Shown here: positions 1 to 64,000 of the stretch, one piece after another
Position numbering within the stretch: the stretch's first letter is position 1
How the letters are laid out: every line of letters begins with the position of its first letter
Source of the DNA: Sulfurovum lithotrophicum
Lineage (GTDB): Bacteria > Campylobacterota > Campylobacteria > Campylobacterales > Sulfurovaceae
Direction of reading: 5' to 3'
DNA length: 64,000 bases
Assembly (NCBI RefSeq): GCF_000987835.1
Contig: NZ_CP011308.1
Span: 1,922,001 to 1,986,000, forward strand
Translations under genes and position numbers: made by a program
Notes under the pieces: generated by a model
The model's input: only the letters and a program-made list of their open reading frames with translations
What the model was told of the DNA's origin: nothing
The model's database searches: none

Positions 1-230
1 TGCTCAAATCGCGCCTCTACGAATACGAAATGGCAAAAAAACAGGCGGAGATAGACGGAGTGGAAAAATCGGACATCGGCTGGGGACACCAGATACGCTC
101 CTACGTCATGCAGCCTTATCAGCAGGTCAAAGATACCAGAAGCGGACAGGCATTCACCAATGTTGATTCTATTCTGGACGGAGATATAGACAAACTTTTG
201 GAAGGCGTACTGATCTCACAGGCAAAATAG
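1..230 (+). CDS. prfB: Peptide chain release factor 2, C-terminal end (partial)
   Basis: The reading frame is open from the left edge of the window and ends at TAG 228-230, so only about the last 75 residues are present. The tail contains [15 protein letters not shown] and VLDGDID-like blocks (here ILDGDIDKL), which are characteristic of the C-terminal domain of RF2. RF2 releases nascent chains at UGA and UAA codons. The GGQ catalytic loop and any programmed frameshift site lie outside the window. The first internal Met (position 30) is not a start, because conserved sequence continues upstream of it. Confidence 0.9.
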
Positions 231-250
231 ATTTTGTACTCTCCCTTTCC

Positions 251-275
251 GGTGCGCAGTTGCGCACCCTACAGT
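251..275. repeat. REP-like palindrome, copy A
   Basis: GGTGCGCA-GT-TGCGCACC (251-268) is a perfect inverted repeat with 8-base arms, flanked by CTAC. On the minus strand it reads GTAGGGTGCGC, and the TAG is the stop codon of the 42-residue gene at 269-397. Related copies lie at 3590-3679 and 60921-60945. It sits between two convergent 3' ends and may form a bidirectional terminator hairpin. Confidence 0.75.
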
Positions 276-397
276 TCTTCTTTGTCTTTCTTCTTTTCAA
301 TATATTTGGAGAGTGTTTTCGTTACCACTATGGCTGATATGAATGCCAAAACGATCATTGAAACGGTATAGATCACATTTGTAATATCCACTTTCAT
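269..397 (-). CDS. Small single-pass membrane protein (42 aa)
   Basis: The product is 42 residues: a short polar N-terminus, one hydrophobic segment at about residues 8-26 (ending FISAIVVT), then a strongly charged tail with EKKKDKEEL. Its ATG overlaps the TGA of the upstream ABC ATPase gene as ATGA (394-397), so the two are probably translationally coupled. The stop codon lies inside a REP-like palindrome. I do not recognise the family. A small-protein partner of the ATPase is one possibility, based only on the coupling. Confidence 0.6.
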   Translation of the reverse strand: MKVDITNVIYTVSMIVLAFISAIVVTKTLSKYIEKKKDKEEL

Positions 398-1044
398 ACA
401 CGTTTCTCCAGTTTTCTCTCTTCAAGTTTATAGACAGCGTCACAGCGTTCCGCCATACTCTCGTCATGGGTGACCAGTACCAATGCTGCATCATGCTCTT
501 TGATATATGCTGTAAGTACATCCATGACCAACTCGGCAGTCTCTTTGTCCAGATTTCCCGTAGGCTCATCCGCAAAGATGATACGTGGTTTTTTATTTAA
601 AACCCTGGCAATGGAAACCCGCTGCTGTTCTCCTCCTGAAAGTTCGGAAGTCTTATGCGCCATCAGATGGTCTATCTCCAGCTTTTTCAGTATTTTCCTG
701 TCTATACTTTCGCCTGAAAGCATCGTCGCTACAGAGATGTTCTCCATGGCACTCATCCCCTTGAAAAGATAATGGAACTGAAAAATGATCCCTATATCAT
801 AGCGTCTGAACGCTTCTATATCTCTCTCTTTCAAGGTGTAGAGTTCATGTTCAAAAAGGGTGACACTCCCTGTATTGGGTTTTAAAAAAGTCGAGAAAAT
901 ATGCAGAAGTGTCGACTTTCCGCTGCCGCTGCGCCCGACAATCGCCGCACTCTGTTTTGCTGCGATACTGAAATGAATGTCTGAAAAAAGCGGATAGTCA
1001 AAACTGTGGGAAATACCGGTAGCTTCCAATAATGGTCGGGACAT
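394..1044 (-). CDS. ABC transporter ATP-binding protein, LolD/MacB-type
   Basis: This 216-residue nucleotide-binding domain has Walker A GRSGSGKST at 37-45, signature LSGGEQQR at 135-142, Walker B IIFADE at 155-160 and H-loop His193. Length and motif context fit the LolD/MacB/FtsE group that powers lipoprotein release or periplasmic processes from the inner membrane. No FtsX/LolC-like permease is adjacent; the downstream neighbour is only a 42-residue membrane protein. The start ATG at 1044 lies about 210 bp from the end of tsf. Assignment to LolD itself is not certain. Confidence 0.85.
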   Translation of the reverse strand: MSRPLLEATGISHSFDYPLFSDIHFSIAAKQSAAIVGRSGSGKSTLLHIFSTFLKPNTGSVTLFEHELYTLKERDIEAFRRYDIGIIFQFHYLFKGMSAMENISVATMLSGESIDRKILKKLEIDHLMAHKTSELSGGEQQRVSIARVLNKKPRIIFADEPTGNLDKETAELVMDVLTAYIKEHDAALVLVTHDESMAERCDAVYKLEERKLEKRV

Positions 1045-1184
1045 TACATACCTTTGGATAATTTTGGGTATTTTAACATAAAAAGAGGAAATGGATGATT
1101 GGTTAGTAGAAAGATAGAATTATGACAAATATCTATTTTTGGAAAATATGATAGTCTTCTGATTTATTGTAGATTTGAGGGTTG

Positions 1185-1221
1185 TTGTTTGGGAACATAC
1201 AATAAGTATGTGACCAAACAA
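1185..1221. other. Long imperfect stem-loop downstream of tsf
   Basis: TTGTTTGG..ACATAC-AATAA-GTATGT..CCAAACAA forms a 16-position stem with two central mismatches. It lies 35 bp past the tsf stop and is the obvious candidate 3' end of the rpsB-tsf transcript. No T-tract follows it on the minus strand, so intrinsic termination is not supported. The rest of 1045-1255 shows nothing recognisable. Confidence 0.5.
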
Positions 1222-1255
1222 ACTCCTTCAAAGATGCGATGAAGCAGAAGAACTA

Positions 1256-2317
1256 TTATGCCATTTGCTTGGCTACTTCTGCGGCGAAGTCTTCTTCCTC
1301 AACTTCGATACCCTCACCTACTTCAAGTCTTACAAAGTGTACGATCTCAGCTGAACCACCGGCTGCTTTCGCTTTTTCCTGTACGTATTCAAATACCGTC
1401 TTGCTGTCATCCATAACGAATTTTTGATCAAGAAGACACTGTTCCTGATCAAGTGTTGTGTTGTCAGAGATAAATCTTGCCAGTTTTCCAGGAAGGATCT
1501 TGTCCCAGATCTTTTCAGGTTTGCCTTCTGCAGCAAGTTCTGCTTTAAGAGCCTCTTCTGCAGCAGCCATTACTTCATCCGTCAACTGGCTCATAGAGAT
1601 GTACTGAGGAACATTCTTTTCAGTTTTCCCCAAACGTCTAAGCTCTTCATTCTCTGTTTCGATCGCTACGATTCTACCTTTGGTCTCGTCTTCAACGAAC
1701 TTAGGGTCAAAATCTTTGTAAGAGAGTGTAGATGGTGCCATCGCAGCCGCATGCATTGCTACTTCTTTAAGAACCGGCGTCATTGCTTCCGCTGTTTTCG
1801 CTGAATCACATTTCGCTTCGATAATAACACCATTCTGTGCATTTGAGTGAACATAACCGTTTACCGCAGTCGTTTCATCTCCAACGATCAGTGCTGCTCT
1901 TCTTACAACAAGTTTTTCACCGATAATGGCGATCTGCTGAGAAAGGAAGTCAGCGAACGGCTCACCATTGATAGTAGAGTTGTTGATCGCTTCCGCGTCA
2001 GCAAGATTGTTCTCGAATGCGTGATTTACTACCGTGTCCATCAGTGCTTTGAACTTGTCGTTCTGTGCAACGAAGTCAGTCTGAGAGTTGATCTCGACGA
2101 TCACAGCTTTATGACCTTCAACTTTAATGCCGATAGCACCTTCAGCTGCTACTTTTCCGGCTTTTTTAGCTGCAGCACCCATTCCCTGGTCTCTGAGCCA
2201 TTCAACCGCTTTGTCCATATCGCCGTCAGCTTCGGTCAATGCCTTTTTACAGTCCATCATCCCTGCATCGGTCATCTCTCTGAGTTTTTTGATATCTTTT
2301 GGTCCAAAGTTTGCCAT
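1256..2317 (-). CDS. tsf: Translation elongation factor Ts
   Basis: EF-Ts, the guanine-nucleotide exchange factor for EF-Tu, 353 residues. The N-terminal UBA-like domain carries the family signature (LREMTDAGMMDCKKAL, then the MDKAVEWLR block), followed by VEINSQTDFVAQN. GGAGGCGTAAT precedes the ATG. It lies 1 bp downstream of rpsB, the universal rpsB-tsf arrangement. The length is close to that of other epsilonproteobacterial forms. Confidence 0.97.
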   Translation of the reverse strand: MANFGPKDIKKLREMTDAGMMDCKKALTEADGDMDKAVEWLRDQGMGAAAKKAGKVAAEGAIGIKVEGHKAVIVEINSQTDFVAQNDKFKALMDTVVNHAFENNLADAEAINNSTINGEPFADFLSQQIAIIGEKLVVRRAALIVGDETTAVNGYVHSNAQNGVIIEAKCDSAKTAEAMTPVLKEVAMHAAAMAPSTLSYKDFDPKFVEDETKGRIVAIETENEELRRLGKTEKNVPQYISMSQLTDEVMAAAEEALKAELAAEGKPEKIWDKILPGKLARFISDNTTLDQEQCLLDQKFVMDDSKTVFEYVQEKAKAAGGSAEIVHFVRLEVGEGIEVEEEDFAAEVAKQMA

Positions 2318-2318
2318 A

Positions 2319-3353
2319 TTACGCCTCCGCCAATTCTTTTGCAGATGCTACCGCATCTCTGAAGTTTCCTTTGAAACTGTACTTCTCTTCCATTACTGCG
2401 ATCTGCTCATCAGTCATATTCGCTACATCGCTGAATGTGTAGAAACCTTCGTCATTGAGTTTGCCTGCATAGACTTTACCGACACCTGCAATCTTTGTAA
2501 GGTCATCACCTTTCTTTTCAGCTGCTGCCGCTTTTGGTGCTGTTTTTTCTTCAACAAGCTTTTCAACTTCAGCTTCAGTTGCAGGTGCTGCAGTTTCCTC
2601 TGCCGCTGCTTCAGCCATAACCGCTTCCATCTCACCGGCAGGTACTTCTTCAGCTTCTCCACCGTTCGCTTCAGCATAGGCTGCTTTACCTTCAATGATA
2701 GCATCTGCCATTTCTTTACAGAAAAGGTTGATAGATCTGATAGCATCGTCGTTCCCCGGGATCGGATAGTCGATCACATCAGGATCACAGTTCGTATCGA
2801 GCGGTGCGATCACTTTCATACCAAGTCTTCTTGCTTCTTTTACTGCGATATTCTCTTTAACCGCATCGATAACGAACATGAGATCAGGAAGTTTTTTCAT
2901 ATATCTGAAACCTTCGAGGTAAGAGTTCAGCTTCTCTTTCTTTCTCAAAAGCATCAATTTCTCTTTTTTGGTTAACAGGTCGATCTGCCCATTCTCTTCC
3001 ATTTGCTCGATGATCTCGAGTTTTCTGATAGATTTTTTCATTGTCGGATAGTTTGTCAGCATACCACCGAGCCATCTTGTTGCAACATAAGGCATACCCG
3101 CTCTCTCGGCATGCTCTTTTACTGCCTGTCTGGCCTGCTTTTTTGTACCTACGAAAAGTACAGTCTGCCCTTCAGCAGCCGCATCTCTAACAACATTGTA
3201 TGTATATTTGAAATATCTGAGTGTTTTTTGAAGGTCAATAATGTAAATGTTCTTTCTTGCACCGAAAATGAATTTCTTCATTTTTGGATTCCATCTTCTT
3301 GTCTGGTGTCCGAAGTGTACTCCACACTCCAATAGGTCTTTCATTGTTACCAT
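2319..3353 (-). CDS. rpsB: 30S ribosomal protein S2 with C-terminal helix-hairpin-helix extension
   Basis: Residues 1 to about 225 are a normal S2 ([15 protein letters not shown], then [21 protein letters not shown]). A low-complexity Ala/Glu linker (about 227-282) follows, then a compact domain at 283-344 with a helix-hairpin-helix look ([17 protein letters not shown] and [17 protein letters not shown]). S2 is usually near 230-265 residues, so about 80-110 residues are extra. The start is fixed by GGAGAAACTT before ATG 3353. The tail resembles the HhH/DUF4332-like segments attached to some other ribosomal proteins. Confidence 0.96.
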
Positions 3354-3547
3354 AAGTTTCTCCTTGGTATATCGTTAATAGAATATTTACACTGTAAATA
3401 CTCAGTTAAAAGCATCGCTTCATCACTAGGTTTAATCCGCTGTAGTCCTCAATGTTCATTCCAAATAGTATTGGAATCACACAACCGTGCAAGGAATAAC
3501 TACATGTGTTTTACTTACCCTCATAGAGAATAAGGAACGCGATTATA
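3354..3547 (-). promoter_or_regulatory. rpsB leader with predicted -10
   Basis: On the minus strand TATAAT (3542-3547) is the best -10, giving a leader of about 180 nt before rpsB. The leader contains ATTCCAA-N6-TTGGAAT (3458-3477) and ATTTAC-ACT-GTAAAT near 3384-3398. Long structured rpsB leaders are used elsewhere for S2 autoregulation. Such regulation here is inference. No good -35 hexamer is visible. Confidence 0.5.
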
Positions 3548-3589
3548 CCCAAAAAAGTTTTAAGATTGTTTGAAAAGCGGGAGAATGGC

Positions 3590-3679
3590 TGTAGGGTGCG
3601 TACTCACGCACCACAAGATAAAGGGCAAGTCAATGTCAAAAGGTCAAATACATCAAGGCACAATACATTGCACCCTACG
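3590..3679. repeat. REP-like element, copy B
   Basis: About 88 bp bounded by inverted GTAGGGTGCG (3591-3600) and TGCACCCTAC (3669-3678). The left end also forms the hairpin GGTGCGT-ACTC-ACGCACC (3595-3612). The right end supplies the TAG stop codon of bcp (3675-3677). The 72-residue plus-strand reading frame across it is a by-product of the repeat. Confidence 0.7.
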
Positions 3680-4145
3680 TGGTCTGAAGCTCCTCAAGCT
3701 TGGCTTTTACCGCATCCACATGTCCCTTGACCCTCACCTTCTCCCATTTGGCAGCTACTTTACCATCCGGGTCTATGATAAAAGTTGAACGTACTACACC
3801 CATGTATTCACGTCCATAGTTCTTTTTAAGCTGCCAGACACCGAATATTTGACAGAGTTCTTTTTCTTCATCAGCCAGAAGCGTGATACCCAGATCTTTT
3901 TTTTCTATGAAATTCCTGTGTTTTTTCGGGGAGTCAGGACTGACACCCAGCACGATGGCGTTCAAACCTTCAAAATCAGGCAGAGCCGCAGTGAAATCAC
4001 ATGCTTCGGTCGTACAGCCCGGTGTATTGTCTTTTGGGTAAAAGTAAAGTACGATCCATCTTCCCTTGATATCACGAAAACAGATCTCCTCTTCGTCCTG
4101 GTTCGGCAGGCAAAAATCCGGTACTTTATCTCCAACATTCAGCAT
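3675..4145 (-). CDS. bcp: Peroxiredoxin, Bcp type (thiol peroxidase)
   Basis: Thioredoxin-fold peroxidase that reduces peroxides with thioredoxin. The peroxidatic motif is DNTPGCTTEAC, with the peroxidatic Cys in TPGC and the resolving Cys five residues later, the atypical 2-Cys arrangement. ORLF-style start ambiguity was resolved by the ribosome site: AAAGGA precedes ATG 4145 (156 residues), while the upstream ATG at 4163 has no Shine-Dalgarno sequence. It is divergent from the 71-residue gene at 4184. Confidence 0.92.
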   Translation of the reverse strand: MLNVGDKVPDFCLPNQDEEEICFRDIKGRWIVLYFYPKDNTPGCTTEACDFTAALPDFEGLNAIVLGVSPDSPKKHRNFIEKKDLGITLLADEEKELCQIFGVWQLKKNYGREYMGVVRSTFIIDPDGKVAAKWEKVRVKGHVDAVKAKLEELQTT

Positions 4146-4183
4146 ATTGTATCCTTTATACATTTTTTTGGTAGTATAGCAAA

Positions 4184-4399
4184 ATGAATGAAAAAAATAT
4201 ACCAGACAAAGAAAAACTGCTTCAGGAGATAGAAGAACTGATCGCTTACGGCAAAGAGGACCCGACCATCAACCCCGATCTTCTCGCCTATCTCTCCACC
4301 GAGGACCTCATCTCCATCAAAAAGAAGCTTCTGGAACGCGTGGGAACACTCTCAGAAGAAGACAAAGCCTGGCTGGAGCAGTTCAAGAAGTACGAGTAA
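4184..4399 (+). CDS. Conserved-looking small acidic protein (71 aa)
   Basis: The 71-residue product is soluble, charged and mostly helical, with LLQEIEELIAYGKED, DLLAYLSTEDLISIKKKLLERVG and EEDKAWLEQFKKYE. It has no Cys, signal peptide or membrane segment. It is divergent from bcp, and its last 17 bases overlap the 3' end of the convergent nitrite/sulfite reductase gene. I do not recognise the family. The composition and coding pattern look genuine. Confidence 0.7.
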   Translation: MNEKNIPDKEKLLQEIEELIAYGKEDPTINPDLLAYLSTEDLISIKKKLLERVGTLSEEDKAWLEQFKKYE

Positions 4400-6032
4400 G
4401 TGCATCATCCCATAAGGCATGCATCATTATTTTGATACTTTCAATATAATTCTCATCCTCTTCAGGTTTCGGAAAACCACTGTGCTCTAACAGTTTCTCA
4501 TAGAGTTTTGCTTCAGGCAGGACCTCCAGCCGAATCGGCACTTTCAGGTAAAGTTTTGCGAGGAACCACAACGCAACAAAATTGCTGCTGTGAGGATTCA
4601 TATAGACCCCGCAGAATCTTTCAAAATCCGATACACCGCTCGTCTCAAATTCTTCAATGATCACTTCCAATAGGCTGGAGAGATGCTGCAGTGGTACAGC
4701 ATGGAAAATGAGTCTTGCTGCAGCTTTTCCGCTACTGTACTCTCCTCCAAGAAAGACCCTCGCCGCTTTTTGGGTATCTCCAAATACATTGGTACGCAAC
4801 CCGACAAGACCGATGTCCGCATGATGGTGTCTGCCGCATCCTTTGAGGCAGCCGCTGAAACCGACCTGTATGTTATGCTGTTCTATCTTCTTCAGAGGCA
4901 GATAGGTTGTCTCCGCTTTGACATCCCACAGTGAGAGCCCACAATAGGCACTCCCTGCACAGGCAACGATATGGGAGGAACCCGTATCTGTTTCAAAGGG
5001 CACACTTTTCTCTTTCAGTCCAAGAAGATAGATGTTCTGGTCCACACCCAGGCGTATCTGCAAAGATTCCTTTCTTGCATAGTTCAATAATATTTCCAGC
5101 TCTTTCAGGCCGATCTTGCCAAAATGTGTTTGGTAACAATAACCAAACGTGCCGTCCTTGAGTTCAACAAACGAAGTAAAAGTGCATTTTTCATGCTGCA
5201 GGGCACCTGCCTTTTCCATAGCATACGGGTAGAACTCCGCTATTTTCTCTACAAAAGCTGTCATACCGATCTCCGAGAGCAGGTGGAACAGTCTGGTCTT
5301 AGCCCGGCTTCCGCGAAGTCCGTAAGCATTGTAAACTTTAGAGAGCGCTTCAAACATGGGCGGTACATTGTGTGGCAATACGAAAATGTCTGCCTTCCGC
5401 GCCACTTCGGAATTCTTACCCCCCAGATAAAGGTTAAATCCCCACTCTCCCTTCTTTTTGGCAAGTGCGAAGTAGAGGTCGTTCCCGAAGAAATGGAGAT
5501 GACTTTTTTGTGTTCCGCTAATAGCGACATTGAACTTTCTGGGCAGCATCCCCATCCATGCTTCTTTGTTTAAAAAAAGCGTCTGCATCTGCATAATAAG
5601 AGAATAGACCTCTACTCTGTTCTCTTTTGTCACACCATCATACGGATCAGTCACGATATTCCGGAAATTATCCGTAAGAGTCTGAAGAGTAGTGATATCG
5701 GCATTTTGAAGCTTTTGCCAGACTTCCAGTACATTGTAGGCATTCAGGCCATGCAGCTCAATCTGCGCACGCGCTGTTACAAGCAATTCAAGATGGTATT
5801 CCCTGGCGATCCCAAAAAGAAAAGAAAGCATATCTGCCTCTGCACGTCCGCCTGCTATACGGATACGCAGCATAAATTTTTCGGGCATCAGCTTGATATT
5901 GTAGATACCCCAGTTCTTCAGGTAAAAACGGTCCTCTTCAGAAAGATCTTCAAGGTCAAGGTAGAAGATCTTCTCTCTGAAATCATAAGGGTGGTATTCT
6001 GATTTGAGGCGTTCGATCTTATTGGGCTTCAT
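4383..6032 (-). CDS. Siroheme nitrite/sulfite reductase, hemoprotein subunit
   Basis: A 549-residue assimilatory-type reductase with two ferredoxin-like half-domains. The siroheme-4Fe-4S ligands are Cys358 and Cys364 (C-X5-C in CAGSAYC) and Cys395 and Cys399 (C-X3-C in GCLKGCGRHH, followed by DIGL). It reduces nitrite to ammonium or sulfite to sulfide by six electrons; sequence alone does not decide which. Siroheme could come from the CobA and precorrin-2 dehydrogenase genes at 24.7 and 20.9 kb. The upstream htrA-like gene overlaps it by 14 bp, so it is in the 7952-4383 operon. Confidence 0.88.
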   Translation of the reverse strand: MKPNKIERLKSEYHPYDFREKIFYLDLEDLSEEDRFYLKNWGIYNIKLMPEKFMLRIRIAGGRAEADMLSFLFGIAREYHLELLVTARAQIELHGLNAYNVLEVWQKLQNADITTLQTLTDNFRNIVTDPYDGVTKENRVEVYSLIMQMQTLFLNKEAWMGMLPRKFNVAISGTQKSHLHFFGNDLYFALAKKKGEWGFNLYLGGKNSEVARKADIFVLPHNVPPMFEALSKVYNAYGLRGSRAKTRLFHLLSEIGMTAFVEKIAEFYPYAMEKAGALQHEKCTFTSFVELKDGTFGYCYQTHFGKIGLKELEILLNYARKESLQIRLGVDQNIYLLGLKEKSVPFETDTGSSHIVACAGSAYCGLSLWDVKAETTYLPLKKIEQHNIQVGFSGCLKGCGRHHHADIGLVGLRTNVFGDTQKAARVFLGGEYSSGKAAARLIFHAVPLQHLSSLLEVIIEEFETSGVSDFERFCGVYMNPHSSNFVALWFLAKLYLKVPIRLEVLPEAKLYEKLLEHSGFPKPEEDENYIESIKIMMHALWDDALTRTS

Positions 6033-7485
6033 TGCTTCCCGGCCGCTTCTTTCTTAGATCAATGGATCTGTCATACTCGATATTATACTTGTCAAGTATT
6101 TTTTTCTGTTTGGTTTCTGCCTCTTTTCTATCAATGACCACACGCACACCGTCCTTGTCTTCAAGGACGACATATTGCCCTTCAGCATTGTTGAACTTCT
6201 CGAAAAAGGTCTTGAAGCTGTCGAAAGTTTCACCGTTTATCTTCTCTATGGGCCACATGGCAAAACCATTATTGCCCCGGCTGATATCCGATGCCAGCAC
6301 TTTGAGCAGTACGACCACCTCTTTTTTCTCTTTTGTGGGCCATTGTGTAGCAAAATAGCTCAGTGCCAACCTGTTCCGGTTGGTAGAGAGTAGCAAGTTC
6401 CTTGTCAAAGGAGAAAAGACATATCCGCCATAGATGTAATAGGTCGGCATCCTGTCGTAACGGGTCGTTTTCACCAGAAGAATATCGTCTGCCGTATTGG
6501 TCAGATTGGCATCCACCTTCATTTTTTCTCCATTGCGCAGCACTTCCAGCTCGACACTCTGATGCATCTGGTAGCGGTCCACATAATAGTTGAAATCCGT
6601 GAATTCATGCGGCCGAAAAGCAATCGTTCCGTCATTTTCTATCTTGTGCCCGTCTATTGCCGTGAGGATATCCCCTTTTTTCAGAATCCCTTTGAGTGAC
6701 GAGTTGTAAACAATCTCCGCCACAAGCTTCCCCGTCTCGTTCTCGTCCATATGGTAATAGTGCCTGATCGCCGGATTTTCCATTTTCTGTGTTGTCAGAC
6801 CAAGGTCAGCAAATCCGTCACATTTCCCATCCTCGATATCTTTGAGGAAATGTTTCACCATCATCACCGGTACAAGGTACCCGATATTCTGGGATCTTTT
6901 GATCACCTGCATGACCACGCCGACGATCTTTCCGTTTGAGAGAGCGGGGCCTCCGCTGTTGCCGGGATTGACTGCGGCATCCACCTGGATGGCAAGGAAT
7001 TTCTCGCCGCTGTGTGAATAGCGGTGATGCTCTATGCGCGATACAACACCAATCGTAGCCGACAGCGTGCTTCCGCCCATCGGATAGCCGTAGACGACCA
7101 CTTTCTGCTCGATCTGTGGCAAACCGTCAAACTGAAGCGGAGTCACGCCGTTGAAGAATGTCTCATCTTCCACTTCCAGCAGTGCAAGGTCAGCCTGGTG
7201 AGAAACAAATTTCACCTTGGCAATGTAACGTTTTCTCTCCCCGTAGCGCTCGACTTCGATAAAAGTATGGTTAGCCACCACGTGGGCATTTGTCAATATA
7301 CGCTTTCCTTCGATGATAGCCCCGGAACCTGTTGCACTCGCCATGGAGGAGTTCCACGGTTCCTGGTAGTTGGGCGCTTTGAAAGTCGTGTATATTTTAA
7401 CAATCGCCTGCTTGGCGATCTCCTCTTCTGTCGTTCCGGCCGTTAAAAAAAGTGTACCCAATAATAGTGTGATCAATAGTTTCAA
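6019..7485 (-). CDS. Secreted HtrA/Deg-like serine protease with PDZ region
   Basis: A 488-residue S1C-family protease. A signal peptide (LLITLLLGTLFLTAG) precedes the trypsin-like domain, with His68 in TNAHVV, Asp99 in ADLALL and Ser177 in GNSGGP. A PDZ-like segment with KGDILTAIDGHKIEND follows. The long C-terminal region resembles Deg proteins that use the second PDZ for assembly. The start is TTG 7485, overlapping the DUF523 stop (TTGA) and preceded by AAGGAT. Likely role: periplasmic protein quality control. Confidence 0.9.
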   Translation of the reverse strand: MKLLITLLLGTLFLTAGTTEEEIAKQAIVKIYTTFKAPNYQEPWNSSMASATGSGAIIEGKRILTNAHVVANHTFIEVERYGERKRYIAKVKFVSHQADLALLEVEDETFFNGVTPLQFDGLPQIEQKVVVYGYPMGGSTLSATIGVVSRIEHHRYSHSGEKFLAIQVDAAVNPGNSGGPALSNGKIVGVVMQVIKRSQNIGYLVPVMMVKHFLKDIEDGKCDGFADLGLTTQKMENPAIRHYYHMDENETGKLVAEIVYNSSLKGILKKGDILTAIDGHKIENDGTIAFRPHEFTDFNYYVDRYQMHQSVELEVLRNGEKMKVDANLTNTADDILLVKTTRYDRMPTYYIYGGYVFSPLTRNLLLSTNRNRLALSYFATQWPTKEKKEVVVLLKVLASDISRGNNGFAMWPIEKINGETFDSFKTFFEKFNNAEGQYVVLEDKDGVRVVIDRKEAETKQKKILDKYNIEYDRSIDLRKKRPGSNEAQ

Positions 7486-7952
7486 TGTTTATCCTTCTCT
7501 GTCGGATCACCGATCTTTTCAATATATGCTTCGGCATCAATCGCTTCAATACCTCTGTGCATCGCCTCTTTTGCCATGAGGCCTGCCGCCCCGGCACTGA
7601 TCAGAACTTTGTGTTCATCATAAAGCTTTGCGGAACATACCCCGCAGCTTGGACTTCTGTCTTTCCCGATAAAAAGATCGATATCACTATATTTTTCGAA
7701 AAAATCTTTGGCATAGGCTTCGACCGGCGCAGAGAGATCTTCACCTGTTTCATTGGAGATCGCCCTGACCCCCTCTTGCATCTCTATCAGATCCATCGTA
7801 GGGCGCGGTGTTCCGAAAGCATCGTCCTCCGGACAGAAAGGAATCAGTTCACATCCTTCCAGTTTTTCCAAGAGCAGATCATCTCTGTTGTCCGTACCGT
7901 CATAACGGCAGGCCTCCCCCAGAAGGCAGGCGGAAATAGCAATTTTCTTCAT
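7482..7952 (-). CDS. DUF523 family protein
   Basis: A 156-residue protein with the DUF523 signatures SACLLGEACRYDG at the N-terminus, a CPE motif, and DRSPSCG mid-protein. The conserved cysteines suggest metal or thiol chemistry, but the family has no settled function. It is coupled to the downstream protease gene by a stop/start overlap. Confidence 0.85.
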   Translation of the reverse strand: MKKIAISACLLGEACRYDGTDNRDDLLLEKLEGCELIPFCPEDDAFGTPRPTMDLIEMQEGVRAISNETGEDLSAPVEAYAKDFFEKYSDIDLFIGKDRSPSCGVCSAKLYDEHKVLISAGAAGLMAKEAMHRGIEAIDAEAYIEKIGDPTEKDKH

Positions 7953-7970
7953 AAGAATTCCCCTTTTACA

Positions 7971-8453
7971 TCAAAACACGAACAGGAGCAGATAGAGCCA
8001 TATCCCAGTCAGTGCCGTTAGGCCGATACCGATAAAGGAACGGATACCCGCTTTTTTATGTGATGTTGAATCCGGCCCGGGAAGCAGACCACCTCTTGCA
8101 TAACTTTTTCTGGCATGTACAAGCGTACCTGCCCACACGCCCAGCGTAATAACAGAAATAACAATATGCAAAACAAGAACGAACAAAAGATAATTATGGG
8201 AAACATGTGTCCCCTTCACAAACGCTTCATACCCTCCACCCAAACGTACACCATACTCAAAATAGCCCACTACAATGACAGAAATGATAAAGATTGTGAT
8301 CTGAACTGTACTGTGCAAGGTATATTTCTGATGACGCGCAAAAGAGATCGCTATGCCTACCAGCAGTGGCAGGAAAGCGACTATCAACGTAACAAAATCC
8401 ATAAAAAAAGGTGCTCTGGTTCCCAGAAAACCGGGCTGAAACATATATTCCAT
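7971..8453 (-). CDS. DUF420-like four-helix membrane protein
   Basis: A 160-residue integral membrane protein with about four transmembrane segments and conserved-looking histidines in HQKYTLHSTVQ, THVSHNYLLF and VLHIVIS. The pattern fits DUF420 (CtaM-like), a family linked to heme-copper oxidase maturation. AAGGAAAAAT precedes ATG 8453. It lies 10 bp downstream of the aldehyde dehydrogenase gene. The maturation role is known of relatives, not shown here. Confidence 0.75.
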   Translation of the reverse strand: MEYMFQPGFLGTRAPFFMDFVTLIVAFLPLLVGIAISFARHQKYTLHSTVQITIFIISVIVVGYFEYGVRLGGGYEAFVKGTHVSHNYLLFVLVLHIVISVITLGVWAGTLVHARKSYARGGLLPGPDSTSHKKAGIRSFIGIGLTALTGIWLYLLLFVF

Positions 8454-8462
8454 ATTTTTCCT

Positions 8463-9899
8463 TTAACAGATCACGATAGATTTGATCTCTGTGAACTCTT
8501 CAAGCGCCCATTTCGGGCCTTCCCGTCCCACACCTGAAAGTTTGGCACCCCCGTAAGGCTGCACGTCGAAACGCAGTGTCGGGATATCATTGATCACCAC
8601 ACCGCCGCACTCGGCATCGTCTATAAAGTTCTGTGTCATTTTCAGATCATTGGTGAAGATGGAAAATTGCAACCCGTAGGGAGAATCGTTCATCTTCTTC
8701 ACGGCTGTATCATAATTTGAAACTGAGACCAGTGAAACGATAGGCGCGAAGACCTCTTCACAGATGATCTTCATCTCATCGGTCACATCCGCCATGACGG
8801 TTGGGGGGAAGAGTCCTTCCACGGTCTCCTCTCCACCTACGATCACTCTGGCACCTTCAGCCTTGGCTGACGCTATCCAGTTCTTTGCTCTCTCTTTGGA
8901 CTCACTGTCGATAAGCGGCCCCATGAAGGTATCGTCCTCATAGGGTGACCCTACTTTGAGTTTGGCCGTCTCCATGGCAATGAGTGTTGCGAACTCTCCA
9001 TAGACTTCCGCATTGACATAAATCCTCTGCAGCGAGATACAGACCTGTCCGGAGTTGTAGAAAGCACCGAAAGCACAGCGTGCAGCCGCAAGTTCAAGGT
9101 CGGCACTTTCATCGATGTAGGTGGCGGCATTCCCGCCCAGTTCAAGGCTCACCTTTTTAATGCCCGCCTGAGACATAATGATATTGCCTACCGGAACAGA
9201 ACCGGTGAAACTGATGACCCTCGGAATGTCACTTTTGACCAGAGTGGAACCTACCTCTGCATCACCATAGACTACCGAAAGTGCATCTTTAACGGCATAC
9301 TCGGAAGAGATAAAAAGCTTGGCCAGCATATAGGCTGTCATGGGTGCCTCTGGTGTGGGCTTGAGTACTACGGCATTCCCTGCACCCAGTGCAGGTGCGA
9401 TCTTATGCGCTACAAGGTTCAACGGGAAATTGAAAGGCGTGATACAGGCAATTACTCCTGCAGGTTCACGTCTGTAGTACGCCATAGTCTTCCTGCCGCT
9501 GGGCATGATGTCCGTCGGAATGGTCTCTCCCGCAAGGTTGGCAAGTTCAAGAACGGTCAGTTTGATCGTCTCGATACATCTATCCACTTCAATACGCGAG
9601 AATGCGATGGGTTTTGCCACCTCTTTTGTCAGCATAAGAGCAAAAACTTCTTTCTCTTCTTCAAGTCTTTTTGCCACATCTTCCAGCCAGAGTATACGCT
9701 GGGAAAGAGGTGTTTTTGCCGCCTCTTTGGCCGCCTCTTTGGCGATCTTCAGTGCATGTACCGTATCGTCGGAATCACAAGCCTGCGCTATGCTGACAAC
9801 AATACCGTCATAAGGGCTGCAGCGTTCTGTCTTCTCTTCTTTGGTTGCTTCAGTGGAACCAAAAAGAATCTTCGCTTCTACATCTTCTTCATCAAACAT
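8463..9899 (-). CDS. NAD(P)-dependent aldehyde dehydrogenase
   Basis: A 478-residue ALDH-superfamily enzyme with catalytic Cys287 in SGQVC, general base Glu253 in SLELGGN, and Asn157 in TPFNFP. The sequence around KEVAKPIAFSRIEVDR resembles lactaldehyde / non-phosphorylating glyceraldehyde-3-phosphate dehydrogenase relatives more than betaine aldehyde dehydrogenases. The substrate is not assignable. AGAGGTACGAAT precedes the ATG. Confidence 0.9.
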   Translation of the reverse strand: MFDEEDVEAKILFGSTEATKEEKTERCSPYDGIVVSIAQACDSDDTVHALKIAKEAAKEAAKTPLSQRILWLEDVAKRLEEEKEVFALMLTKEVAKPIAFSRIEVDRCIETIKLTVLELANLAGETIPTDIMPSGRKTMAYYRREPAGVIACITPFNFPLNLVAHKIAPALGAGNAVVLKPTPEAPMTAYMLAKLFISSEYAVKDALSVVYGDAEVGSTLVKSDIPRVISFTGSVPVGNIIMSQAGIKKVSLELGGNAATYIDESADLELAAARCAFGAFYNSGQVCISLQRIYVNAEVYGEFATLIAMETAKLKVGSPYEDDTFMGPLIDSESKERAKNWIASAKAEGARVIVGGEETVEGLFPPTVMADVTDEMKIICEEVFAPIVSLVSVSNYDTAVKKMNDSPYGLQFSIFTNDLKMTQNFIDDAECGGVVINDIPTLRFDVQPYGGAKLSGVGREGPKWALEEFTEIKSIVIC

Positions 9900-9945
9900 A
9901 TTCGTACCTCTTGTAGGGAATTGTAATGATTATAGCAAAAAAAAA

Positions 9946-10017
9946 TGTAGGGTCGATTTATCGGTTATGATTTAAGTAGAAACATATGGGGAAAGTTTCG
10001 GTCAGTAAACTGACCCT
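9946..10017. repeat. REP-like element, variant copy D
   Basis: TGTAGGGTCG (9946-9955) and GACCCT (10012-10017) are inverted ends of a 72-bp segment. The right part is a perfect hairpin GGTCAGT-AA-ACTGACC (10000-10015) followed by CTTTT. It resembles copies A-C (GTAGGGTGC) in its left end but differs inside. It fills most of the 9900-10026 gap. Confidence 0.5.
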
Positions 10018-10026
10018 TTTGCAAGA

Positions 10027-10269
10027 TTATTTCTTTTTTGTCGTATGACTGCAGGAGGTACTGTCGCAATAGCTTTTTTTAAGAACGAATTTATACACGA
10101 GATCTTTGATCATCAAAATAAGACAATAGACCCAAAGCACATCGATAATAATATTGTCTTTATAGTCCAGGCCGTAACGCAGCAGCGGCCATCCAAAGAG
10201 GATAAGATACTTCATGTAGTAGAAGAAAAGTATCCCTACACCGTATACTTCTTTAAGAACTTGAATCAT
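10027..10269 (-). CDS. Small membrane protein (80 aa), unknown function
   Basis: Two hydrophobic stretches (about 8-30 and 40-57) are followed by a basic, Cys-containing tail (CDSTSCSHTTKKK). The start chosen is ATG 10269, preceded by AGGAAGACA. A TTG six codons upstream has no ribosome site and lies inside a palindrome. I do not recognise the family. Confidence 0.55.
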   Translation of the reverse strand: MIQVLKEVYGVGILFFYYMKYLILFGWPLLRYGLDYKDNIIIDVLWVYCLILMIKDLVYKFVLKKSYCDSTSCSHTTKKK

Positions 10270-10281
10270 TGTCTTCCTAAA

Positions 10282-10297
10282 ATGCAACTAGTTGCAT
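10282..10297. promoter_or_regulatory. 16-bp perfect palindrome, candidate operator
   Basis: ATGCAACTAGTTGCAT is a perfect 16-bp palindrome located 13 bp upstream of ATG 10269. Its symmetry and size suit a dimeric repressor of the MarR type. The regulator is unknown. Confidence 0.4.
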
Positions 10298-10356
10298 GAG
10301 CCAACTGCTGAAGTTATCGTAGTGTATACCTTCAGGTGTGACACAGCGTCAGCGTA

Positions 10357-10381
10357 GTCTTTTGGACTTTATTCAAAAGAC
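10357..10381 (-). terminator. Stem-loop at the end of the nap operon
   Basis: GTCTTTTG-N9-CAAAAGAC is an 8-bp perfect stem starting 4 bp past the last nap-operon stop codon (10385). It lacks a long T-tract on the minus strand, so it may stabilise the 3' end and not terminate by itself. Confidence 0.5.
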
Positions 10382-10384
10382 GTC

Positions 10385-10696
10385 CTATGATGAGAAATTG
10401 GGAGTTCCGTCAGGCATATGCTCCATATTCTCACGCTTCGCTTCCTGTTCGGCTTCATAGGCATTCATCTGCATACGTACTTCATTGATCTGCTCGGGGG
10501 TCACGCCGTCATCACTTGACCAGATCACTTCGATCTCATCGCCATATTCTTTGCCCATCTCTTCGACCTTCTCTGCATACTCATAGACATCCAGACAGAA
10601 TACCGGTTCGGCATCCTCTTTCATCGTATCTGTCAGTTCGATATACCAACGGCCCAGAGGAGAGGTTTTGATCACCGATTCAATTACGCCTGCCAT
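10385..10696 (-). CDS. Nap-operon protein of unknown function (103 aa)
   Basis: A soluble acidic protein of 103 residues, beginning MAGVIESVIKTSPLGRWYIELT, with an EYAEKVEEMGKEYGDEIEV helix. It has one Cys and no cofactor motif. It follows napD by 2 bp and is the last gene of the nap operon. The position suggests a role in nitrate reductase assembly or regulation. I do not recognise a family. Confidence 0.65.
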   Translation of the reverse strand: MAGVIESVIKTSPLGRWYIELTDTMKEDAEPVFCLDVYEYAEKVEEMGKEYGDEIEVIWSSDDGVTPEQINEVRMQMNAYEAEQEAKRENMEHMPDGTPNFSS

Positions 10697-10698
10697 AA

Positions 10699-11058
10699 TT
10701 AAAATCCTAACTTTTTATGTCTGAGGTCACCGTGGTATACCACATCCTTAACATCGATGTCTTCCTCGTTAAGTACGTCGGGTACCGGGTTCTCTTCTTC
10801 AAGTCTTTTGACTTCCGCATCGAGTTCATCTTCCTGATACGTCATCATCATATCTGCCGCGATCACATTGGGAAGCCGCTGTATCTTGACGAGTTTTTCG
10901 ATCTCCTCTTCCACACCTTTTCCTTCGACAGTTACAATGATCTTTCCTTTTTCCTTGTCATGCAGATGATAATCTACATAATCGGCTTCTTTAAAGAACG
11001 CCACCAGCTCATCGATATTTTTCGGCAAAGCCTGCACTACAATACTTGATACATTCAT
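10699..11058 (-). CDS. napD: NapD, chaperone of periplasmic nitrate reductase
   Basis: The N-terminal 80 residues are NapD-like (MNVSSIVVQALPKNIDELVAF, KIIVTVEGKGVEEEIEKL, then LPNVIAADMMMTYQED). NapD is a cytoplasmic protein that binds the twin-arginine signal of NapA during cofactor insertion. This form is 119 residues, longer than the usual ~90-110, with an acidic C-terminal extension. AAAGGAGAAACG precedes the ATG. Confidence 0.88.
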   Translation of the reverse strand: MNVSSIVVQALPKNIDELVAFFKEADYVDYHLHDKEKGKIIVTVEGKGVEEEIEKLVKIQRLPNVIAADMMMTYQEDELDAEVKRLEEENPVPDVLNEEDIDVKDVVYHGDLRHKKLGF

Positions 11059-11068
11059 CGTTTCTCCT

Positions 11069-12022
11069 TTATTTTTTTAAATCCCACACCATTACAGTGC
11101 TGTCATCACTGGATGAATAGAGTCTGTTCTCATCTTTGAAAATAATAACATTTAGTGTACTCTTTTGCCCCTTAAGCAAGGCTATTTTAGCCTTGTCAGA
11201 AGTACGATAGATGGAAATATTGTTCTGTTCGTCCATTGTAAACGCTACTTTCTCTGCAGAGGGGCTCAGTGCTGTCGCATAAATGAGAAAATCACCCTGA
11301 ATGTACGTTCCTGTACCGGTCGTTACATCGTAGAAAGCCCCTCTTCTGTCCTGTCCTGCTGCCGAGACGGTCTTCTGCTTATAGTCGACCTTGTAGACAT
11401 TGTCCACATTTTGTCCCTGCAACTGTCTGATCACTTTCCCGCTTTTCACATCCACAACATTCAGTACACCGCTCTCACAGGCGAAAACCGCCTGGCTTTT
11501 GTCTTCATTGAGTGCAAAATCGGAAAATTTTGATTCACTCAACTGAACCCGGTAGCGCTCTTTTCCGCTGTTGATATCAAGCAGTGCCACCTCGTTACTG
11601 AGATAACCAAGCAAAATATGCGAATCATCCACAAATCGTGCTTTGATGATTGCCTCCTTATCATCAGCGGACAAGAGTTGTTTCAATGTTTTATCATAGA
11701 GGTAAAGATTGGAGTAGCCGCCTTTTCCGCTGTCACTCAGCAGAAGATATTTCTCTCCTGTCACATCCGTACTCATGACCCTGGTCGGCATAATGTCACC
11801 CATAAAATCTTTCACATCCGGAATAGAGACCTCTTTGATCTTTTTACTATTGGCCGTATCATACACTTCAATATGCCCCATATCGGTTGCAATGACCAAA
11901 TGGCCGTTTGAGAGGACCATATCTTTTGCTGTCCCGTTGACCTCTATTGTCTCAACGGGTGAGAATACCGGTGTTGCCCAGGCAGCCATGCTCAAGAGGC
12001 AAAGCAGCAGGAGTCTTCTCAT
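11069..12022 (-). CDS. napL: NapL, periplasmic beta-propeller protein
   Basis: A 317-residue protein with a signal peptide (LLLLCLLSMAAWA) and repeated propeller blades ending in motifs such as GHIEVYDTANSKKI, GVLNVVDVKSGKVI and STVMVWDLKK. NapL occurs in epsilonproteobacterial nap operons, where it affects nitrate reductase maturation or activity. Its start overlaps the stop of the preceding gene by 4 bp, so they are coupled. Confidence 0.82.
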   Translation of the reverse strand: MRRLLLLCLLSMAAWATPVFSPVETIEVNGTAKDMVLSNGHLVIATDMGHIEVYDTANSKKIKEVSIPDVKDFMGDIMPTRVMSTDVTGEKYLLLSDSGKGGYSNLYLYDKTLKQLLSADDKEAIIKARFVDDSHILLGYLSNEVALLDINSGKERYRVQLSESKFSDFALNEDKSQAVFACESGVLNVVDVKSGKVIRQLQGQNVDNVYKVDYKQKTVSAAGQDRRGAFYDVTTGTGTYIQGDFLIYATALSPSAEKVAFTMDEQNNISIYRTSDKAKIALLKGQKSTLNVIIFKDENRLYSSSDDSTVMVWDLKK

Positions 12023-12360
12023 ACCATCTCCTCGATGTGCTCCAGTACCAATGTAACAATCTCTTCCTCACTCAAGGCCGATTTTACACCATAGAGATCT
12101 TCTTCAGAAATAACAAAATTTTCAAAAGCACTGTGATCGCCAAGTGTGTCTGCCAATGCTGACATCTTCTCTTCTCCCAGAATTTTCTGAACAGGTTCTG
12201 CAATATAAATTACAAAGTTGTACTCTTCAAAATCAAACTCATACTCTTCGGAATCATAATCTTCGTAGTTCTCGTCCACATTGAGCAGGTGGCGTAACTC
12301 TACTTCTTTGTCTTCAAGTTTATCAAAAAGTTTCGGATATTTCACTTCCAAATTCATCAT
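12019..12360 (-). CDS. Acidic nap-operon protein of unknown function (113 aa)
   Basis: A very acidic soluble protein of 113 residues with a DENYEDYDSEEYEFDFEEY stretch. It has no Cys, signal peptide or cofactor motif. GGAG six bases before ATG 12360 fixes the start. It sits between napF and napL and is coupled to napL. I do not recognise the family. Confidence 0.7.
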   Translation of the reverse strand: MMNLEVKYPKLFDKLEDKEVELRHLLNVDENYEDYDSEEYEFDFEEYNFVIYIAEPVQKILGEEKMSALADTLGDHSAFENFVISEEDLYGVKSALSEEEIVTLVLEHIEEMV

Positions 12361-12446
12361 TCATTTCTCCAGTCAATCAATAGTTAGATCATTCATGACA
12401 TAGTAGCAGGATTTACCTCAAATCTATTGAGCCAAATCAATTTCAA

Positions 12447-12983
12447 CTATACCTCTGTCTGATCTACTTCCTGTTTCAACTCAAACACCTCATAAGAGAT
12501 TGCCTGTGTCGGGCACCTCGACATGCAAAAACCGCATGCCGTACACTTTTCATCATCGATGACTGGATTGAACATTCCGTTGAACAAAATGGCATCATCG
12601 ATACAAGGTTCTTTACAGGCATGGCAGATAACGCCCTGATGTGCCACACAAGCTTCAAGCGATATTTTGAACACAGCGTTGAGCCAGTCGGCTGTACCTT
12701 CATTCTCCAGCGAAAGCACACCTGTTTCACAGACTTCGGCACAGGCATCGCAAAAAGTGCAGCCGTTCTCTTTGAATGTGAGTGTCGGCGTACCATCATC
12801 CGCTATAAAAATGATCTTCTCATCACAGGAAGCGACACAACTTTTGCTTTCGCAAGAGGGGCACTCACTCTGAAAAAGAGATTCGTCTTTACCGTAAGGC
12901 GGTCTCACCAAAAGAGGAGACTCCTCTTTGGTTTGACGCAGTGGTTTGGTGAAGGATCTAAAAAAATCTCTTCGATTCGCCAC
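12447..12983 (-). CDS. napF: NapF-like ferredoxin protein
   Basis: A 178-residue cytoplasmic iron-sulfur protein. Cys clusters are CPSCESKSCVASC, CTFCDACAEVC, a partial CHACKEPC and CTACGFCMSRCP, consistent with three or four 4Fe-4S centres. The N-terminus MANRRDFFRSF matches the NapF family. GTG 12983 overlaps the napB stop (TAGTG). NapF is thought to help assemble the NapA iron-sulfur/molybdenum centre. Confidence 0.87.
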   Translation of the reverse strand: MANRRDFFRSFTKPLRQTKEESPLLVRPPYGKDESLFQSECPSCESKSCVASCDEKIIFIADDGTPTLTFKENGCTFCDACAEVCETGVLSLENEGTADWLNAVFKISLEACVAHQGVICHACKEPCIDDAILFNGMFNPVIDDEKCTACGFCMSRCPTQAISYEVFELKQEVDQTEV

Positions 12984-13948
12984 TATTTGACACCATCATC
13001 CATCATATTGACAAGATTTGACTTGGTTTTAAACTCATCTGTCAATCCATCCGGTTTAAATGTATTGGCTACAGCTGTTTTCACGTTTGCCTGCGGTGCA
13101 TGACACTGAGAACAGTTGAATCTACCCTGATAGAGGTGATTGAGTTTTTTAACTTTGGCAAGCTTGATATCGCCTACGTTACCCATGTCACCCTTTTGGA
13201 TACCGACTTTTTTACCTTCTTTGACCAATTCACCGTTTTTATAGACTGTTGTCGGTCTGTAGTTGGTAAAGTGAGATGGCGGAATAGGTGTAGCACCTAC
13301 GCCTTTTGCCACATCAGGCATATGACATCCAAGACATTGGTTGTTGTCTTTGGTGATCGGCAGCAATCCTTCCACTGAGTGAGGGATCATTGGTGGTGCA
13401 TTGACATACGCTCTTTCAAACTTTGGAGCAGTTCCAGGAGCAGGTCTGTCATCTTTTCCTTTTACCGGTGCAACCTTTTCATCGAAAAGTGATGTTTTTC
13501 TCAGACCCAATACTGTCTCATCAACTACTTTTTTGTTTCCGAGATCTTCTTTGTCAATTCTCTTGGGATCACATACATCTTTGTTGATATCGATCACCTT
13601 AGCCTCTGCCACAGCTGCAGCTGCTGCATGTTCCGTCGCTTTGTCTGTTGGCACACCTGCACCACCCTTGATGGAAGCAGCGATCGCTTTCATGTCAGCA
13701 TCCGAGAGTGAAGCGACCTGGCCTTTCATAAGACCTTTCATCGCTCCGCCGTAGGTACCGTTCTTATAGCCCTTGAGCGCGACAAGAATATCTGCTTCAC
13801 TCATATCTTTTACGATCTTGGACTTACCCATTGCTTTTTTCTCAAAATGCTGTCCGTGACATCCTGCACATGCTGCCGTACTTGCACCATACAGTGCTGA
13901 AGCAGCAAGCAGTGAACCCAATGCCATTACCTTGATTACTTTTGTCAT
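12983..13948 (-). CDS. napB: NapB fused to an N-terminal cytochrome c domain (triheme)
   Basis: From ATG 13948 (after AAAGGAGAAGAA) the protein has 321 residues. Signal peptide 1 to about 24, then a class I cytochrome c domain with CAGCH at 27-31 and candidate Met ligands around 70-86. An Ala-rich linker follows (about 100-118). The NapB diheme domain comes last, with CLGCH at 205-209 and CSQCH at 279-283. NapB is normally about 150-180 residues with two hemes. NapB passes electrons to NapA, and NapGH is the likely quinol-side donor in the absence of NapC. Confidence 0.9.
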   Translation of the reverse strand: MTKVIKVMALGSLLAASALYGASTAACAGCHGQHFEKKAMGKSKIVKDMSEADILVALKGYKNGTYGGAMKGLMKGQVASLSDADMKAIAASIKGGAGVPTDKATEHAAAAAVAEAKVIDINKDVCDPKRIDKEDLGNKKVVDETVLGLRKTSLFDEKVAPVKGKDDRPAPGTAPKFERAYVNAPPMIPHSVEGLLPITKDNNQCLGCHMPDVAKGVGATPIPPSHFTNYRPTTVYKNGELVKEGKKVGIQKGDMGNVGDIKLAKVKKLNHLYQGRFNCSQCHAPQANVKTAVANTFKPDGLTDEFKTKSNLVNMMDDGVK

Positions 13949-13958
13949 TTCTTCTCCT

Positions 13959-14771
13959 TTAATCATTTACTTTATTTGTAAAACTTCTAATTCCAAATCC
14001 CAAAGCATCATCATCACAGACGTCGATACATCGACCACAATTGGTGCACTCACCGTCTGTAACTGAAATACTCTCTTTGTTTATCATATGCAAGACCTGG
14101 TTTTCAGGACATACCACCTTGCACTTCATACAGGCTGTACAGGCTCCATGGTCATGCTTGACCCTGACAAGGCTTGCTTTGCCTATAAGTGAATAGGTTG
14201 CCCCCAGGGGACACAGATGTCCGCACCAGCCGTTTTTGACCCCGAAGAGATCAAAAAGGAATATTGCTATGACCACCGAGATCCCTGCACCAAATCCAAA
14301 GATAATACCTCTTTGCATGATGGTAATGGGGCTCAGCGCTTCAAATGCGGCAATACCGACAATAGCTGAGACGATCAAGCCAAGTACCATGATCCAGTAA
14401 CGTGCACGTCTTTTAAGAAAACGATAATTCACTTCTTCTTTGTCTAAATTAAGTTTGCGTCTGAGCCAGTTGGCCAGGTCCGTCACCATATTGATGGGAC
14501 ATACCCAGCTGCAAAAAGCCCTGCCGCCTACGATCATATAGAAAAGTGTGATGATCAACGCTCCCAAAAGTACATCTGCTCCCAACACAAAACCTGTAGC
14601 TAAAACCTGCAGTGTCGTGTAGGGATCAGCCAACGGGATCACACCGAAAAGCAGTGAGGATCCAAATGTACCTTTCAAAATAGTCCAACCATAAGCATTG
14701 GCACCAAAGTACAGTACCAAAAGCCCGATCTGTGTTACCCTTCTAAGAAGTAGATATTTTAAATTTTTCAT
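13959..14771 (-). CDS. napH: NapH, membrane iron-sulfur quinol dehydrogenase subunit
   Basis: A 270-residue inner-membrane protein with about four transmembrane helices and the family motif GRAFCSWVCP. Two C-terminal 4Fe-4S sites follow (CTACMKCKVVCP, CTNCGRCIDVC). NapH works with NapG to pass quinol electrons to NapB/NapA. Its start overlaps the napG stop by one base. Confidence 0.93.
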   Translation of the reverse strand: MKNLKYLLLRRVTQIGLLVLYFGANAYGWTILKGTFGSSLLFGVIPLADPYTTLQVLATGFVLGADVLLGALIITLFYMIVGGRAFCSWVCPINMVTDLANWLRRKLNLDKEEVNYRFLKRRARYWIMVLGLIVSAIVGIAAFEALSPITIMQRGIIFGFGAGISVVIAIFLFDLFGVKNGWCGHLCPLGATYSLIGKASLVRVKHDHGACTACMKCKVVCPENQVLHMINKESISVTDGECTNCGRCIDVCDDDALGFGIRSFTNKVND

Positions 14772-15604
14772 TAATACTCTATCTCCTTATTCAAATAATC
14801 CACCGGCGCTTTTTCGCTTCGTTTTGTATGCGTTTCTATCTCTTCTGCTTTTCTGTTTCCTACTCTTTCCTGGTCTTTTTTGTCCCAACCTTTTACATAA
14901 TGAGCTCCTGCTTTTCCTGTTGCGTGTTCACGCGGCAGTACAAAGATAGCCGGTTTTTCAGTCACACAGGCTTTTTCACACAAGCCGCATCCTGTACAGA
15001 CATCCGAATGGACGACAGGCAGCAAAAATGCATGTTTTCCCGTTCGTTCATTCTTCATATACTCCAGCGATATCGCTTCATCCAGCAAAGGACATGCCCG
15101 GTAACAGGCATCGCACTGCAAGCCCCAAAAGGCAATACAGCTCTCTTTATGTACAATGGCCAATCCCATTTGGGCTTTATTGATATCCAGTTCTCCTTTT
15201 TTGTCAAGAAGGCTTGGCATATCCAAAGCACCTGAGGGACAGACCGGAACACAGGGAATATCATCACACATATAACAGGGAACATCCCTTGGTGTAAAGA
15301 ACGGCGTACCTACCAGCCGGTGGTCGCCCCCTTTTGCCATTTGCAGGGTTCCAGGTCTTTGCTTTCCTGTCTCTTTGTCTATATTACTGTCACGATTATA
15401 GCACGCTTCCGCACACATTCCACACTTAATGCACGCATCAAGAAACGCTTCTTCTTTCAATGCCCCCGGCGGTCTGAGTACCAGCGGTGATGCTTTTGCT
15501 TCATCACAATAGCCACTCCACAACAATCCACCAAGAGCCGTTAAGCCAACGCTTTGAAGGGTCGTTGCCATGAACTTTCGTCTGTTGTTGTCGGAGTTTG
15601 CCAT
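14771..15604 (-). CDS. napG: NapG, periplasmic ferredoxin-type quinol dehydrogenase subunit
   Basis: A 277-residue protein with a Tat-type N-terminus (NNRRKFMATTLQSVG) and four Cys clusters (CIKCGMCAEAC, CYMCDDIPCVPVC, CDACYRAC, CTGCGLCEKAC), matching NapG with four 4Fe-4S centres. It is exported folded and pairs with NapH. It starts 4 bp after the napA stop. Confidence 0.93.
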   Translation of the reverse strand: MANSDNNRRKFMATTLQSVGLTALGGLLWSGYCDEAKASPLVLRPPGALKEEAFLDACIKCGMCAEACYNRDSNIDKETGKQRPGTLQMAKGGDHRLVGTPFFTPRDVPCYMCDDIPCVPVCPSGALDMPSLLDKKGELDINKAQMGLAIVHKESCIAFWGLQCDACYRACPLLDEAISLEYMKNERTGKHAFLLPVVHSDVCTGCGLCEKACVTEKPAIFVLPREHATGKAGAHYVKGWDKKDQERVGNRKAEEIETHTKRSEKAPVDYLNKEIEY

Positions 15605-15608
15605 TTAC

Positions 15609-18446
15609 TTATGCCTTTGTGATCTTAACTGCACATTTTTTGTAGTCTGTCTGCTTGGACATTGGACATGTCGCATCAAGACATACTTTGTTGATGAAGA
15701 CTTTCTCATCGAACCAAGGAACGAATACCAAGCCCTGAGGTGGTCTGTTACGGCCTCTCGTCTCAATTCTTGCTTTTACTTTACCACGTCTACTTTCAAC
15801 CCATGCAAGTTCGCCTCTCTTGAGACCTTTTGCTTTGGCATCACCAGGATGCATATAGCAGAGTGCTTCAGGAACCGCACGGAAGAGTTCAGGGACTCTC
15901 ATGGTCATCGTACCTGAGTGCCAGTGCTCGAGAACACGACCTGTACATAACCATGTATCGTAAGTTTCATCCGGCATTTCCGGTGGATCCATATATGGTC
16001 TTGCAAATATCTTCGCTTTGTTAGGAAGTGCATATTTGCCAAGTTTTTTGTTTGGCCCTTTCAAGTCACCCTGAAGGATCTTTTTCGCCAATGGACCATA
16101 GAATGCGTGTGTTGACTTGCTGCCTGATTTTTTAACCGCTTTTGCCGCATACGGATCGTACTTGACGTTAAATCTCCACTGTGTCTCTTTACCGTCGACA
16201 ACCGGCCACTTAAGTCCTCTTACTTTATGGTAAACAACAAATGGAGCAAGGTCATGTCCGTGTCCTCTACCAAAGCTTGCATACTCTTCCCAGAGATATT
16301 CCTGGATCATGAATCCGTAACCTTTGAATACCTTGCCATCAGAACCTATTACATTTCGGCTGTCACCAAGTGCTTCAGAGTTGTCATATCCTTTCTGAGG
16401 GAACTTGGAAGTATCGATTTTGTACGATTTTGCTTTTTTGTTCGCATAAAGGATCTCATACATCGTTGTATCTTCACTGTATCCCATTTTCTTAGCATCA
16501 GCGATGACGTTTGGAAGTTTTTTCTTATTTCTAAGTGTATAACCGCCCCAAAGGTCTTTCACGGTGAATCTCTTGGAGAATTCAACCCACTGCCATGTAT
16601 CTGACATCGCGTCACCTACAGGAAGTACCTGCTGTCTCCAGTGCTGTGATCTTCTTTCCGCATTTCCGTAAGCTCCCCATTTTTCATAGATCATTGCTGA
16701 CGGGAGTACAAGGTCGGAAACCATTGCTGAGATACCTGGGTATCCATCGGAAGTTACGATGAAGTTATCCATCTCTCTTGCCGCTTTGATCCAGTGTTTT
16801 GCAGAAGCTGAATCCTGGTATGCGTTACATACATTGACCCATGCAAATTTTACAACACCATCTTCGATATCTCTGTGGATCTTCATGATGTGCTGGTTAC
16901 CTACAGGGTTCAATGTACCCGCAGGGATTCCCCATGTTTTTTCAGCATGTGCTCTGTGTTTAGGGTTTTTCACCATCATATCGGCAGGAAGTCTGTGACA
17001 GAATGTACCAACCTCTCTTGCCGTACCACATGCTGAAGGCTGACCTGTCAACGAGAATGCACCGTTACCCGGCAATGCCTGCTTGTTCAGCAGGAAGTGA
17101 ACATTGTAGGAAAGTGTATTGACCCAGGTACCTCTGGTGTGCTGGTTCATACCCATTGTCCAGAATGAAACGACTTTTCTGTCTTTTTCAATATAGAGTG
17201 CTGCAAGATCTTTAAGTTTTTTCTTGAATGATTCAAGAGATTCGTTCGGATCACCTTTTGCGATCTTCGCTACATAGTCGAGCGTGAACGGTTCAAGTGA
17301 CTTCTTGTACTCTTCAAATGAGATCTTCCAGTGCTTGAGTGTACCGGCTGTGTTCTTCATTGTATCACCTTCTTTGATACCATATGGTGCCAATGCCGGT
17401 GCCTCTTTGGCTGAGATCTTTTTCTCCATCTCTTTGTTGATGGTCTGCATCTCAAGAGCAGTGTATTTTCCTGCACTACCATCTTTCCTGACTGGTGTAA
17501 TGGATTTTTCGCCTGCTCTTCTCATACCGTAACCGATGTTGAGTGGTCCGGCTGTAAAGACGATATTCTGCTTGACAAAATCCCAGTCGATTGCTTCAGG
17601 ATGGTTATAAACGATCTCATGCGCAATATAGTTCCACAACGCAAGGTCTGTGTTTGGTGAGAAGATAATGTTAAAGTCACCAAGGTCACAGGTTCTGTGT
17701 GTATAAGTCTGGATGTTAACGACTTTTACTTTGTCAGGATTGGAAAGTTTTCTGTCCGTAACTCTTGACCAGAGGATCGGGTGCATCTCTGCCATGTTGG
17801 ATCCCCAGGTAACGATGGTATCTGTAATTTCGATATCGTCATAACAACCTGACGGCTCATCGATACCGAATGTCTGATAGAAACCGACAACCGCAGATGC
17901 CATACAGTGACGTGCATTCGGGTCGATCGCATTCGATCTGAAACCGGCTTTCATCATTTTCTGTGCCGCATACCCCTCCATAATAGTATACTGACCGGAT
18001 GCAAATACCGCTAAACCTTCAGGCCCTTTTTCCTTCAATGCTTTTTTCGCATACTTTTCCATCTCATCGAATGCTCTTTTCCAAGAGACAGGTCTGAATT
18101 TACCATGTTTGTCAAATTCACCCTTGTCGTTCATTCTGAGAAGCGGTGTTTTCAGTCTGTCCGCACCATACATGATCTTTGCATTAAAGTAACCCTTAAT
18201 ACAGTTAAGACCTCTGTTCACCGGTGCCGCAGGGTCACCCTTAACCGCTACGATCCTACCACCTTTGGTCGCAAGCATGATACCACAACCCGTACCACAG
18301 AAACGACATGCTGCTTTATCCCATCTCCAATCTTTCTGTGCGTCATTCGCTGCCGCGTTCAGACTGGATGGAACAGCAATTCCCACAGCGCTGGCCGCAG
18401 ATGCTGCCGCTGCACTTTTTAGAAATTCTCTTCTATTTAAAGCCAT
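15609..18446 (-). CDS. napA: NapA, periplasmic nitrate reductase catalytic subunit
   Basis: A 945-residue Mo-bis-MGD enzyme that reduces nitrate to nitrite. It has a Tat signal ([16 protein letters not shown]), N-terminal 4Fe-4S ligands (CRFCGTGC then a fourth Cys in NRGLNCIKG), and the molybdenum Cys in ARHCMASAV. The start is ATG 18446 after GGAGGAAGTAAT; an upstream in-frame start at 18497 has no comparable site. It is the first gene of the operon running to 10385, which lacks napC and napE. Confidence 0.97.
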
Positions 18447-18550
18447 ATTACTTCCTCCGTAAATTGATTTTTGGTTATACGTCAAAAACCCTCTCAATAT
18501 TCCTGCTATTCAGAATTATTAAGAGAGCCTCCACGTACAACTACGTATAT

Positions 18551-18593
18551 AGTTTATCACAGCAGTGTCAAAAAAAAAGATGATTTATATCAA
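18551..18593 (-). promoter_or_regulatory. nap promoter with Crp/Fnr-type box
   Basis: ATGATTTATATCAA (18580-18593) matches TTGAT-N4-ATCAA except at the first base. It lies about 134 bp upstream of napA. The closest -10 is TAAACT (18551-18556 on the minus strand), 23 bp away, one more than at the other promoters here, and weak. The rest of 18447-18766 holds the two sites listed next and AT-rich sequence. Confidence 0.6.
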
Positions 18594-18606
18594 GAGAAGT
18601 AAATAA

Positions 18607-18659
18607 TGTCATAAATGTGACAAATAGGTAACGCTTTAATTTAGAGTAAAATTATCTTA
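18607..18659. promoter_or_regulatory. Two further candidate operators upstream of napA
   Basis: TGTCA-TAAATG-TGACA (18607-18622) is a 5-6-5 inverted repeat. TTAGA-GTAAAATTA-TCTTA (18641-18659) is a degenerate match to the TAGGA-N9-TCCTA motif seen at the cytochrome promoters at 27.2 and 43.8 kb. Both lie upstream of the Crp/Fnr box relative to napA. Confidence 0.35.
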
Positions 18660-18766
18660 GATAAATTATAAAAATGATATTCGAATTAAGATTAAAATAT
18701 ATTGATGAAATAAAGAGTAAAGGACTCCTATTTGCTCAGGCAAGTGCCTGAAAGCATGCTTACGGT

Positions 18767-19075
18767 CTACATACCACCCAATGCCTGTTTGACATTATCG
18801 TCTGCCATAGAGATATTCCATGCCGGCTCCCAAACAACTTCCACTTCTACTTCACCCACATCTTCGATGCGTTCTACCGCCTCTTTGACCCAGGTGGTGA
18901 TCATCTGATGCAAAGGGCATCCCTGTGTAGAGAGTGTCATGACGACATGAACATTGCAATTCTCATCGATGATCGCATCGTAGATCAGACCCATTTCAAC
19001 CAGGTTGAACCCTACTTCCGGATCAATAACCGTAGAGATGGCATCGAAGACCGCTTCTTTTGTAATACTGCACAT
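18767..19075 (-). CDS. MIP18/DUF59-type iron-sulfur assembly protein
   Basis: From ATG 19075 (after AAGGAAAAAGAT) the product is 102 residues. The DUF59 core is visible: VIDPEVGFNLVEMGLIYD, then MTLSTQGCPLH with the family Cys, and EVEVVWEPAWN. The upstream extension to 19150 lacks a ribosome site. Relatives (SufT, PaaD, MIP18) help build iron-sulfur proteins. It is the last gene of the 20778-18767 operon, so maturation of a denitrification enzyme is plausible. Confidence 0.82.
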   Translation of the reverse strand: MCSITKEAVFDAISTVIDPEVGFNLVEMGLIYDAIIDENCNVHVVMTLSTQGCPLHQMITTWVKEAVERIEDVGEVEVEVVWEPAWNISMADDNVKQALGGM

Positions 19076-19195
19076 ATCTTTTTCCTTTTTTATTGTATTG
19101 TTTACAGAGCAAAGCTCTGCTTCACACGTTGTCTTAGGCAGATTGCCCACACGACTAGTCGTGTCTGTTTTGGGTTATCACAGAGATTACCCCTA

Positions 19196-20431
19196 TTATT
19201 TCCCGTACGCCAGCATCTTCCGCATCGTAACGAAGAGAAAGATCGCCCCTGCAAAGAGGAAACTGGCACCACCTTTAAAGAGAATATCATTCTCAAAGAG
19301 CAGTCCAAGGCCTCCAAGCACAACGCCGGACGCCGTGAACCAGAACATCATCGATGCTCCCTCTTTGGAGTACATTTCATGGAGCATCGGTACTTTCTCT
19401 TTACCTACCAAAGGTGCAAAACGTTCGAACCAGACCAGAAATGGAACGATCTTGTAAAGATGGCCTGTGATCATAGAGGAGATGAACCCCAGCAGCAGAA
19501 ACCAGACCGATGCATGCAAGATGCTTTCCCTGCCGCTCATAAAATAGACCAGGCCCAGTACAATAGAAAGTATGAGTGCACCAAAAGCAAATATCATGGA
19601 CTTTGCCCAGATATCCATCTCTTTACGTACCGTCAGTTTCGCAATGATATAGATCTGCCAGATATAGAAAAATATTCCTATTGTATTGACGGCATAGCCT
19701 ATGTACATCAGCCACTCCTGGGCAAAAAGTGCCCCGGCAAAAACAATGGCTACACCGGTAATGACCAGTTTGAACGCTCTGTTGATCGCTGTCTCTTCAA
19801 AACCGTGCGCCAGTGAGAACATCGGTATGAGGATCAAAGAGAGACCAATGATGGTCAACACAACATACCCGCCCAGTACGGCATAGACATGGGCTTTGAG
19901 CATCAGTGTCACATCAATGCCAAGATCTCCGCTCAGTCCCAGTGCGATGGCAAAACCTGTCAAAATTCCCAGCAGCAGATAGCCGTTGCTCCATGCGACC
20001 GTTTCAACCGTCAAAGTCCGTATGGTTGTCTTTTTGAGCGTGGCAATGTTCTCTACAGCGAAGATGATCATGGCAACGAGTACCAGGAGCCCTCCATAGG
20101 GGAGCATCGCCGGCATAAGCCAGAAACCGAACACCATCAGGGAAGCACCGACCAAAAGCAGAGGAAAAATGACATAATAGACATCTACCACTGCATGCCC
20201 TGCTTCAAGGACCACCGGTATAAGCTGTGCCATGGCACCGAAGATGATCATCATCACAAAGCCAAGCAGAAAAAGATGTATCCACCCGGCCACATTCATC
20301 TGCGCATAACTGAATATCGGCTCAAAAAAGAGCAGTGCCAGCATGGAGAGCAGATAAAAGACCACGCCATAACTGAAAAAGGGCGAGATCAGTTTCAGCG
20401 GCGGCGCAAAATCACTGGAGATAGCTTTCAT
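19196..20431 (-). CDS. Polytopic membrane protein with conserved-looking histidines
   Basis: 411 residues, about twelve transmembrane helices. Histidines sit inside helices or at their ends in GWIHLFLLGF, EAGHAVVDV, LKAHVYAVLGGY and MITGHLYKIVPFLVW. The layout recalls distant heme-copper oxidase subunit I-like or NnrS-like proteins found near denitrification genes. That family call is an impression from pattern only. It lies 5 bp downstream of the 20437-20778 gene, under the same Crp/Fnr-type promoter. Confidence 0.65.
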   Translation of the reverse strand: MKAISSDFAPPLKLISPFFSYGVVFYLLSMLALLFFEPIFSYAQMNVAGWIHLFLLGFVMMIIFGAMAQLIPVVLEAGHAVVDVYYVIFPLLLVGASLMVFGFWLMPAMLPYGGLLVLVAMIIFAVENIATLKKTTIRTLTVETVAWSNGYLLLGILTGFAIALGLSGDLGIDVTLMLKAHVYAVLGGYVVLTIIGLSLILIPMFSLAHGFEETAINRAFKLVITGVAIVFAGALFAQEWLMYIGYAVNTIGIFFYIWQIYIIAKLTVRKEMDIWAKSMIFAFGALILSIVLGLVYFMSGRESILHASVWFLLLGFISSMITGHLYKIVPFLVWFERFAPLVGKEKVPMLHEMYSKEGASMMFWFTASGVVLGGLGLLFENDILFKGGASFLFAGAIFLFVTMRKMLAYGK

Positions 20432-20436
20432 CTAAC

Positions 20437-20778
20437 CTATCCGTGACAAGCGGCATCATTGAGGTTTGCATTTTCACTCTCTCCCGATTTATAGGAGAAG
20501 ATCAGTTTGACACGGCCGTCATCCATTTTTTCTGTTTCAATATCGTAATTCTCACCGATCTTGTCAAGCAGTCCCATTGGTTTCTTGTGGTTGATCATAA
20601 CCACTTTCTTATTGGGTCCGTCTATCATTTTGAGTCCCGCCATTGCATTGACCATCGGTTCAGGCGGTCCGCATTTGGATGTATCGAATTCAAAATACTG
20701 TGTTTCGCCCATCGTATAGGTAAAGAAAGGCACGGTTGCTCCAGGTACTTCTATAGCTTGTTTGTTTAATTCAGACAT
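20437..20778 (-). CDS. DUF2249-like small protein
   Basis: 113 residues with FDTSKCGPPEPMVNAMAGLK, VVMINHKKPMGLLDKIG and a C-terminal ACHG. The GPPEPM block and the fold pattern resemble DUF2249/TusA-like proteins, often found near NO- and nitrite-related genes. Two cysteines and the C-terminal His could bind metal. TAGGAGTAATT precedes ATG 20778. It is the first gene of a three-gene operon. Confidence 0.65.
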   Translation of the reverse strand: MSELNKQAIEVPGATVPFFTYTMGETQYFEFDTSKCGPPEPMVNAMAGLKMIDGPNKKVVMINHKKPMGLLDKIGENYDIETEKMDDGRVKLIFSYKSGESENANLNDAACHG

Positions 20779-20802
20779 AATTACTCCTATTTAGTTTTTA
20801 TC

Positions 20803-20844
20803 ATTTTAATGACTTATATTTAAAATAAGCTTGATTTATATCAA
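20803..20844 (-). promoter_or_regulatory. Crp/Fnr-type promoter of the 20778-18767 operon
   Basis: Perfect box TTGATTTATATCAA (20831-20844), 22 bp, then -10 TAAAAT (20803-20808, minus strand). The predicted start is 20796, so the box is centred at -41.5, with an 18-nt leader. Two ATGTCAAA direct repeats, 10 bp apart, flank it upstream (20849-20866). Confidence 0.8.
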
Positions 20845-20867
20845 GATTATGTCAAATAATGTCAAAA

Positions 20868-21434
20868 TCATTTGAAATTCTTCCTGAAATATTCTTCCAC
20901 CAGTTCGTCAAAATATTTCATTCGTTCTTTGCCCTTGGGCATTGTCGAGCGCAAGGCTTTCATTTTTTTAAGAAAATCCCCAACCGAGTTGGGAATGATC
21001 TTCTCGAAATGGCGGCGGATATGTTTGGCGAAAGCCGGAGAAGCTCCTCCTGTCGAAAAAGCGATGGTCAGATCATCCTTTTTGACATAGGAGGGAAAGA
21101 TGAAATCACAATAGTCCGTATTGTCCACGGAATTCACCAGTATCCTGCTGCCCCTTGACTCTTCATGGATCGCTTTATGCAGATCCACTGTATCGGTTGC
21201 CACAATGACAATGTCGAAACCCTGAATATCCCCCTTTCTGTATGCCCGCTGATAAAGTGTCAGACAGTGGTTTTTGATCAGGCTGTCCGCCTCTACACTG
21301 ACCTCGGAGGCGATCACTGTGATCTCTTTGGTGAAATCCACCAGTTTTTCAAGTTTTTCAGTAGCAATGGCACCACCGCCGACCACCAGCACTTTGAGGT
21401 TCTGCATATCCATGAACATGGGGAAATACGACAT
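20868..21434 (-). CDS. Precorrin-2 dehydrogenase / sirohydrochlorin ferrochelatase
   Basis: 188 residues matching the N-terminal half of CysG / Met8p: PMFMDMQNLKVLVVGGGAIATEKLEKL (Rossmann nucleotide site), NSVDNTDYCDFIFPS and FSTGGASPAFAKHIR. It converts precorrin-2 to sirohydrochlorin and inserts iron to make siroheme, the precursor of heme d1 and the cofactor of the reductase at 4.4-6.0 kb. The SUMT half is encoded separately at 24737-25474. AAAGGAACACA precedes the ATG. Confidence 0.9.
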   Translation of the reverse strand: MSYFPMFMDMQNLKVLVVGGGAIATEKLEKLVDFTKEITVIASEVSVEADSLIKNHCLTLYQRAYRKGDIQGFDIVIVATDTVDLHKAIHEESRGSRILVNSVDNTDYCDFIFPSYVKKDDLTIAFSTGGASPAFAKHIRRHFEKIIPNSVGDFLKKMKALRSTMPKGKERMKYFDELVEEYFRKNFK

Positions 21435-21463
21435 TGTGTTCCTTTATGTCAATTGTGTATCAT

Positions 21464-21505
21464 AATTTAACAGAAGTTAATTACATTTACTTTGATATGT
21501 ATCAA
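21464..21505 (-). promoter_or_regulatory. Crp/Fnr-type promoter of the siroheme synthase gene
   Basis: Perfect box TTGATATGTATCAA (21492-21505), 22 bp, then a weak -10 TAAATT (21464-21469, minus strand). The predicted start is 21457 with a 22-nt leader. Confidence 0.7.
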
Positions 21506-21634
21506 TATATTTCTGCACTTATTAGCATATCTGCAATAATACTATATCTGACATTCCCGTATTTTTTCCATTTTTACAAATATATGCCATAGTGCCTATC
21601 GTATGAAAACAAGAGAAGGCAGAAACTCTTTCCT

Positions 21635-21653
21635 CTCTCCACCATACGGAGAG
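21635..21653 (-). terminator. Stem-loop downstream of the OmpA-family gene
   Basis: CTCTCC-N7-GGAGAG lies 18 bp past the stop of the gene at 21671. The stem is 6 bp and no clear T-tract follows. It is a weak terminator candidate. The remainder of 21506-21634 is AT-rich with nothing else recognised. Confidence 0.35.
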
Positions 21654-21670
21654 GAGGTCACAGGCTTACC

Positions 21671-22369
21671 TTAACGACAAGGATCTACCCGCACATTGTT
21701 GTTTGGATAGAGATAGATCTCAACCCTTCTGTTGAGTGCCATATTGCGTTCCGAATTGTTCGGTACCAGCGGCTTATTGTAAGAACATCCTGTCACATAA
21801 CTTGGATTATTGATCCCCTCTCGATAGAGTCTGTCCGACACAGTCTTGGCTCTGCTTCGGGAAAGTCTGTAGTTGTAGTCGTATCCTCCCCTGTCATCCG
21901 TAAAACCTGCCACCTGTACGATCGTCTGTGGGTACTCACGAAGAATCCTGCCCACCTTCCCTACTTTATAGGATGCACTTGAGGTCAGCCTCGATGACCC
22001 TGTGGGGAACATCATACGGTCACGGAACATGATTTTCACATATCTGCCGTTATTGGAAACAATAAGGTCCTGATTGGGGTCAAGATAGGCGAGCGGATCA
22101 TTATTGACCCCTGTACCGAGTGACCTTGCAATGTCATTGGCCTGCTGATCGAGGCTGTAACCGATCAATCCACCGGCTGCGGTACCAATTGCCGCACCGA
22201 TCATGGTAGATTTTGTATCGTGACCTATCGCCTGTCCTGCCAGCGCACCAAGTGCTGCTCCGCCTATCAGTCCGTCTGTGGTATTGCTCGTTCCTGTGGA
22301 AGCGCACCCTCCAAGCATAGCTGCAACTACCGATACCAATGTGACTGTTTTGAATTTTTTGATGTACAT
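21671..22369 (-). CDS. OmpA-family lipoprotein with glycine-zipper segment
   Basis: 232 residues. The lipobox LGGCAS marks a lipoprotein. A glycine-zipper follows (LIGGAALGALAGQAIG and IGAAIGTAAGGLIGY). The OmpA C-like domain comes last, with VQVAGFTDDRGGYDYNYRLS and NRRVEIYL. Likely an outer-membrane lipoprotein that binds peptidoglycan. AAAGGAGAAAAG precedes the ATG. It has its own short transcription unit and no obvious link to the denitrification genes. Confidence 0.88.
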   Translation of the reverse strand: MYIKKFKTVTLVSVVAAMLGGCASTGTSNTTDGLIGGAALGALAGQAIGHDTKSTMIGAAIGTAAGGLIGYSLDQQANDIARSLGTGVNNDPLAYLDPNQDLIVSNNGRYVKIMFRDRMMFPTGSSRLTSSASYKVGKVGRILREYPQTIVQVAGFTDDRGGYDYNYRLSRSRAKTVSDRLYREGINNPSYVTGCSYNKPLVPNNSERNMALNRRVEIYLYPNNNVRVDPCR

Positions 22370-22414
22370 CTTTTCTCCTTTTTGTATACATATTTTGTTA
22401 TTATAGCTATAAAT

Positions 22415-22436
22415 GTGTCAAAAAAGTGTCAAAAAA
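22415..22436 (+). promoter_or_regulatory. Tandem GTGTCAAAAAA direct repeats
   Basis: GTGTCAAAAAA occurs twice in a row (22415-22425, 22426-22436), one helical turn apart, upstream of the NirDL promoter. Similar TGTCA-containing repeats lie near the boxes at 18.6 and 20.85 kb. Confidence 0.4.
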
Positions 22437-22459
22437 CACAAAAACAATCGAATATTTCG

Positions 22460-22501
22460 TTAATATATATCAATCTTTGCTACACTAACACAAACTATAA
22501 T
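22460..22501 (+). promoter_or_regulatory. Crp/Fnr-type promoter of the NirDL-like gene
   Basis: Box TTAATATATATCAA (22460-22473; one mismatch to TTGAT), 22 bp, then perfect -10 TATAAT (22496-22501). The predicted start is 22508, leaving a leader of 124 nt. Confidence 0.65.
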
Positions 22502-22631
22502 AACCTTCCTGTGAACACCATTGGAATCGGAGACTTTATCGGCATATACCCTGCAGATAATCCCGAAGTGGCTATGACAAAAGTAAAGCCATCGGTTCTG
22601 TTAATTTTAATACCTGGAGAGATTTAATTCT

Positions 22632-23624
22632 ATGCAAGACGAACTATTATACCAGATGCAAAACGCTTTTCCCATGACACAGCGGCCTTTCAAAGAGATC
22701 GCAGATGCTTTGAGTACGACCGAAGAGGAAGTACTCTCTACGGTACAGAAACTTAAAGATGAGAAGATCATCCGACAGACTTCCGCCATTTTCGATACCA
22801 AACGTCTGGGCTACAAGTCATCACTGGTCGCTTTCAAGGTAACTGAAGACAACATAGACGAAGCCGCACAGACCATCAATGCCCATCCGGGTGTCAGCCA
22901 CAATTACCTCAGAAACCATGACTACAACATCTGGTTCACAATGGCTGTTGCACCCGACAGTAAACTGGGGCTTGAGAAGACCATCGAGATACTCAAAGAA
23001 CAGACAGGCGCAGACGATGCCATCATTCTGCCGACACTGAAGATGTTCAAGATCTCTGTCAAAATGGACACCACAGGAAAACGCGCCAAGAAAGAGAAGG
23101 TCAAAAAAGCAGCCCATAAAGAGATAGAACTGACACCTCAGCACATCGCCGTCATCAAAGAGCTGCAAAAAGACATTACTGTTACATCGGAACCCTATAA
23201 AGAAGCGACTGAAAAACTTGGTATGGATTATGATGCATTCTTTACGATCGCCAATGAACTTAAAGAGAGCGGTGTCATGCGCCGTTTCGCCACTATCCTC
23301 AACCACAGAAAAGCCGGTTTCGGTGCCAATGCTATGTCCGTGTGGTCCGTACCGGAAGAAAAAGGCGAAGAGATAGGACGACAGATGGCAGAATTCTCAG
23401 CCGTCAGCCACTGTTACCTGCGCCCCTCCTACCCCAACTGGCCCTACAACCTCTTTGCCATGGTCCACGCCAAAACCCAGGAAGAATGCGACACGCTTAT
23501 AGAAGAGATGGCCAAAGAAAGCGGTTTATCTGAATACGGAAAACTCTACTCAACCGTAGAGTTCAAAAAACAGCGTCTGGTCTATTTTGATGATGCCTTC
23601 AAAGAATGGGAGGAAAGCGTTTAG
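22632..23624 (+). CDS. Fused NirDL-type siroheme decarboxylase (Lrp/AsnC-like)
   Basis: 330 residues made of two tandem NirD/NirL (AhbA/AhbB-like) units. Unit 1 (about 1-150) has an AsnC-type helix-turn-helix, ending at IRQTSAIFDTKRLGYKSSLVAF and GVSHNYLRNHDYNIWFT. Unit 2 (about 165-325) repeats it as MRRFATILNHRKAGFGANAM and VSHCYLRPSYPNWPYNLFAM. Such proteins decarboxylate siroheme to didecarboxysiroheme on the way to heme d1 or heme b. With NirJ and NirF in the window, heme d1 for a cd1 nitrite reductase is the likely product. It is not a transcription factor despite the fold. Confidence 0.87.
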   Translation: MQDELLYQMQNAFPMTQRPFKEIADALSTTEEEVLSTVQKLKDEKIIRQTSAIFDTKRLGYKSSLVAFKVTEDNIDEAAQTINAHPGVSHNYLRNHDYNIWFTMAVAPDSKLGLEKTIEILKEQTGADDAIILPTLKMFKISVKMDTTGKRAKKEKVKKAAHKEIELTPQHIAVIKELQKDITVTSEPYKEATEKLGMDYDAFFTIANELKESGVMRRFATILNHRKAGFGANAMSVWSVPEEKGEEIGRQMAEFSAVSHCYLRPSYPNWPYNLFAMVHAKTQEECDTLIEEMAKESGLSEYGKLYSTVEFKKQRLVYFDDAFKEWEESV

Positions 23625-23938
23625 CGTTTATACACAAAATTTTGACACATTTGTCCTATACTTGTCAATATTTTTGAAAAAAATCCCCCATCAATCACAC
23701 GAAGTGTGCCTGTCGCATCGAACGACCTTGCACCCCACTTACACTTTAGCGACAGGGGTATCGGCATTTAGTGCCAGAAAAGCGAAGCGATTCGAGAGAT
23801 ACGACGATTTTTTTGCTTCGTTTTTTTCTAAAAAAAATGAAGAGAAGAACAACACCTCAATTACCATAACAGGGAAATTGGACAAACGAAATAGATCTAT
23901 AAAGATAGATTCCGGATCAAGCCCGGAATGACGTACAT
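23625..23938. other. 314-bp gap rich in inverted repeats
   Basis: No gene is seen between the convergent NirDL and crp/fnr genes. The gap holds CACAC-GAA-GTGTG, CTGTCGC paired with GCGACAG about 40 bp later, GGCA-TTTAG-TGCC, and CGAAGC (23783-23788) paired with GCTTCG (23815-23820) followed by seven T. The last could terminate plus-strand transcription from NirDL. A decayed mobile repeat or a small structured RNA are alternatives. Confidence 0.4.
23910..23928. repeat. Short dispersed-type palindrome
   Basis: TTCCGG-ATCAAGC-CCGGAA, followed by TGACG, matches the kind of short repeat that recurs in many bacterial genomes. Only one copy is visible in this window, so repeat status rests on general knowledge. 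Confidence 0.4.
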
Positions 23939-24640
23939 TTAATCCTTATACCCTATCTGCTCTTTAAAATGCGCGATACAATTTGTACAGTCCTTGATCG
24001 TATTGGTCTCGACGATGTTGTAGAGCGCCTCTTCATTCAAAATGGTGATCTTCTGGTTCTTCACCGTGATGATCCCCTCCTTCTTGAACTTGGTCAGAAT
24101 ACGCGAAAATGTCTCCGGCGTCAGATTGAGCATCGAGGCGATCTCGTTGTTCTTGAGACGCTGAAAAAGAGGAAGTTTCTGTGTCATAAGGTCAGCTACT
24201 TTCGCTTCGGAAGAGAGGACGGTCTCTTTGTGTACCAGAGCGGAAAGCAACGCGACTTTTCCGGTAAGAGACTTGATGATCTCCAGAGAAAAACCTGGAT
24301 TGTCAAGATGTTTGTAGACGAAATCAAAAGGCAGAAGTCCCATCACACCATCTGTAAGGAATTCGCATGTAGCAGGGAAAGGCTGATTCTCAAAACAGGC
24401 ATACTCGCCTATCATTGCCGGTGCAGCAAGACGATTGATCTGAATCTGCGTACCTTTGGGAGTGGTTTTGTAGAGTTTTATGTTGCCATCAAGCAGAATA
24501 TGCAGGTATTTACTTTCATCTCCCTCATAAAAAACAATACTGTCTTTGGCATACTGTTTGATATGGGTCTGATCGTAAAGCTCTTTGAGATATGTCCCTG
24601 TCAGAGCCGAAAACATAGGAATCTCTTCAAGTTTATACAT
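23939..24640 (-). CDS. Crp/Fnr-family transcriptional regulator
   Basis: 233 residues: N-terminal cyclic-nucleotide-binding-like beta-roll (about 10-125) and a C-terminal winged helix with recognition helix TPETFSRILTKF (174-185). Glu176, Ser179 and Arg180 match the ExxSR residues by which FNR reads TTGAT half-sites. It lacks the N-terminal Cys cluster of oxygen-sensing FNR; its cysteines are Cys82, Cys92 and a C-terminal CTNC (218-221). It is a candidate regulator of the TTGAY-N4-RTCAA promoters here. AGAGGTATTAAG precedes the ATG. Confidence 0.9.
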   Translation of the reverse strand: MYKLEEIPMFSALTGTYLKELYDQTHIKQYAKDSIVFYEGDESKYLHILLDGNIKLYKTTPKGTQIQINRLAAPAMIGEYACFENQPFPATCEFLTDGVMGLLPFDFVYKHLDNPGFSLEIIKSLTGKVALLSALVHKETVLSSEAKVADLMTQKLPLFQRLKNNEIASMLNLTPETFSRILTKFKKEGIITVKNQKITILNEEALYNIVETNTIKDCTNCIAHFKEQIGYKD

Positions 24641-24672
24641 CTTAATACCTCTTTCATGTCTCTAAAGAGGGT

Positions 24673-24704
24673 ACTATACTGTAAAAAAGATAAATATTCT
24701 CCTA
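24673..24704 (-). promoter_or_regulatory. Putative crp/fnr promoter with TAGGA-N9 motif
   Basis: On the minus strand TAGGA-GAATATTTA-TCTTT (24686-24704) lies 7 bp upstream of a -10-like TATAGT (24673-24678). The motif resembles the TAGGA-N9-TCCTA sites at 27.19 and 43.8 kb. No Crp/Fnr box is seen, so direct autoregulation is not supported. Confidence 0.35.
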
Positions 24705-24736
24705 TATAACTGCGGATAAGCAGAGGAATTCGTGTT

Positions 24737-25474
24737 TTACTCCTGTTCGAACCAGGAAAGCTGCTCTCTAAGCTTCACCACTTCACCGACGACGATCAAA
24801 CCAGGCGTCGGCAGATCCTTCGCTTTAGCATAGATCGTTTCCAGGGTTCCTACCACCGTCTTCTCATCAGGTGTGGTCCCCTTACTGATGACCGCTACAG
24901 GATAGTCTTCTGGTTTTCCGATCTCAATGAGTTTTTTGCAAATATATTTGAGACGGTGCAGCCCCATTAGAAAAATGATCGTATCATCACTCTTGTAATT
25001 CTCCCAGGGGATCTGAGACTGGTCTTTGTTCTTCGACTCATGGCCTGTTACTACCCTGAAAGAGACCGTGATACCGCGATGTGTCACAGGGATGCCGGCA
25101 TATTCCGGTACCGCGATCGCCGAGGTGATCCCGGGGATGAACTCGAACTCTATACCGCGTTCTCTCAGGTAGATCGCCTCTTCACCACCGCGTCCGAAGA
25201 CCAGGGGGTCACCCCCTTTGAGACGGACCACCTTCTTGTATTTCAGTGCAGACTGGTAGATCACTTCATTGATCTCTTCCTGCGGCAGCGTATGATGCGA
25301 ATCCTCTTTTCCTACATAAATGAACTCACACCCCTCTTTTGTCTGCAAGAGAATATCGGGATTGGCCAGTCTGTCATAGATAATTACATCAGCCTGTTCT
25401 ACCGCACGCAGTGCTTTGACCGTCAAAAGATCGATATCTCCCGGCCCTGCCCCTGTCAAATAAACTTTACCCAT
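24737..25474 (-). CDS. cobA: Uroporphyrinogen-III C-methyltransferase (SUMT)
   Basis: 245 residues with GAGPGD at 8-13, DVIIYDRLANPDIL, VRLKGGDPLVFGRGGEE, GITSAIAVPEYAGIPVTHRG and FLMGLHRL. It methylates uroporphyrinogen III twice to give precorrin-2, the entry to siroheme and heme d1. It is a stand-alone SUMT; the dehydrogenase/chelatase is at 20868-21434. Its start overlaps the nirJ stop by one base, making a cytochrome-nirJ-cobA operon. Confidence 0.93.
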   Translation of the reverse strand: MGKVYLTGAGPGDIDLLTVKALRAVEQADVIIYDRLANPDILLQTKEGCEFIYVGKEDSHHTLPQEEINEVIYQSALKYKKVVRLKGGDPLVFGRGGEEAIYLRERGIEFEFIPGITSAIAVPEYAGIPVTHRGITVSFRVVTGHESKNKDQSQIPWENYKSDDTIIFLMGLHRLKYICKKLIEIGKPEDYPVAVISKGTTPDEKTVVGTLETIYAKAKDLPTPGLIVVGEVVKLREQLSWFEQE

Positions 25475-26604
25475 TAATTATTTCCTTTAATTTGTTCTTC
25501 CGTTAAATAGCATGATGGATCTTCCGCCCACATATCACCGTAGATCGCATAGGCACGGCTTCTTGAACCGCCGTTACAGATATTCAGGTATTGACATTCT
25601 ACACATTTTCCGCCAAGCTCTCTCGGGTGCACACGCAACTTCTGCAGCAGTTCGGTCGGCTCGTTCGTCCAGATATCCGAAAAATCCTGTGTCAGGATAT
25701 TGCCTATCTTCACAGGGAAGAATGGGTCAGGCTTTACAAAACCTTCGGAATCAATGTTAAGCAGTTTTCTTCCCGCAGAGTTTCCACCCCATTCAATGAG
25801 CCTTCTCTTCATCTCTTCGGCATATTCAGGATACTTTTTTTCAAATCTGTCATAGAAGAGGATCGCATCCATTTCCATGTTACCCGTAACGATCTCTATA
25901 TCTCTGCCGCTCTCATAATATTCGAACGCTTTGTCCAGAATGTAGTTGACCGCTGTGATACGCTGCTCTTTGCTCAGGTCCATCTCCAGGTTCTCCAGCC
26001 CGCGTCCGCTGTAGACCAGGTGCGAGATGTAGACTTTGGGGATATTATGCTCTTCAGCCAGTTCGAAAATGAACTGCAGGTCATCATAGGTATCTTTGGT
26101 GATCGTAAAACGGATACCCACTTTGGTATTTCCGAAAGAGTTGAGCAGGTCGACCGCTTTCATCGACTCGACGAAGGAGCCCTTGAGCCCCCTGAAAGCA
26201 TCATGCACTTCGGGACTGCCGTCAATGCTGATACCGATATAGTCAAAGGTATCAAGGATCTTCTCGGCATTGCTCTGTTTGACATACAGACCGTTCGTAG
26301 AGAGGTAGGTCACGATACCGAGTTCCTTGCAGCGCGCCGCAATGTCGAAGAGGTCTTTCCTCGTCAGAGGTTCACCCCCCGAAAAAATGAGGAACTTCAC
26401 CCCGTTGGCTTTGAGTTTGGGCAGTGTTTCCATAATGTTCTCGGTCGTAAGTGTATCTACGGCATCGAGGTCCGCTTTGGAGTAACAGTGCAAACAGGAA
26501 AGGTTGCATCGGTTGGTAAAGTTCCAGATGGCAATGCTTCCGTCCAGTACCCTTGCAGGTTTGCCTGCCGTAACTGATTTTAGCAGGTTCGATAGTCTAA
26601 ACAT
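25474..26604 (-). CDS. nirJ: NirJ, radical SAM enzyme of heme d1 biosynthesis
   Basis: 376 residues. The radical SAM motif is C33-N-L-S-C37-L-H-C40, followed by FSGGEPLTRKD and STNGLYVK. The C-terminal SPASM-like region has CVECQYLNICNGGSRSRAYA and a final Cys, typical of NirJ. NirJ removes propionate chains from didecarboxysiroheme. It lies directly downstream of a NirC-like cytochrome gene and upstream of cobA. Confidence 0.9.
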   Translation of the reverse strand: MFRLSNLLKSVTAGKPARVLDGSIAIWNFTNRCNLSCLHCYSKADLDAVDTLTTENIMETLPKLKANGVKFLIFSGGEPLTRKDLFDIAARCKELGIVTYLSTNGLYVKQSNAEKILDTFDYIGISIDGSPEVHDAFRGLKGSFVESMKAVDLLNSFGNTKVGIRFTITKDTYDDLQFIFELAEEHNIPKVYISHLVYSGRGLENLEMDLSKEQRITAVNYILDKAFEYYESGRDIEIVTGNMEMDAILFYDRFEKKYPEYAEEMKRRLIEWGGNSAGRKLLNIDSEGFVKPDPFFPVKIGNILTQDFSDIWTNEPTELLQKLRVHPRELGGKCVECQYLNICNGGSRSRAYAIYGDMWAEDPSCYLTEEQIKGNN

Positions 26605-26928
26605 TTATTTGCTCTCTTTGCTTTTGGGTTTGAATGACAATATATACGAAGTGATCGCTTTGAGTTCTTCCGGTTTCAGAGTAAATGCAGGCATAGCATT
26701 TCTTTTATAACCAAAAAGTTTTGAAACAGAAGCAGGATCGGCAATCATCCCCTGTATCTCTTCTGCCGTTCTTTTGGATGCGATCTCGGCAAAAGGCGGT
26801 CCGAATGCTACGGCTGTCTGATGATGACATCCCCAACAATAGGTTTCAAATACCTTTTTCCCGCTCTCTGCCGATAACGGTATCCAACATGTCAAGATAA
26901 TAAAAAAAGCTACTACAATCTTCTTCAT
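26605..26928 (-). CDS. NirC-like monoheme cytochrome c
   Basis: From ATG 26928 the product is 107 residues: signal peptide 1-20, CWGCH at 31-35 and a likely Met ligand in NAMPAFTL. The open frame continues upstream to 27108, but that part reads through intergenic inverted repeats and the promoter. It resembles the cytochrome at 43907 (both share FGY..NAMP). NirC donates electrons or assists heme d1 insertion in cd1 nitrite reductases. It is the first gene of the nirJ-cobA operon. Confidence 0.87.
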   Translation of the reverse strand: MKKIVVAFFIILTCWIPLSAESGKKVFETYCWGCHHQTAVAFGPPFAEIASKRTAEEIQGMIADPASVSKLFGYKRNAMPAFTLKPEELKAITSYILSFKPKSKESK

Positions 26929-26954
26929 ATGGTCTGTCCTTAATGTAATAGAGG

Positions 26955-26996
26955 ATGATAACAATTTTTTGATGTAAGAGACTTGATTTTGGACAA
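26955..26996 (-). promoter_or_regulatory. Crp/Fnr-type promoter of the cytochrome-nirJ-cobA operon
   Basis: Box reads TTGTC-CAAA-ATCAA on the minus strand (26983-26996; one mismatch to TTGAC), 22 bp, then -10 TATCAT (26955-26960). The predicted start is 26948, leaving a 19-nt leader. Confidence 0.6.
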
Positions 26997-27064
26997 GAGA
27001 GTGGCTATTCCTACATATTTTTTGTAAAGGGAACTTCCAGTAATTGGTCATACCCATAACATCT

Positions 27065-27153
27065 CCAGCTTTTGTCCAGGCAGGGCACGCTTTTAAAGGC
27101 ATAGCCACATAGCTATGTCAAAAAAGTGAAACGCAGCATGGGTGAAAGCTGGT
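27065..27153. repeat. Nested inverted repeats in the 26929-27250 gap
   Basis: CCAGCTTT (27065-27072) pairs with AAAGCTGG (27145-27152), enclosing CATAGC-N6-GCTATG (27100-27117). The segment is unlike its neighbours and sits between two divergent promoters. It may be a dispersed repeat or a structured element. No coding content was recognised. Confidence 0.35.
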
Positions 27154-27172
27154 GGTACCCTAAAGAAAGAGA

Positions 27173-27214
27173 TTGATATAAATCAAGAGTAATTTTATCC
27201 TATTTAACTATAAT
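27173..27214 (+). promoter_or_regulatory. Crp/Fnr-type promoter of the pentaheme cytochrome, with TAGGA-type motif
   Basis: Perfect box TTGATATAAATCAA (27173-27186), 22 bp, perfect -10 TATAAT (27209-27214). The predicted start is 27221. The spacer contains GAGTAATTTTATCCTATT (27187-27204), an 18-base match to 43785-43802. Confidence 0.8.
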
Positions 27215-27250
27215 CCAAAACTATTTTTCTCAATATATACAAGGCTATTC

Positions 27251-28390
27251 ATGAAAACGAAAGAAATACTTTTTTTAATGCTCTTTTTGACACTCTTCTC
27301 CCAGGCTTCACTTGAGAACACCACCTGCAAAAAATGCCATCCCATCATTACCGAGGAGTACCAAAGCTCCATGCACAGCAGGGCATCCATCTTCAAGGAC
27401 CCTGTACACAAGGCTGTATGGGACAAACATCCGGATAAAGCAAAAGGGCATTATAAATGTGCCAAGTGCCATACTCCTTCCGATCATGCACTGATGGCAG
27501 GCAAAACCAAACTGACCGACAATGCCGTACAGGAGAACGAACCGATCTCCTGTCAACAGTGCCACAGGATACAAAGCATAGAAAAACATGCCAAAGCGAA
27601 CAAAAATGTCATGAGCAAAAAAGAAAAATACTTCTTCTCAGCCGATCCAAAAAGAAAAGGCAAAGAGATAGAATTCAAAGAGGAAAGCTCTCTCTTCGGC
27701 CTGATGACAAAAACTGTCGGTTCCCCTTACCACAAAATAGACTACGGCAATGAGAATTTCTATAACGGCAATGTCTGCATGGGGTGTCACTCGCACAAAC
27801 AGAACGGCAAAGGCTTTACTGTCTGTGACCTTGAAGTGAAACAGAACGATTCCAAAGAGACCTGCATCACCTGCCATATGCCCAAGGTCAAAGGGACCTT
27901 TGTCAATCTGAAAGACAGTAAGACCCATGCATTCCATGGCGTGAACATCCACAAAATTACACCGGAACTGCTTTCAAAATACATAAAACTTTCTCTGAAC
28001 AAAGAAGCAAATGGATTCAGTGTCACTGTAAAGAATGAAGCTACACATACCCTCTTCCCTCAGCCGCTCAGGCTGAATCAGTTGAGAATCAACATAGAAA
28101 GGGACGGAAAGACCATCGAGCTCAAACCGGTAAACTTTATGAGGGTCATAGGCACAAACGGTAAACCTTCCATGCCGTGGCTTGCGACGGAAGTGCTGAA
28201 AGACACGACCATCAAGGCGCATGAAACACGCAAGGTGACATTTGATACTGCCTTGCAAAAAGGTGACAGTGTCGTTGTGAAGTTCGGATACTACATTGCC
28301 AATCCAAAAGCGGCCAAAAAGCTGGGTATTCAAGACCCATATGCCACAGAATTCATCATCCTGACCAAGAAAAGATTTGAAATAGAATAG
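27251..28390 (+). CDS. Periplasmic pentaheme cytochrome c
   Basis: 379 residues with a signal peptide (1 to about 19) and five heme motifs: CKKCH 26-30, CAKCH 70-74, CQQCH 101-105, CMGCH 176-180 and CITCH 205-209. The C-terminal 150 residues have no heme and look beta-rich. The N-terminal heme spacing recalls the cytochrome c554 / hydroxylamine-oxidoreductase-related group, but I cannot assign a family. It faces the NirC-nirJ operon and shares the Crp/Fnr-type promoter design, so a role in nitrite/NO reduction or electron transfer is plausible. Confidence 0.8.
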   Translation: MKTKEILFLMLFLTLFSQASLENTTCKKCHPIITEEYQSSMHSRASIFKDPVHKAVWDKHPDKAKGHYKCAKCHTPSDHALMAGKTKLTDNAVQENEPISCQQCHRIQSIEKHAKANKNVMSKKEKYFFSADPKRKGKEIEFKEESSLFGLMTKTVGSPYHKIDYGNENFYNGNVCMGCHSHKQNGKGFTVCDLEVKQNDSKETCITCHMPKVKGTFVNLKDSKTHAFHGVNIHKITPELLSKYIKLSLNKEANGFSVTVKNEATHTLFPQPLRLNQLRINIERDGKTIELKPVNFMRVIGTNGKPSMPWLATEVLKDTTIKAHETRKVTFDTALQKGDSVVVKFGYYIANPKAAKKLGIQDPYATEFIILTKKRFEIE

Positions 28391-28395
28391 TCATA

Positions 28396-28600
28396 CTACT
28401 TCCGTACACAGCTGTACGGAGGGTACAGTAAATAGATCAGCATTACCCAGAAAAACCCCAAAAACAATCCTTCTATCGCATCACTAAACCAGTGTACATT
28501 CATCCACTCTCAGCATCGGTCTATCAGTCAGGACATTTACGAGCATAAACAAAAATACCACAAGCCCTGTCAGAGAAAGGAAAATACTCCGGAGATATCT
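28396..28600 (-). pseudogene. Remnant of a PAP2-type phosphatase gene
   Basis: On the minus strand one frame reads LVVFLFMLVNVLTDRPMLRVD and, after a one-base shift, NVHWFSDAIEGLFLGFF and MLIYLLYPPYS, ending at TAG 28396. HWFSDAIEG resembles the C-terminal PAP2 motif. Only about 65 residues remain in two frames, with no start. The hairpin CCGTACA-CAGC-TGTACGG (28402-28419) lies inside it. Confidence 0.5.
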
Positions 28601-28603
28601 CTT

Positions 28604-29503
28604 CTATACTGTTTCATCCCGATTCTCTTCCAGGTGTTCCCGTGCGATCAGCCTGCCAAGCTCTATCAGCTCGTATGCTTTGTTGAATTCGTAAAAACCG
28701 CAGGCATTGTTCGGCACACCGATGATCATATCGGGAGCATACCCTGCCATTTTGCTCTCCATAATGGCATTTTGCATAATGTCGATCGTACGTCCCATTA
28801 TGTCGAACATATCCATCTCATCAAACCTGTCGGTTTTCTCTCTTGCAAATAGCTCTTCTGTCTTTTTTGCCATTTGCAAAAAGACCTCCTGCATACCGCT
28901 TGCTTTCTCCTGCTCTTTCCTGGGAACATCTATCTGGTATTTTTTGGAGATATTTGCGGAGAGGTTCACAGCGATCGTCAGCTGTGTATCATCCGCGATC
29001 GTAGGAGCGATAGGCAAAGGATTAAGCACCCCGCCATCTACCAGATGACGCTCCCCAAGCTGTTTTGGGGTAAAAATAGACGGTATAGCAATGGAAGCTC
29101 TGATGGCATCTATGAGCCTGCCTTTCTGCAGCCAGACCTCTTTTTGTCTGATCAGGTCCGTTGCCACAGCGGTAAATGCTATGGGAAGCTCTTCAATATG
29201 CACACCTCCTACCATCTCTTCGATCACGTCAAATACTTTCTCTCCCTGAATGATGCCTGTCCCGGTAAAAGAGAAATCGACCAGCTTTGCCACATCTATC
29301 AGGTCCAGTCCCAGTACCCACTCTTTATAGGCATCCAGTTTGCCACAGGCATACAGGCCGCCGATGAGCGCTCCCATGGAGGAACCCGAGACCGACCTGA
29401 TATCATAGCCATGTTTCAATAGTTCTTCTATGACACCGATATGCGCATACCCTCTTGCCCCACCGCTTCCGAGTACCAGCGAGATCGTTTTCTTATCAGC
29501 CAT
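28604..29503 (-). CDS. Patatin-like phospholipase, RssA-like
   Basis: About 299 residues from ATG 29503, chosen because AGGAG stands six bases before it and directly abuts the upstream ATG at 29509. Motifs: oxyanion GSGGARGYAHIG, nucleophile Ser in GSSMGAL and the catalytic Asp in VDGGVLNP. A Ser-Asp dyad acyl hydrolase, probably cytoplasmic. It is downstream of the efflux operon on the same strand, separated by about 50 bp. Confidence 0.87.
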   Translation of the reverse strand: MADKKTISLVLGSGGARGYAHIGVIEELLKHGYDIRSVSGSSMGALIGGLYACGKLDAYKEWVLGLDLIDVAKLVDFSFTGTGIIQGEKVFDVIEEMVGGVHIEELPIAFTAVATDLIRQKEVWLQKGRLIDAIRASIAIPSIFTPKQLGERHLVDGGVLNPLPIAPTIADDTQLTIAVNLSANISKKYQIDVPRKEQEKASGMQEVFLQMAKKTEELFAREKTDRFDEMDMFDIMGRTIDIMQNAIMESKMAGYAPDMIIGVPNNACGFYEFNKAYELIELGRLIAREHLEENRDETV

Positions 29504-29555
29504 GTTCATCTCCTATCCGAATATTGTATCCAAATCATCCCCGCAGGACAAAATG

Positions 29556-30638
29556 TCAGAACAGTTTTCCTATCTTCCTGAACCCGTACCAGTATAGCAG
29601 CACTCCCAGAAGCAGAACACCTCCAAAATAGGGTAAAAGATCGATAAACTCCGTGCCACGGAAGAAGATGCTCTCACTCCCCTCGATATAATAACGCAGC
29701 GGCGAAAAAAGTGAAAGAAACTGGAGTGCCGGATGCATGGCGTAGATCGGGGTCCAGGCACCGCTGAGAAAGATCAGCGGCATCATAATGATGATGGATA
29801 GCTGTGCTACCTGCATCGTACTTTTGGAAACGGCGGCAACGAAAAGGCCGATACCCGCGCTGGAAAAAGAGTAGAAGAATGTCAGCAGCATAAACGTCCA
29901 GAACGAGCCGTTCATCGGGGTATCGAATGCACCGAAGATGACAAAGCCCAGGGCCAGAAGCACACCGACCATCACGATCATTACCTGGGAAAGTGATTTG
30001 GCCAGGATGATCAGTTTGGGGTCGACCGGCATCAGCAGCATAATATCCCAGGTCCCCTCCTCTTTTTCACGTACGAAGACCACCGCTGTGAGGATGACTA
30101 TCAGCAAGGTGATGACGGAAAGCATCTCTGTCAATGCCATAAAGGAATGGTTGTCCGCATTCTGGTTGAAGAGTTTATGCGACTTGATGACGACGGGGAA
30201 ATTGGGCTTTGAAAAATCCATCACGATATTCTGAAGATAACCCAGTGTCGTAAAACTCTGGCTTGCAGCAGTCGCATCAAGAAGAAGATTGAGCTGTGCC
30301 TTTTTGCCCTGGCGGAAATCCTTTTCGAAATCCTGGTCAAAGAGAATGCCTACCAGTATTTCCTTATCAAAAATGGCACGGCTGAGCGCCTCCTGTGATT
30401 TGAAGCGTCGCGGGGGGAGGAACTCCGGTCTGTGCAGGCGGGAGAGGATCTTCTGGCTGATACCTCTTCCGGTATCATCCACATACCCAATCTTTACGTT
30501 CCGCGGGGTGATCTGTATCCCCTCGCCGGCAATGTAGATGTCTGCCGTAAACGAATAGAGCACCGCCGCAACCAGCCCAATGGAGCGCAGGAAACTCAGA
30601 ATCTCTTTACCGAACACCACCCAGAATACACGGCTCAT
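29556..30638 (-). CDS. ABC-2 type export permease (distal)
   Basis: 360 residues: one N-terminal transmembrane helix, a large extracytoplasmic domain (about 40-170) and five C-terminal helices, with MPLIFLSGAWTPIYAMHPALQ. This is the YbhR/YbhS type. It overlaps the preceding permease by 4 bp and pairs with it under the double ATPase YbhF-like protein. It is the last gene of the efflux operon. Confidence 0.88.
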   Translation of the reverse strand: MSRVFWVVFGKEILSFLRSIGLVAAVLYSFTADIYIAGEGIQITPRNVKIGYVDDTGRGISQKILSRLHRPEFLPPRRFKSQEALSRAIFDKEILVGILFDQDFEKDFRQGKKAQLNLLLDATAASQSFTTLGYLQNIVMDFSKPNFPVVIKSHKLFNQNADNHSFMALTEMLSVITLLIVILTAVVFVREKEEGTWDIMLLMPVDPKLIILAKSLSQVMIVMVGVLLALGFVIFGAFDTPMNGSFWTFMLLTFFYSFSSAGIGLFVAAVSKSTMQVAQLSIIIMMPLIFLSGAWTPIYAMHPALQFLSLFSPLRYYIEGSESIFFRGTEFIDLLPYFGGVLLLGVLLYWYGFRKIGKLF

Positions 30639-31753
30639 TTCAGCTCCTTCTTCAAAAGAGTACTACCCAGAACAAGCAGGAGTGTGGCATAGATGATGAG
30701 GATCCCGAGATATTCAACTGTCTTGGCGGAGGCGAGTCCTGTCCCGGAGAGAAAACAGTCATAGATAATATGGTTGAAATACATGACCGGGAAAAGATGC
30801 GCTTCAATGTAAGACTCACCGGCCATAGAAGAGATCGGCATCAGGATCCCCGAATAGAGAAACCCCGGAATGATCGTGATAATGATCGTAAGTACCACCG
30901 CAACAATCTGCTGCCTGGTGATAACCGATATCAGCATCCCGATGGAGAGACTGATAAGGATATAGATCTCGGCAGCAAACCAGTAGAGCATAAAACTCCC
31001 CCGAAACGGCACATCGAAAAGTTCCGTCGCCCAGAGAAAGAGAATGAAGATATTGAGTGAATGGAGCAGAAAGCCCGGTATCAGTTTCGCTGCAAGGAAC
31101 TCTCCCCTTCCCAAAGGGGAAGCATAAAAGTTGAATATCGTCCCCCTCTCTTTTTCCTTGACGATCATCAGTGCCGAGAGTATGGCTGGAGCCACAAGCA
31201 GTACCAGCCCCATCAGTCCGGGGACGATGGCATCTGCATCACGCATTGCCTGATTGAAGAGATTCCGGCTGTTGATGCTGATCATACCGCTTTGCCTGCC
31301 AAGCGATCCGCCTACGCTCTGAGCAGTATCGAGGATGACCCCCTGAACATAACTCTCCATCGTCATACCCCTGTTGGGAAAGGCACCGTCGACGAACACA
31401 CCTATCTCACTGTGCTGTCCATACAGAATACGTTTTTCGAACGAAGCAGGGATAATGACAATAATGTCGGCCTTTGCCTGCTTGATGCGATGCAGGGCCT
31501 CGGCTTCGCTCATCTGTGTGACCTTGGCGTTGAAATATTTGGAATGCTCGAATTTCGCTGTCAGCATTCTGGAAAAATGGCTGTGGTCGTTGTCGATGAT
31601 AAGCGTTCTTGCATGTGTCACGTCCATACGGATCCCGTAGCCAAAAAGCAGCATGATCATGCTGGGCAGCAGATAGACCATGATGATCAGCTTCGATCGG
31701 AACAGTTCAGTGAATTCTTTGAGCATATAGGCCTTGACAACGGAGAATTTCAT
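30635..31753 (-). CDS. ABC-2 type export permease (proximal)
   Basis: 372 residues with the same YbhR/YbhS-type layout as its neighbour: N-terminal helix (LIIMVYLLPSMIMLLFGYGI), extracytoplasmic domain, and a C-terminal bundle (LTIIITIIPGFLYSGILMPI). The two permeases are divergent enough to form a heterodimer. It overlaps the ATPase gene by 4 bp. Confidence 0.88.
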   Translation of the reverse strand: MKFSVVKAYMLKEFTELFRSKLIIMVYLLPSMIMLLFGYGIRMDVTHARTLIIDNDHSHFSRMLTAKFEHSKYFNAKVTQMSEAEALHRIKQAKADIIVIIPASFEKRILYGQHSEIGVFVDGAFPNRGMTMESYVQGVILDTAQSVGGSLGRQSGMISINSRNLFNQAMRDADAIVPGLMGLVLLVAPAILSALMIVKEKERGTIFNFYASPLGRGEFLAAKLIPGFLLHSLNIFILFLWATELFDVPFRGSFMLYWFAAEIYILISLSIGMLISVITRQQIVAVVLTIIITIIPGFLYSGILMPISSMAGESYIEAHLFPVMYFNHIIYDCFLSGTGLASAKTVEYLGILIIYATLLLVLGSTLLKKELK

Positions 31754-33390
31754 GATTCGCTCCTGTAGTAGCTCAGAAAGATATCTTCAAAGTTCCGGGC
31801 TTCGGGATGTTTGGCGTAGAGTGCTTTGACCGTATCATCTGCGATCTTCCTGCCCTGGCGCATCAGAACGACCCGGTCGCAATACTCCGCCTCACTCATA
31901 TAGTGTGTCGTGATCAGGATGGAGATTCCCCATGATATCTTGAGCCGGTGCAGCATCTCCCAAAACTGCGCTCTGGCGATCGTATCGACTCCCGAGGTCG
32001 GTTCATCGAGAAAGAGAATGACCGGTTCATGAAGCAGTGCCGCTGCTACTGAAAATCTCTGATTGATCCCCAGCGGCAGTTCACCGGGCAAATGCTCCAT
32101 ATACGCATCGAAACCAAGCTCCCGCGCATAGCGGTTGATACGTTTGATCGCTGTAGAGACAGGGATACGGTGCATATTGGCAAAATAGATCAGATTCTCC
32201 CGTACCGTCATATCTTTATAGAGGGCAAAATGCTGGCTGACATAGCCTATCTTCGCCTTGAGCACCTGGCGGTCATCACTGCTTCGGATACTTTTTCCCA
32301 GTAGCGTAAGTTCACCTTCATCAATAGGATAAAGCCCCAGCAGCATCTTCATAAAGGTGGTCTTGCCTGCACCGTTTGCTCCCAGAAGCCCCACGATCTC
32401 TCCGCCTCCCAGTCTCATATCGATATGATCGTTCGCGGTAAAGTCACCGAAACGCTTTGTCAGTCCCTTCACTTCCATCACAGTTTCGGGTATCTTCGTT
32501 TCACCTTCACGTGCATCTATCTCTATCTTTGGTAATGCACGTTTTTTCCTGAGTGCATTGACAAAAAAGAGCGCTTCGAGTGTCGGTTCGGCATGGGAAG
32601 AGGAGAGAACGTCGAGACTGTAGCTACGTTTGTCAAAGGTAAAGCAGTCACTCTGGGCATTTTCTTTTTCAGGACAGCCTCCCTCTTCAAAGGTATACTC
32701 CCTTACAGAATCTATGAGCTCCGGTACCGTTCCCCTGGCAATGATCTCACCTTCGTCAAAAAGCAGTACCCGGTCCATTTTGGCTGCTTCCTGCATATAG
32801 GCCGTACTGACCAGTACGATCGTCCCTTCTTCTTTGCGTATATTATCGAGGATCTCCCACAGTTCCAGACGGCTGAGCGGATCGACCCCGGTGGTGGGTT
32901 CATCGAGTATCAGCAGTTTGGGTCGGTGCAGAAGGGTACAGATAAGCGAGAGTTTCTGCATCATTCCGCCGCTGAGCTTGCCTGCCTGACGATTGGTAAA
33001 ATCCGAAAGACCCGCCATATGCAGAAGCTTCTGCCGATAGGTTTTGTACGAAGCATCCTGTCTGAGATTGCGAATATTCGCAAAGAACGATAAATGTTCT
33101 CCTACCGTAAGTGTCTCGTAAAGTACCAGACCAATCCCCTGCGGCATCAGTCCTATATACGGTTTGATCTTCTCCGCCTCTTTGGGTGAATGGTACACCT
33201 GTTCAAAATAGCTGATCTCCCCTTCAAAGCGGAGCACACCGGCAACAGCATGCATCAATGAACTCTTCCCTGCACCGTCCGCACCGATAAATCCGATAAT
33301 CTCTCCGGCATTGGCCTGAAGAGATGCTGATTTGATCCCGACCTGTTTTTTGTAGGAGACCTCTACATTTCTGACTTCAAGATCGGCCAT
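31750..33390 (-). CDS. Double ABC ATPase, YbhF-like
   Basis: 546 residues containing two fused nucleotide-binding domains. The first has GADGAGKSS (36-44), LSGGMMQK and LLILDEPTTGVD. The second (from about 305) has GANGAGKTT, a degraded signature (LGINQRFSVAAALLHEP) and LFLDEPTSGVD. It powers the two ABC-2 permeases as in YbhFSR-type drug exporters. It overlaps the MFS gene by 14 bp. Confidence 0.92.
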   Translation of the reverse strand: MADLEVRNVEVSYKKQVGIKSASLQANAGEIIGFIGADGAGKSSLMHAVAGVLRFEGEISYFEQVYHSPKEAEKIKPYIGLMPQGIGLVLYETLTVGEHLSFFANIRNLRQDASYKTYRQKLLHMAGLSDFTNRQAGKLSGGMMQKLSLICTLLHRPKLLILDEPTTGVDPLSRLELWEILDNIRKEEGTIVLVSTAYMQEAAKMDRVLLFDEGEIIARGTVPELIDSVREYTFEEGGCPEKENAQSDCFTFDKRSYSLDVLSSSHAEPTLEALFFVNALRKKRALPKIEIDAREGETKIPETVMEVKGLTKRFGDFTANDHIDMRLGGGEIVGLLGANGAGKTTFMKMLLGLYPIDEGELTLLGKSIRSSDDRQVLKAKIGYVSQHFALYKDMTVRENLIYFANMHRIPVSTAIKRINRYARELGFDAYMEHLPGELPLGINQRFSVAAALLHEPVILFLDEPTSGVDTIARAQFWEMLHRLKISWGISILITTHYMSEAEYCDRVVLMRQGRKIADDTVKALYAKHPEARNFEDIFLSYYRSES

Positions 33391-34531
33391 AATATCTCAC
33401 CGTAAACAGTAACATAAGCAGTGACGTTCCTGCCAGAGAAAAGAGCAAAGAACTCTGCATACCGAAATGTTCCCATATCATACCGCTGATATAGGCCCCG
33501 ACCGCACCGAACAGTGCCACCCCGGCATAAAAGACACCGTAGACTGAACCTCTGTTATCCGCATGTTCTGAAATGAAAGCCCGGTTGGCATTGAGTGAAG
33601 CAACTGTAAAAAGGCCGAGAAAGGCATAAGCGACCCAAGTGAAGATCGGATCATGAAGGTACAAAAGGCCCTGTGCAGCTACACCGCAGACATAGGCGAA
33701 CAGTAAAACATGTTTGGCGCCTATCCTGTCGATGAATATACCGAACGTATAGCTTGTCAATGTCTGGGTGGCGGTGGAAACGACAAAAAGGAGAGGAATA
33801 AGGGCAGTGGCGATACCCACCTCTTTTGCCTGCATCGTAAAAAAGGCATCGCTGAAAACAAATAAGAGAAAAAGAAAATAGAAGAGCAGAGAGACAATGG
33901 TCTGCTTGTCTCTCTTCGTCAACATAAATGTCTGCTTCGAAGGTATCACCGACTTGGGAATATCCCGTACAAAGAAGGCAACGATGATCAACCCTATGAT
34001 TCCGGGTATCAGTGTTGCATAAAAAACAGTCCGTATCACTGTTTCACTTTGGCCGAAATACCATAGCAGCCCAAAAAGGATCAGTGTACCGCTGAGTTCT
34101 CCGGCAATGTCCATTGTTTTATGAAATCCAAATGTTTTTCCCGAAGCATTGGCTTTGCTGTAGCTTGAGATCATAAGATCCTTGGGGGCAGAACGCATTC
34201 CTTTACCCAAACGCTCGAACGCTTTGAGCGCCGCCACGCTTTTATAGCCATGACTGAAGCCTATCAGCGGCTTGCTCAGTGCCGAAAGTGCATACCCTCC
34301 GACGACTAGAGGCTTGACAATGCCGTACCAGTCGGAAATGTATCCCGAGAGCAGACGAAGCGCATAGGAGACAAAAGTGGCGATGGCAACGATGATCCCC
34401 AGTTTGTCCATTCCTTGATGCAGTACAACCACGACAAAAATAGGCAGGATGGGATTGATCATCGCAGACGCCATATCGGTAAAGAAACTTACCCACCCCA
34501 GCATTACCACATTTTTGTCGATATTTTTCAT
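33377..34531 (-). CDS. MFS transporter
   Basis: 384 residues, about twelve transmembrane helices, with an MFS loop motif (SGYISDWYG) after the second helix and FERLGKGMRSAPKDLMI. It resembles drug/metabolite exporters. It is translationally coupled on both sides within the efflux operon, which is an unusual place for a third transporter class. Confidence 0.87.
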   Translation of the reverse strand: MKNIDKNVVMLGWVSFFTDMASAMINPILPIFVVVVLHQGMDKLGIIVAIATFVSYALRLLSGYISDWYGIVKPLVVGGYALSALSKPLIGFSHGYKSVAALKAFERLGKGMRSAPKDLMISSYSKANASGKTFGFHKTMDIAGELSGTLILFGLLWYFGQSETVIRTVFYATLIPGIIGLIIVAFFVRDIPKSVIPSKQTFMLTKRDKQTIVSLLFYFLFLLFVFSDAFFTMQAKEVGIATALIPLLFVVSTATQTLTSYTFGIFIDRIGAKHVLLFAYVCGVAAQGLLYLHDPIFTWVAYAFLGLFTVASLNANRAFISEHADNRGSVYGVFYAGVALFGAVGAYISGMIWEHFGMQSSLLFSLAGTSLLMLLFTVRYYGRS

Positions 34532-35685
34532 AACACCGGTATCTCATCGAGTGATCTGGGTAATCCTTTGCCGTCTATGGAGATGACTCCGATGGCGGGA
34601 ATACCCAGTTTCAAAAGCGGGTCGACCTTCAATGGTTTCAAATGAACGGCAAACACACGCTGTATCCTGTCGCTTCGTACGCTCACTTCTTTGGGTGTGA
34701 ACTCTGCCTGCTGTGCGACATTGACCACTTTGGCTTCTATGGGCCTGTTCGGGTAGGCATCGAGAAAGATCACCGCTTTGTCCCCTATTTTGATCCTGCC
34801 GTTCTGCAGGGTGTCCACAAAGATCTTCAGATACAGGGAACGGGGATCTATCAGGGTTGCTACAGGCATTCCTGCACCCACCACTTCACCGACATTGGCG
34901 ATCTTTTCCACCGTATAGCCGTCTATAGGGGATCTCAGCGTTAATTCAGCAATGATCGATTCTACCTGAGCCTTCGATGCGTCCAATGCTTTGATATTTT
35001 CCTTGAACGCTTCAATGGAAGATTCGATGGAAAGTATCTGCTTTTGGGAAGCTTGCGCTTCCTTGACCGCGCTTTGGGCCACAGAGATAGCGGCTTCGAT
35101 CTCATCACGCTGCAGCAGCAGTGCGTCATACTTGTCCTGTTCCGTATCGACTTTCAGTTTTGAAAGTTCAAATGCATGGGAATCGATCGCTTTGCTTTTA
35201 TAGAGAAACACGGAGCGCTTATGGTCCCTTTTTGCCTGTTCCAATACTTTTTGCTGGGCTTTGATATTCTCTTCAAGGACTTTCAGCTTCGTCTGTGTCG
35301 ACTTCAACTGCTCCTGCGCCTTTTTCAGTCCGGCAGGAATGGTCGTTCTGGAGATCTCCAGTTCGATCTGTTTGGCTTCGAGCGTTTTTTTCTGCGCGCT
35401 GATCTGCGCCTCTATCTGTGCTTTCTGCGATTCATACTCTTTGCTTCCAAGAATGGCGACGATCATTCCTTTTTTAACGACCGTACCGTCATCCACCGTT
35501 ATTTTTTCAACACGTCCCGGATATTTGGTGTTGAGGTTGGTCAGATCACCGTCGATCCGACCTGTACCCTCTACAAGATTTTCCGGAAGCACTTTAGGGT
35601 GCAGTTTTGCATAAATCATCACCCCCGCAATCACTATGAGTATAGCTGCAACGATACCTATCCAGTATTTTTTGATGATTTGCAT
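34528..35685 (-). CDS. HlyD/EmrA-type membrane fusion protein
   Basis: 385 residues: one N-terminal transmembrane anchor (WIGIVAAILIVIAGVMIYA), a biotinyl-lipoyl-like domain, a long helical hairpin (about 85-230, rich in EAQISAQKKTLEAK-type repeats) and a beta-barrel region. It links an inner-membrane exporter (ABC or MFS) to the outer membrane, probably via the TolC-like gene at 39.8 kb. Confidence 0.9.
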   Translation of the reverse strand: MQIIKKYWIGIVAAILIVIAGVMIYAKLHPKVLPENLVEGTGRIDGDLTNLNTKYPGRVEKITVDDGTVVKKGMIVAILGSKEYESQKAQIEAQISAQKKTLEAKQIELEISRTTIPAGLKKAQEQLKSTQTKLKVLEENIKAQQKVLEQAKRDHKRSVFLYKSKAIDSHAFELSKLKVDTEQDKYDALLLQRDEIEAAISVAQSAVKEAQASQKQILSIESSIEAFKENIKALDASKAQVESIIAELTLRSPIDGYTVEKIANVGEVVGAGMPVATLIDPRSLYLKIFVDTLQNGRIKIGDKAVIFLDAYPNRPIEAKVVNVAQQAEFTPKEVSVRSDRIQRVFAVHLKPLKVDPLLKLGIPAIGVISIDGKGLPRSLDEIPVL

Positions 35686-35696
35686 TTTTTTCCTTT

Positions 35697-35942
35697 TTAG
35701 TGTGTCGGCTCTTCCATCGTATAGAGCGTTTCTTTCATGGCATCGGTCTGTACCTCGATGACTCCAGCTGCATCCTGCAAGCCCTGGTTGTAATAATAGG
35801 GGCCGATCTCCCTACCAAAGAATTCCAGAAGGAATTCCGCATCGAACTGCCCTATCTCCTCTCCGAACTCACGATTGAAGTAGGCTTTGACCTTATGGAC
35901 AAGATGTGCTTTTTGTTCAGGTGAAAATACTATATTTTCCAC
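35697..35942 (-). CDS. DUF2164 family protein
   Basis: 81 residues. The motifs FDAEFLLEFFGREIGPYYYNQGLQDA match DUF2164, whose function is unknown. The gene overlaps the RND pump by 13 bp and lies 11 bp upstream of the HlyD gene. Why it is inside an efflux operon is unclear. Confidence 0.85.
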   Translation of the reverse strand: MENIVFSPEQKAHLVHKVKAYFNREFGEEIGQFDAEFLLEFFGREIGPYYYNQGLQDAAGVIEVQTDAMKETLYTMEEPTH

Positions 35943-38900
35943 TCTTCTATCTTCCCTTCATACCATTTCCTCAACCACTGATCCACAGGATTTATCATTC
36001 TGTAAATTACCGGCACGACCAGAAGTGTCAGCACCATCGAACTCAAAAGTCCTCCGATGACCGCGATCGCCATAGGTGCTTTCGTTTCACTTCCCAGAGA
36101 GTGGCTCAATGCCAGAGGAAGCATGGCGAAGATCATCGCGATCGTCGTCATCAGGATGGGTCGGAGTCTCTTTTCACCCGCTTCCAGCAATGCAGCATTG
36201 GCATCTTTTCCTCTGGCCACAGCCTCGTTGGCAAAGTCCACCAGCAGGACGGCATTCTTGCCGACCATTCCCATGAGCAGCATGAAACCGATCATGACGA
36301 ACAAAGAGAAGTGCTGTCCGCTCAAAAAGAGTGCGATCATCACCCCGATGATACTCAGCGGCAGCGCCACCATGATGATGACCGGCTGTATGAGCGACTC
36401 GTACAGGATCGCCAGGATGATGAACATCAGGATCACGGAGAGTCCCAACGCCGCGCCGAATGCCTTGTTGGTCTTGACCATCTCTTCGGCAAATCCGGTG
36501 AATTTATAGCTTACACCCAGCGGCAGCAGTTTGTCGATACCCTCTTTGGTATAGTTGACCGCTCCTCCAAGATCAAGCCCGAACAGATCGGAATAAACCG
36601 TTACCTGCCGCTGCCTGTCGTAGTGGTAGATCGCCGCGATCGACTTGGTATTGACGAAATTGACCAGCCCATCAAGATAAACCAGGTCTCCGTTGGCCGC
36701 TCTCAGCTGTATCTTCTTGAGGTCTTCAAGGCTGACCCTTTCCGAGTCCGGGAAACGCAGTGTGATATTGTACTGTTTTCCCTTTTCCTCAAAGTAGGAA
36801 ATTTCCAGGTCACTTGAGAAAGCAATGGAGATCGCCTGGGCAATCTGCGATGCGGAGATACCCAGACGGTTGGCATTCTCTCTTAAAATATTGATATCGA
36901 TCTGCGGTTTCCCCTCATCCATGTTCGTATCGACATCGACAAATCCCTTTTTCTTTTCAAGATAGGCGATCAGTTTGTTTTTAGCCACACCGAGCGCTTT
37001 GAACGAATCGGATGTCAGGACGATCTGGTAGGGTACCGATACCCCCGCCCCTTTGATATTGGGAATGGCCGCCGCAGTGATGTACATCTTTTTCTGGTAG
37101 GGTTTGAACTGCTCCCTGAAATTCTGGATGATCTGCTCCTGGCCGATGCTCCTCTTGCTTTTGGGTACCAGTTTGACATAGATGAGTGCCTTGTTCTTCT
37201 CTTTGACCGAGTTATACCCGACGCTCAACGTGGTAAAAAGGACATTTTTGTCTTTTCTGACCAGATTCTCTATGGCTTTGGACTCTCTGATCATCTCTTC
37301 GAGAGAAATTCCCGGCTGCGCACGCAGTTTGATCTCGAATTCCGCCTTGTCCTCTTTGGGGATGAAATCCATTCCGATCTTGGGAAAGAGGCTCAGAGAA
37401 CCCACAAAAATCGCAATGATAACTATCAGGGTACTCACCTTGAAGCGCAAAACAAACCTCAGCGTAGCATCATATATCTTTTCCATCGCTTTGAAGAACG
37501 GCTCCGTAATATTATAGAACCGGCTCTCTCCCTTATGCAGCACCCTGGCACTCAGGCTCGGCATGAAAGTCATAGCAACGGTATAGGAAATAATTACGGC
37601 GAATCCGACCGTCATCGCAAAGCTCTCAAAGAACTTCCCGACAATACCGCTCATGTTCGCTACAGGGATGAACACCGCAAGCAGCATTGCCGAGATCGCC
37701 AGAATGGCAAAGGCCATCTCCTTGACCCCTTCGACCGCTGCTTCGAACTTGCCCATACCCGCTTCCATTTTCTTGTAAATATTCTCCAATACGACAATGG
37801 CGTCATCGATGATGATACCGATGGAAAGCGTCAGCCCGATCAGCGTCATTTTGTTCAGGTCGAAGCCCATGAAGTTCATCAGCGCGATCGTACCCATGAT
37901 CGAAATGGGAATGGAGAGGGCCGAAACGACCGTAATAGTGAAGTTCCGCAAAAAGCCGAAGATGATGATAACCGCAAGGAATGCACCGTACACCAGGTCA
38001 AACTCCACATCTTTGAGGGAGTGGATAATGAACGGCGTCGTATCCTGTAGTATCTCTACACCATACTTGTCCCCTGCCATTTTCTGAAGCCCCGGGAGCG
38101 CCTCTTTGACACGCTTTACGATCTCGAGCGTATTGGTCCCGGAAATTTTCTGCACCTCGAGCATCACACCGGGGACCCCGTTGTACGAAGCGTAACTGTC
38201 CGGGTCACTGAGCGTATCTTCCACCTTTGCGACATCTTTGAGACGAATGTCATTTTTAATAATGATATTTCTGAGCTCCTCAACGCTCAGGGCGTCCGCC
38301 TTGGTCTTGAGGATAAACTCTTTGGTTTTGGTGATCAGTTTTCCGCCACCGATCTTAACATTTTCATGTTCGACAATACTGTTGAGCTCTTTTATCGTGA
38401 TACCGAACTTGTTCAGCATCCTGATATTCGGCAGGATCTTGATCTCTCTGTCGCGGTACCCGATGATGTTGATAGCTCCCACACCGTTGATCTTCTGCAG
38501 GGAGGGCTTGACCTTCTCATCTGCAAAGAGCATCAGATTCTTGATAGTGTCTTTTTTGGCGGTCAAAAAGACATTGATCACCGGTGCTCCGCCGATATCA
38601 AGTTTACTCACCAGCGGTGTTTTGGCATCTTTGGGAAGCACGACAGCAGAGACTTTGTCACGCACGTCATTGGTCGCTTCATTGATGTCACGCTCCAAAA
38701 AGAACTTGACCATAACGACTGAAGCACCCTCCGAAGAGGTGGAAGTGATGGCATCCACGCCTCCGATGCGAGAGATGGCCTCTTCGATCTTGTCCGTTAC
38801 CTGCGACTCAACCGTGCTCGCTTCCGCTCCCGGATAGATGGTCTTGATGGTAACCATAGGGAAATCAACATTGGGGTAAAGAGCTGCGGGCATACTTTTG

Positions 38901-38980
38901 AAACTCAGCCATCCGAAGATCACTAGTGTAACAACATACATCAGTGTCGCGATGGGCCTGTTTATGGCTAATTTATACAT
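35930..38980 (-). CDS. RND-family efflux pump, inner-membrane subunit
   Basis: 1016 residues with the AcrB/HAE1 layout: TM1 (MYKLAINRPIATLMYVVTLV), two large periplasmic loops and two six-helix blocks. Helix 4 carries the proton-relay aspartates in GIIIDDAIVVLENI. ETKAPMAIAVIGGLLSSMVLTL precedes the C-terminus. It exports drugs, bile-salt-like compounds or lipophiles by proton antiport. The substrate is unknown. Confidence 0.93.
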   Translation of the reverse strand: MYKLAINRPIATLMYVVTLVIFGWLSFKSMPAALYPNVDFPMVTIKTIYPGAEASTVESQVTDKIEEAISRIGGVDAITSTSSEGASVVMVKFFLERDINEATNDVRDKVSAVVLPKDAKTPLVSKLDIGGAPVINVFLTAKKDTIKNLMLFADEKVKPSLQKINGVGAINIIGYRDREIKILPNIRMLNKFGITIKELNSIVEHENVKIGGGKLITKTKEFILKTKADALSVEELRNIIIKNDIRLKDVAKVEDTLSDPDSYASYNGVPGVMLEVQKISGTNTLEIVKRVKEALPGLQKMAGDKYGVEILQDTTPFIIHSLKDVEFDLVYGAFLAVIIIFGFLRNFTITVVSALSIPISIMGTIALMNFMGFDLNKMTLIGLTLSIGIIIDDAIVVLENIYKKMEAGMGKFEAAVEGVKEMAFAILAISAMLLAVFIPVANMSGIVGKFFESFAMTVGFAVIISYTVAMTFMPSLSARVLHKGESRFYNITEPFFKAMEKIYDATLRFVLRFKVSTLIVIIAIFVGSLSLFPKIGMDFIPKEDKAEFEIKLRAQPGISLEEMIRESKAIENLVRKDKNVLFTTLSVGYNSVKEKNKALIYVKLVPKSKRSIGQEQIIQNFREQFKPYQKKMYITAAAIPNIKGAGVSVPYQIVLTSDSFKALGVAKNKLIAYLEKKKGFVDVDTNMDEGKPQIDINILRENANRLGISASQIAQAISIAFSSDLEISYFEEKGKQYNITLRFPDSERVSLEDLKKIQLRAANGDLVYLDGLVNFVNTKSIAAIYHYDRQRQVTVYSDLFGLDLGGAVNYTKEGIDKLLPLGVSYKFTGFAEEMVKTNKAFGAALGLSVILMFIILAILYESLIQPVIIMVALPLSIIGVMIALFLSGQHFSLFVMIGFMLLMGMVGKNAVLLVDFANEAVARGKDANAALLEAGEKRLRPILMTTIAMIFAMLPLALSHSLGSETKAPMAIAVIGGLLSSMVLTLLVVPVIYRMINPVDQWLRKWYEGKIEEWKI

Positions 38981-38989
38981 CTGCCTGTC

Positions 38990-39709
38990 CTACTTCGCAT
39001 CGGGAAGAAGAATATACCCGTCCCCAAAAAGTCCTGGTGTAAAGCCTTCCGCTTCTATCTCCGCTTTTATTTTTCTGTTGGCATCGTTCGCATAGGGATA
39101 GACCTTGCTGATCTTTCCGGTATACACAGTGTTGTCCCCGTCTACGCTGTACCTGAACGTCAGGCCGGGTTTGAGCACTTTCCAGTATTTCTGGTCAACG
39201 GCAAGTACCAGTTTTCTTTTTTTCAGGCTTTGTATCTTCATCACGGTTCGTATCATGGCGCCGGAGACCACATCTCCCACTTCCACGCTTTTTTCATAGA
39301 TCACACCGTCAAAAGGCGCTTTGAGCTGCGTCTTGTCCAGCAGGGCCTGTTGGTATGCCACCTGTGCTTTACTGTGCTCGTACTTAAATGCGTATGTATC
39401 GAATCTTGAGGCATCGACCAATTTCTTGACCTTTACCTGTCGTTCATAGTCTCTTTTGGCATACTTCATCGCGATCGTTGAAATATCTAGTGCCGCTTTG
39501 AGGTCTGAATTATCCAGCTCGGCGAGAATATCTTCTTTTTTAACCACCGAAGCCACATCGACATTCACCTTTTCCACCGTTCCGGTGGTAGTGAACGCCA
39601 GGTCCGCATGCTGTGCAGCCTCCACATTGAATGTCGCATAGATCTCTTCTGCCTGAAGGCTCAGTGCCAACAGCATCAAACTCAGTAGTATTCTTTTAAG
39701 ACTCGGCAT
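38990..39709 (-). CDS. RND periplasmic adaptor (membrane fusion protein)
   Basis: 239 residues from ATG 39709, preceded by GGGAGG; an upstream ATG at 39745 has no ribosome site. A signal peptide (ILLSLMLLALSLQA) is followed by lipoyl and short hairpin domains and APFDGVIYEKSVEVGDVV. It is shorter than AcrA (about 390), with a reduced hairpin. It lies 9 bp upstream of the pump gene. Confidence 0.87.
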   Translation of the reverse strand: MPSLKRILLSLMLLALSLQAEEIYATFNVEAAQHADLAFTTTGTVEKVNVDVASVVKKEDILAELDNSDLKAALDISTIAMKYAKRDYERQVKVKKLVDASRFDTYAFKYEHSKAQVAYQQALLDKTQLKAPFDGVIYEKSVEVGDVVSGAMIRTVMKIQSLKKRKLVLAVDQKYWKVLKPGLTFRYSVDGDNTVYTGKISKVYPYANDANRKIKAEIEAEGFTPGLFGDGYILLPDAK

Positions 39710-39787
39710 TGAGTGCCTCCCTGTACTGAATTTCACATAAATCATTTAGTGATTGATTGCATTGCATTTTAACGCTTGTAATTCTTG

Positions 39788-41035
39788 TCATCGTATGAAC
39801 TCCTTGGGGTCTTTCCCCGCATAATAGTAATAGATCGATTTCTTCACTTCGTAATCGTACACCGATTCTTTGTATCGTGACTCTGCCAGTGTTTTGGCTG
39901 CAAGCGCGTCAAGGTAGGCAATGTCGTCTACCAACCCCACTTCAAATTTCTGTTTGAGCACTTTGTAGGTACTTGCCGCTGCCTTGAGTGCACTTTTGGC
40001 ACTCTTCATCTTCTCTCTGGTTGTACGTAGGGTCTGTCTGGCAAGGTTGAAGTTCATACGCTGCTCTTTTTTTGCCTGATCCAGCCGTGAAAGCAGTGCC
40101 AGTTTCTGGTACTTCACCGCTTCACTCTCCTTGCTCATTTTCCCCATATCAAACAGTCTCATATTCACAGAAACCCCCACTTTATTCTGGTGGTCGATCA
40201 AAAAGGCTTCCCCGCCGCCGCCCGGCATAGGGACAAGATCGTCAAAATGTGATTTGTGATACGTATCGGAAAGATTGACCTGCGGCATATAGCCCGCATC
40301 GATCGCTTTGGCATTTTCGCCTATGGCATTGGCATTTGCCTGAAGGATCTTGATCGTCTCGAACCACTCAAAATGCACATTTTTAGGTTCCAGAAAATAA
40401 TTGCGTCTCAAATGCCACGCCGGCAGTCCGCTGATCAGCTTCAGGTTCTCTTCACTGGTCTCAATGGCCAGTTTCGTATTTTCAATAGTATACTGATTCC
40501 CCTCATAGACAGACTGAAGCTTGTCGACCTCTTCCTGTGTCGCCAGGCCTGTCAGTTTGAACTTTTTGACACGCTCTATCTGTGCCTTGAGTTCTTTGGC
40601 ACGCTCCTGTAGGGCATGTAGTGTTGCTTTGAGACTTTGAATGCCATAGTAATGACGTGCTATTTCAAGGGTAATGCTCTTTTCAAACGCGGTTTTTTCG
40701 AACAGGGAAGCTTTATGTTCAAAACCCTTGCTTCGCAACAAGGCATCTTTCCTGCCGCCATCATAAAGATTCAGATTCGCAGAAATAAAAGCATTGCCTG
40801 TCTCTCCCGGACTGACGATATATTTGGGTGACTGAAAACTGTAGTCAGCCCCAACATCCACCGTCGGCCAGTAGGCACTTTTTGCTGCTTCCACCTCCTG
40901 CTCTTTTGATTTGATAGTCAACTTTTTAGCCTGGATCATTCCGTTGGTCTTACCTGCACTCTCAATAAAGTTCTTCAAACCGTAACTCTGTGCCAGCACA
41001 AACAGCGGCAGGCATAACAGCAGTAATACTTTCAT
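39788..41035 (-). CDS. TolC-family outer-membrane channel
   Basis: 415 residues: signal peptide (LLLLCLPLFVLA) and two internally repeated helical regions typical of outer-membrane efflux proteins (SKEQEVEAAKSAYWPTVDVGADY and QMNVS-like strands, here NKVGVSVNMRLFDMG). It overlaps the TetR gene by 4 bp and probably serves the RND and ABC/MFS systems in the operon. Confidence 0.88.
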   Translation of the reverse strand: MKVLLLLCLPLFVLAQSYGLKNFIESAGKTNGMIQAKKLTIKSKEQEVEAAKSAYWPTVDVGADYSFQSPKYIVSPGETGNAFISANLNLYDGGRKDALLRSKGFEHKASLFEKTAFEKSITLEIARHYYGIQSLKATLHALQERAKELKAQIERVKKFKLTGLATQEEVDKLQSVYEGNQYTIENTKLAIETSEENLKLISGLPAWHLRRNYFLEPKNVHFEWFETIKILQANANAIGENAKAIDAGYMPQVNLSDTYHKSHFDDLVPMPGGGGEAFLIDHQNKVGVSVNMRLFDMGKMSKESEAVKYQKLALLSRLDQAKKEQRMNFNLARQTLRTTREKMKSAKSALKAAASTYKVLKQKFEVGLVDDIAYLDALAAKTLAESRYKESVYDYEVKKSIYYYYAGKDPKEFIR

Positions 41036-41616
41036 TGGTTCTCCTTGATAATCATATTTAGCAAACGATCGATCTCCTCTTTCACATCCAGGCTTTTCAA
41101 ACGTGAATCTACGACCAATCCTGTTGCAAAAAGCATCAGTGAGCTTGCTGAAGCAGACATTTGGGCATTCAATTCTCCTGAACGTACCCCTGCCTCAAGG
41201 ATATTGTTCAAGATATTGATGAAATCTTCCCTGCATGTTTCACTGAAGGAGAGCATCTCTTTCGTTTCCTGCATCAGTGAAATAGCAAGAAACTCTTTGT
41301 AGATATTCAGATGTTTACGTGCTATTTCATTTTCGAACAGCAGATAGAAAAAATGAAACAGCTTTTCTCTAGTAGACAAATCTGACCGGCTAACCTCACT
41401 AAGTCTCTTTTCATGCTCAATGATAAACGTCCGGATGATCTCAAAAACGATATCTTCCTTGTTCTCAAAATACTCGTAGATCGTTCCCTTGCCCACACCG
41501 GCAGTTTTGGCGATCTGTGAAATGGTCAGCTCGCCAATGCCGTGCTTCAGAAGCAATTCCCGGCAGGAGAGCGCTATGTTTCTGCGTTTTTCTTCTTTAT
41601 TGACTATAATTGCCAT
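41032..41616 (-). CDS. TetR-family regulator of the efflux operon
   Basis: 194 residues with the N-terminal helix-turn-helix ELTISQIAKTAGVGKGTIYEYFENKEDI. It is the first gene of the operon running to 29556, so it probably represses its own operon through the palindrome at 41632-41644. AAGGAAAATA precedes the ATG. The ligand is unknown. Confidence 0.92.
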   Translation of the reverse strand: MAIIVNKEEKRRNIALSCRELLLKHGIGELTISQIAKTAGVGKGTIYEYFENKEDIVFEIIRTFIIEHEKRLSEVSRSDLSTREKLFHFFYLLFENEIARKHLNIYKEFLAISLMQETKEMLSFSETCREDFINILNNILEAGVRSGELNAQMSASASSLMLFATGLVVDSRLKSLDVKEEIDRLLNMIIKENQ

Positions 41617-41631
41617 TATTTTCCTTTTGAC

Positions 41632-41644
41632 TGACCGTCGGTCA
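41632..41644. promoter_or_regulatory. TetR operator
   Basis: TGACCG-T-CGGTCA is a perfect palindrome inside TTGACTGACCGTCGGTCAATT, 16 bp upstream of the tetR start. TGACC/GGTCA half-sites are usual for this class of efflux repressors. Confidence 0.75.
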
Positions 41645-41744
41645 ATTAAATTATAGTAACAAGCTTCTTAAAAGAAAATAAATCTGCTTTCTGACTCATT
41701 GAAATACCAACCAACGCCGGTATTTCATCTATGTTCATAGGGGA

Positions 41745-42827
41745 TTATTTTATATCGTAGGCAACAGGATCACCCTCAAGAGTTTTCAAAAATGCTATGA
41801 CATCCTCTATCTGTTCAGGGGTAAATTCATTTCCAAGCTGATACTTGCTCATGATACGTACCGCCTCTTCCAGTTTGTCAACAGAGCCATTATGAAAATA
41901 GGGTGCGGTTCTTGTAACATTTCTCAGGATCGGTACACGGAACTTCTGTTCACCATCCTTCCCCAGGAATCCACCTTCGTTAATGAAAGGAAAGGGGCTC
42001 TCTCTCAGGCGGATATCGGGTTCAAACCACAGTCCGATGTATTCGGAAACATAGCGTCTGAGAGGGAATTTCTGCATGCTCTGTCCACCGACAGACATCC
42101 CCGAGTGACATCCCTTGCACCCTTTGGTAAGAAAGAGTGTCATGCCACGTTTTGCCTGCGCTGAAATGGCAGTGTCATCACCTTCAAGAAAACGGTCGTA
42201 GGCACCTCGCGTAAGCAAAGTACGTTCATAGGCACCGATGGCTTTGCGTACCTGCTCGAAGGTGATATTGCCCTCATTGAAGACCTGTTTAAACTTTGCG
42301 AGATATTCAGGATGGCTGTTCAATCTGCTTTCCACCTCCTGTGGTGTCATATGCATCTCGAACGGTGCCTGTATAGGCCCGCCTGCCTGTTCCTCAACAT
42401 CTTTGGCACGTCCGTCCCAAAACTGTGCTTTTGCCAATGCGGCATTCAGAACCGTTGGAGAATTCAAATGGTGGGGGTTTGGCTGTCCGCGTACACCGAT
42501 TGCTGTGGGCAGATTGTCATCTCCGCCTTCACTCAGCATATGACAGGAAGCACAGGAAACTGTTTTATCATCAGACAACAGTGTGTCATTAAAAAGTTCC
42601 TTCCCTAAAGCGATCTTCTCTTTACTCATTGGGTTTTCCGGATTATCCACCACTTTCAAAAGTGCATCATAACTTTTAGGAATCGGCTTAAAGGTCGTTG
42701 AAAGTGCGCGATCCCTCAACTGTGCATCTATCAATGCAGGGGTTACCTTTTTAATAAAAAATGGTAAGGAAAATATAATGGTTATTACCAACAGGGTAAT
42801 AGTAACAGGGTGCATAAGTTTCTTCAT
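41745..42827 (-). CDS. Di-heme cytochrome c peroxidase (MauG/CcpA family)
   Basis: 360 residues: N-terminal membrane anchor or uncleaved signal (VTITLLVITIIFSLPFFI), CASCH at 92-96 and CKGCH at 237-241. The PPYFHNGS-like TAPYFHNGS and QFWDGRAKDVEEQA blocks are typical of bacterial CCP. It reduces hydrogen peroxide in the periplasm with cytochrome c electrons. It follows the SDR gene by 13 bp and is probably co-transcribed with it. Confidence 0.92.
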   Translation of the reverse strand: MKKLMHPVTITLLVITIIFSLPFFIKKVTPALIDAQLRDRALSTTFKPIPKSYDALLKVVDNPENPMSKEKIALGKELFNDTLLSDDKTVSCASCHMLSEGGDDNLPTAIGVRGQPNPHHLNSPTVLNAALAKAQFWDGRAKDVEEQAGGPIQAPFEMHMTPQEVESRLNSHPEYLAKFKQVFNEGNITFEQVRKAIGAYERTLLTRGAYDRFLEGDDTAISAQAKRGMTLFLTKGCKGCHSGMSVGGQSMQKFPLRRYVSEYIGLWFEPDIRLRESPFPFINEGGFLGKDGEQKFRVPILRNVTRTAPYFHNGSVDKLEEAVRIMSKYQLGNEFTPEQIEDVIAFLKTLEGDPVAYDIK

Positions 42828-42840
42828 AACGTATCCTTTA

Positions 42841-43653
42841 TTAAATACCGAAAGTCTCTTTTACTTTCTGTTCAAATGCTTTATCGTTCAACTCTCTTCT
42901 CAGAGGCACAAAGGTTTCTGCTTCTGCACCCACAGGTACAAAAATATCTGCATTTTCATCTTCAATAATCATCTTGACCGCATCAGCAATAGGCTGCGGA
43001 TCAGGTCCGTCATCGATCGCCGTTGCCACGATCGGTACAAAATATGCCACCAGTTCTTTATACGGTGACTCTTCAGACGTTGTGGCTGCATTCGCAACCA
43101 GGCCCTCTTTGACAAAACTCGTACCGAAAAGCCCGGACTGAATAGAGTGTACTCTGACATTGTACGGTAATGTCTCAAAACGTAATGAGTCTACGATTCC
43201 CTCTACAGCATATTTACTTGCATTGTAATGTGCCAGGAGCGGTAATCCCATTTTACCCAAAAATGAAGAGATATCAATGATGACTCCTGACTTGGCTGCT
43301 CTCATGTGAGGCAATACTGCTCTGGTCGCTTTAATCAGTCCAAAAACATTGACATTAAACTGGTCGAACATCTCTTCATCGGTTCCATCTTCAACTGTTG
43401 AAAGCAGGCCATACCCTGCATTGTTGACAAGTACATCTATCTTTCCTTCATTTTGAATGATGGTCTCAACTGCCTGCTGAATCGACTCGGTATCGGTCAC
43501 ATCCAGATACACTGGTTTCAAATTTTCTTTTGCTTCCATACTCTCTGCTTTTCTGCTCCCTGCATAGACAATATAGCCGTTCTGTGCAAGAAACTCCGAT
43601 GTTCTTTTACCCATACCGGAACTCGCTCCTGTAATCAACACTACTTTTGACAT
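42841..43653 (-). CDS. Short-chain dehydrogenase/reductase, paralogue 1
   Basis: 270 residues with TGASSGMG (nucleotide site), NNAGYG, DISSFLGK and YNASKYAVEG (catalytic Tyr-X3-Lys). It closely resembles the SDR at 45177-45992, for example in NVNVFGL and SSFLGKMGLPL. The substrate is unknown. Its promoter carries a pair of AraC-type direct repeats. It heads a two-gene operon with the di-heme peroxidase. Confidence 0.88.
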   Translation of the reverse strand: MSKVVLITGASSGMGKRTSEFLAQNGYIVYAGSRKAESMEAKENLKPVYLDVTDTESIQQAVETIIQNEGKIDVLVNNAGYGLLSTVEDGTDEEMFDQFNVNVFGLIKATRAVLPHMRAAKSGVIIDISSFLGKMGLPLLAHYNASKYAVEGIVDSLRFETLPYNVRVHSIQSGLFGTSFVKEGLVANAATTSEESPYKELVAYFVPIVATAIDDGPDPQPIADAVKMIIEDENADIFVPVGAEAETFVPLRRELNDKAFEQKVKETFGI

Positions 43654-43684
43654 TTTGTATCCTTTTTATAATTTTTATAATTTC

Positions 43685-43755
43685 AGTATATAGGAAGAGA
43701 GACGAAGAATCAAGCTGTTTTTAGCACAAAAAGAATTTTCTTTTAGCACAAAAAG
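43685..43755 (-). promoter_or_regulatory. SDR1-peroxidase promoter with AraC-type direct repeats
   Basis: TTTTAGCACAAAAAG occurs twice, identically (43719-43733, 43741-43755), 22 bp apart or two helical turns. They lie just upstream of -35 TTGATT (43708-43713) and -10 TATACT (43685-43690, 17-bp spacer, minus strand). This is the usual layout of an AraC-family activator site. The AraC gene at 44249-45163 is the natural candidate. Confidence 0.65.
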
Positions 43756-43779
43756 GTTTTTTTGATAAATAATCATTTA

Positions 43780-43802
43780 AATAGGAGTAATTTTATCCTA
43801 TT
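43780..43802. promoter_or_regulatory. TAGGA-N9-TCCTA motif, upstream copy
   Basis: AATAGGA-GTAATTTTA-TCCTATT has 7-base inverted arms. The 18 bases 43785-43802 are identical to 27187-27204. It directly abuts the Crp/Fnr box at 43804. Confidence 0.6.
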
Positions 43803-43803
43803 A

Positions 43804-43845
43804 TTGATCCAGATCAATTTTTTATGTATTTCCTTGAGCTATATT
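43804..43845 (+). promoter_or_regulatory. Crp/Fnr-type promoter of the 43907 cytochrome
   Basis: Perfect box TTGATCCAGATCAA (43804-43817), 22 bp, -10 TATATT (43840-43845). The predicted start is 43852, leaving a 55-nt leader. Confidence 0.75.
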
Positions 43846-43862
43846 TCGCATAAGTTTTTAAT

Positions 43863-43881
43863 TAGGAGTATTTTTATCCTA
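43863..43881. promoter_or_regulatory. TAGGA-N9-TCCTA motif, leader copy
   Basis: TAGGA-GTATTTTTA-TCCTA lies 11-29 bases after the predicted transcription start of the cytochrome gene, so a bound protein would block or modulate elongation. Confidence 0.5.
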
Positions 43882-43906
43882 TTAAAATAAAAAAGAAAGG
43901 TTTTTC

Positions 43907-44242
43907 ATGAAAAAAACACTATTACTTATATTTTTACTGGGTACATCACTTTTTGCAGATGTAGAGAAAGGAAAAGCTGTTTTTGCTGCCAATTGCGCCA
44001 TATGTCATACTGTTAATGGAGGAAAGGCTTTGGGACCAGATATGAATTTAGTCTCTTATACCAGACATAAAGAAGAAATTACAGCTTATGCGAAAGACCC
44101 TTATTCTTTATACAAAAAGTTTGGTTACTCTGCCAATGCTATGCCGACACTTCCTTTGGAAGATCAGGAGTTCAAAAATGTCGCGGATTACATCTCTTCT
44201 TTACAACCCTTCAAAAAATGGATGATCAAAAAAAAGAAATAA
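43907..44242 (+). CDS. NirC-like monoheme cytochrome c, second copy
   Basis: 111 residues: signal peptide to about residue 17, CAICH at 30-34, probable Met ligand in NAMPTLPL, and a basic tail WMIKKKK. It resembles the cytochrome at 26605-26928. It could donate electrons to a cd1 nitrite reductase or to the neighbouring di-heme peroxidase. It converges with the AraC gene with a 6-bp gap. Confidence 0.87.
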   Translation: MKKTLLLIFLLGTSLFADVEKGKAVFAANCAICHTVNGGKALGPDMNLVSYTRHKEEITAYAKDPYSLYKKFGYSANAMPTLPLEDQEFKNVADYISSLQPFKKWMIKKKK

Positions 44243-44248
44243 TCCGGT

Positions 44249-45163
44249 TTAGCCTTTGATCAACTCTTTAGGGTACACACCGTAACTTGCAAAAAAAAGT
44301 TTTGAAAAATGTCCCTGGTGTCTGTACCCTACCCTTTTGGCTATCTCTCCTATCGTAAGGTCTTCTTCTTTCAATAACAGATTTGCCTCTTCCAGGCGCA
44401 GCTTTTGTACATAGCTGTGTATGGTGGTCTTGTAGACTTTTTTGAACACCGTTTTAAGTTTTGAAGTATTGGTAGCACAGAGATGGGCCAACACTTCCAC
44501 TGTAGGCGGATCGACGAAGTCACTCAATAATACGGACTTTGCTTTGGAAGCCAGTGCCAATGCTTCATCACTGACCTCATCAAAAATATCAAGCAGCGAA
44601 AAACGGTGTATCATGAATTCTATGACACGTTGTTCTGCACGTATACTCTGCATGGTATCATGCTCTGTGATATTCAATATCTTCTCTACACTGTAGAGTG
44701 TTAATGCATCTATGGGCAGGGTATTGATATGCTCCAAAGAGAGGTCCTGCTGTATTTTTCCATAAAGAAAGTCTATGGGTTCCTGTCTGTTCCCACTCAA
44801 ATAGCGTTTCAGAAAAAAATCGGCTATGAACAATACAAAAATATCTGACTTTTCGTGCTCTGGGATATGAAAAGAGATATCCTGTTTTGATGAGCAGTAA
44901 ATGGCAATATTTCCCTCGCTGACATGCTCTTCCTTGTCTGAAAGATGGTCCTCTATGAAAAGTTCTCCCTCATTGACCATCACTATCATCACCATTCGGT
45001 CCAGGTTCTTAAGCCTCAGTGCTTCTCTTTTTGCATAGGTTCTGCTTTCAATAAAAACGATCCCGTTGGAGATATCTACCCTACGCATCGATGCCTTTTT
45101 ATCTCTAAAAAGTTCTGTGACCTTGTAGCGTCGCTCCGTAATATTAAAAAAGAAACTTTCCAT
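44249..45163 (-). CDS. AraC-family transcriptional regulator
   Basis: 304 residues: N-terminal sensor region, then a C-terminal AraC double helix-turn-helix (PTVEVLAHLCATNTSKLKTVF and LTIGEIAKRVGYRHQGHFSKLFFASYGVYPKEL). It follows SDR2 by 13 bp on the same strand and so should be expressed from the SDR2 promoter. Candidate target: the direct repeats at 43719-43755. Confidence 0.9.
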   Translation of the reverse strand: MESFFFNITERRYKVTELFRDKKASMRRVDISNGIVFIESRTYAKREALRLKNLDRMVMIVMVNEGELFIEDHLSDKEEHVSEGNIAIYCSSKQDISFHIPEHEKSDIFVLFIADFFLKRYLSGNRQEPIDFLYGKIQQDLSLEHINTLPIDALTLYSVEKILNITEHDTMQSIRAEQRVIEFMIHRFSLLDIFDEVSDEALALASKAKSVLLSDFVDPPTVEVLAHLCATNTSKLKTVFKKVYKTTIHSYVQKLRLEEANLLLKEEDLTIGEIAKRVGYRHQGHFSKLFFASYGVYPKELIKG

Positions 45164-45176
45164 CTAACTGCACTTT

Positions 45177-45992
45177 TTAAAGGTTATAATAGGCTCTTAC
45201 CCTGCGCTCAAAATCTTCATCACTCAACTCTTTTTTCATGGGGATAAATTTTTTGGCTTTGTCTCCTGCCGTTCTGCGTGCAGGGAAATCTACATTTTCT
45301 ATGATCTCCAGGATCATTTCCGAAACCTCTTCGGTACTGTTTCCCTCATTGATCTGTGCGACGATGGTCGGAGCAAGTGTTGAGACCATTTTGGCATAAG
45401 GTGAATCCTCTTCAAAGGTCTTGGCATTGGTCACCAAGTTATCCCGTGCAAAATTCGTATCGAAAAAACCGGGCATAATGGCATGTACACGTATGTTGAA
45501 ATCTTTCAACTCATAACGCAGAGAATCAGTAATCCCCTCCACGGCATATTTGCTTGCATTGTAAAAAGTGAACAACGGCAGACCGATCTTTCCGAGAAAA
45601 GAGCTGATATTGATAATGACCCCTGATTCCTGTTTTCGCATCTTCGGAATAACCGCTTTACACACACGCAAGATGCCAAAGACATTGACATTGAACTGAT
45701 CGAACATCTCCTCTTCTCTCACATCTTCAACTGTAGAGACCAGTCCGTATCCTGCATTGTTCACCAGTACATCTATCCGTTCTATGAAACCGATCGTCTC
45801 TTTTATACTTTGCATATCGGTAATATCCAGGTGCACGGGACGTATGGATTCTGATTGAATATCAAAAAGTTTTTCCGGTGTACGGGAAGCTGCATAGACA
45901 ATGAACCCCTGCTTTGCCAGTGCAAGCACTGACGCTCTTCCCATACCGCTGCTGCTACCGGTGACCAATACAGTTATGTCTCTCTTTTTCAT
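45177..45992 (-). CDS. Short-chain dehydrogenase/reductase, paralogue 2
   Basis: 271 residues from ATG 45992 (MKKRDITVLVTG). Motifs: TGSSSGMGRAS, NNAGYG, NISSFLGK and YNASKYAVEG. The upstream in-frame start at 46055 would place 21 extra residues across the Crp/Fnr box and -10, so it was rejected. No ribosome site precedes the ATG, in line with a leaderless transcript. The substrate is unknown. Confidence 0.87.
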   Translation of the reverse strand: MKKRDITVLVTGSSSGMGRASVLALAKQGFIVYAASRTPEKLFDIQSESIRPVHLDITDMQSIKETIGFIERIDVLVNNAGYGLVSTVEDVREEEMFDQFNVNVFGILRVCKAVIPKMRKQESGVIINISSFLGKIGLPLFTFYNASKYAVEGITDSLRYELKDFNIRVHAIMPGFFDTNFARDNLVTNAKTFEEDSPYAKMVSTLAPTIVAQINEGNSTEEVSEMILEIIENVDFPARRTAGDKAKKFIPMKKELSDEDFERRVRAYYNL

Positions 45993-45998
45993 AAAAAC

Positions 45999-46040
45999 AG
46001 TATAGTTAAAATGCTGTGAAATCGCATTGATAAACATCAA
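45999..46040 (-). promoter_or_regulatory. Crp/Fnr-type promoter of SDR2-araC, probably leaderless
   Basis: Perfect box TTGATAAACATCAA (46027-46040 as read on plus), 22 bp, then -10 TATACT (45999-46004, minus strand). Counting seven bases on, transcription would start at 45992, the A of the start codon. Confidence 0.7.
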
Positions 46041-46153
46041 CCCCGATAAAACCAATAGAATTCATAAAAAACATACCTGACACTACTGCTATTTACATTG
46101 TTTGTGGCATAATAATTACCACTACGACCAAAATCCAGATTTCGGACTTTTAA

Positions 46154-47554
46154 ATGATACGAAAACATATTACGGAACAGACAGTCATTTTTTTCAGTGT
46201 AGCCAAATGGGTATTTTTGTCTTCTGTAGTAGGAGTGATCATTGGTGCGGTCGTAACACTCTTTCTGAATATTCTGGAATATTCAGACACTTCACGCTCC
46301 TTTTTACCGTTCAACTACTATTACCTTCTGCCCTTTGCGCTTGTATTCACCGTATGGCTGGTAAAAACCTTTGCACCGAGTGCTGAAGGACACGGAACCG
46401 AAAAAGTGATCTCTGCCGTACACAAAAGTGACGGGAAAATAGATGTTTCCGTCATTCCCGTCAAACTTCTGGCAACAGTTATCAGCATCTTTGCCGGTGC
46501 TTCCGTAGGTAAAGAGGGACCCGGTGCACAGATAGGCGCCGGTGTCGCCTCCGCCCTCTCAGAACTCTTCAAGTTCAGCAAACAGGATCGTAAAAAACTG
46601 GTTATCTGCGGTATCAGTGCAGGATTTGCCACAGTGTTCGGGACCCCTGTTGCCGGAGCGATCTTCGGTGTGGAAGTGCTGATCATCGGTGTCATACTCT
46701 ACGATGTCCTGCTTCCTTCATTCATTGCCGGATTTGCCGCTTTTACGACGGCACAGTTCCTGGGGATCAAATATACCTATTACAACCTGCACTTTTATCA
46801 GGATATCTCACTGGATTTCGTTCTGATCATCAAGGTGGTCATCGCCGCACTCTTTTTCGGTTTTGTATCCGATATTGTCATCACGTCAGTATCCCACACG
46901 GCGAAAGTGATCAAAAATATCAAACTCAACATCTATCTCAAAGCCTTTGGCGGAGGGGTAGTGATCGTAATACTCACACTGATATTCGGAGAGGAGTATA
47001 TCGGCCTGGGACTCGATACCATCAACCATACGGTCAATCCAAACTCCACCTATCTTCTCGATATTCACTGGTACACATTTCTGCTGAAAACCCTTTTTAC
47101 CTCTCTTTCACTGGGTGCAGGAGGCAGCGGAGGGATCATCACCCCCATTTTTTATATCGGTGCGACAAGCGGTCATGCTTTTGGATCACTGATCGCTCCG
47201 GAACATGTCGTTATCTTTTCCGCACTTGGCTTCGTCAGTGTCCTTTCGGCTACGACCAATACCCCTATTGCTTCAACCATTATGGCTGTTGAACTTTTTG
47301 GGATCGATATCGCCCACTATGCGGCACTCGGGGCTGTGATCTCTTTCCTGATCTCCGGACACCGAAGTATCTTCTCCTCACAGATACTTGCAATGAAAAA
47401 ATCCGAAATGCTCTCGGTAAAAATAGGTGAAGAGGTTGAGAACATCAATACAGAACTTGAAGATACGGAAAAAAGCAAATTCAATAAACTCAAAAAGAGG
47501 CTGCAGGCAAAACGTGAACTGCTCAAAGAGAAAAAACAGAAAAAGAAGAATTAG
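46154..47554 (+). CDS. ClC-family chloride channel/transporter
   Basis: 466 residues with about ten or more membrane helices. The gating glutamate is Glu121 in GKEGPGAQ, preceded by EGHGTEKV and followed by GSGGIITPIFYIGA. The C-terminal tail (about 415-466) is charged and coiled-coil-like, with no CBS domains. It probably exchanges chloride or another anion for protons. It faces the SDR2 gene and converges with the Hyf-like cluster. Confidence 0.92.
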   Translation: MIRKHITEQTVIFFSVAKWVFLSSVVGVIIGAVVTLFLNILEYSDTSRSFLPFNYYYLLPFALVFTVWLVKTFAPSAEGHGTEKVISAVHKSDGKIDVSVIPVKLLATVISIFAGASVGKEGPGAQIGAGVASALSELFKFSKQDRKKLVICGISAGFATVFGTPVAGAIFGVEVLIIGVILYDVLLPSFIAGFAAFTTAQFLGIKYTYYNLHFYQDISLDFVLIIKVVIAALFFGFVSDIVITSVSHTAKVIKNIKLNIYLKAFGGGVVIVILTLIFGEEYIGLGLDTINHTVNPNSTYLLDIHWYTFLLKTLFTSLSLGAGGSGGIITPIFYIGATSGHAFGSLIAPEHVVIFSALGFVSVLSATTNTPIASTIMAVELFGIDIAHYAALGAVISFLISGHRSIFSSQILAMKKSEMLSVKIGEEVENINTELEDTEKSKFNKLKKRLQAKRELLKEKKQKKKN

Positions 47555-47559
47555 GGATC

Positions 47560-48066
47560 TCAAATCTTCTTCAAAAAATCCAATATACCCTTTATGATCT
47601 CCAGCGGTTCCGGAGGACAGCCCGGTATATGGTGTGCTACGGGCAGATGATCGGCAGCAGGTGCCTTTACGGCAAAGGTTTTTTCAAAGGGAGCTTCCAT
47701 CACCGGGCAGGCACCCAGCGTGATCACCCATTTTGGTTCAGGCATCTGCTTGTAGGCCTCAAGCACATGTGGTGTCATATTGAAAGTCATCAGACCACTG
47801 AGCAGCATGACATCTGCATGCCTGGGACTGGCAACGAAGTAAATGCCCAGTCTCTCCAGGTCATAGTAGGGGTTGGAAAGTGCATTACATTCGGCTTCAC
47901 AGGCATTGCAGCTTCCGCTGTCTACCATCCTGATAGCCAGAGAGCCTGCAAATTTCTTTTTAACATTCTCTTTAATTTTTCTTTTAATCGCCTCCAACTC
48001 TTTATCCAGGGCTGTATTCTCTGTTAAAATACCCTCTTTGACTCTTTTATTCCAAAACTGTATCAT
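47560..48066 (-). CDS. hyfI: HyfI/NuoB-like iron-sulfur subunit
   Basis: 168 residues. The 4Fe-4S ligands of the complex I N2-type site are present: Cys53 and Cys56 (GSCNACEAEC), Cys120 (LGACPVMEAPF) and Cys150 (IPGCPPEP). It overlaps the large-subunit gene by 4 bp and is the last gene of the 54235-47560 cluster. The intact cluster site contrasts with the missing NiFe ligands of the large subunit. Confidence 0.88.
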   Translation of the reverse strand: MIQFWNKRVKEGILTENTALDKELEAIKRKIKENVKKKFAGSLAIRMVDSGSCNACEAECNALSNPYYDLERLGIYFVASPRHADVMLLSGLMTFNMTPHVLEAYKQMPEPKWVITLGACPVMEAPFEKTFAVKAPAADHLPVAHHIPGCPPEPLEIIKGILDFLKKI

Positions 48067-49430
48067 AGATCGTTTCCTGCATAGCTGAGATCACAACTTT
48101 TATTGATAAGCGGAAAATCCGCAATGATATTGTTCGGCATCATCAGATGAAGCGTCTGCCAGTTCATAAAACTGGGATCTCTGACAAAAAATCTCTCGAT
48201 GATCCCCTCTTTGATCTCTATGTTCATGAACAGTTCACCCAGAGAACTTTCCGCAAAAGCCGTATAGTCACCGTCATTGATCTTTCCTGTGACAATATGT
48301 GTATCATCCTCTTCCAGAAAGTGTTGCATCATGACAATCGAATTTTTGACCTCTTGCAGCCTGACTTTGAATCGTGCAGCCACATCACCGCTCTGTTCTG
48401 TTTGAATTTCAAAACCATGCTCCAGATAGAACGGTTCCAACCGTCTGTCAAGGGGGAACCCGGAAGCCCTCGCCACGACACCGACCGTATCGTATTTGAG
48501 CGCATCAGCCTTTTGAAGGATCCCCGTCGTATCGAACCGGTCCCACAGTGAGGGAATATCCATGATCCAGGTTTCAAAAAATACAATATCTTTTTGCAGT
48601 CCTTCAAGATAATCATGCAAAGAGCTTATATCGAGTACTTTGTTCTCAAACCCTATTGCATCAAAACCGAAACGGTGTCCCGTTACCTTTTGCAATTGCC
48701 GTCTGGCATCTTCAGACAGTTTGGAGGCAAATGCCAGTGCGGCACCGAACCCGGCATCGTTGGGGATGAACCCCAGATCGGTCAAATGGTGGATAATGCG
48801 TTCCATTTCCAGCAGAAAAGCATGCCGTTTTCTCAGGGAGAGCGGAAGTTCCGTACCGGCTGCCTGACAGACGATATCACGCCAGGCTGTCTGGTAGGCA
48901 ATGGATTCGTTCCCACTAATACGTTCGATAACAGGTTTGGCTTCCAACAGTGTTTTACCTTCCAGCATCTTCTCTATTGCACGGTATTTGTAAAAGTGTC
49001 GCACCTCCTGATGCAGCATATCCTCTCCCGCCTGGGAAAAATGGAAATGACCCGGTTCGATGATCCCGGCATGGATAGGTCCGACAGAGACCTGAAAAAC
49101 GCCGTCACCCTGTATCGCTTCATACTTGTAGGGTATAAATTCTGCAAAGTCCAGCGTATTCTTTTGGAAAGACTTTTGCATAGGATGTATGGCTTTGGGG
49201 AAACGCTCCTGATGCACCAGTGGCCGTTTGTCGAAGGCATCCTCGATGATGATACCAAAATCATCACTCATTTTTCGCTCGAACCAGATCGCTGAAGGAT
49301 GCTTTTTTGCCAAAGTCCTGATCACAGGGTTCTCTTTAGAGATCATTTCTCTTTGGGTCTTGCTTTCAAAGACCGTGACAATCTCAAAGGTACCTTCCCT
49401 CTCTTTTGCATAGCGGGCAATGAGTCTCAT
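48063..49430 (-). CDS. hyfG: HyfG/HycE-like large subunit without NiFe ligands
   Basis: 455 residues: a short NuoC-like N-terminal part (about 1-100) and a NuoD/hydrogenase-like part (VSVGPIHAGIIEPGHFHF at 115-131). Where active hydrogenases have the RxCGxC motif it has ERISGNESIAYQ (169-180), and the C-terminal CxxC is reduced to KSCDLSYAGNDL. It therefore cannot bind a NiFe centre by the usual four cysteines. It fits energy-converting hydrogenase-related (Ehr) complexes. Activity unknown. Confidence 0.88.
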   Translation of the reverse strand: MRLIARYAKEREGTFEIVTVFESKTQREMISKENPVIRTLAKKHPSAIWFERKMSDDFGIIIEDAFDKRPLVHQERFPKAIHPMQKSFQKNTLDFAEFIPYKYEAIQGDGVFQVSVGPIHAGIIEPGHFHFSQAGEDMLHQEVRHFYKYRAIEKMLEGKTLLEAKPVIERISGNESIAYQTAWRDIVCQAAGTELPLSLRKRHAFLLEMERIIHHLTDLGFIPNDAGFGAALAFASKLSEDARRQLQKVTGHRFGFDAIGFENKVLDISSLHDYLEGLQKDIVFFETWIMDIPSLWDRFDTTGILQKADALKYDTVGVVARASGFPLDRRLEPFYLEHGFEIQTEQSGDVAARFKVRLQEVKNSIVMMQHFLEEDDTHIVTGKINDGDYTAFAESSLGELFMNIEIKEGIIERFFVRDPSFMNWQTLHLMMPNNIIADFPLINKSCDLSYAGNDL

Positions 49431-50842
49431 GCAATACTCCTTAGATATGCCAACGATCCCGGCAGCAGAAGCGCAACAAGGGAAACAGCAAAAATGATCA
49501 ATGCGAGAAGTTCGCTGGTATAGACTCTCTTTTCACTCTCTTCTCCCTCATACTTCATGGACTGGTAGATCGCAACAAAACGGTAAAAGATCACCGACAG
49601 CAATATCAGCAACAGTAATACCGCACCGATCATGGCCAACATATGATCGCTCTGTTTGGCATTGTCTATCATGGCAGCAAATCCGTACAGTTCGCTGAAG
49701 AACATCGGACTCGGGGGAAGCGAGATGATCGCCAGAAGAAAAAGAGAGACCAGAAACCAGAAAATGGTACCTTTTTTTCCGCTGTATCCGCGCAAAGCCC
49801 CGGCGATCCGATATTTCCCCTGAGATTCAAGCACACCGGTCGAAAGAAAAAGTGCCGGTTTCAAAAAAGCATGCGCTCCAAAATGCAGCAATGCGGCAAA
49901 TGTACCGCCACTCACCCAGAAAAGTGCGATCAGTGCCATATGCTCTATACCCGATAGGGAGAAAAGCCGCATAAAATCTTTGGCTCTGAAGATCAGGAAG
50001 GAAACGATGAAGATCGTCAGCAATGTATAGACAAATACAAAAACGAAGAGGTGGGAATAGTTGACCTGTCTGGCAACTTCACTGAAGCGGAAGAAACCTA
50101 TGATCACTGCAGATTCCAGAATACCGCTGAAGAGTGCTGCTACAGGATAGAAGGAAGCTCTTTCAATATTGGCCAGCCAGAGGTTCATCGGGAAAAATCC
50201 CATCTTGACGAACATACCTACTGTTGCAATGGCAAAACCCATTTCAAACAGGAACGGAGACGGAATATCGCCTGCATATTTTACCAGCAGATCAAAACGC
50301 ATGGCATCTTCACCCAAAACAGGCTTGGCACTGGCATACATCAGAATAATACCAAAAAGAAGCAGGGAGATCGCAATGGCACCGACGATCATGTAGTTCC
50401 ATGCCTCTTTGTGCGCCGCTTTGGTATGATTGGTCTTTATCATATAGACGGTGGAGAGTGTCGCAAGTTCCAGACCGATCCAATAGATCCCCATATGATT
50501 TGCCAAAATGGAGAAGATAAGTCCTACCCAGAAAAGTGCAAAGAAGCGGTAGAAACGGTTGTAGGCTTTGGCAGATACCCTGACATGTTTGTCCAGTGTC
50601 AAAAGTGCCGATGTCACACCGATCCCAACGATCGACGAGACCAGAAGAATGTAGGTATCGAGTTTGTCCGCCACCAGATAACTGTCCCAGATACTGTAGG
50701 GTTTGGGGAGAAGAAAAAGTTCCACGATCGGCAGGAGAATCATCAAAGAGGTGATCGCCAGAAGGAATTTCGCTTTTTTATGTTTGAAAAAGCTGACGAT
50801 GAACATAATGATCGCAGGAAGAATAAGCAGAGTCAGCATCAT
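49427..50842 (-). CDS. hyfF: HyfF-like proton-translocating membrane subunit
   Basis: 471 residues, about thirteen helices, of the Mrp/NuoN antiporter type. Ion-path residues appear in GLELATLSTVYMIK and LFSLSGIEHMALIALFW, and there is a Lys in FVKMGFFPMNLWL. In Hyf/Ehr complexes this subunit couples redox energy to proton or sodium pumping. It overlaps the hyfE and hyfG genes by 4 bp each. Confidence 0.9.
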   Translation of the reverse strand: MMLTLLILPAIIMFIVSFFKHKKAKFLLAITSLMILLPIVELFLLPKPYSIWDSYLVADKLDTYILLVSSIVGIGVTSALLTLDKHVRVSAKAYNRFYRFFALFWVGLIFSILANHMGIYWIGLELATLSTVYMIKTNHTKAAHKEAWNYMIVGAIAISLLLFGIILMYASAKPVLGEDAMRFDLLVKYAGDIPSPFLFEMGFAIATVGMFVKMGFFPMNLWLANIERASFYPVAALFSGILESAVIIGFFRFSEVARQVNYSHLFVFVFVYTLLTIFIVSFLIFRAKDFMRLFSLSGIEHMALIALFWVSGGTFAALLHFGAHAFLKPALFLSTGVLESQGKYRIAGALRGYSGKKGTIFWFLVSLFLLAIISLPPSPMFFSELYGFAAMIDNAKQSDHMLAMIGAVLLLLILLSVIFYRFVAIYQSMKYEGEESEKRVYTSELLALIIFAVSLVALLLPGSLAYLRSIA

Positions 50843-51432
50843 AATGTAGTCTCCTCTTTATGGAAAAGCAGGTTAATGACCACGATCGCCATCAGCAGGT
50901 CGAAGAAGATGCCAAGCTCCACCAGCATCGGCATCCCGTCTGTCGCCGTGATCCCCAGCAGAAACAGTGCATTCTCCATGCTGAGGAAACCTATGATCTT
51001 CGGTGCGACATTTCTGTGCTCCATCATAAGCAGAAGAGATAGGAAAAGCGAGGAAATGCTGATCGCAACGTAATTGGCATTGCCACTCATCATATGGGTG
51101 ATCGGATCTGCAAGGTAAAAGGTAAAGACCAGGATCGCCGGAATAAGCATAATGGCATACTGCACCTTGATTTCCGGGGTGACCTGACGTACAAAGTGAA
51201 ATTTCTGACTCATATTTTTAAAGAAGTATGGTATCCCCACTGCTTTGATAAGGATCGTCGCCACACCGGTGATCAGCATCGCTTTGTCATCCAGCTCTTT
51301 CCCTATGAAAAGTGCCAGTAACCCCAGCATCAGCGAATTGAGAGAATACCACAAAAGCAACCGATACAGCCTTGTGGCAAAGAGGGCCGTGATAAGAGAA
51401 GCCAAAAACAATCCGATCAGAAAATCAACCAT
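50839..51432 (-). CDS. hyfE: HyfE-like membrane subunit
   Basis: 197 residues with six or so helices. The N-terminus (GLFLASLITALFATRLYRLLLWYSLNSLMLG) and the NuoK-like region (MLLMEHRNVAPKIIGFLSMENALFLLGI) match HyfE/NuoK-related subunits. It lies 3 bp after the hyfC stop. Confidence 0.87.
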   Translation of the reverse strand: MVDFLIGLFLASLITALFATRLYRLLLWYSLNSLMLGLLALFIGKELDDKAMLITGVATILIKAVGIPYFFKNMSQKFHFVRQVTPEIKVQYAIMLIPAILVFTFYLADPITHMMSGNANYVAISISSLFLSLLLMMEHRNVAPKIIGFLSMENALFLLGITATDGMPMLVELGIFFDLLMAIVVINLLFHKEETTL

Positions 51433-51435
51433 AAT

Positions 51436-52215
51436 TCAAGCCCCCAGTACATAAAAAGTGATCAAAGACAAAAAAGCGAACACGATCGCAATGCCAAGCA
51501 GGTTGGGAACCTTGAAGAGCCTGAGTTTTGCTGTGTTCACTTCTATAAGCGCTACGGCAAATGCAACAAGGAAGAGTTTCGCGACAAAGAACAACACGGC
51601 TATAGGCGCACTATACTCCAACCCCAGCGGCAGAAAAAGTGATACAAAAAGTGAAGAAAAAATGATAAATTTTACGGAAGATGCACTCTCGATGATCGCA
51701 AGATAGACACCTGTCAGATCGAGTATCATCGCTTCATGTACCATGGTAAGCTCCAGGTGTGTTTCAGGGTTGTCGATGGGTATACGGCCATTTTCAGCCA
51801 GAAGCAGTATGAAAAAACTGATACCTGCAAACAAAAAGCTTGCCATATGTTCCTTGGGGAAATGTGCTGCAAGATTGACACCTGCCTGCCCTACCCCCAG
51901 ATCCCCTGCCATCATGGAAACACTGAAGATGGTCAAAACCATAGCCGGTTCCACAAGCGCGGCAATGAACGCTTCTCTCGAACTGCCCATACCGCCAAAA
52001 GCACTTGCGCTGTCCAGTCCCAGAAGCATCAGGAAAAAGGTTGAAAGCGATATGAGCCCCGTAATAGTGAAGGCATCCATAAAACTCACATAAAAGGCCC
52101 CATGAACTACAGGCGGCAGAAAAAAGAGTACGACAAGCAGCGGAGAGAGGACCAGGAACGGCGCATAACGTGTCATCGCACTTGTCTCTTCGGAAATGAT
52201 CGTCTCTTTCTGCAT
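51436..52215 (-). CDS. hyfC: HyfC/NuoH-like membrane subunit, main part (frameshifted gene)
   Basis: 259 residues from ATG 52215, with helices and the NuoH-like blocks FMDAFTITGLISL, NGRIPIDNPETHLELTMVHEAM and LPLGLEYSAP. The normal N-terminal helix and loop lie just upstream in another frame (52215-52355). Reading one base back in the A6 run at 52260-52265 gives a continuous KKTVSVFQGYRNFSKLMQKE, as NuoH/HyfC proteins require. ATG 52215 overlaps the TGA of the short frame (TGATG), so reinitiation is conceivable. Confidence 0.85.
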   Translation of the reverse strand: MQKETIISEETSAMTRYAPFLVLSPLLVVLFFLPPVVHGAFYVSFMDAFTITGLISLSTFFLMLLGLDSASAFGGMGSSREAFIAALVEPAMVLTIFSVSMMAGDLGVGQAGVNLAAHFPKEHMASFLFAGISFFILLLAENGRIPIDNPETHLELTMVHEAMILDLTGVYLAIIESASSVKFIIFSSLFVSLFLPLGLEYSAPIAVLFFVAKLFLVAFAVALIEVNTAKLRLFKVPNLLGIAIVFAFLSLITFYVLGA

Positions 52216-52355
52216 CAGTTTTGAGAAATTCCTGTAGCCCTGAAAAACAGAAACGGTTTTTTAAAGAGCAGCAGCATCTTGACCGCCTTGATGAAAGAAA
52301 GCAGTAAAGGTGCCAAAAGAAGCAGCAGAACGATCGTCAACAGATAGGTGATCAT
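52215..52355 (-). CDS. N-terminal fragment of HyfC (46 aa, frameshift)
   Basis: Starting at ATG 52355, which overlaps the hyfB stop as ATGA, 46 residues are encoded: one long transmembrane helix (LLTIVLLLLLAPLLLSFIKA) and then KMLLLFKK before the frame leaves the HyfC pattern. The stop is TGA at 52215-52217. One A missing from the A6 tract would explain the break. An authentic mutation, a phase-variable tract, programmed -1 frameshifting or a sequencing error are all possible. Confidence 0.7.
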   Translation of the reverse strand: MITYLLTIVLLLLLAPLLLSFIKAVKMLLLFKKPFLFFRATGISQN

Positions 52356-54235
52356 TTTTTATCTCCTATGATCAGTACTTTGATCGAAATAATCATGACG
52401 ATACCTTCAAGCACAAAAGTCGCCCATGAAAAAGTATGTGCAAAAATCCTGTAGCTGAAAAGCACTATCAGCATCAGGTTGAAAATCATCGCGGCATAGC
52501 GTGTCTGCTCAAAATGTGACAGACGATAGACCCAGTAGCTGATCGCATTGGCCACTTTGGAGACAGAGTTGTAGAGTGACGTTTCAAACAGAGGCTTGAC
52601 ATGGACTTCGTAATGGGAACTGCTGAATTTGCTCTCATGCCCTGCCAGCGTCTCTTTGCAGAAATGCTCCTCCGGTTTATACAGCCAGTTGAAAAATCGT
52701 CGGATAGGGCCTGCAAATCCTGTAGCTGTGTATTGTGTCTTTGCCGATGTTCTGTATCCGCATCCCCAGGTATGGTGTACCCGCTCTTTGACCTTCAGTG
52801 TTTTATATGCAAACATCAGCAGTGCCGTTACGCCTATCAGCGCCGCCAGCAGGATAAGCGGAGAGACCACACCGCCGTGCATGCTTACTGAGTGCATATG
52901 CAGCACTCCTTCAGGGAAGATCTTGTCGTACACTGAAAGATGTCCCAGTGCTACAAGCCCTTTGTCGAACCATGCTATATAGAACGGTGTAAAGAGCATC
53001 AGTGAGATAACCACCAGTGCCATAAGTATCAAGCCGGACCGCATCAGAAAATTAACCTCATGGGCATGTTTTGCATTGGTACTTCTGTGCAGGCCAAGAA
53101 AGGTAATGCCATAGGCTTTGACAAAGCAGGCGATCGCCAGACCACCCGTCATGGCAAGAGCAAAAATGGCAAAGGGAATCGCCAGTTTTAGGGACATATT
53201 GCCAAGATGGCTTGAGCCGAGCATGGACTGGAAGATCATCCATTCGCTTAAAAACCCGTTCGTTGGCGGCAAAGCAGAAATGGAAATAGACGCAAGCAAA
53301 AAGGTCAGAGCCGTTATAGGCATGGATTTAATGAGGCCGCCGTATTTTTCTATGTTCTTTGTATGTGTCTGATGCAGCACAGAACCCGCTCCCATAAAGA
53401 GTAACGATTTGAAACTCATATGGTTGAAGGTATGGAAAAGTGCCGCAATAAAAGCGAAAGAACTCAAAACCTTCAAGTGCATACTGTCAAAGATCATTCC
53501 CATCCCGAAACCCATGAGTATAATACCGATATTTTCTATGGAATGGTTCGCCAGAAGCGCTTTGATATCATGTTCGCTCAGGGCATACAGTACCCCTACA
53601 AGCGAAGAGAGCGCACCAATGACCAAAATGACTATCCCCCACTCCAGCGGCCAGGGATAAAGTACATCGAACAAAAACCGGAACATCCCGTAAATGGCCA
53701 CTTTCAGCATCACACCGCTCATGAGTGCCGAAACCGGGGAAGGGGCTTCCGGATGAGCATAAGGCAGCCAGACATGCAGAGGAACCGCCCCGGCCTTACT
53801 CAGGAAACCAAGGATCAAAAAGAAGAAAAGCAGTGTCGGGTACGCGAATGCCGAAGCGATCCCATGCATGGCGGCAAAACCTATTTCAAGGTCACCGTCA
53901 GTGACTATCAGGAAGAAGAGCAGCAGAAATACAAAACCGAAATGGGTCATAATAAAATAGAACTTGGCCGCTTCAATGGTCTTTTTCTCTTTCGCTTCCG
54001 TCAGGATCAGCTGCCAGCTTGTCAGACTCATCAATTCCCAGAAAAGCAAAAAGACAAGGGCATTGGCAGAGACAACAACGCCCAGCATGGAGAGGATGAA
54101 TGCAAAATAGTGCAGCTGATAATGTATTTTTCTTTCGATATCGGGAAGGTATCCGTACGAATAAAAAAGATTTGGGATCGTACCCAGAAGGATCAGTGCA
54201 ACAAAAATCACGGAAAGGGTATCAAACTGAAACAT
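52352..54235 (-). CDS. hyfB: HyfB/NuoL-like proton-translocating membrane subunit
   Basis: 627 residues, about sixteen helices, NuoL/HyfB type, with FWELMSLTSWQLILTEAKE, FLSKAGAVPLHVWLPYAHPEAPSPVSALMSG and LLANHSIENIGII. It contains the C-terminal HyfB-type region with HTWGCGY. It is the first gene of the six-gene cluster. GGAG seven bases before ATG 54235 fixes the start. No ferredoxin (HyfA/HyfH), maturation or formate dehydrogenase genes are adjacent. Confidence 0.9.
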   Translation of the reverse strand: MFQFDTLSVIFVALILLGTIPNLFYSYGYLPDIERKIHYQLHYFAFILSMLGVVVSANALVFLLFWELMSLTSWQLILTEAKEKKTIEAAKFYFIMTHFGFVFLLLFFLIVTDGDLEIGFAAMHGIASAFAYPTLLFFFLILGFLSKAGAVPLHVWLPYAHPEAPSPVSALMSGVMLKVAIYGMFRFLFDVLYPWPLEWGIVILVIGALSSLVGVLYALSEHDIKALLANHSIENIGIILMGFGMGMIFDSMHLKVLSSFAFIAALFHTFNHMSFKSLLFMGAGSVLHQTHTKNIEKYGGLIKSMPITALTFLLASISISALPPTNGFLSEWMIFQSMLGSSHLGNMSLKLAIPFAIFALAMTGGLAIACFVKAYGITFLGLHRSTNAKHAHEVNFLMRSGLILMALVVISLMLFTPFYIAWFDKGLVALGHLSVYDKIFPEGVLHMHSVSMHGGVVSPLILLAALIGVTALLMFAYKTLKVKERVHHTWGCGYRTSAKTQYTATGFAGPIRRFFNWLYKPEEHFCKETLAGHESKFSSSHYEVHVKPLFETSLYNSVSKVANAISYWVYRLSHFEQTRYAAMIFNLMLIVLFSYRIFAHTFSWATFVLEGIVMIISIKVLIIGDKK

Positions 54236-54330
54236 AACACAACTCCATAAAATTGCAAATACGGATATACGAGTTCGGTGGGTGTTCCATCGGACAGGAG
54301 GGCTGTGAAGAGTCCTAAAATATTTACGGA

Positions 54331-54396
54331 ATTATACTCCCAAAGTCCTTAAGATAACTTCTGTTTAAGATCTTGCATTATTTTGATACGTATCAA
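54331..54396 (-). promoter_or_regulatory. Promoter region of the Hyf-like cluster
   Basis: TTGATACGTATCAA (54383-54396) is a perfect 14-bp palindrome of the Crp/Fnr type. The best -10, TATAAT (54331-54336, minus strand), is 46 bp away, so the box centre would be near -65.5 and not -41.5. No -10 lies at the usual 22-bp distance. The other parts of 54236-54440 show nothing clear. Confidence 0.5.
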
Positions 54397-54440
54397 CAAC
54401 AAACAACTGAAAAAACAATCAAGCCTTGAGATGTTAACCT

Positions 54441-55118
54441 CTATTTTCTCCAAACCACGTTCAACTCATCCCAAAGCTGTGATGTATCAAAAGGTTTTTT
54501 CTCTTCTTTCACTTTTCCGATTGTATGCTCTGTAAAAACAAAAGGTTGCAGATAATACGTACCCTTGTATCCTCTTTTGACCAAATCTCTGATGATTCTG
54601 TTAATCTCTTCTACTCTTAGCAGGTCACTGTGAACTGTTGTTCGCACTTCAAAAGGAAACTGTTTTTGTATTAAAAAATTAAGTGTCTTTGAAAAACGGT
54701 CAAAATGTTTATCCTTCGTGATCTCCAAATACTTCTCTTTGGGGGCCTTGTAATCAAGAGCGATATAATCAATCAACTTCTCCTCGACCAACTCTTGGAT
54801 CATTTCCGGATTCAATCCATTTGTATCAAGCTTGATCTTGAATCCTAACTGCTTTATCTTTTTACAGAAACCCGCCAAATCACTGTAAAGCGTGGCTTCA
54901 CCTCCGGAGAGGACCACCGCTTCAAGAAGCCCTACTCTGCTTTTGAGGAATGCTATGGCCTCCTCCTGGCTTATCTCTCCTTCCCCAAATACAATATCTT
55001 TATTGTAGCAATATACACAGCGCATATTGCACTTGGCAAACCAAAAGATGGCCGCCAGGTGATCAGGGTAATCCAGGGCTGTAAAGGGCGTAATATCATA
55101 AAGCGGTTTATGCGGCAT
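54441..55118 (-). CDS. nrdG: Anaerobic ribonucleotide reductase activating enzyme
   Basis: 225 residues from ATG 55118. The radical SAM motif is CNMRCVYCYN, followed by LSGGEATLYSDLAGF and KLDTNG. It generates the glycyl radical of NrdD. The start overlaps the end of the glycyl-radical gene by 11 bp. A longer form from GTG 55166 is possible but would overlap that gene almost entirely. Confidence 0.9.
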   Translation of the reverse strand: MPHKPLYDITPFTALDYPDHLAAIFWFAKCNMRCVYCYNKDIVFGEGEISQEEAIAFLKSRVGLLEAVVLSGGEATLYSDLAGFCKKIKQLGFKIKLDTNGLNPEMIQELVEEKLIDYIALDYKAPKEKYLEITKDKHFDRFSKTLNFLIQKQFPFEVRTTVHSDLLRVEEINRIIRDLVKRGYKGTYYLQPFVFTEHTIGKVKEEKKPFDTSQLWDELNVVWRK

Positions 55119-55281
55119 TGCTTTGTGATCTTTTTTCAAGAAAAAACTTTCGCTCCTGATGTTCACCTTTTTTACCGATATTAAAACTCTCTACAGGTCT
55201 GTGGTAACCCATTACTCTTGTGTAAACAATACATTTGCTGCGTTCTTCTCTATGTTTTTCCAGTATTTGTTGCTGCTTCAT
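55108..55281 (-). CDS. Detached glycyl-radical domain of NrdD (57 aa)
   Basis: 57 residues from ATG 55281 after AAAGGAGAAGAA. It contains SKCIVYTRVMGYHRPVESFN, then IGKKGEHQERKFF. In class III ribonucleotide reductases the C-terminal R-V-x-G-Y loop carries the glycyl radical and is followed by RPV..(F/W)N.GK. Here it is a separate polypeptide, while the large NrdD chain (55610-57706) ends just before this loop. The putative radical glycine is Gly25. Its ATG overlaps the stop of the LpdD-like gene (ATGA). Confidence 0.82.
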   Translation of the reverse strand: MKQQQILEKHREERSKCIVYTRVMGYHRPVESFNIGKKGEHQERKFFLEKRSQSNAA

Positions 55282-55610
55282 TTCTTCTCCTTTAAAAATA
55301 TATCTACACATTTCTGCGTATGACTGATCAATAGATCGATCTCTTCTTTACTGGCATTCTCAATATGAATGCCGCAAACTACCAGCAGGTCTTTTTCTAT
55401 TGTATCATAAATAATACTCGCCATTTTTTCTGAAATGACATAATCTTTATGCCCTTTCTTACTTATGGTCTGTAAGCCTTTCTTTCCGTCCATCAATGTA
55501 GCCGAACCTATATGCGCCTCCTCTCCACCCGTAATAATGACCAATCGATCATTGCCTATCTCGAAGAACTCCAATGTCACCCGGTAGCGCCCTTCTCCTG
55601 CATGGATCAT
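55278..55610 (-). CDS. LpdD-like (prenylated flavin chaperone-like) protein
   Basis: 110 residues. The pattern HAGEGRYRVTLEFFEIGNDRLVIITGG, EEAHIGSATLMD and VVCGIHIENASKEEIDLL resembles the LpdD-like domain family, described with UbiD-type gallate decarboxylases. No such decarboxylase is near. It overlaps nrdD (TGATG) and the glycyl-radical gene (ATGA), and lies exactly between the two pieces of the split reductase. The family match is from memory of the motif pattern. Confidence 0.6.
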   Translation of the reverse strand: MIHAGEGRYRVTLEFFEIGNDRLVIITGGEEAHIGSATLMDGKKGLQTISKKGHKDYVISEKMASIIYDTIEKDLLVVCGIHIENASKEEIDLLISHTQKCVDIFLKEKK

Positions 55611-57706
55611 CAGCTTGCCTTCTGCAGGATCTCTTCATCACACTTGGGGCAATACTCATATTCTCCCGAGAGATACCCGTGCTTGTCACAAATGGAAAAT
55701 GTCGGTGTCACCGTAATGTAAGGCAGCCTAAAGTTGCCAATAACATTTCTCACCAGTTTTCTGGCTGCTTCTGAAGAGCTTATCTTCTCTCTCATATACA
55801 GGTGCAGCACTGTCCCTCCTGTATATTTACACTGAAGGTCATCCTGCAGCATCAATGCTTCAAAAGGATCATCCGTATAAAATACAGGGATCTGTGAAGA
55901 GTTGGTATAATAGTTGTTCTCTTTTGTTCCCGCCTGGATAATATCGTTATACCTTTTGGCATCTTCTTTGGCGAAGCGGTAGGTCGTCCCCTCGGCCGGT
56001 GTGGCTTCCAAATTATAGAGATTGCCCGAACGTTCCTGAAACTCCTTCAGCTGTTCTCTCATGAAATCCAGGATCCGCATTGCCATCTCTTTTCCAAATG
56101 CATCGGCTATATGATGTTTGTCAGCTGTGAAGTTTCGTATCATTTCATTCATGCCGTTGACACCGATCGTAGAGAAGTGGTTGTTGAATCCGGGCAGATA
56201 CCTTGCTGTATAGGGGTAAAGCCCCCTGTCATACATCTCCTGTATGAATATCCTTTTCTTCTCAAGTGTCGAATAGGCATACTCCATCAGTTTCGTAAGC
56301 CGTGCCAGAAGTTTCTCTTCATCTCCCGCATACAGATATCCCAATCGCGCCATATTGATCGTCACAACTCCTATACTTCCCGTCATTTCGGCACTCCCGA
56401 AGAGTCCGCCCCCTCTTTTGAGAAGCTCACGAAGATCCAGCTGCAGCCGACAGCACATACTTCTGACATGTCCAGGTTTATATGCCTCTTCATTGGGAAT
56501 GAGTTCGCCTTTGTCATTCCTTACATACTGGCTGCCTATGAAATTCTGAAAATAGGAAGAGCCGATCTTTGCCGTGTTCTCAAAAAGAATGTCGGTATTT
56601 TCCCCATACCAGTCAAACTCTTCGGTAATGTTCACTGTAGGAATGGGAAATGTAAAAGGCTGCCCGTTCCTGTCCCCTTCAGTCATTACTTCATAGAATG
56701 CCTTGTTGATAAGGTTCATTTCGGGCTGAAAATGCTTATAGGTCATGCTTTCAAAAGAGCGGATCGTCCCATCTCTCCCTTTGGCAGCCTCCAGCAACAC
56801 TTCATCATCCAGATCATGAAACAGATGGATCTGCTCTCTTGTAGGTATCTGATCCTTCAGATCGGCAGGCACTGTCCAGTCTATGGTGATATTGGTAAAA
56901 GGACTTTGCCCCCATCGGGCCGGTACATTAAGGTTATACACAAAACTTCTTATCGCCTTTTTGATCTCACCATAGGAGAGCTTGTCCCGAAACACATAGG
57001 GTGCCAGATAAGTGTCGAAAGAGGAGAATGCCTGTGCTCCCGCCCACTCACTCTGCAAAATACCCAGAAAATTTGCCATCTGTCCCAGTGCTTCCCTGAA
57101 ATGCCTTGGAGCACGGCTCTCCACCCTCCCTCTTACCCCGTTGAAGCCTTCATCCAAGAGTACCCGAAGACTCCATCCGGCACAATATCCGGTCAGACAG
57201 TCCAGGTCATGGATATGGTAATCCCCGTCCCGGTGCGCATATCCTTCCTCCTTGGAGTAGATCGAATCCAGCCAGAAGTTGGCGATCACCTTTCCTGCAG
57301 TATTGTTGACCAGACCGGCATTGGAGTAGCCCGTGTTCGAGTTGGCATTGATCCTCCAGTCCGCTTTGTCTATATACTCTTTAATGGTCTGCGTAGAATT
57401 GATGTAGGTCGTGTCCTCATTCAGTCCCAGTATCTGTTCTCTTTGTATCTTATGCATATGTCGGTAGAGTATGAAAGATCGCATTACTTCAAAATGCCGA
57501 TGCTCGTAAAGAACTTTTTCTATCAGGTCCTGGATCTCTTCAACAGAGATTTCATCTCTGTCCTTAATACTCTCCATCAGTTCAGTAAAGACATGCTTGT
57601 CATATGCTTTGGCTTCACTGTCAAATGCCTTTTTGATGGCATCCTCGATCTTGAACGGTACAAATTTCTGGGAAGATCCATCTCTTTTTATTATTGTTTT
57701 TATCAT
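55610..57706 (-). CDS. nrdD: Class III anaerobic ribonucleotide reductase large chain, lacking the glycyl-radical loop
   Basis: 698 residues. An ATP-cone (about 1-90, from MIKTIIKRDGSSQKFVPFKIEDAI) precedes the ten-stranded barrel. Family blocks include HDLDCLTGYCAGWSLRVLL and GVNGMNEMIRNF. The chain ends TPTFSICDKHGYLSGEYEYC then PKCDEEILQKAS, that is the zinc-binding CxxH..CPxC, with the R-V-x-G-Y loop missing. That loop is encoded at 55108-55281. It reduces ribonucleotides without oxygen and needs NrdG. Confidence 0.92.
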   Translation of the reverse strand: MIKTIIKRDGSSQKFVPFKIEDAIKKAFDSEAKAYDKHVFTELMESIKDRDEISVEEIQDLIEKVLYEHRHFEVMRSFILYRHMHKIQREQILGLNEDTTYINSTQTIKEYIDKADWRINANSNTGYSNAGLVNNTAGKVIANFWLDSIYSKEEGYAHRDGDYHIHDLDCLTGYCAGWSLRVLLDEGFNGVRGRVESRAPRHFREALGQMANFLGILQSEWAGAQAFSSFDTYLAPYVFRDKLSYGEIKKAIRSFVYNLNVPARWGQSPFTNITIDWTVPADLKDQIPTREQIHLFHDLDDEVLLEAAKGRDGTIRSFESMTYKHFQPEMNLINKAFYEVMTEGDRNGQPFTFPIPTVNITEEFDWYGENTDILFENTAKIGSSYFQNFIGSQYVRNDKGELIPNEEAYKPGHVRSMCCRLQLDLRELLKRGGGLFGSAEMTGSIGVVTINMARLGYLYAGDEEKLLARLTKLMEYAYSTLEKKRIFIQEMYDRGLYPYTARYLPGFNNHFSTIGVNGMNEMIRNFTADKHHIADAFGKEMAMRILDFMREQLKEFQERSGNLYNLEATPAEGTTYRFAKEDAKRYNDIIQAGTKENNYYTNSSQIPVFYTDDPFEALMLQDDLQCKYTGGTVLHLYMREKISSSEAARKLVRNVIGNFRLPYITVTPTFSICDKHGYLSGEYEYCPKCDEEILQKAS

Positions 57707-57735
57707 AAGTTCTGCTCCTGGTACAACATGCCGGT

Positions 57736-57777
57736 ATTATAATAGAAGCTGTAAAAAAATGGTTTGACAATTGTCAA
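57736..57777 (-). promoter_or_regulatory. Crp/Fnr-type promoter of the nrdD operon
   Basis: Perfect palindrome TTGACAATTGTCAA (57764-57777), 22 bp, then perfect -10 TATAAT (57736-57741, minus strand). The predicted start is 57729, leaving a 22-nt leader. The half-site is TTGAC, not TTGAT. Confidence 0.8.
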
Positions 57778-57821
57778 TAAATTCAATATCTTCTTGACAG
57801 TCTGTTTTTTACTGCTACTTT

Positions 57822-57835
57822 TTGATGGAGATCAA
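57822..57835. promoter_or_regulatory. Distal Crp/Fnr-type box near nrdD
   Basis: TTGATGGAGATCAA lies at about -99.5 relative to the predicted nrdD start and 14 bp past the GAPDH stop. Its TTGAT half-site differs from the proximal TTGAC box, so two regulators could act on this promoter. Confidence 0.6.
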
Positions 57836-57848
57836 TAAAATTAATTGA

Positions 57849-58880
57849 CTATTGTGCTACAGAAGCATCTGAATAACCAAGATGCTTTGCTATATCTACC
57901 AGTCTTTTGGCATAGCCATACTCATTATCCTGCCAGGCGGAGATCCTGAGAAGATCATCTCCCACAATAGCAGTAAAGGGGAGGTTCACTACAGCACTGT
58001 AGGGGTTTTGTACATATTCCTCGGAAGATCGGGGAAATGCCGTTGCGTCCAGTATATAGGAATACGCTGTTTCTGCCTCCTGCAAAAGTATCTCATTTAC
58101 CTCTTCGACAGTCGTCTCTTTTTTGATCCTGATATCCAACGCATACAGCGTGGTACCGGGGATGGGCACACGAATGCTTTTTGCATACATTCGACCCTTT
58201 AGATGCGGAAAAAAGTACCCGGTGGCCTCGGCAGCACTGCTGAGGAGAGGAATGATATTCTGTGTAGCCGAACGGGTCCTGCGTATATCTTTGGAATAGT
58301 GTTTTCCGTCAAGCAGATTCTGATATGCCGTATAACTGTGGTACATACTCATCATTGCAGCATCGATCCCAAAATGACCGTCTATGATCTTAAAAAGGGG
58401 GACAATGGCATTGGCCGAACAACTGGAGTTGGAGATGATGGACTCCTGCCTGTACTCCCGATGGTTCACACCGAATATATAGGTCGGGGTATCATCCGTC
58501 ATGGGTGCAGAGACGATCACCCTTTTGGCTCCGTTCCCGATCAATGGCAGATTGGAGTGTGTTGTCAGAAACATACCGCTGCACTGCAGAACAACATCCA
58601 CATTCAAAGAGTGAAGATCCATTCTCGCAGGGTCTCTCTCGCAAAAAAGCTTCACGGGAGACCCATCGATAAGAAGTGTTCCGTTATTCAGGCTGACAGT
58701 ATGCTTCAATGTACCGTAAAGGGAATCATACTTTAAAAGATAGGCCATCTGTTCATAATTGTAAAGATCATTGATACCGACCAGTTCAAAACTGTCATCT
58801 TCAAGCAGAATACGTGCTGCACTTCTGCCTATACGTCCGAACCCGTTAATGAAGATGCGTATCTTTTGATCTTTTTTCAT
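57849..58880 (-). CDS. Divergent glyceraldehyde-3-phosphate dehydrogenase
   Basis: 343 residues from ATG 58880. Motifs: GFGRIGR at 13-19, active-site Cys154 in NSSCSANAIVP (usual form SCTTNCLAP) and His181 in MYHSYTAYQNLL (usual HAYTNDQ). The second Cys of the usual motif is Ala here. It could be a GAPDH, an erythrose-4-phosphate dehydrogenase or a paralogue with another substrate. It is under the same class of promoter as nrdD and nrdB. A start at 58922 was rejected because it would span the promoter. Confidence 0.85.
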   Translation of the reverse strand: MKKDQKIRIFINGFGRIGRSAARILLEDDSFELVGINDLYNYEQMAYLLKYDSLYGTLKHTVSLNNGTLLIDGSPVKLFCERDPARMDLHSLNVDVVLQCSGMFLTTHSNLPLIGNGAKRVIVSAPMTDDTPTYIFGVNHREYRQESIISNSSCSANAIVPLFKIIDGHFGIDAAMMSMYHSYTAYQNLLDGKHYSKDIRRTRSATQNIIPLLSSAAEATGYFFPHLKGRMYAKSIRVPIPGTTLYALDIRIKKETTVEEVNEILLQEAETAYSYILDATAFPRSSEEYVQNPYSAVVNLPFTAIVGDDLLRISAWQDNEYGYAKRLVDIAKHLGYSDASVAQ

Positions 58881-58887
58881 GCCATCG

Positions 58888-58929
58888 ATTATAGTCAAAA
58901 TCCATACACTTACCATTGACAAGTATCAA
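58888..58929 (-). promoter_or_regulatory. Crp/Fnr-type promoter of the GAPDH gene, near-leaderless
   Basis: Box TTGACAAGTATCAA (58916-58929), 22 bp, then perfect -10 TATAAT (58888-58893, minus strand). The predicted start is 58881, one base before the ATG. Confidence 0.7.
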
Positions 58930-58931
58930 AA

Positions 58932-58973
58932 TTGACAATTATCAACACATTTAGAAAATTAAAAAGGTAAAAT
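58932..58973 (+). promoter_or_regulatory. Crp/Fnr-type promoter of nrdB
   Basis: Box TTGACAATTATCAA (58932-58945), 22 bp, then -10 TAAAAT (58968-58973). The predicted start is 58980, leaving a 24-nt leader. It is back-to-back with the GAPDH box, only 2 bp apart. Confidence 0.75.
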
Positions 58974-59003
58974 GGTATATTTATATGACTGGAGAATAGA
59001 TAT

Positions 59004-60017
59004 ATGGATGTCAAGCACTACTACAACCCGCAGGGTGAAGAGATACTCGATGAGAAGATCTATGGCGGCTCCCCGACGGGTTTCGTCGACTTCAACCGTT
59101 CCAAATACCGATGGGACAGCAATATTTATGATCTGATGAATGCCAATACCTGGTTTCCTTCCGAAGTCAATACCAGTACGGAAAAGAAAAATTTCGAAGC
59201 GCTTACGGATAATGAGCAGTCCATCTACAAAATGACCTTTGCACAGCTGAGTTTCAACGACTCCGCACAGGAGGAGTACCTCAGTGACTTCAGACGGCTG
59301 GCGAACAACCGTCTGGTCAAATCGGTCATCTCGCTGCAGATCATGCAGGAAGTCAACCACTCCAAATCCTATGCGGTACTGCTCGATGCCTGCGGGAACT
59401 CCGAAGAAGTCTTCAACCTTTACAAGTATGACGCCGCACTCAACAAAAAGAACCTGCAGGTCGCCGAACAGTTCGCCAAATATATCGACGGGGGTTCCGC
59501 GGACAAGATGCTACTCTCTGCTATGGCAAGCGTGAACCTCGAGGGGATCTACTTCCTGCTCGGTTTCTCCTACATCTACCTGCTGGGGGACAAAGTACCC
59601 GGTGCACGGGATATGATCAAATTCATCGCAAGAGACGAGCTCAACACCCACCTACCGCTCTTTGCAAATATCTTCAAGACCATCCAGAAAGAGAACAATA
59701 TCGCAACATCCACCATCGATGCAGCCTATAAGATGATAGAAGATGCCGTCAAGATCGAACTGGAGTACGGGCACTATCTTCTTGACCAGTTCCCTATTAT
59801 GGGGATAACGCATGAGTTGATGGAGCAGACTGTTTACAATTATGCCAACGACCGCCTCAAAAAAATCGGACTCGATCCCATTTTTGACGAGAGTGCAACG
59901 ACCTATCTTCAGAAACTGGTCACCAAACACCTGGAGATGAACGAAGTCAAAAGTAACTTCTTCGAGAGCAACGTCTCCAACTATGCCAAATCAAGCATCG
60001 ACCTCAATGACTTCTAA
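59004..60017 (+). CDS. nrdB: Ribonucleotide reductase beta subunit (class I)
   Basis: 337 residues with a ferritin-like diiron fold. Likely iron ligands: Asp86, Glu116, His119 (QEVNHSKSY), a Glu in VNLEGIYF, and Glu and His in RDELNTHL. Tyr123, four residues after His119, matches the radical tyrosine position. It supports the oxygen-dependent enzyme. No nrdA is in the window. It overlaps the downstream TrpD2-like gene. Confidence 0.93.
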   Translation: MDVKHYYNPQGEEILDEKIYGGSPTGFVDFNRSKYRWDSNIYDLMNANTWFPSEVNTSTEKKNFEALTDNEQSIYKMTFAQLSFNDSAQEEYLSDFRRLANNRLVKSVISLQIMQEVNHSKSYAVLLDACGNSEEVFNLYKYDAALNKKNLQVAEQFAKYIDGGSADKMLLSAMASVNLEGIYFLLGFSYIYLLGDKVPGARDMIKFIARDELNTHLPLFANIFKTIQKENNIATSTIDAAYKMIEDAVKIELEYGHYLLDQFPIMGITHELMEQTVYNYANDRLKKIGLDPIFDESATTYLQKLVTKHLEMNEVKSNFFESNVSNYAKSSIDLNDF

Positions 60018-60924
60018 AGAGTTCCTCCCTTATCTTAAGTGTGTCGGCACCGGTCCCAAACGCAACCGTGATCTCAGCAAAGAGGAGATGAAAACCGTTA
60101 TACAGGCTTTCCTGAAAAAAGAAGTTATCCCTGAACAGATCGCAGCATTCATGCTGGGCTGGAGGGTCAAAGGTGAGAGCATCGATGAATTTGCCGGGGC
60201 CATAGAGGTCTTCGACGAGTTCATTAAACATGACCCCCTTCCCAACTCCATCGAGTTCGGCTACCCTTATGACGGGAAAGTAAAGAATCCCTACCTGCTT
60301 CCATTGACAGCACAGTATCTGCAAAAGTTCAATGTGATTCTCTCTCTGCACGGCGGACTGCTTCAGCCAGCCAAAGGCGGCATCACGCTCAAAGAGATAT
60401 GTGACAATGTCACCCTGCCCGCCAATGTCCGTTTCTACGACAGAAAAGACTATTTTCCGGAACTCTACGAATTTAGTGATATCAGGGCAAAACTGGGGTT
60501 AAGAAGCTCTTTCAATACCATCGAAAAACTGCTGGGTATCTCCCAAAGCAATACGGCCATCATCGGTGCCTTCCACAAACCCTTCATCGAAAAGTATATC
60601 GCACTTTATAAAGACCGTTACAAGAAACTGATCATCATCAAAGGGAATGAAGGTACACCGGAGATCTTCAGCAAGTGCAGCATCACCATTGTGGAGAATG
60701 ATGAAGTGACAGAAATGAAAGTCGATCCCGGAGCATTCGGCATTGCCTATTCAAAATCCAGAGAACCGATCACCCTCGAGAGATCTCTTGAACTCATACA
60801 GAACCCGGGTGACGAACTGATAAAACTGGCGAGGCTCAATGCCGCTGTCATTTTGTTTTTAGCTGGAAAGATAAACACAATTGAAGAGGGTATGCTGGAA
60901 CTGAAAAGCCAGATCAGGCTATAG
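60007..60924 (+). CDS. TrpD2/YbiB-like phosphoribosyltransferase-fold protein
   Basis: 305 residues from ATG 60007 (a start at 59983 is also open; neither has a clear ribosome site). The fold and motifs are those of anthranilate phosphoribosyltransferase relatives: KCVGTGPKRNRDLSKEEM, QIAAFMLGWRVKGES, and LLQPAKGGITLKEI. The catalytic signature differs from true TrpD, as in the nucleic-acid-binding YbiB subgroup. Its stop TAG is the first part of a REP-like palindrome. Confidence 0.83.
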   Translation: MTSKEFLPYLKCVGTGPKRNRDLSKEEMKTVIQAFLKKEVIPEQIAAFMLGWRVKGESIDEFAGAIEVFDEFIKHDPLPNSIEFGYPYDGKVKNPYLLPLTAQYLQKFNVILSLHGGLLQPAKGGITLKEICDNVTLPANVRFYDRKDYFPELYEFSDIRAKLGLRSSFNTIEKLLGISQSNTAIIGAFHKPFIEKYIALYKDRYKKLIIIKGNEGTPEIFSKCSITIVENDEVTEMKVDPGAFGIAYSKSREPITLERSLELIQNPGDELIKLARLNAAVILFLAGKINTIEEGMLELKSQIRL

Positions 60925-61338
60925 GTGCGTGCTTACGCACCCTACGGTTTTCTCCAGTAGATCAGGCGTTATCTCTTCTCCATAAAGCGGTTCTCTCCAA
61001 AAAAGTTCCTTCTCACTGTCAACAAAGAACAGTGTCGGAAATACAGTCGTATAATACATCTCTACAGGGTAGCTCTTGTTTCCTTCATAGATTACAATAA
61101 CTGCAACCATCTTCTCATTGATCGTATCGACATAAGGCTTGTTCATAAAAGCAGTTTGAATAATTTTGTCGGAGAGTGCCGAGTTTTGTTTAACTACGAG
61201 AACAAGAAGAGATTTTTGCTCTTTCAGTGCTTTTTGGTGTGCCGTGTCATACGCTCCCAGCCAATGTACGAAATCGGCCGAAACAATAAGCGGGAAGAGT
61301 AAAAAGAGCAGAGATACGACAGGCTGTTTTGACAACAC
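60919..61338 (-). CDS. Thioredoxin-fold protein without CxxC
   Basis: 139 residues: signal peptide (VVSLLFLLFPLIVSA) and a thioredoxin-like fold with FPTLFFVDSEKE. The usual CxxC is replaced by KQNSALSD, so redox activity by this motif is unlikely. The last residues (TVGCVSTHL) and the stop are encoded by the REP-like palindrome copy C. It lies next to nirF on the same strand (1 bp gap), so a role in heme d1 handling is conceivable. Confidence 0.7.
   Translation of the reverse strand: MLSKQPVVSLLFLLFPLIVSADFVHWLGAYDTAHQKALKEQKSLLVLVVKQNSALSDKIIQTAFMNKPYVDTINEKMVAVIVIYEGNKSYPVEMYYTTVFPTLFFVDSEKELFWREPLYGEEITPDLLEKTVGCVSTHL
60921..60945. repeat. REP-like palindrome, copy C
   Basis: GGTGCGT-GCTT-ACGCACC (60924-60941) followed by CTAC. 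It contains the stop codon of the TrpD2-like gene (60922-60924) and the 3' end of the thioredoxin-fold gene on the other strand. It could act as a bidirectional terminator between the two convergent genes. Confidence 0.75.
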
Positions 61339-62439
61339 TTATTTTTTGTTATCCGTCTGATAGAGGAATATTCCCGAAGGATGTTTCACCTGGTAAATCT
61401 CTCTTTGAAGGAACCACTCATCCGTATCGATCACATTGACCTGGTTGGCATCATTCACGGAGACATAAAGGTGCGGATACTCCTGAGACCATCTCACATG
61501 CAACACCTTCCCTTTAAACGTAAATGTTTTTATAACCTTCAATGTTTTGGTATCGATAATCTGGATCGTCGGGAAATCTTTTCCAGAATAGGTCACTGCC
61601 AGATATTTTTTATCCGGGCTGAGCGAGGTAAATACAGGCAAACCCTGTGTTTCGATATTTTTGATAAAGTTAAAATGGTTGTCATAGACCATCACGGCAT
61701 TATCGCCTACGGCAGGAATGAATGTTTTATCATCACTGAGTGACCAGAAACCGAAATGCGGTACTTTCAGCACAGGTTTATTGTCTTCGGCCGTCACTTT
61801 TATCTCGGAATATGTCATCTTGTCCAGGTCGATCACACCAAATGCTTTACTCAGGAAGAAGCCGACAATATACGTATTGTCCTTTATCATCGCATCAAAA
61901 GGCATCTTTCCTACTTTGAATTCTTTGAATATCTTGAATTTCGGTGTCCCTTTTCCTGCATTTTCATCTTTAAGCACAGTGACCTTGTCGTTATCCATCT
62001 GTGCAAAGATGATCATATCCTTGTATATCTTGATACCCACATTCTTTGAACCGGTCACGATCTTGTCTATAGGTTTGAGATCACGCGTCAGAATATCAAC
62101 CGATTTGTCATCGTAGTTGGCTACGGCAACATAATTCTTCCCGATAACAAAACCGATAGCGGACTTGCTCGTTTTGTATTCTGCTTCCACTTTTTCCGTT
62201 TTAGGATCAAATTTCACAATATAGCCATCACGACTGATCAGGTAGGCATCGTCACCATCAAACTTGATGATCCCGTGATTCATGTTATGCATATGTTCCA
62301 TATGTCTTCTGGCCAGGCCATCCTCAATAACGGCAACCGATTCACTTTCACGCTCTACGACAAAATACTTTTCCTTTGCATTTAGCGATGCTGAAAAAAA
62401 GGTTGTTACCAGAAGGAGCACAGAGAGGAGATATTTCAT
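61339..62439 (-). CDS. nirF: NirF-like heme d1 biosynthesis protein
   Basis: 366 residues: signal peptide (LLSVLLLVTTFFSASLNA) and an eight-bladed cytochrome d1-like propeller with repeats such as YLISRDGYIVKFD, GVIDLDKMTYSEIKV and YVSVNDANQVNVIDTDE. There is no CxxCH, so it is not NirS. Conserved-looking His residues lie in MEHMHNMNHGI. NirF acts in the periplasm in the last steps of heme d1 formation. It is 35 kb from nirJ, and the 1-bp gap to the thioredoxin-fold gene suggests an operon. Confidence 0.87.
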   Translation of the reverse strand: MKYLLSVLLLVTTFFSASLNAKEKYFVVERESESVAVIEDGLARRHMEHMHNMNHGIIKFDGDDAYLISRDGYIVKFDPKTEKVEAEYKTSKSAIGFVIGKNYVAVANYDDKSVDILTRDLKPIDKIVTGSKNVGIKIYKDMIIFAQMDNDKVTVLKDENAGKGTPKFKIFKEFKVGKMPFDAMIKDNTYIVGFFLSKAFGVIDLDKMTYSEIKVTAEDNKPVLKVPHFGFWSLSDDKTFIPAVGDNAVMVYDNHFNFIKNIETQGLPVFTSLSPDKKYLAVTYSGKDFPTIQIIDTKTLKVIKTFTFKGKVLHVRWSQEYPHLYVSVNDANQVNVIDTDEWFLQREIYQVKHPSGIFLYQTDNKK

Positions 62440-62537
62440 ATATTTATCCTTATCTTACAAAATTGGTTCTATTGTACTGAAAAATATATAACAACTCTGT
62501 TGATAAATGTCAATTTAGGGAAAGGTACGAGAAAACA

Positions 62538-64000
62538 TTAAAATTTTTTCCAGAAAGTTCGGCTGAAGAGTAAGAATACCGTATAAAATTCAAGCCTGCC
62601 AATGATCATCCCCATAGAAAGAACTATTTTATCAATATCCGAGAAGAACCCGTAATTATGTGCTGGCCCAGTCAGGGCAAATCCCGGCCCGATATTCCCT
62701 ACACATGCCAAAGCGGTCGATACGGAAGTCATGGCATCAAATCCTCCTGCAAACAGATAGAGTGTCAGTAACATATTGGTCATCACAAAAAGAAAAATAA
62801 ACCCTGTCGTGGACGAGATGATCTGGGACGAAACCTTCTGATGGTCTATGAAAACACTCAGTACTGCGTTGGGATGCAATGTTCTCTTAAACTGTACAGA
62901 AATATTCTTGAACAATACAATGTAACGTATCACTTTCACACCCCCTGCCGTCGATCCGGCGTTTCCGCCTATCAGCATGGCTATAAAAATCACCGCGATC
63001 GCCATATGCCCCCATTGTTCATAGTCAAGCGTGGCAAACCCTGTTGTGGTCAGTACGGACGCAACCGTAAAAGAGGCATGTGTCAGGGCATGAAAATAAC
63101 TGTCATAGTCCACAAAGATATCAACACTGCTCAAGAGCAGTGAAAGCACAATAAATATAGCCAGATACCAAAGCACCTCTTCTCTTTTATACCCCTCTGC
63201 TTTACCGGTGGAAAAGAGTTTCAGGTGAGCCAGGAAGTTGATCCCTGAAAGGATCATGAAAAAGGTCGTGATCCATACAATCGTATTGGAATCATAATAC
63301 CCCAGTGAAGCATTTTTCGTAGAAAAGCCTCCCGTAGAGATAGTTGAAAATGCATGGTTTATCGCATCGAAACCGCTCATACCTGCCCATTTCAGGGCAA
63401 TGGTATCCACCACAGTAAAGAGTACGTAGATACCCCACAATCTTATGGCGGTATCTTTGACCTTTGGCGTGATCTTCTCCATCTTTATCCCTGTTGATTC
63501 AGCTTTGAACAGTGTCATGGAACCACTTGGGTTGATCAGAGAGAAAAGCCCTACCCCCAGTACGATGATTCCCATACCCCCAAGCCAGTGCATCAGGCTT
63601 CTGAGGTAGAGTATCGATTTTGGCAACGATTCAATGTCTGAAAAGACCGTAGCCCCTGTGGTGGTGAATCCGCTGACCGACTCAAAAAAGGCAGCAGCAG
63701 GCGTGATGTCGGTGTAAAGCAGAAAAGGGATCGCACCCGCTACCCCCAGAAGGATCCATATCAGATTGACCGAGAGTATGCCGCCTTTGATACTCAGCTT
63801 CATTCTGTGTTCTCTTAGCAGCAGATAAATGGTTCCGTTCAAAACGAGCAAGGCAAGATCGAAAGCAAAGAACCTGTTCATATTTTCCTGGTAGGCCCAT
63901 CCCACGACAATAGCCGTAAACAGAAAGAAACTCAACGCTATACCGATGACAGAGACGAATTTGAAAATATTTTTTAAAGCGTGTATATCCACTGCTGTAT
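62538..64000 (-). CDS. trkH: TrkH-type potassium uptake membrane subunit (start possibly outside window)
   Basis: At least 484 residues with the TrkH/KtrB pore repeats (FESVSGFTTTGATV, HAFSTISTGGFSTKN, SVLTTTGFATLDYEQW and ACVGNIGPGFALTGP). It imports potassium with a TrkA-type regulatory subunit, which is not in the window. The first candidate start is GTG 63992, without a ribosome site in the eight remaining bases. The frame is open to the window edge, so the true start may lie beyond it. Confidence 0.9.
   Translation of the reverse strand, partial: TAVDIHALKNIFKFVSVIGIALSFFLFTAIVVGWAYQENMNRFFAFDLALLVLNGTIYLLLREHRMKLSIKGGILSVNLIWILLGVAGAIPFLLYTDITPAAAFFESVSGFTTTGATVFSDIESLPKSILYLRSLMHWLGGMGIIVLGVGLFSLINPSGSMTLFKAESTGIKMEKITPKVKDTAIRLWGIYVLFTVVDTIALKWAGMSGFDAINHAFSTISTGGFSTKNASLGYYDSNTIVWITTFFMILSGINFLAHLKLFSTGKAEGYKREEVLWYLAIFIVLSLLLSSVDIFVDYDSYFHALTHASFTVASVLTTTGFATLDYEQWGHMAIAVIFIAMLIGGNAGSTAGGVKVIRYIVLFKNISVQFKRTLHPNAVLSVFIDHQKVSSQIISSTTGFIFLFVMTNMLLTLYLFAGGFDAMTSVSTALACVGNIGPGFALTGPAHNYGFFSDIDKIVLSMGMIIGRLEFYTVFLLFSRTFWKKF

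Follow-up and report, generated by a model that had tools for sequence, protein, structure and literature searches.

In Escherichia coli, the Rrf2-family regulator IscR autoregulates isc via type-1 motifs (PMC4055776) and represses nap (PMC8139620), and its type-1 consensus is ATASYYGACTRWWWYAGTCRRSTAT (PMC6599224). The reported IscR regulon of Caulobacter crescentus comprises Fe-S genes and respiration (cytochromes cb and bd; FixK) and overlaps with that of Fur (PMC11475020). In NsrR of Streptomyces coelicolor, the acidic ligand is Asp8, alongside three cysteines from one subunit (PMC5411485). We found no description of an Fe-S/Rrf2 regulon of this kind in Campylobacterota in the open-access papers searched, and Cj0883 of Campylobacter jejuni was listed in 2022 among the factors without a known regulon (PMC9426514).

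In a 64-kb window of a Sulfurovum genome (the window being the whole stretch of DNA analyzed) and elsewhere in that genome, we observed a recurrent palindrome. It very probably serves as operator for an IscR/NsrR-like member of the Rrf2 family, which would control its own gene along with Fe-S assembly and iron uptake, defence against peroxide, and respiration. The Sulfurovum motif has the same 25-bp length and the same 13-bp core, GACTAWWWTAGTC, as the IscR type-1 site, whereas its arms read AAWTAR instead of ATASYY. The candidate regulator resembles E. coli IscR in family, predicted autoregulation and likely Fe-S assembly targets. It differs in that its gene lies outside an isc operon (opposite rpsO) and in that its likely targets are nifSU, sufB and cytochromes. 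The joining of Fe-S genes with respiration is shared with C. crescentus IscR, but the motif and the regulator context are different.

The palindromic unit and its enrichment

An initial annotation of this DNA had reported that the 18-mer GAGTAATTTTATCCTATT occurs identically at 27187 and 43785, and almost identically at 43866-43883. The sequence agrees: there is no further exact copy within the window, and the third copy, GAGTATTTTTATCCTATT, carries one mismatch. The inverted core proposed at the same time, TAGGA-N9-TCCTA, is present without mismatch at 43782-43800 and 43863-43881, but at 27184 the right arm alone is intact (CAAGA...TCCTA; two mismatches). Moreover, this core was not above chance when the window was scanned with up to two mismatches (18 matches versus 22 expected), and genome-wide, with at most one mismatch, it was rarer than its reversed control (46 versus 90). 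TAGGA-N9-TCCTA alone was therefore rejected as the motif, being without enrichment in window or genome.

Many genome matches of the short core share a symmetric centre rich in A/T, flanked on both sides by A/T. Genome-wide counts, made by pattern scans and from the stretches around sites, gave 13 matches to the 19-mer palindrome TAGGAGTAWWWTACTCCTA versus 2 for its reversed control. The 25-mer palindrome AAWTARGASTAWWWTASTCYTAWTT gave 20 sites versus 0 in the 2.2-Mb genome, which is also the genome on which this pattern was refined, so that held-out tests are the decisive ones. The true unit is thus a 25-bp palindrome, AAWTARGAsTAWWWTAsTCYTAWTT. A held-out matrix, trained on 14 genome sites beyond the window and with the rrf2 site left out, scored seven window sites above 11 (18638, 18709, 20768, 24683, 27181, 43779 and 43860), the next best match reaching 6.5; ten random windows yielded a single match above 8 in total, or about 0.1 per window. 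All seven sites lie at promoters or gene starts. Two belong to napA and three to the two c-type cytochromes, while a crp/fnr-family gene and a small operon whose last gene is SufT/PaaD-like have one each.

The weaker forms previously noticed before the crp/fnr-family gene and napA are recovered by the held-out matrix (24683 and 18638), which adds the copy at 20768 and, for napA, a stronger site at 18709. The concern that weak copies might be ribosome sites applies to 20768, which holds a ribosome site and an ATG, but not to the other sites, which lie elsewhere; nor is the 25-mer randomly spread, given its genome-wide counts. A site at 48590 was assigned no target, as it coincides in part with the end of a reading frame and the neighbouring gene has no family.

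The candidate regulator, its likely targets and competing readings

The genome contains two Rrf2-family genes. The candidate regulator is a 132-aa protein encoded at genome positions 576111-576506 on the minus strand, 1.35 Mb from the window. A site located 30 bp before its start codon overlaps the −10/+1 region, three bases after TATAAT. In 40/40 named loci, mostly from Sulfurovum but also from Nitratifractor and other Campylobacterota, the best matrix match fell 16-48 bp before the rrf2 start codon with scores of 12.6-30.2, whereas 0.4% of shuffled upstream regions exceeded 10. The candidate therefore has an autoregulatory type of operator at its own promoter, as IscR does, and Rrf2 would repress its own gene through it. 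From position and co-occurrence, we infer that the Rrf2 protein binds the motif.

The protein belongs to the Rrf2 family according to PF02082 (101 bits; cut-off, 30) and TIGR00738 (102.7; cut-off, 73.3). Its best specific NCBIfam match is the Xanthomonas-type SUF-system regulator (TIGR02944), with which it shares sufB among the likely targets, but the score of 65.7 bits lies below the cut-off of 110.65. The curated IscR model TIGR02010 scored 54.5 against a cut-off of 207.55. Cys91, Cys98 and Cys106, spaced CX6CX7C, are kept in 71/71 homologues and Glu8 in 17/17, and these four residues probably hold an Fe-S cluster, the acidic residue occupying the same position 8 as in NsrR. A histidine at the place of IscR H107 is absent, and with it the Cys3-His ligand set. 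Since neither the curated IscR model nor this ligand set fits, we file the protein as an Rrf2-family member working like IscR. An IscR-like, Fe-S-sensing regulator is the best reading overall. Its nearest solved relatives are RsrR (structures 6hsd and 6y45), IscR and NsrR; in a profile search, the match to NsrR (PDB 5n07) was weaker than that to IscR.

Outside the window, two sites 78 bp apart precede nifS, with nifU behind it, and a site lies before each of the Fe-S assembly genes sufB, mrp and a NifU-domain gene. Other genes preceded by a site include feoB (iron uptake); ahpC, tpx (a thiol-peroxidase-like redoxin) and a desulfoferrodoxin (oxidative defence); and ccoN. Sites also adjoin genes for a TonB receptor (iron uptake), a ResB-like protein, a formate-dehydrogenase-like enzyme and acetyl-CoA synthetase. 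Operators at Fe-S assembly genes (nifS-nifU, sufB, mrp and the NifU domain) are a further property expected of an IscR. We read the set as one of Fe-S and iron homeostasis together with oxidative defence and respiration, and not of nitrite/NO alone. By acting at these sites, Rrf2 would control genes for Fe-S assembly and for iron uptake as well as those of peroxide defence and respiration.

The initial annotation had proposed the site of a second regulator, with a symmetry unlike that of Crp/Fnr and lying next to Crp/Fnr boxes or −10 elements, those of cytochrome genes and napA included. Our data support this proposal but not the nitrite or NO specificity suggested with it, because the genome-wide set extends to Fe-S assembly, iron, peroxide defence, respiration and the regulator's own gene. 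For the same reason we consider it unlikely that the motif belongs to a dedicated nitrite/NO regulator such as an NsrR-type denitrification repressor, even though sites lie at napA, the cytochromes and a crp/fnr gene in a nap/haem-d1 neighbourhood and the candidate is NsrR-like in its three cysteines and acidic residue 8. No NO-detoxification gene was found among the targets annotated, which cover part of the sites and operons, and to that extent the candidate's target set would differ from that of S. coelicolor NsrR.

Because its binder is deduced from position and co-occurrence, the motif could in principle be bound by another protein, for example the second Rrf2 (at 801 kb) or some other factor. 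This is improbable: the second Rrf2 has neither a matching site in the scans nor the cysteine triad, and several family members have a single Rrf2 match yet carry the motif. A Fur or PerR box would explain the presence of sites at feoB, the TonB receptor, ahpC, tpx and desulfoferrodoxin, which are typical targets of these regulators. Fur and PerR boxes are A/T-rich, however, unlike the GGA/TCC arms with 25-bp spacing seen here, and the motif is also found at nifS, sufB and rrf2, making this identity very improbable. That the motif is a chance, ribosome-site or −10-like sequence, as the unenriched loose core and the 20768 copy with its start codon might suggest, is scarcely credible in view of the 20 versus 0 count for the full palindrome, its held-out conservation in 40/40 and 27/27 loci and the position of most sites away from ribosome sites.

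The Rrf2 operator reading was also considered across the phylum. In the family to which Sulfurovum belongs, the motif was counted 115 times versus 5 for the control in 14 genomes. It was not enriched in a second family, which looks like Helicobacteraceae (16 versus 25 for the control; 74 genomes, tallied by hand). Among 249 genomes of the phylum, 64 without any Rrf2 match and ten with weak ones all fall in this second family, where no close Rrf2 exists and the best matches are at 1e-4 to 1e-7. The own-promoter sites of rrf2 homologues are clear in the Sulfurovum family but weak or missing in many homologues from other families. The phylum-wide claim is consequently weaker than the Sulfurovum claim, because beyond the own family the motif is counted in small numbers and a clear site is lacking at many of the rrf2 homologues. 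The Campylobacter homologue of the candidate is likely Cj0883c.

Promoter organization in the window

Table 1. Positions of candidate operators, associated promoter elements and target genes in the 64-kb window
Feature	Position	Strand	Details
napA, periplasmic nitrate reductase, likely target gene	15609..18446	-	NCBIfam NF010055; start codon inferred
Proximal napA operator (candidate)	18638..18662	.	Score 11.1; just downstream of minus-strand TATAAT
Distal napA operator (candidate)	18709..18733	.	Held-out score 18.0
Ambiguous operator holding ribosome site and ATG of gene 20437-20778(-)	20768..20792	.	Score 25.1
Weak operator (candidate) upstream of crp/fnr-family gene 23939-24640(-)	24683..24707	.	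Score 18.1
Crp/Fnr-type box TTGATATAAATCAA	27173..27186	+	
Operator (candidate) AATCAAGAGTAATTTTATCCTATTT	27181..27205	.	Held-out matrix 23.7; overlaps Crp/Fnr box and −35 region
Predicted −10 TATAAT	27209..27214	+	29.5 bp from box centre; predicted from sequence
Multihaem cytochrome c, 379 aa, likely target gene	27251..28390	+	Pfam PF14522/PF13435
Distal operator (candidate) AAATAGGAGTAATTTTATCCTATTA	43779..43803	.	−73 to −49 from predicted transcription start; held-out matrix 25.9; conserved in orthologues
Crp/Fnr-type box TTGATCCAGATCAA	43804..43817	+	Centre 43810.5 = −41.5; abuts distal operator directly
Predicted −10 TATATT	43840..43845	+	29.5 bp from box centre; predicted from sequence
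Proximal operator (candidate) AATTAGGAGTATTTTTATCCTATTA	43860..43884	.	+9 to +33; held-out matrix 24.5; conserved
Small c-type cytochrome, 111 aa, likely target gene	43907..44242	+	Pfam PF00034

At 43.8 kb, the elements follow one another in the order distal operator, Crp/Fnr box, TATATT, predicted transcription start (43852), proximal operator and ATG (43907), and the predicted box-to-−10 distance is class-II promoter spacing. With the held-out matrix, the motif was found upstream of the cytochrome c gene in 27/27 readable orthologue loci. In at least 10 orthologue promoters, two operators recur at a spacing of about 80 bp and a Crp/Fnr box adjoins the distal member of the pair; in another orthologue group the sites are 32-34 bp apart. 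At 43.8 kb, the two operators would flank a class-II promoter, with the distal operator directly against the box and its proximal counterpart just past +1. At 27.2 kb, where the predicted transcription start is 27221, the box, the operator and TATAAT are interleaved, and an operator placed on the box and the −35 region would oppose the Crp/Fnr activator. This site is conserved in some relatives and missing in others. Given this promoter anatomy, repression would occur by occlusion at both cytochrome promoters, and the regulator probably represses respiratory promoters whose activator is a Crp/Fnr protein. As with the cluster itself, we infer this sign of regulation from sequence.

At napA, most close relatives retain the tandem pair with its spacing of 71-72 bp. 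The site at 24683 is found at the same place in four relatives, with scores of 7-18, and an operator in front of a gene of the crp/fnr family suggests that the two regulators cross-talk. The 20768 copy is likewise conserved in four relatives, but coding constraint confounds this conservation with that of the start codon, and the copy is therefore ambiguous. The third gene of its operon (18767-19150) encodes a SufT/PaaD-like Fe-S protein (SUF_assoc), while the genes at 19196-20431 and 20437-20778 matched nothing in Pfam, nor in NCBIfam within the cut-off used for that scan, E ≤ 1e-8. Crp/Fnr-type boxes (TTGAT-N4-ATCAA) are themselves enriched in the window, with 16 matches versus 5 expected at up to one mismatch; seven are perfect, and together the boxes span 12427-62513.

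A broader proposal, which we put forward tentatively and hold to be somewhat less than an even prospect, is that a distinct subfamily of Rrf2 proteins carrying a Cys3-Glu cluster acts as the Fe-S-status master regulator of Campylobacterota outside Helicobacteraceae, gating Crp/Fnr-activated respiratory promoters of Sulfurovum via paired flanking operators. The Rrf2 operator reading would provide a major phylum, whose bacteria live in vents, sediments and the gut, with an Fe-S regulon in which operator and regulator are both defined, as well as a simple, testable promoter logic tying Fe-S status to nitrate and cytochrome respiration.

Two other features of the 43.8-kb region were observed. In the closest relative, the cytochrome c promoter has about 50 extra bases between the proximal operator and the ATG, and the ends of this segment form an inverted repeat (attactcccca...tggggagtaat). 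In the Sulfurovum window, the sequence TTAGCACAAAAAG occurs twice as an exact direct repeat (43721 and 43743, 22 bp apart, covering 43721-43755), with no third exact copy in the window. The repeat lies upstream of both the distal operator and a divergent SDR gene; an AraC-family gene is located at 44249-45163, and the repeat may be the site of the regulator that it encodes.
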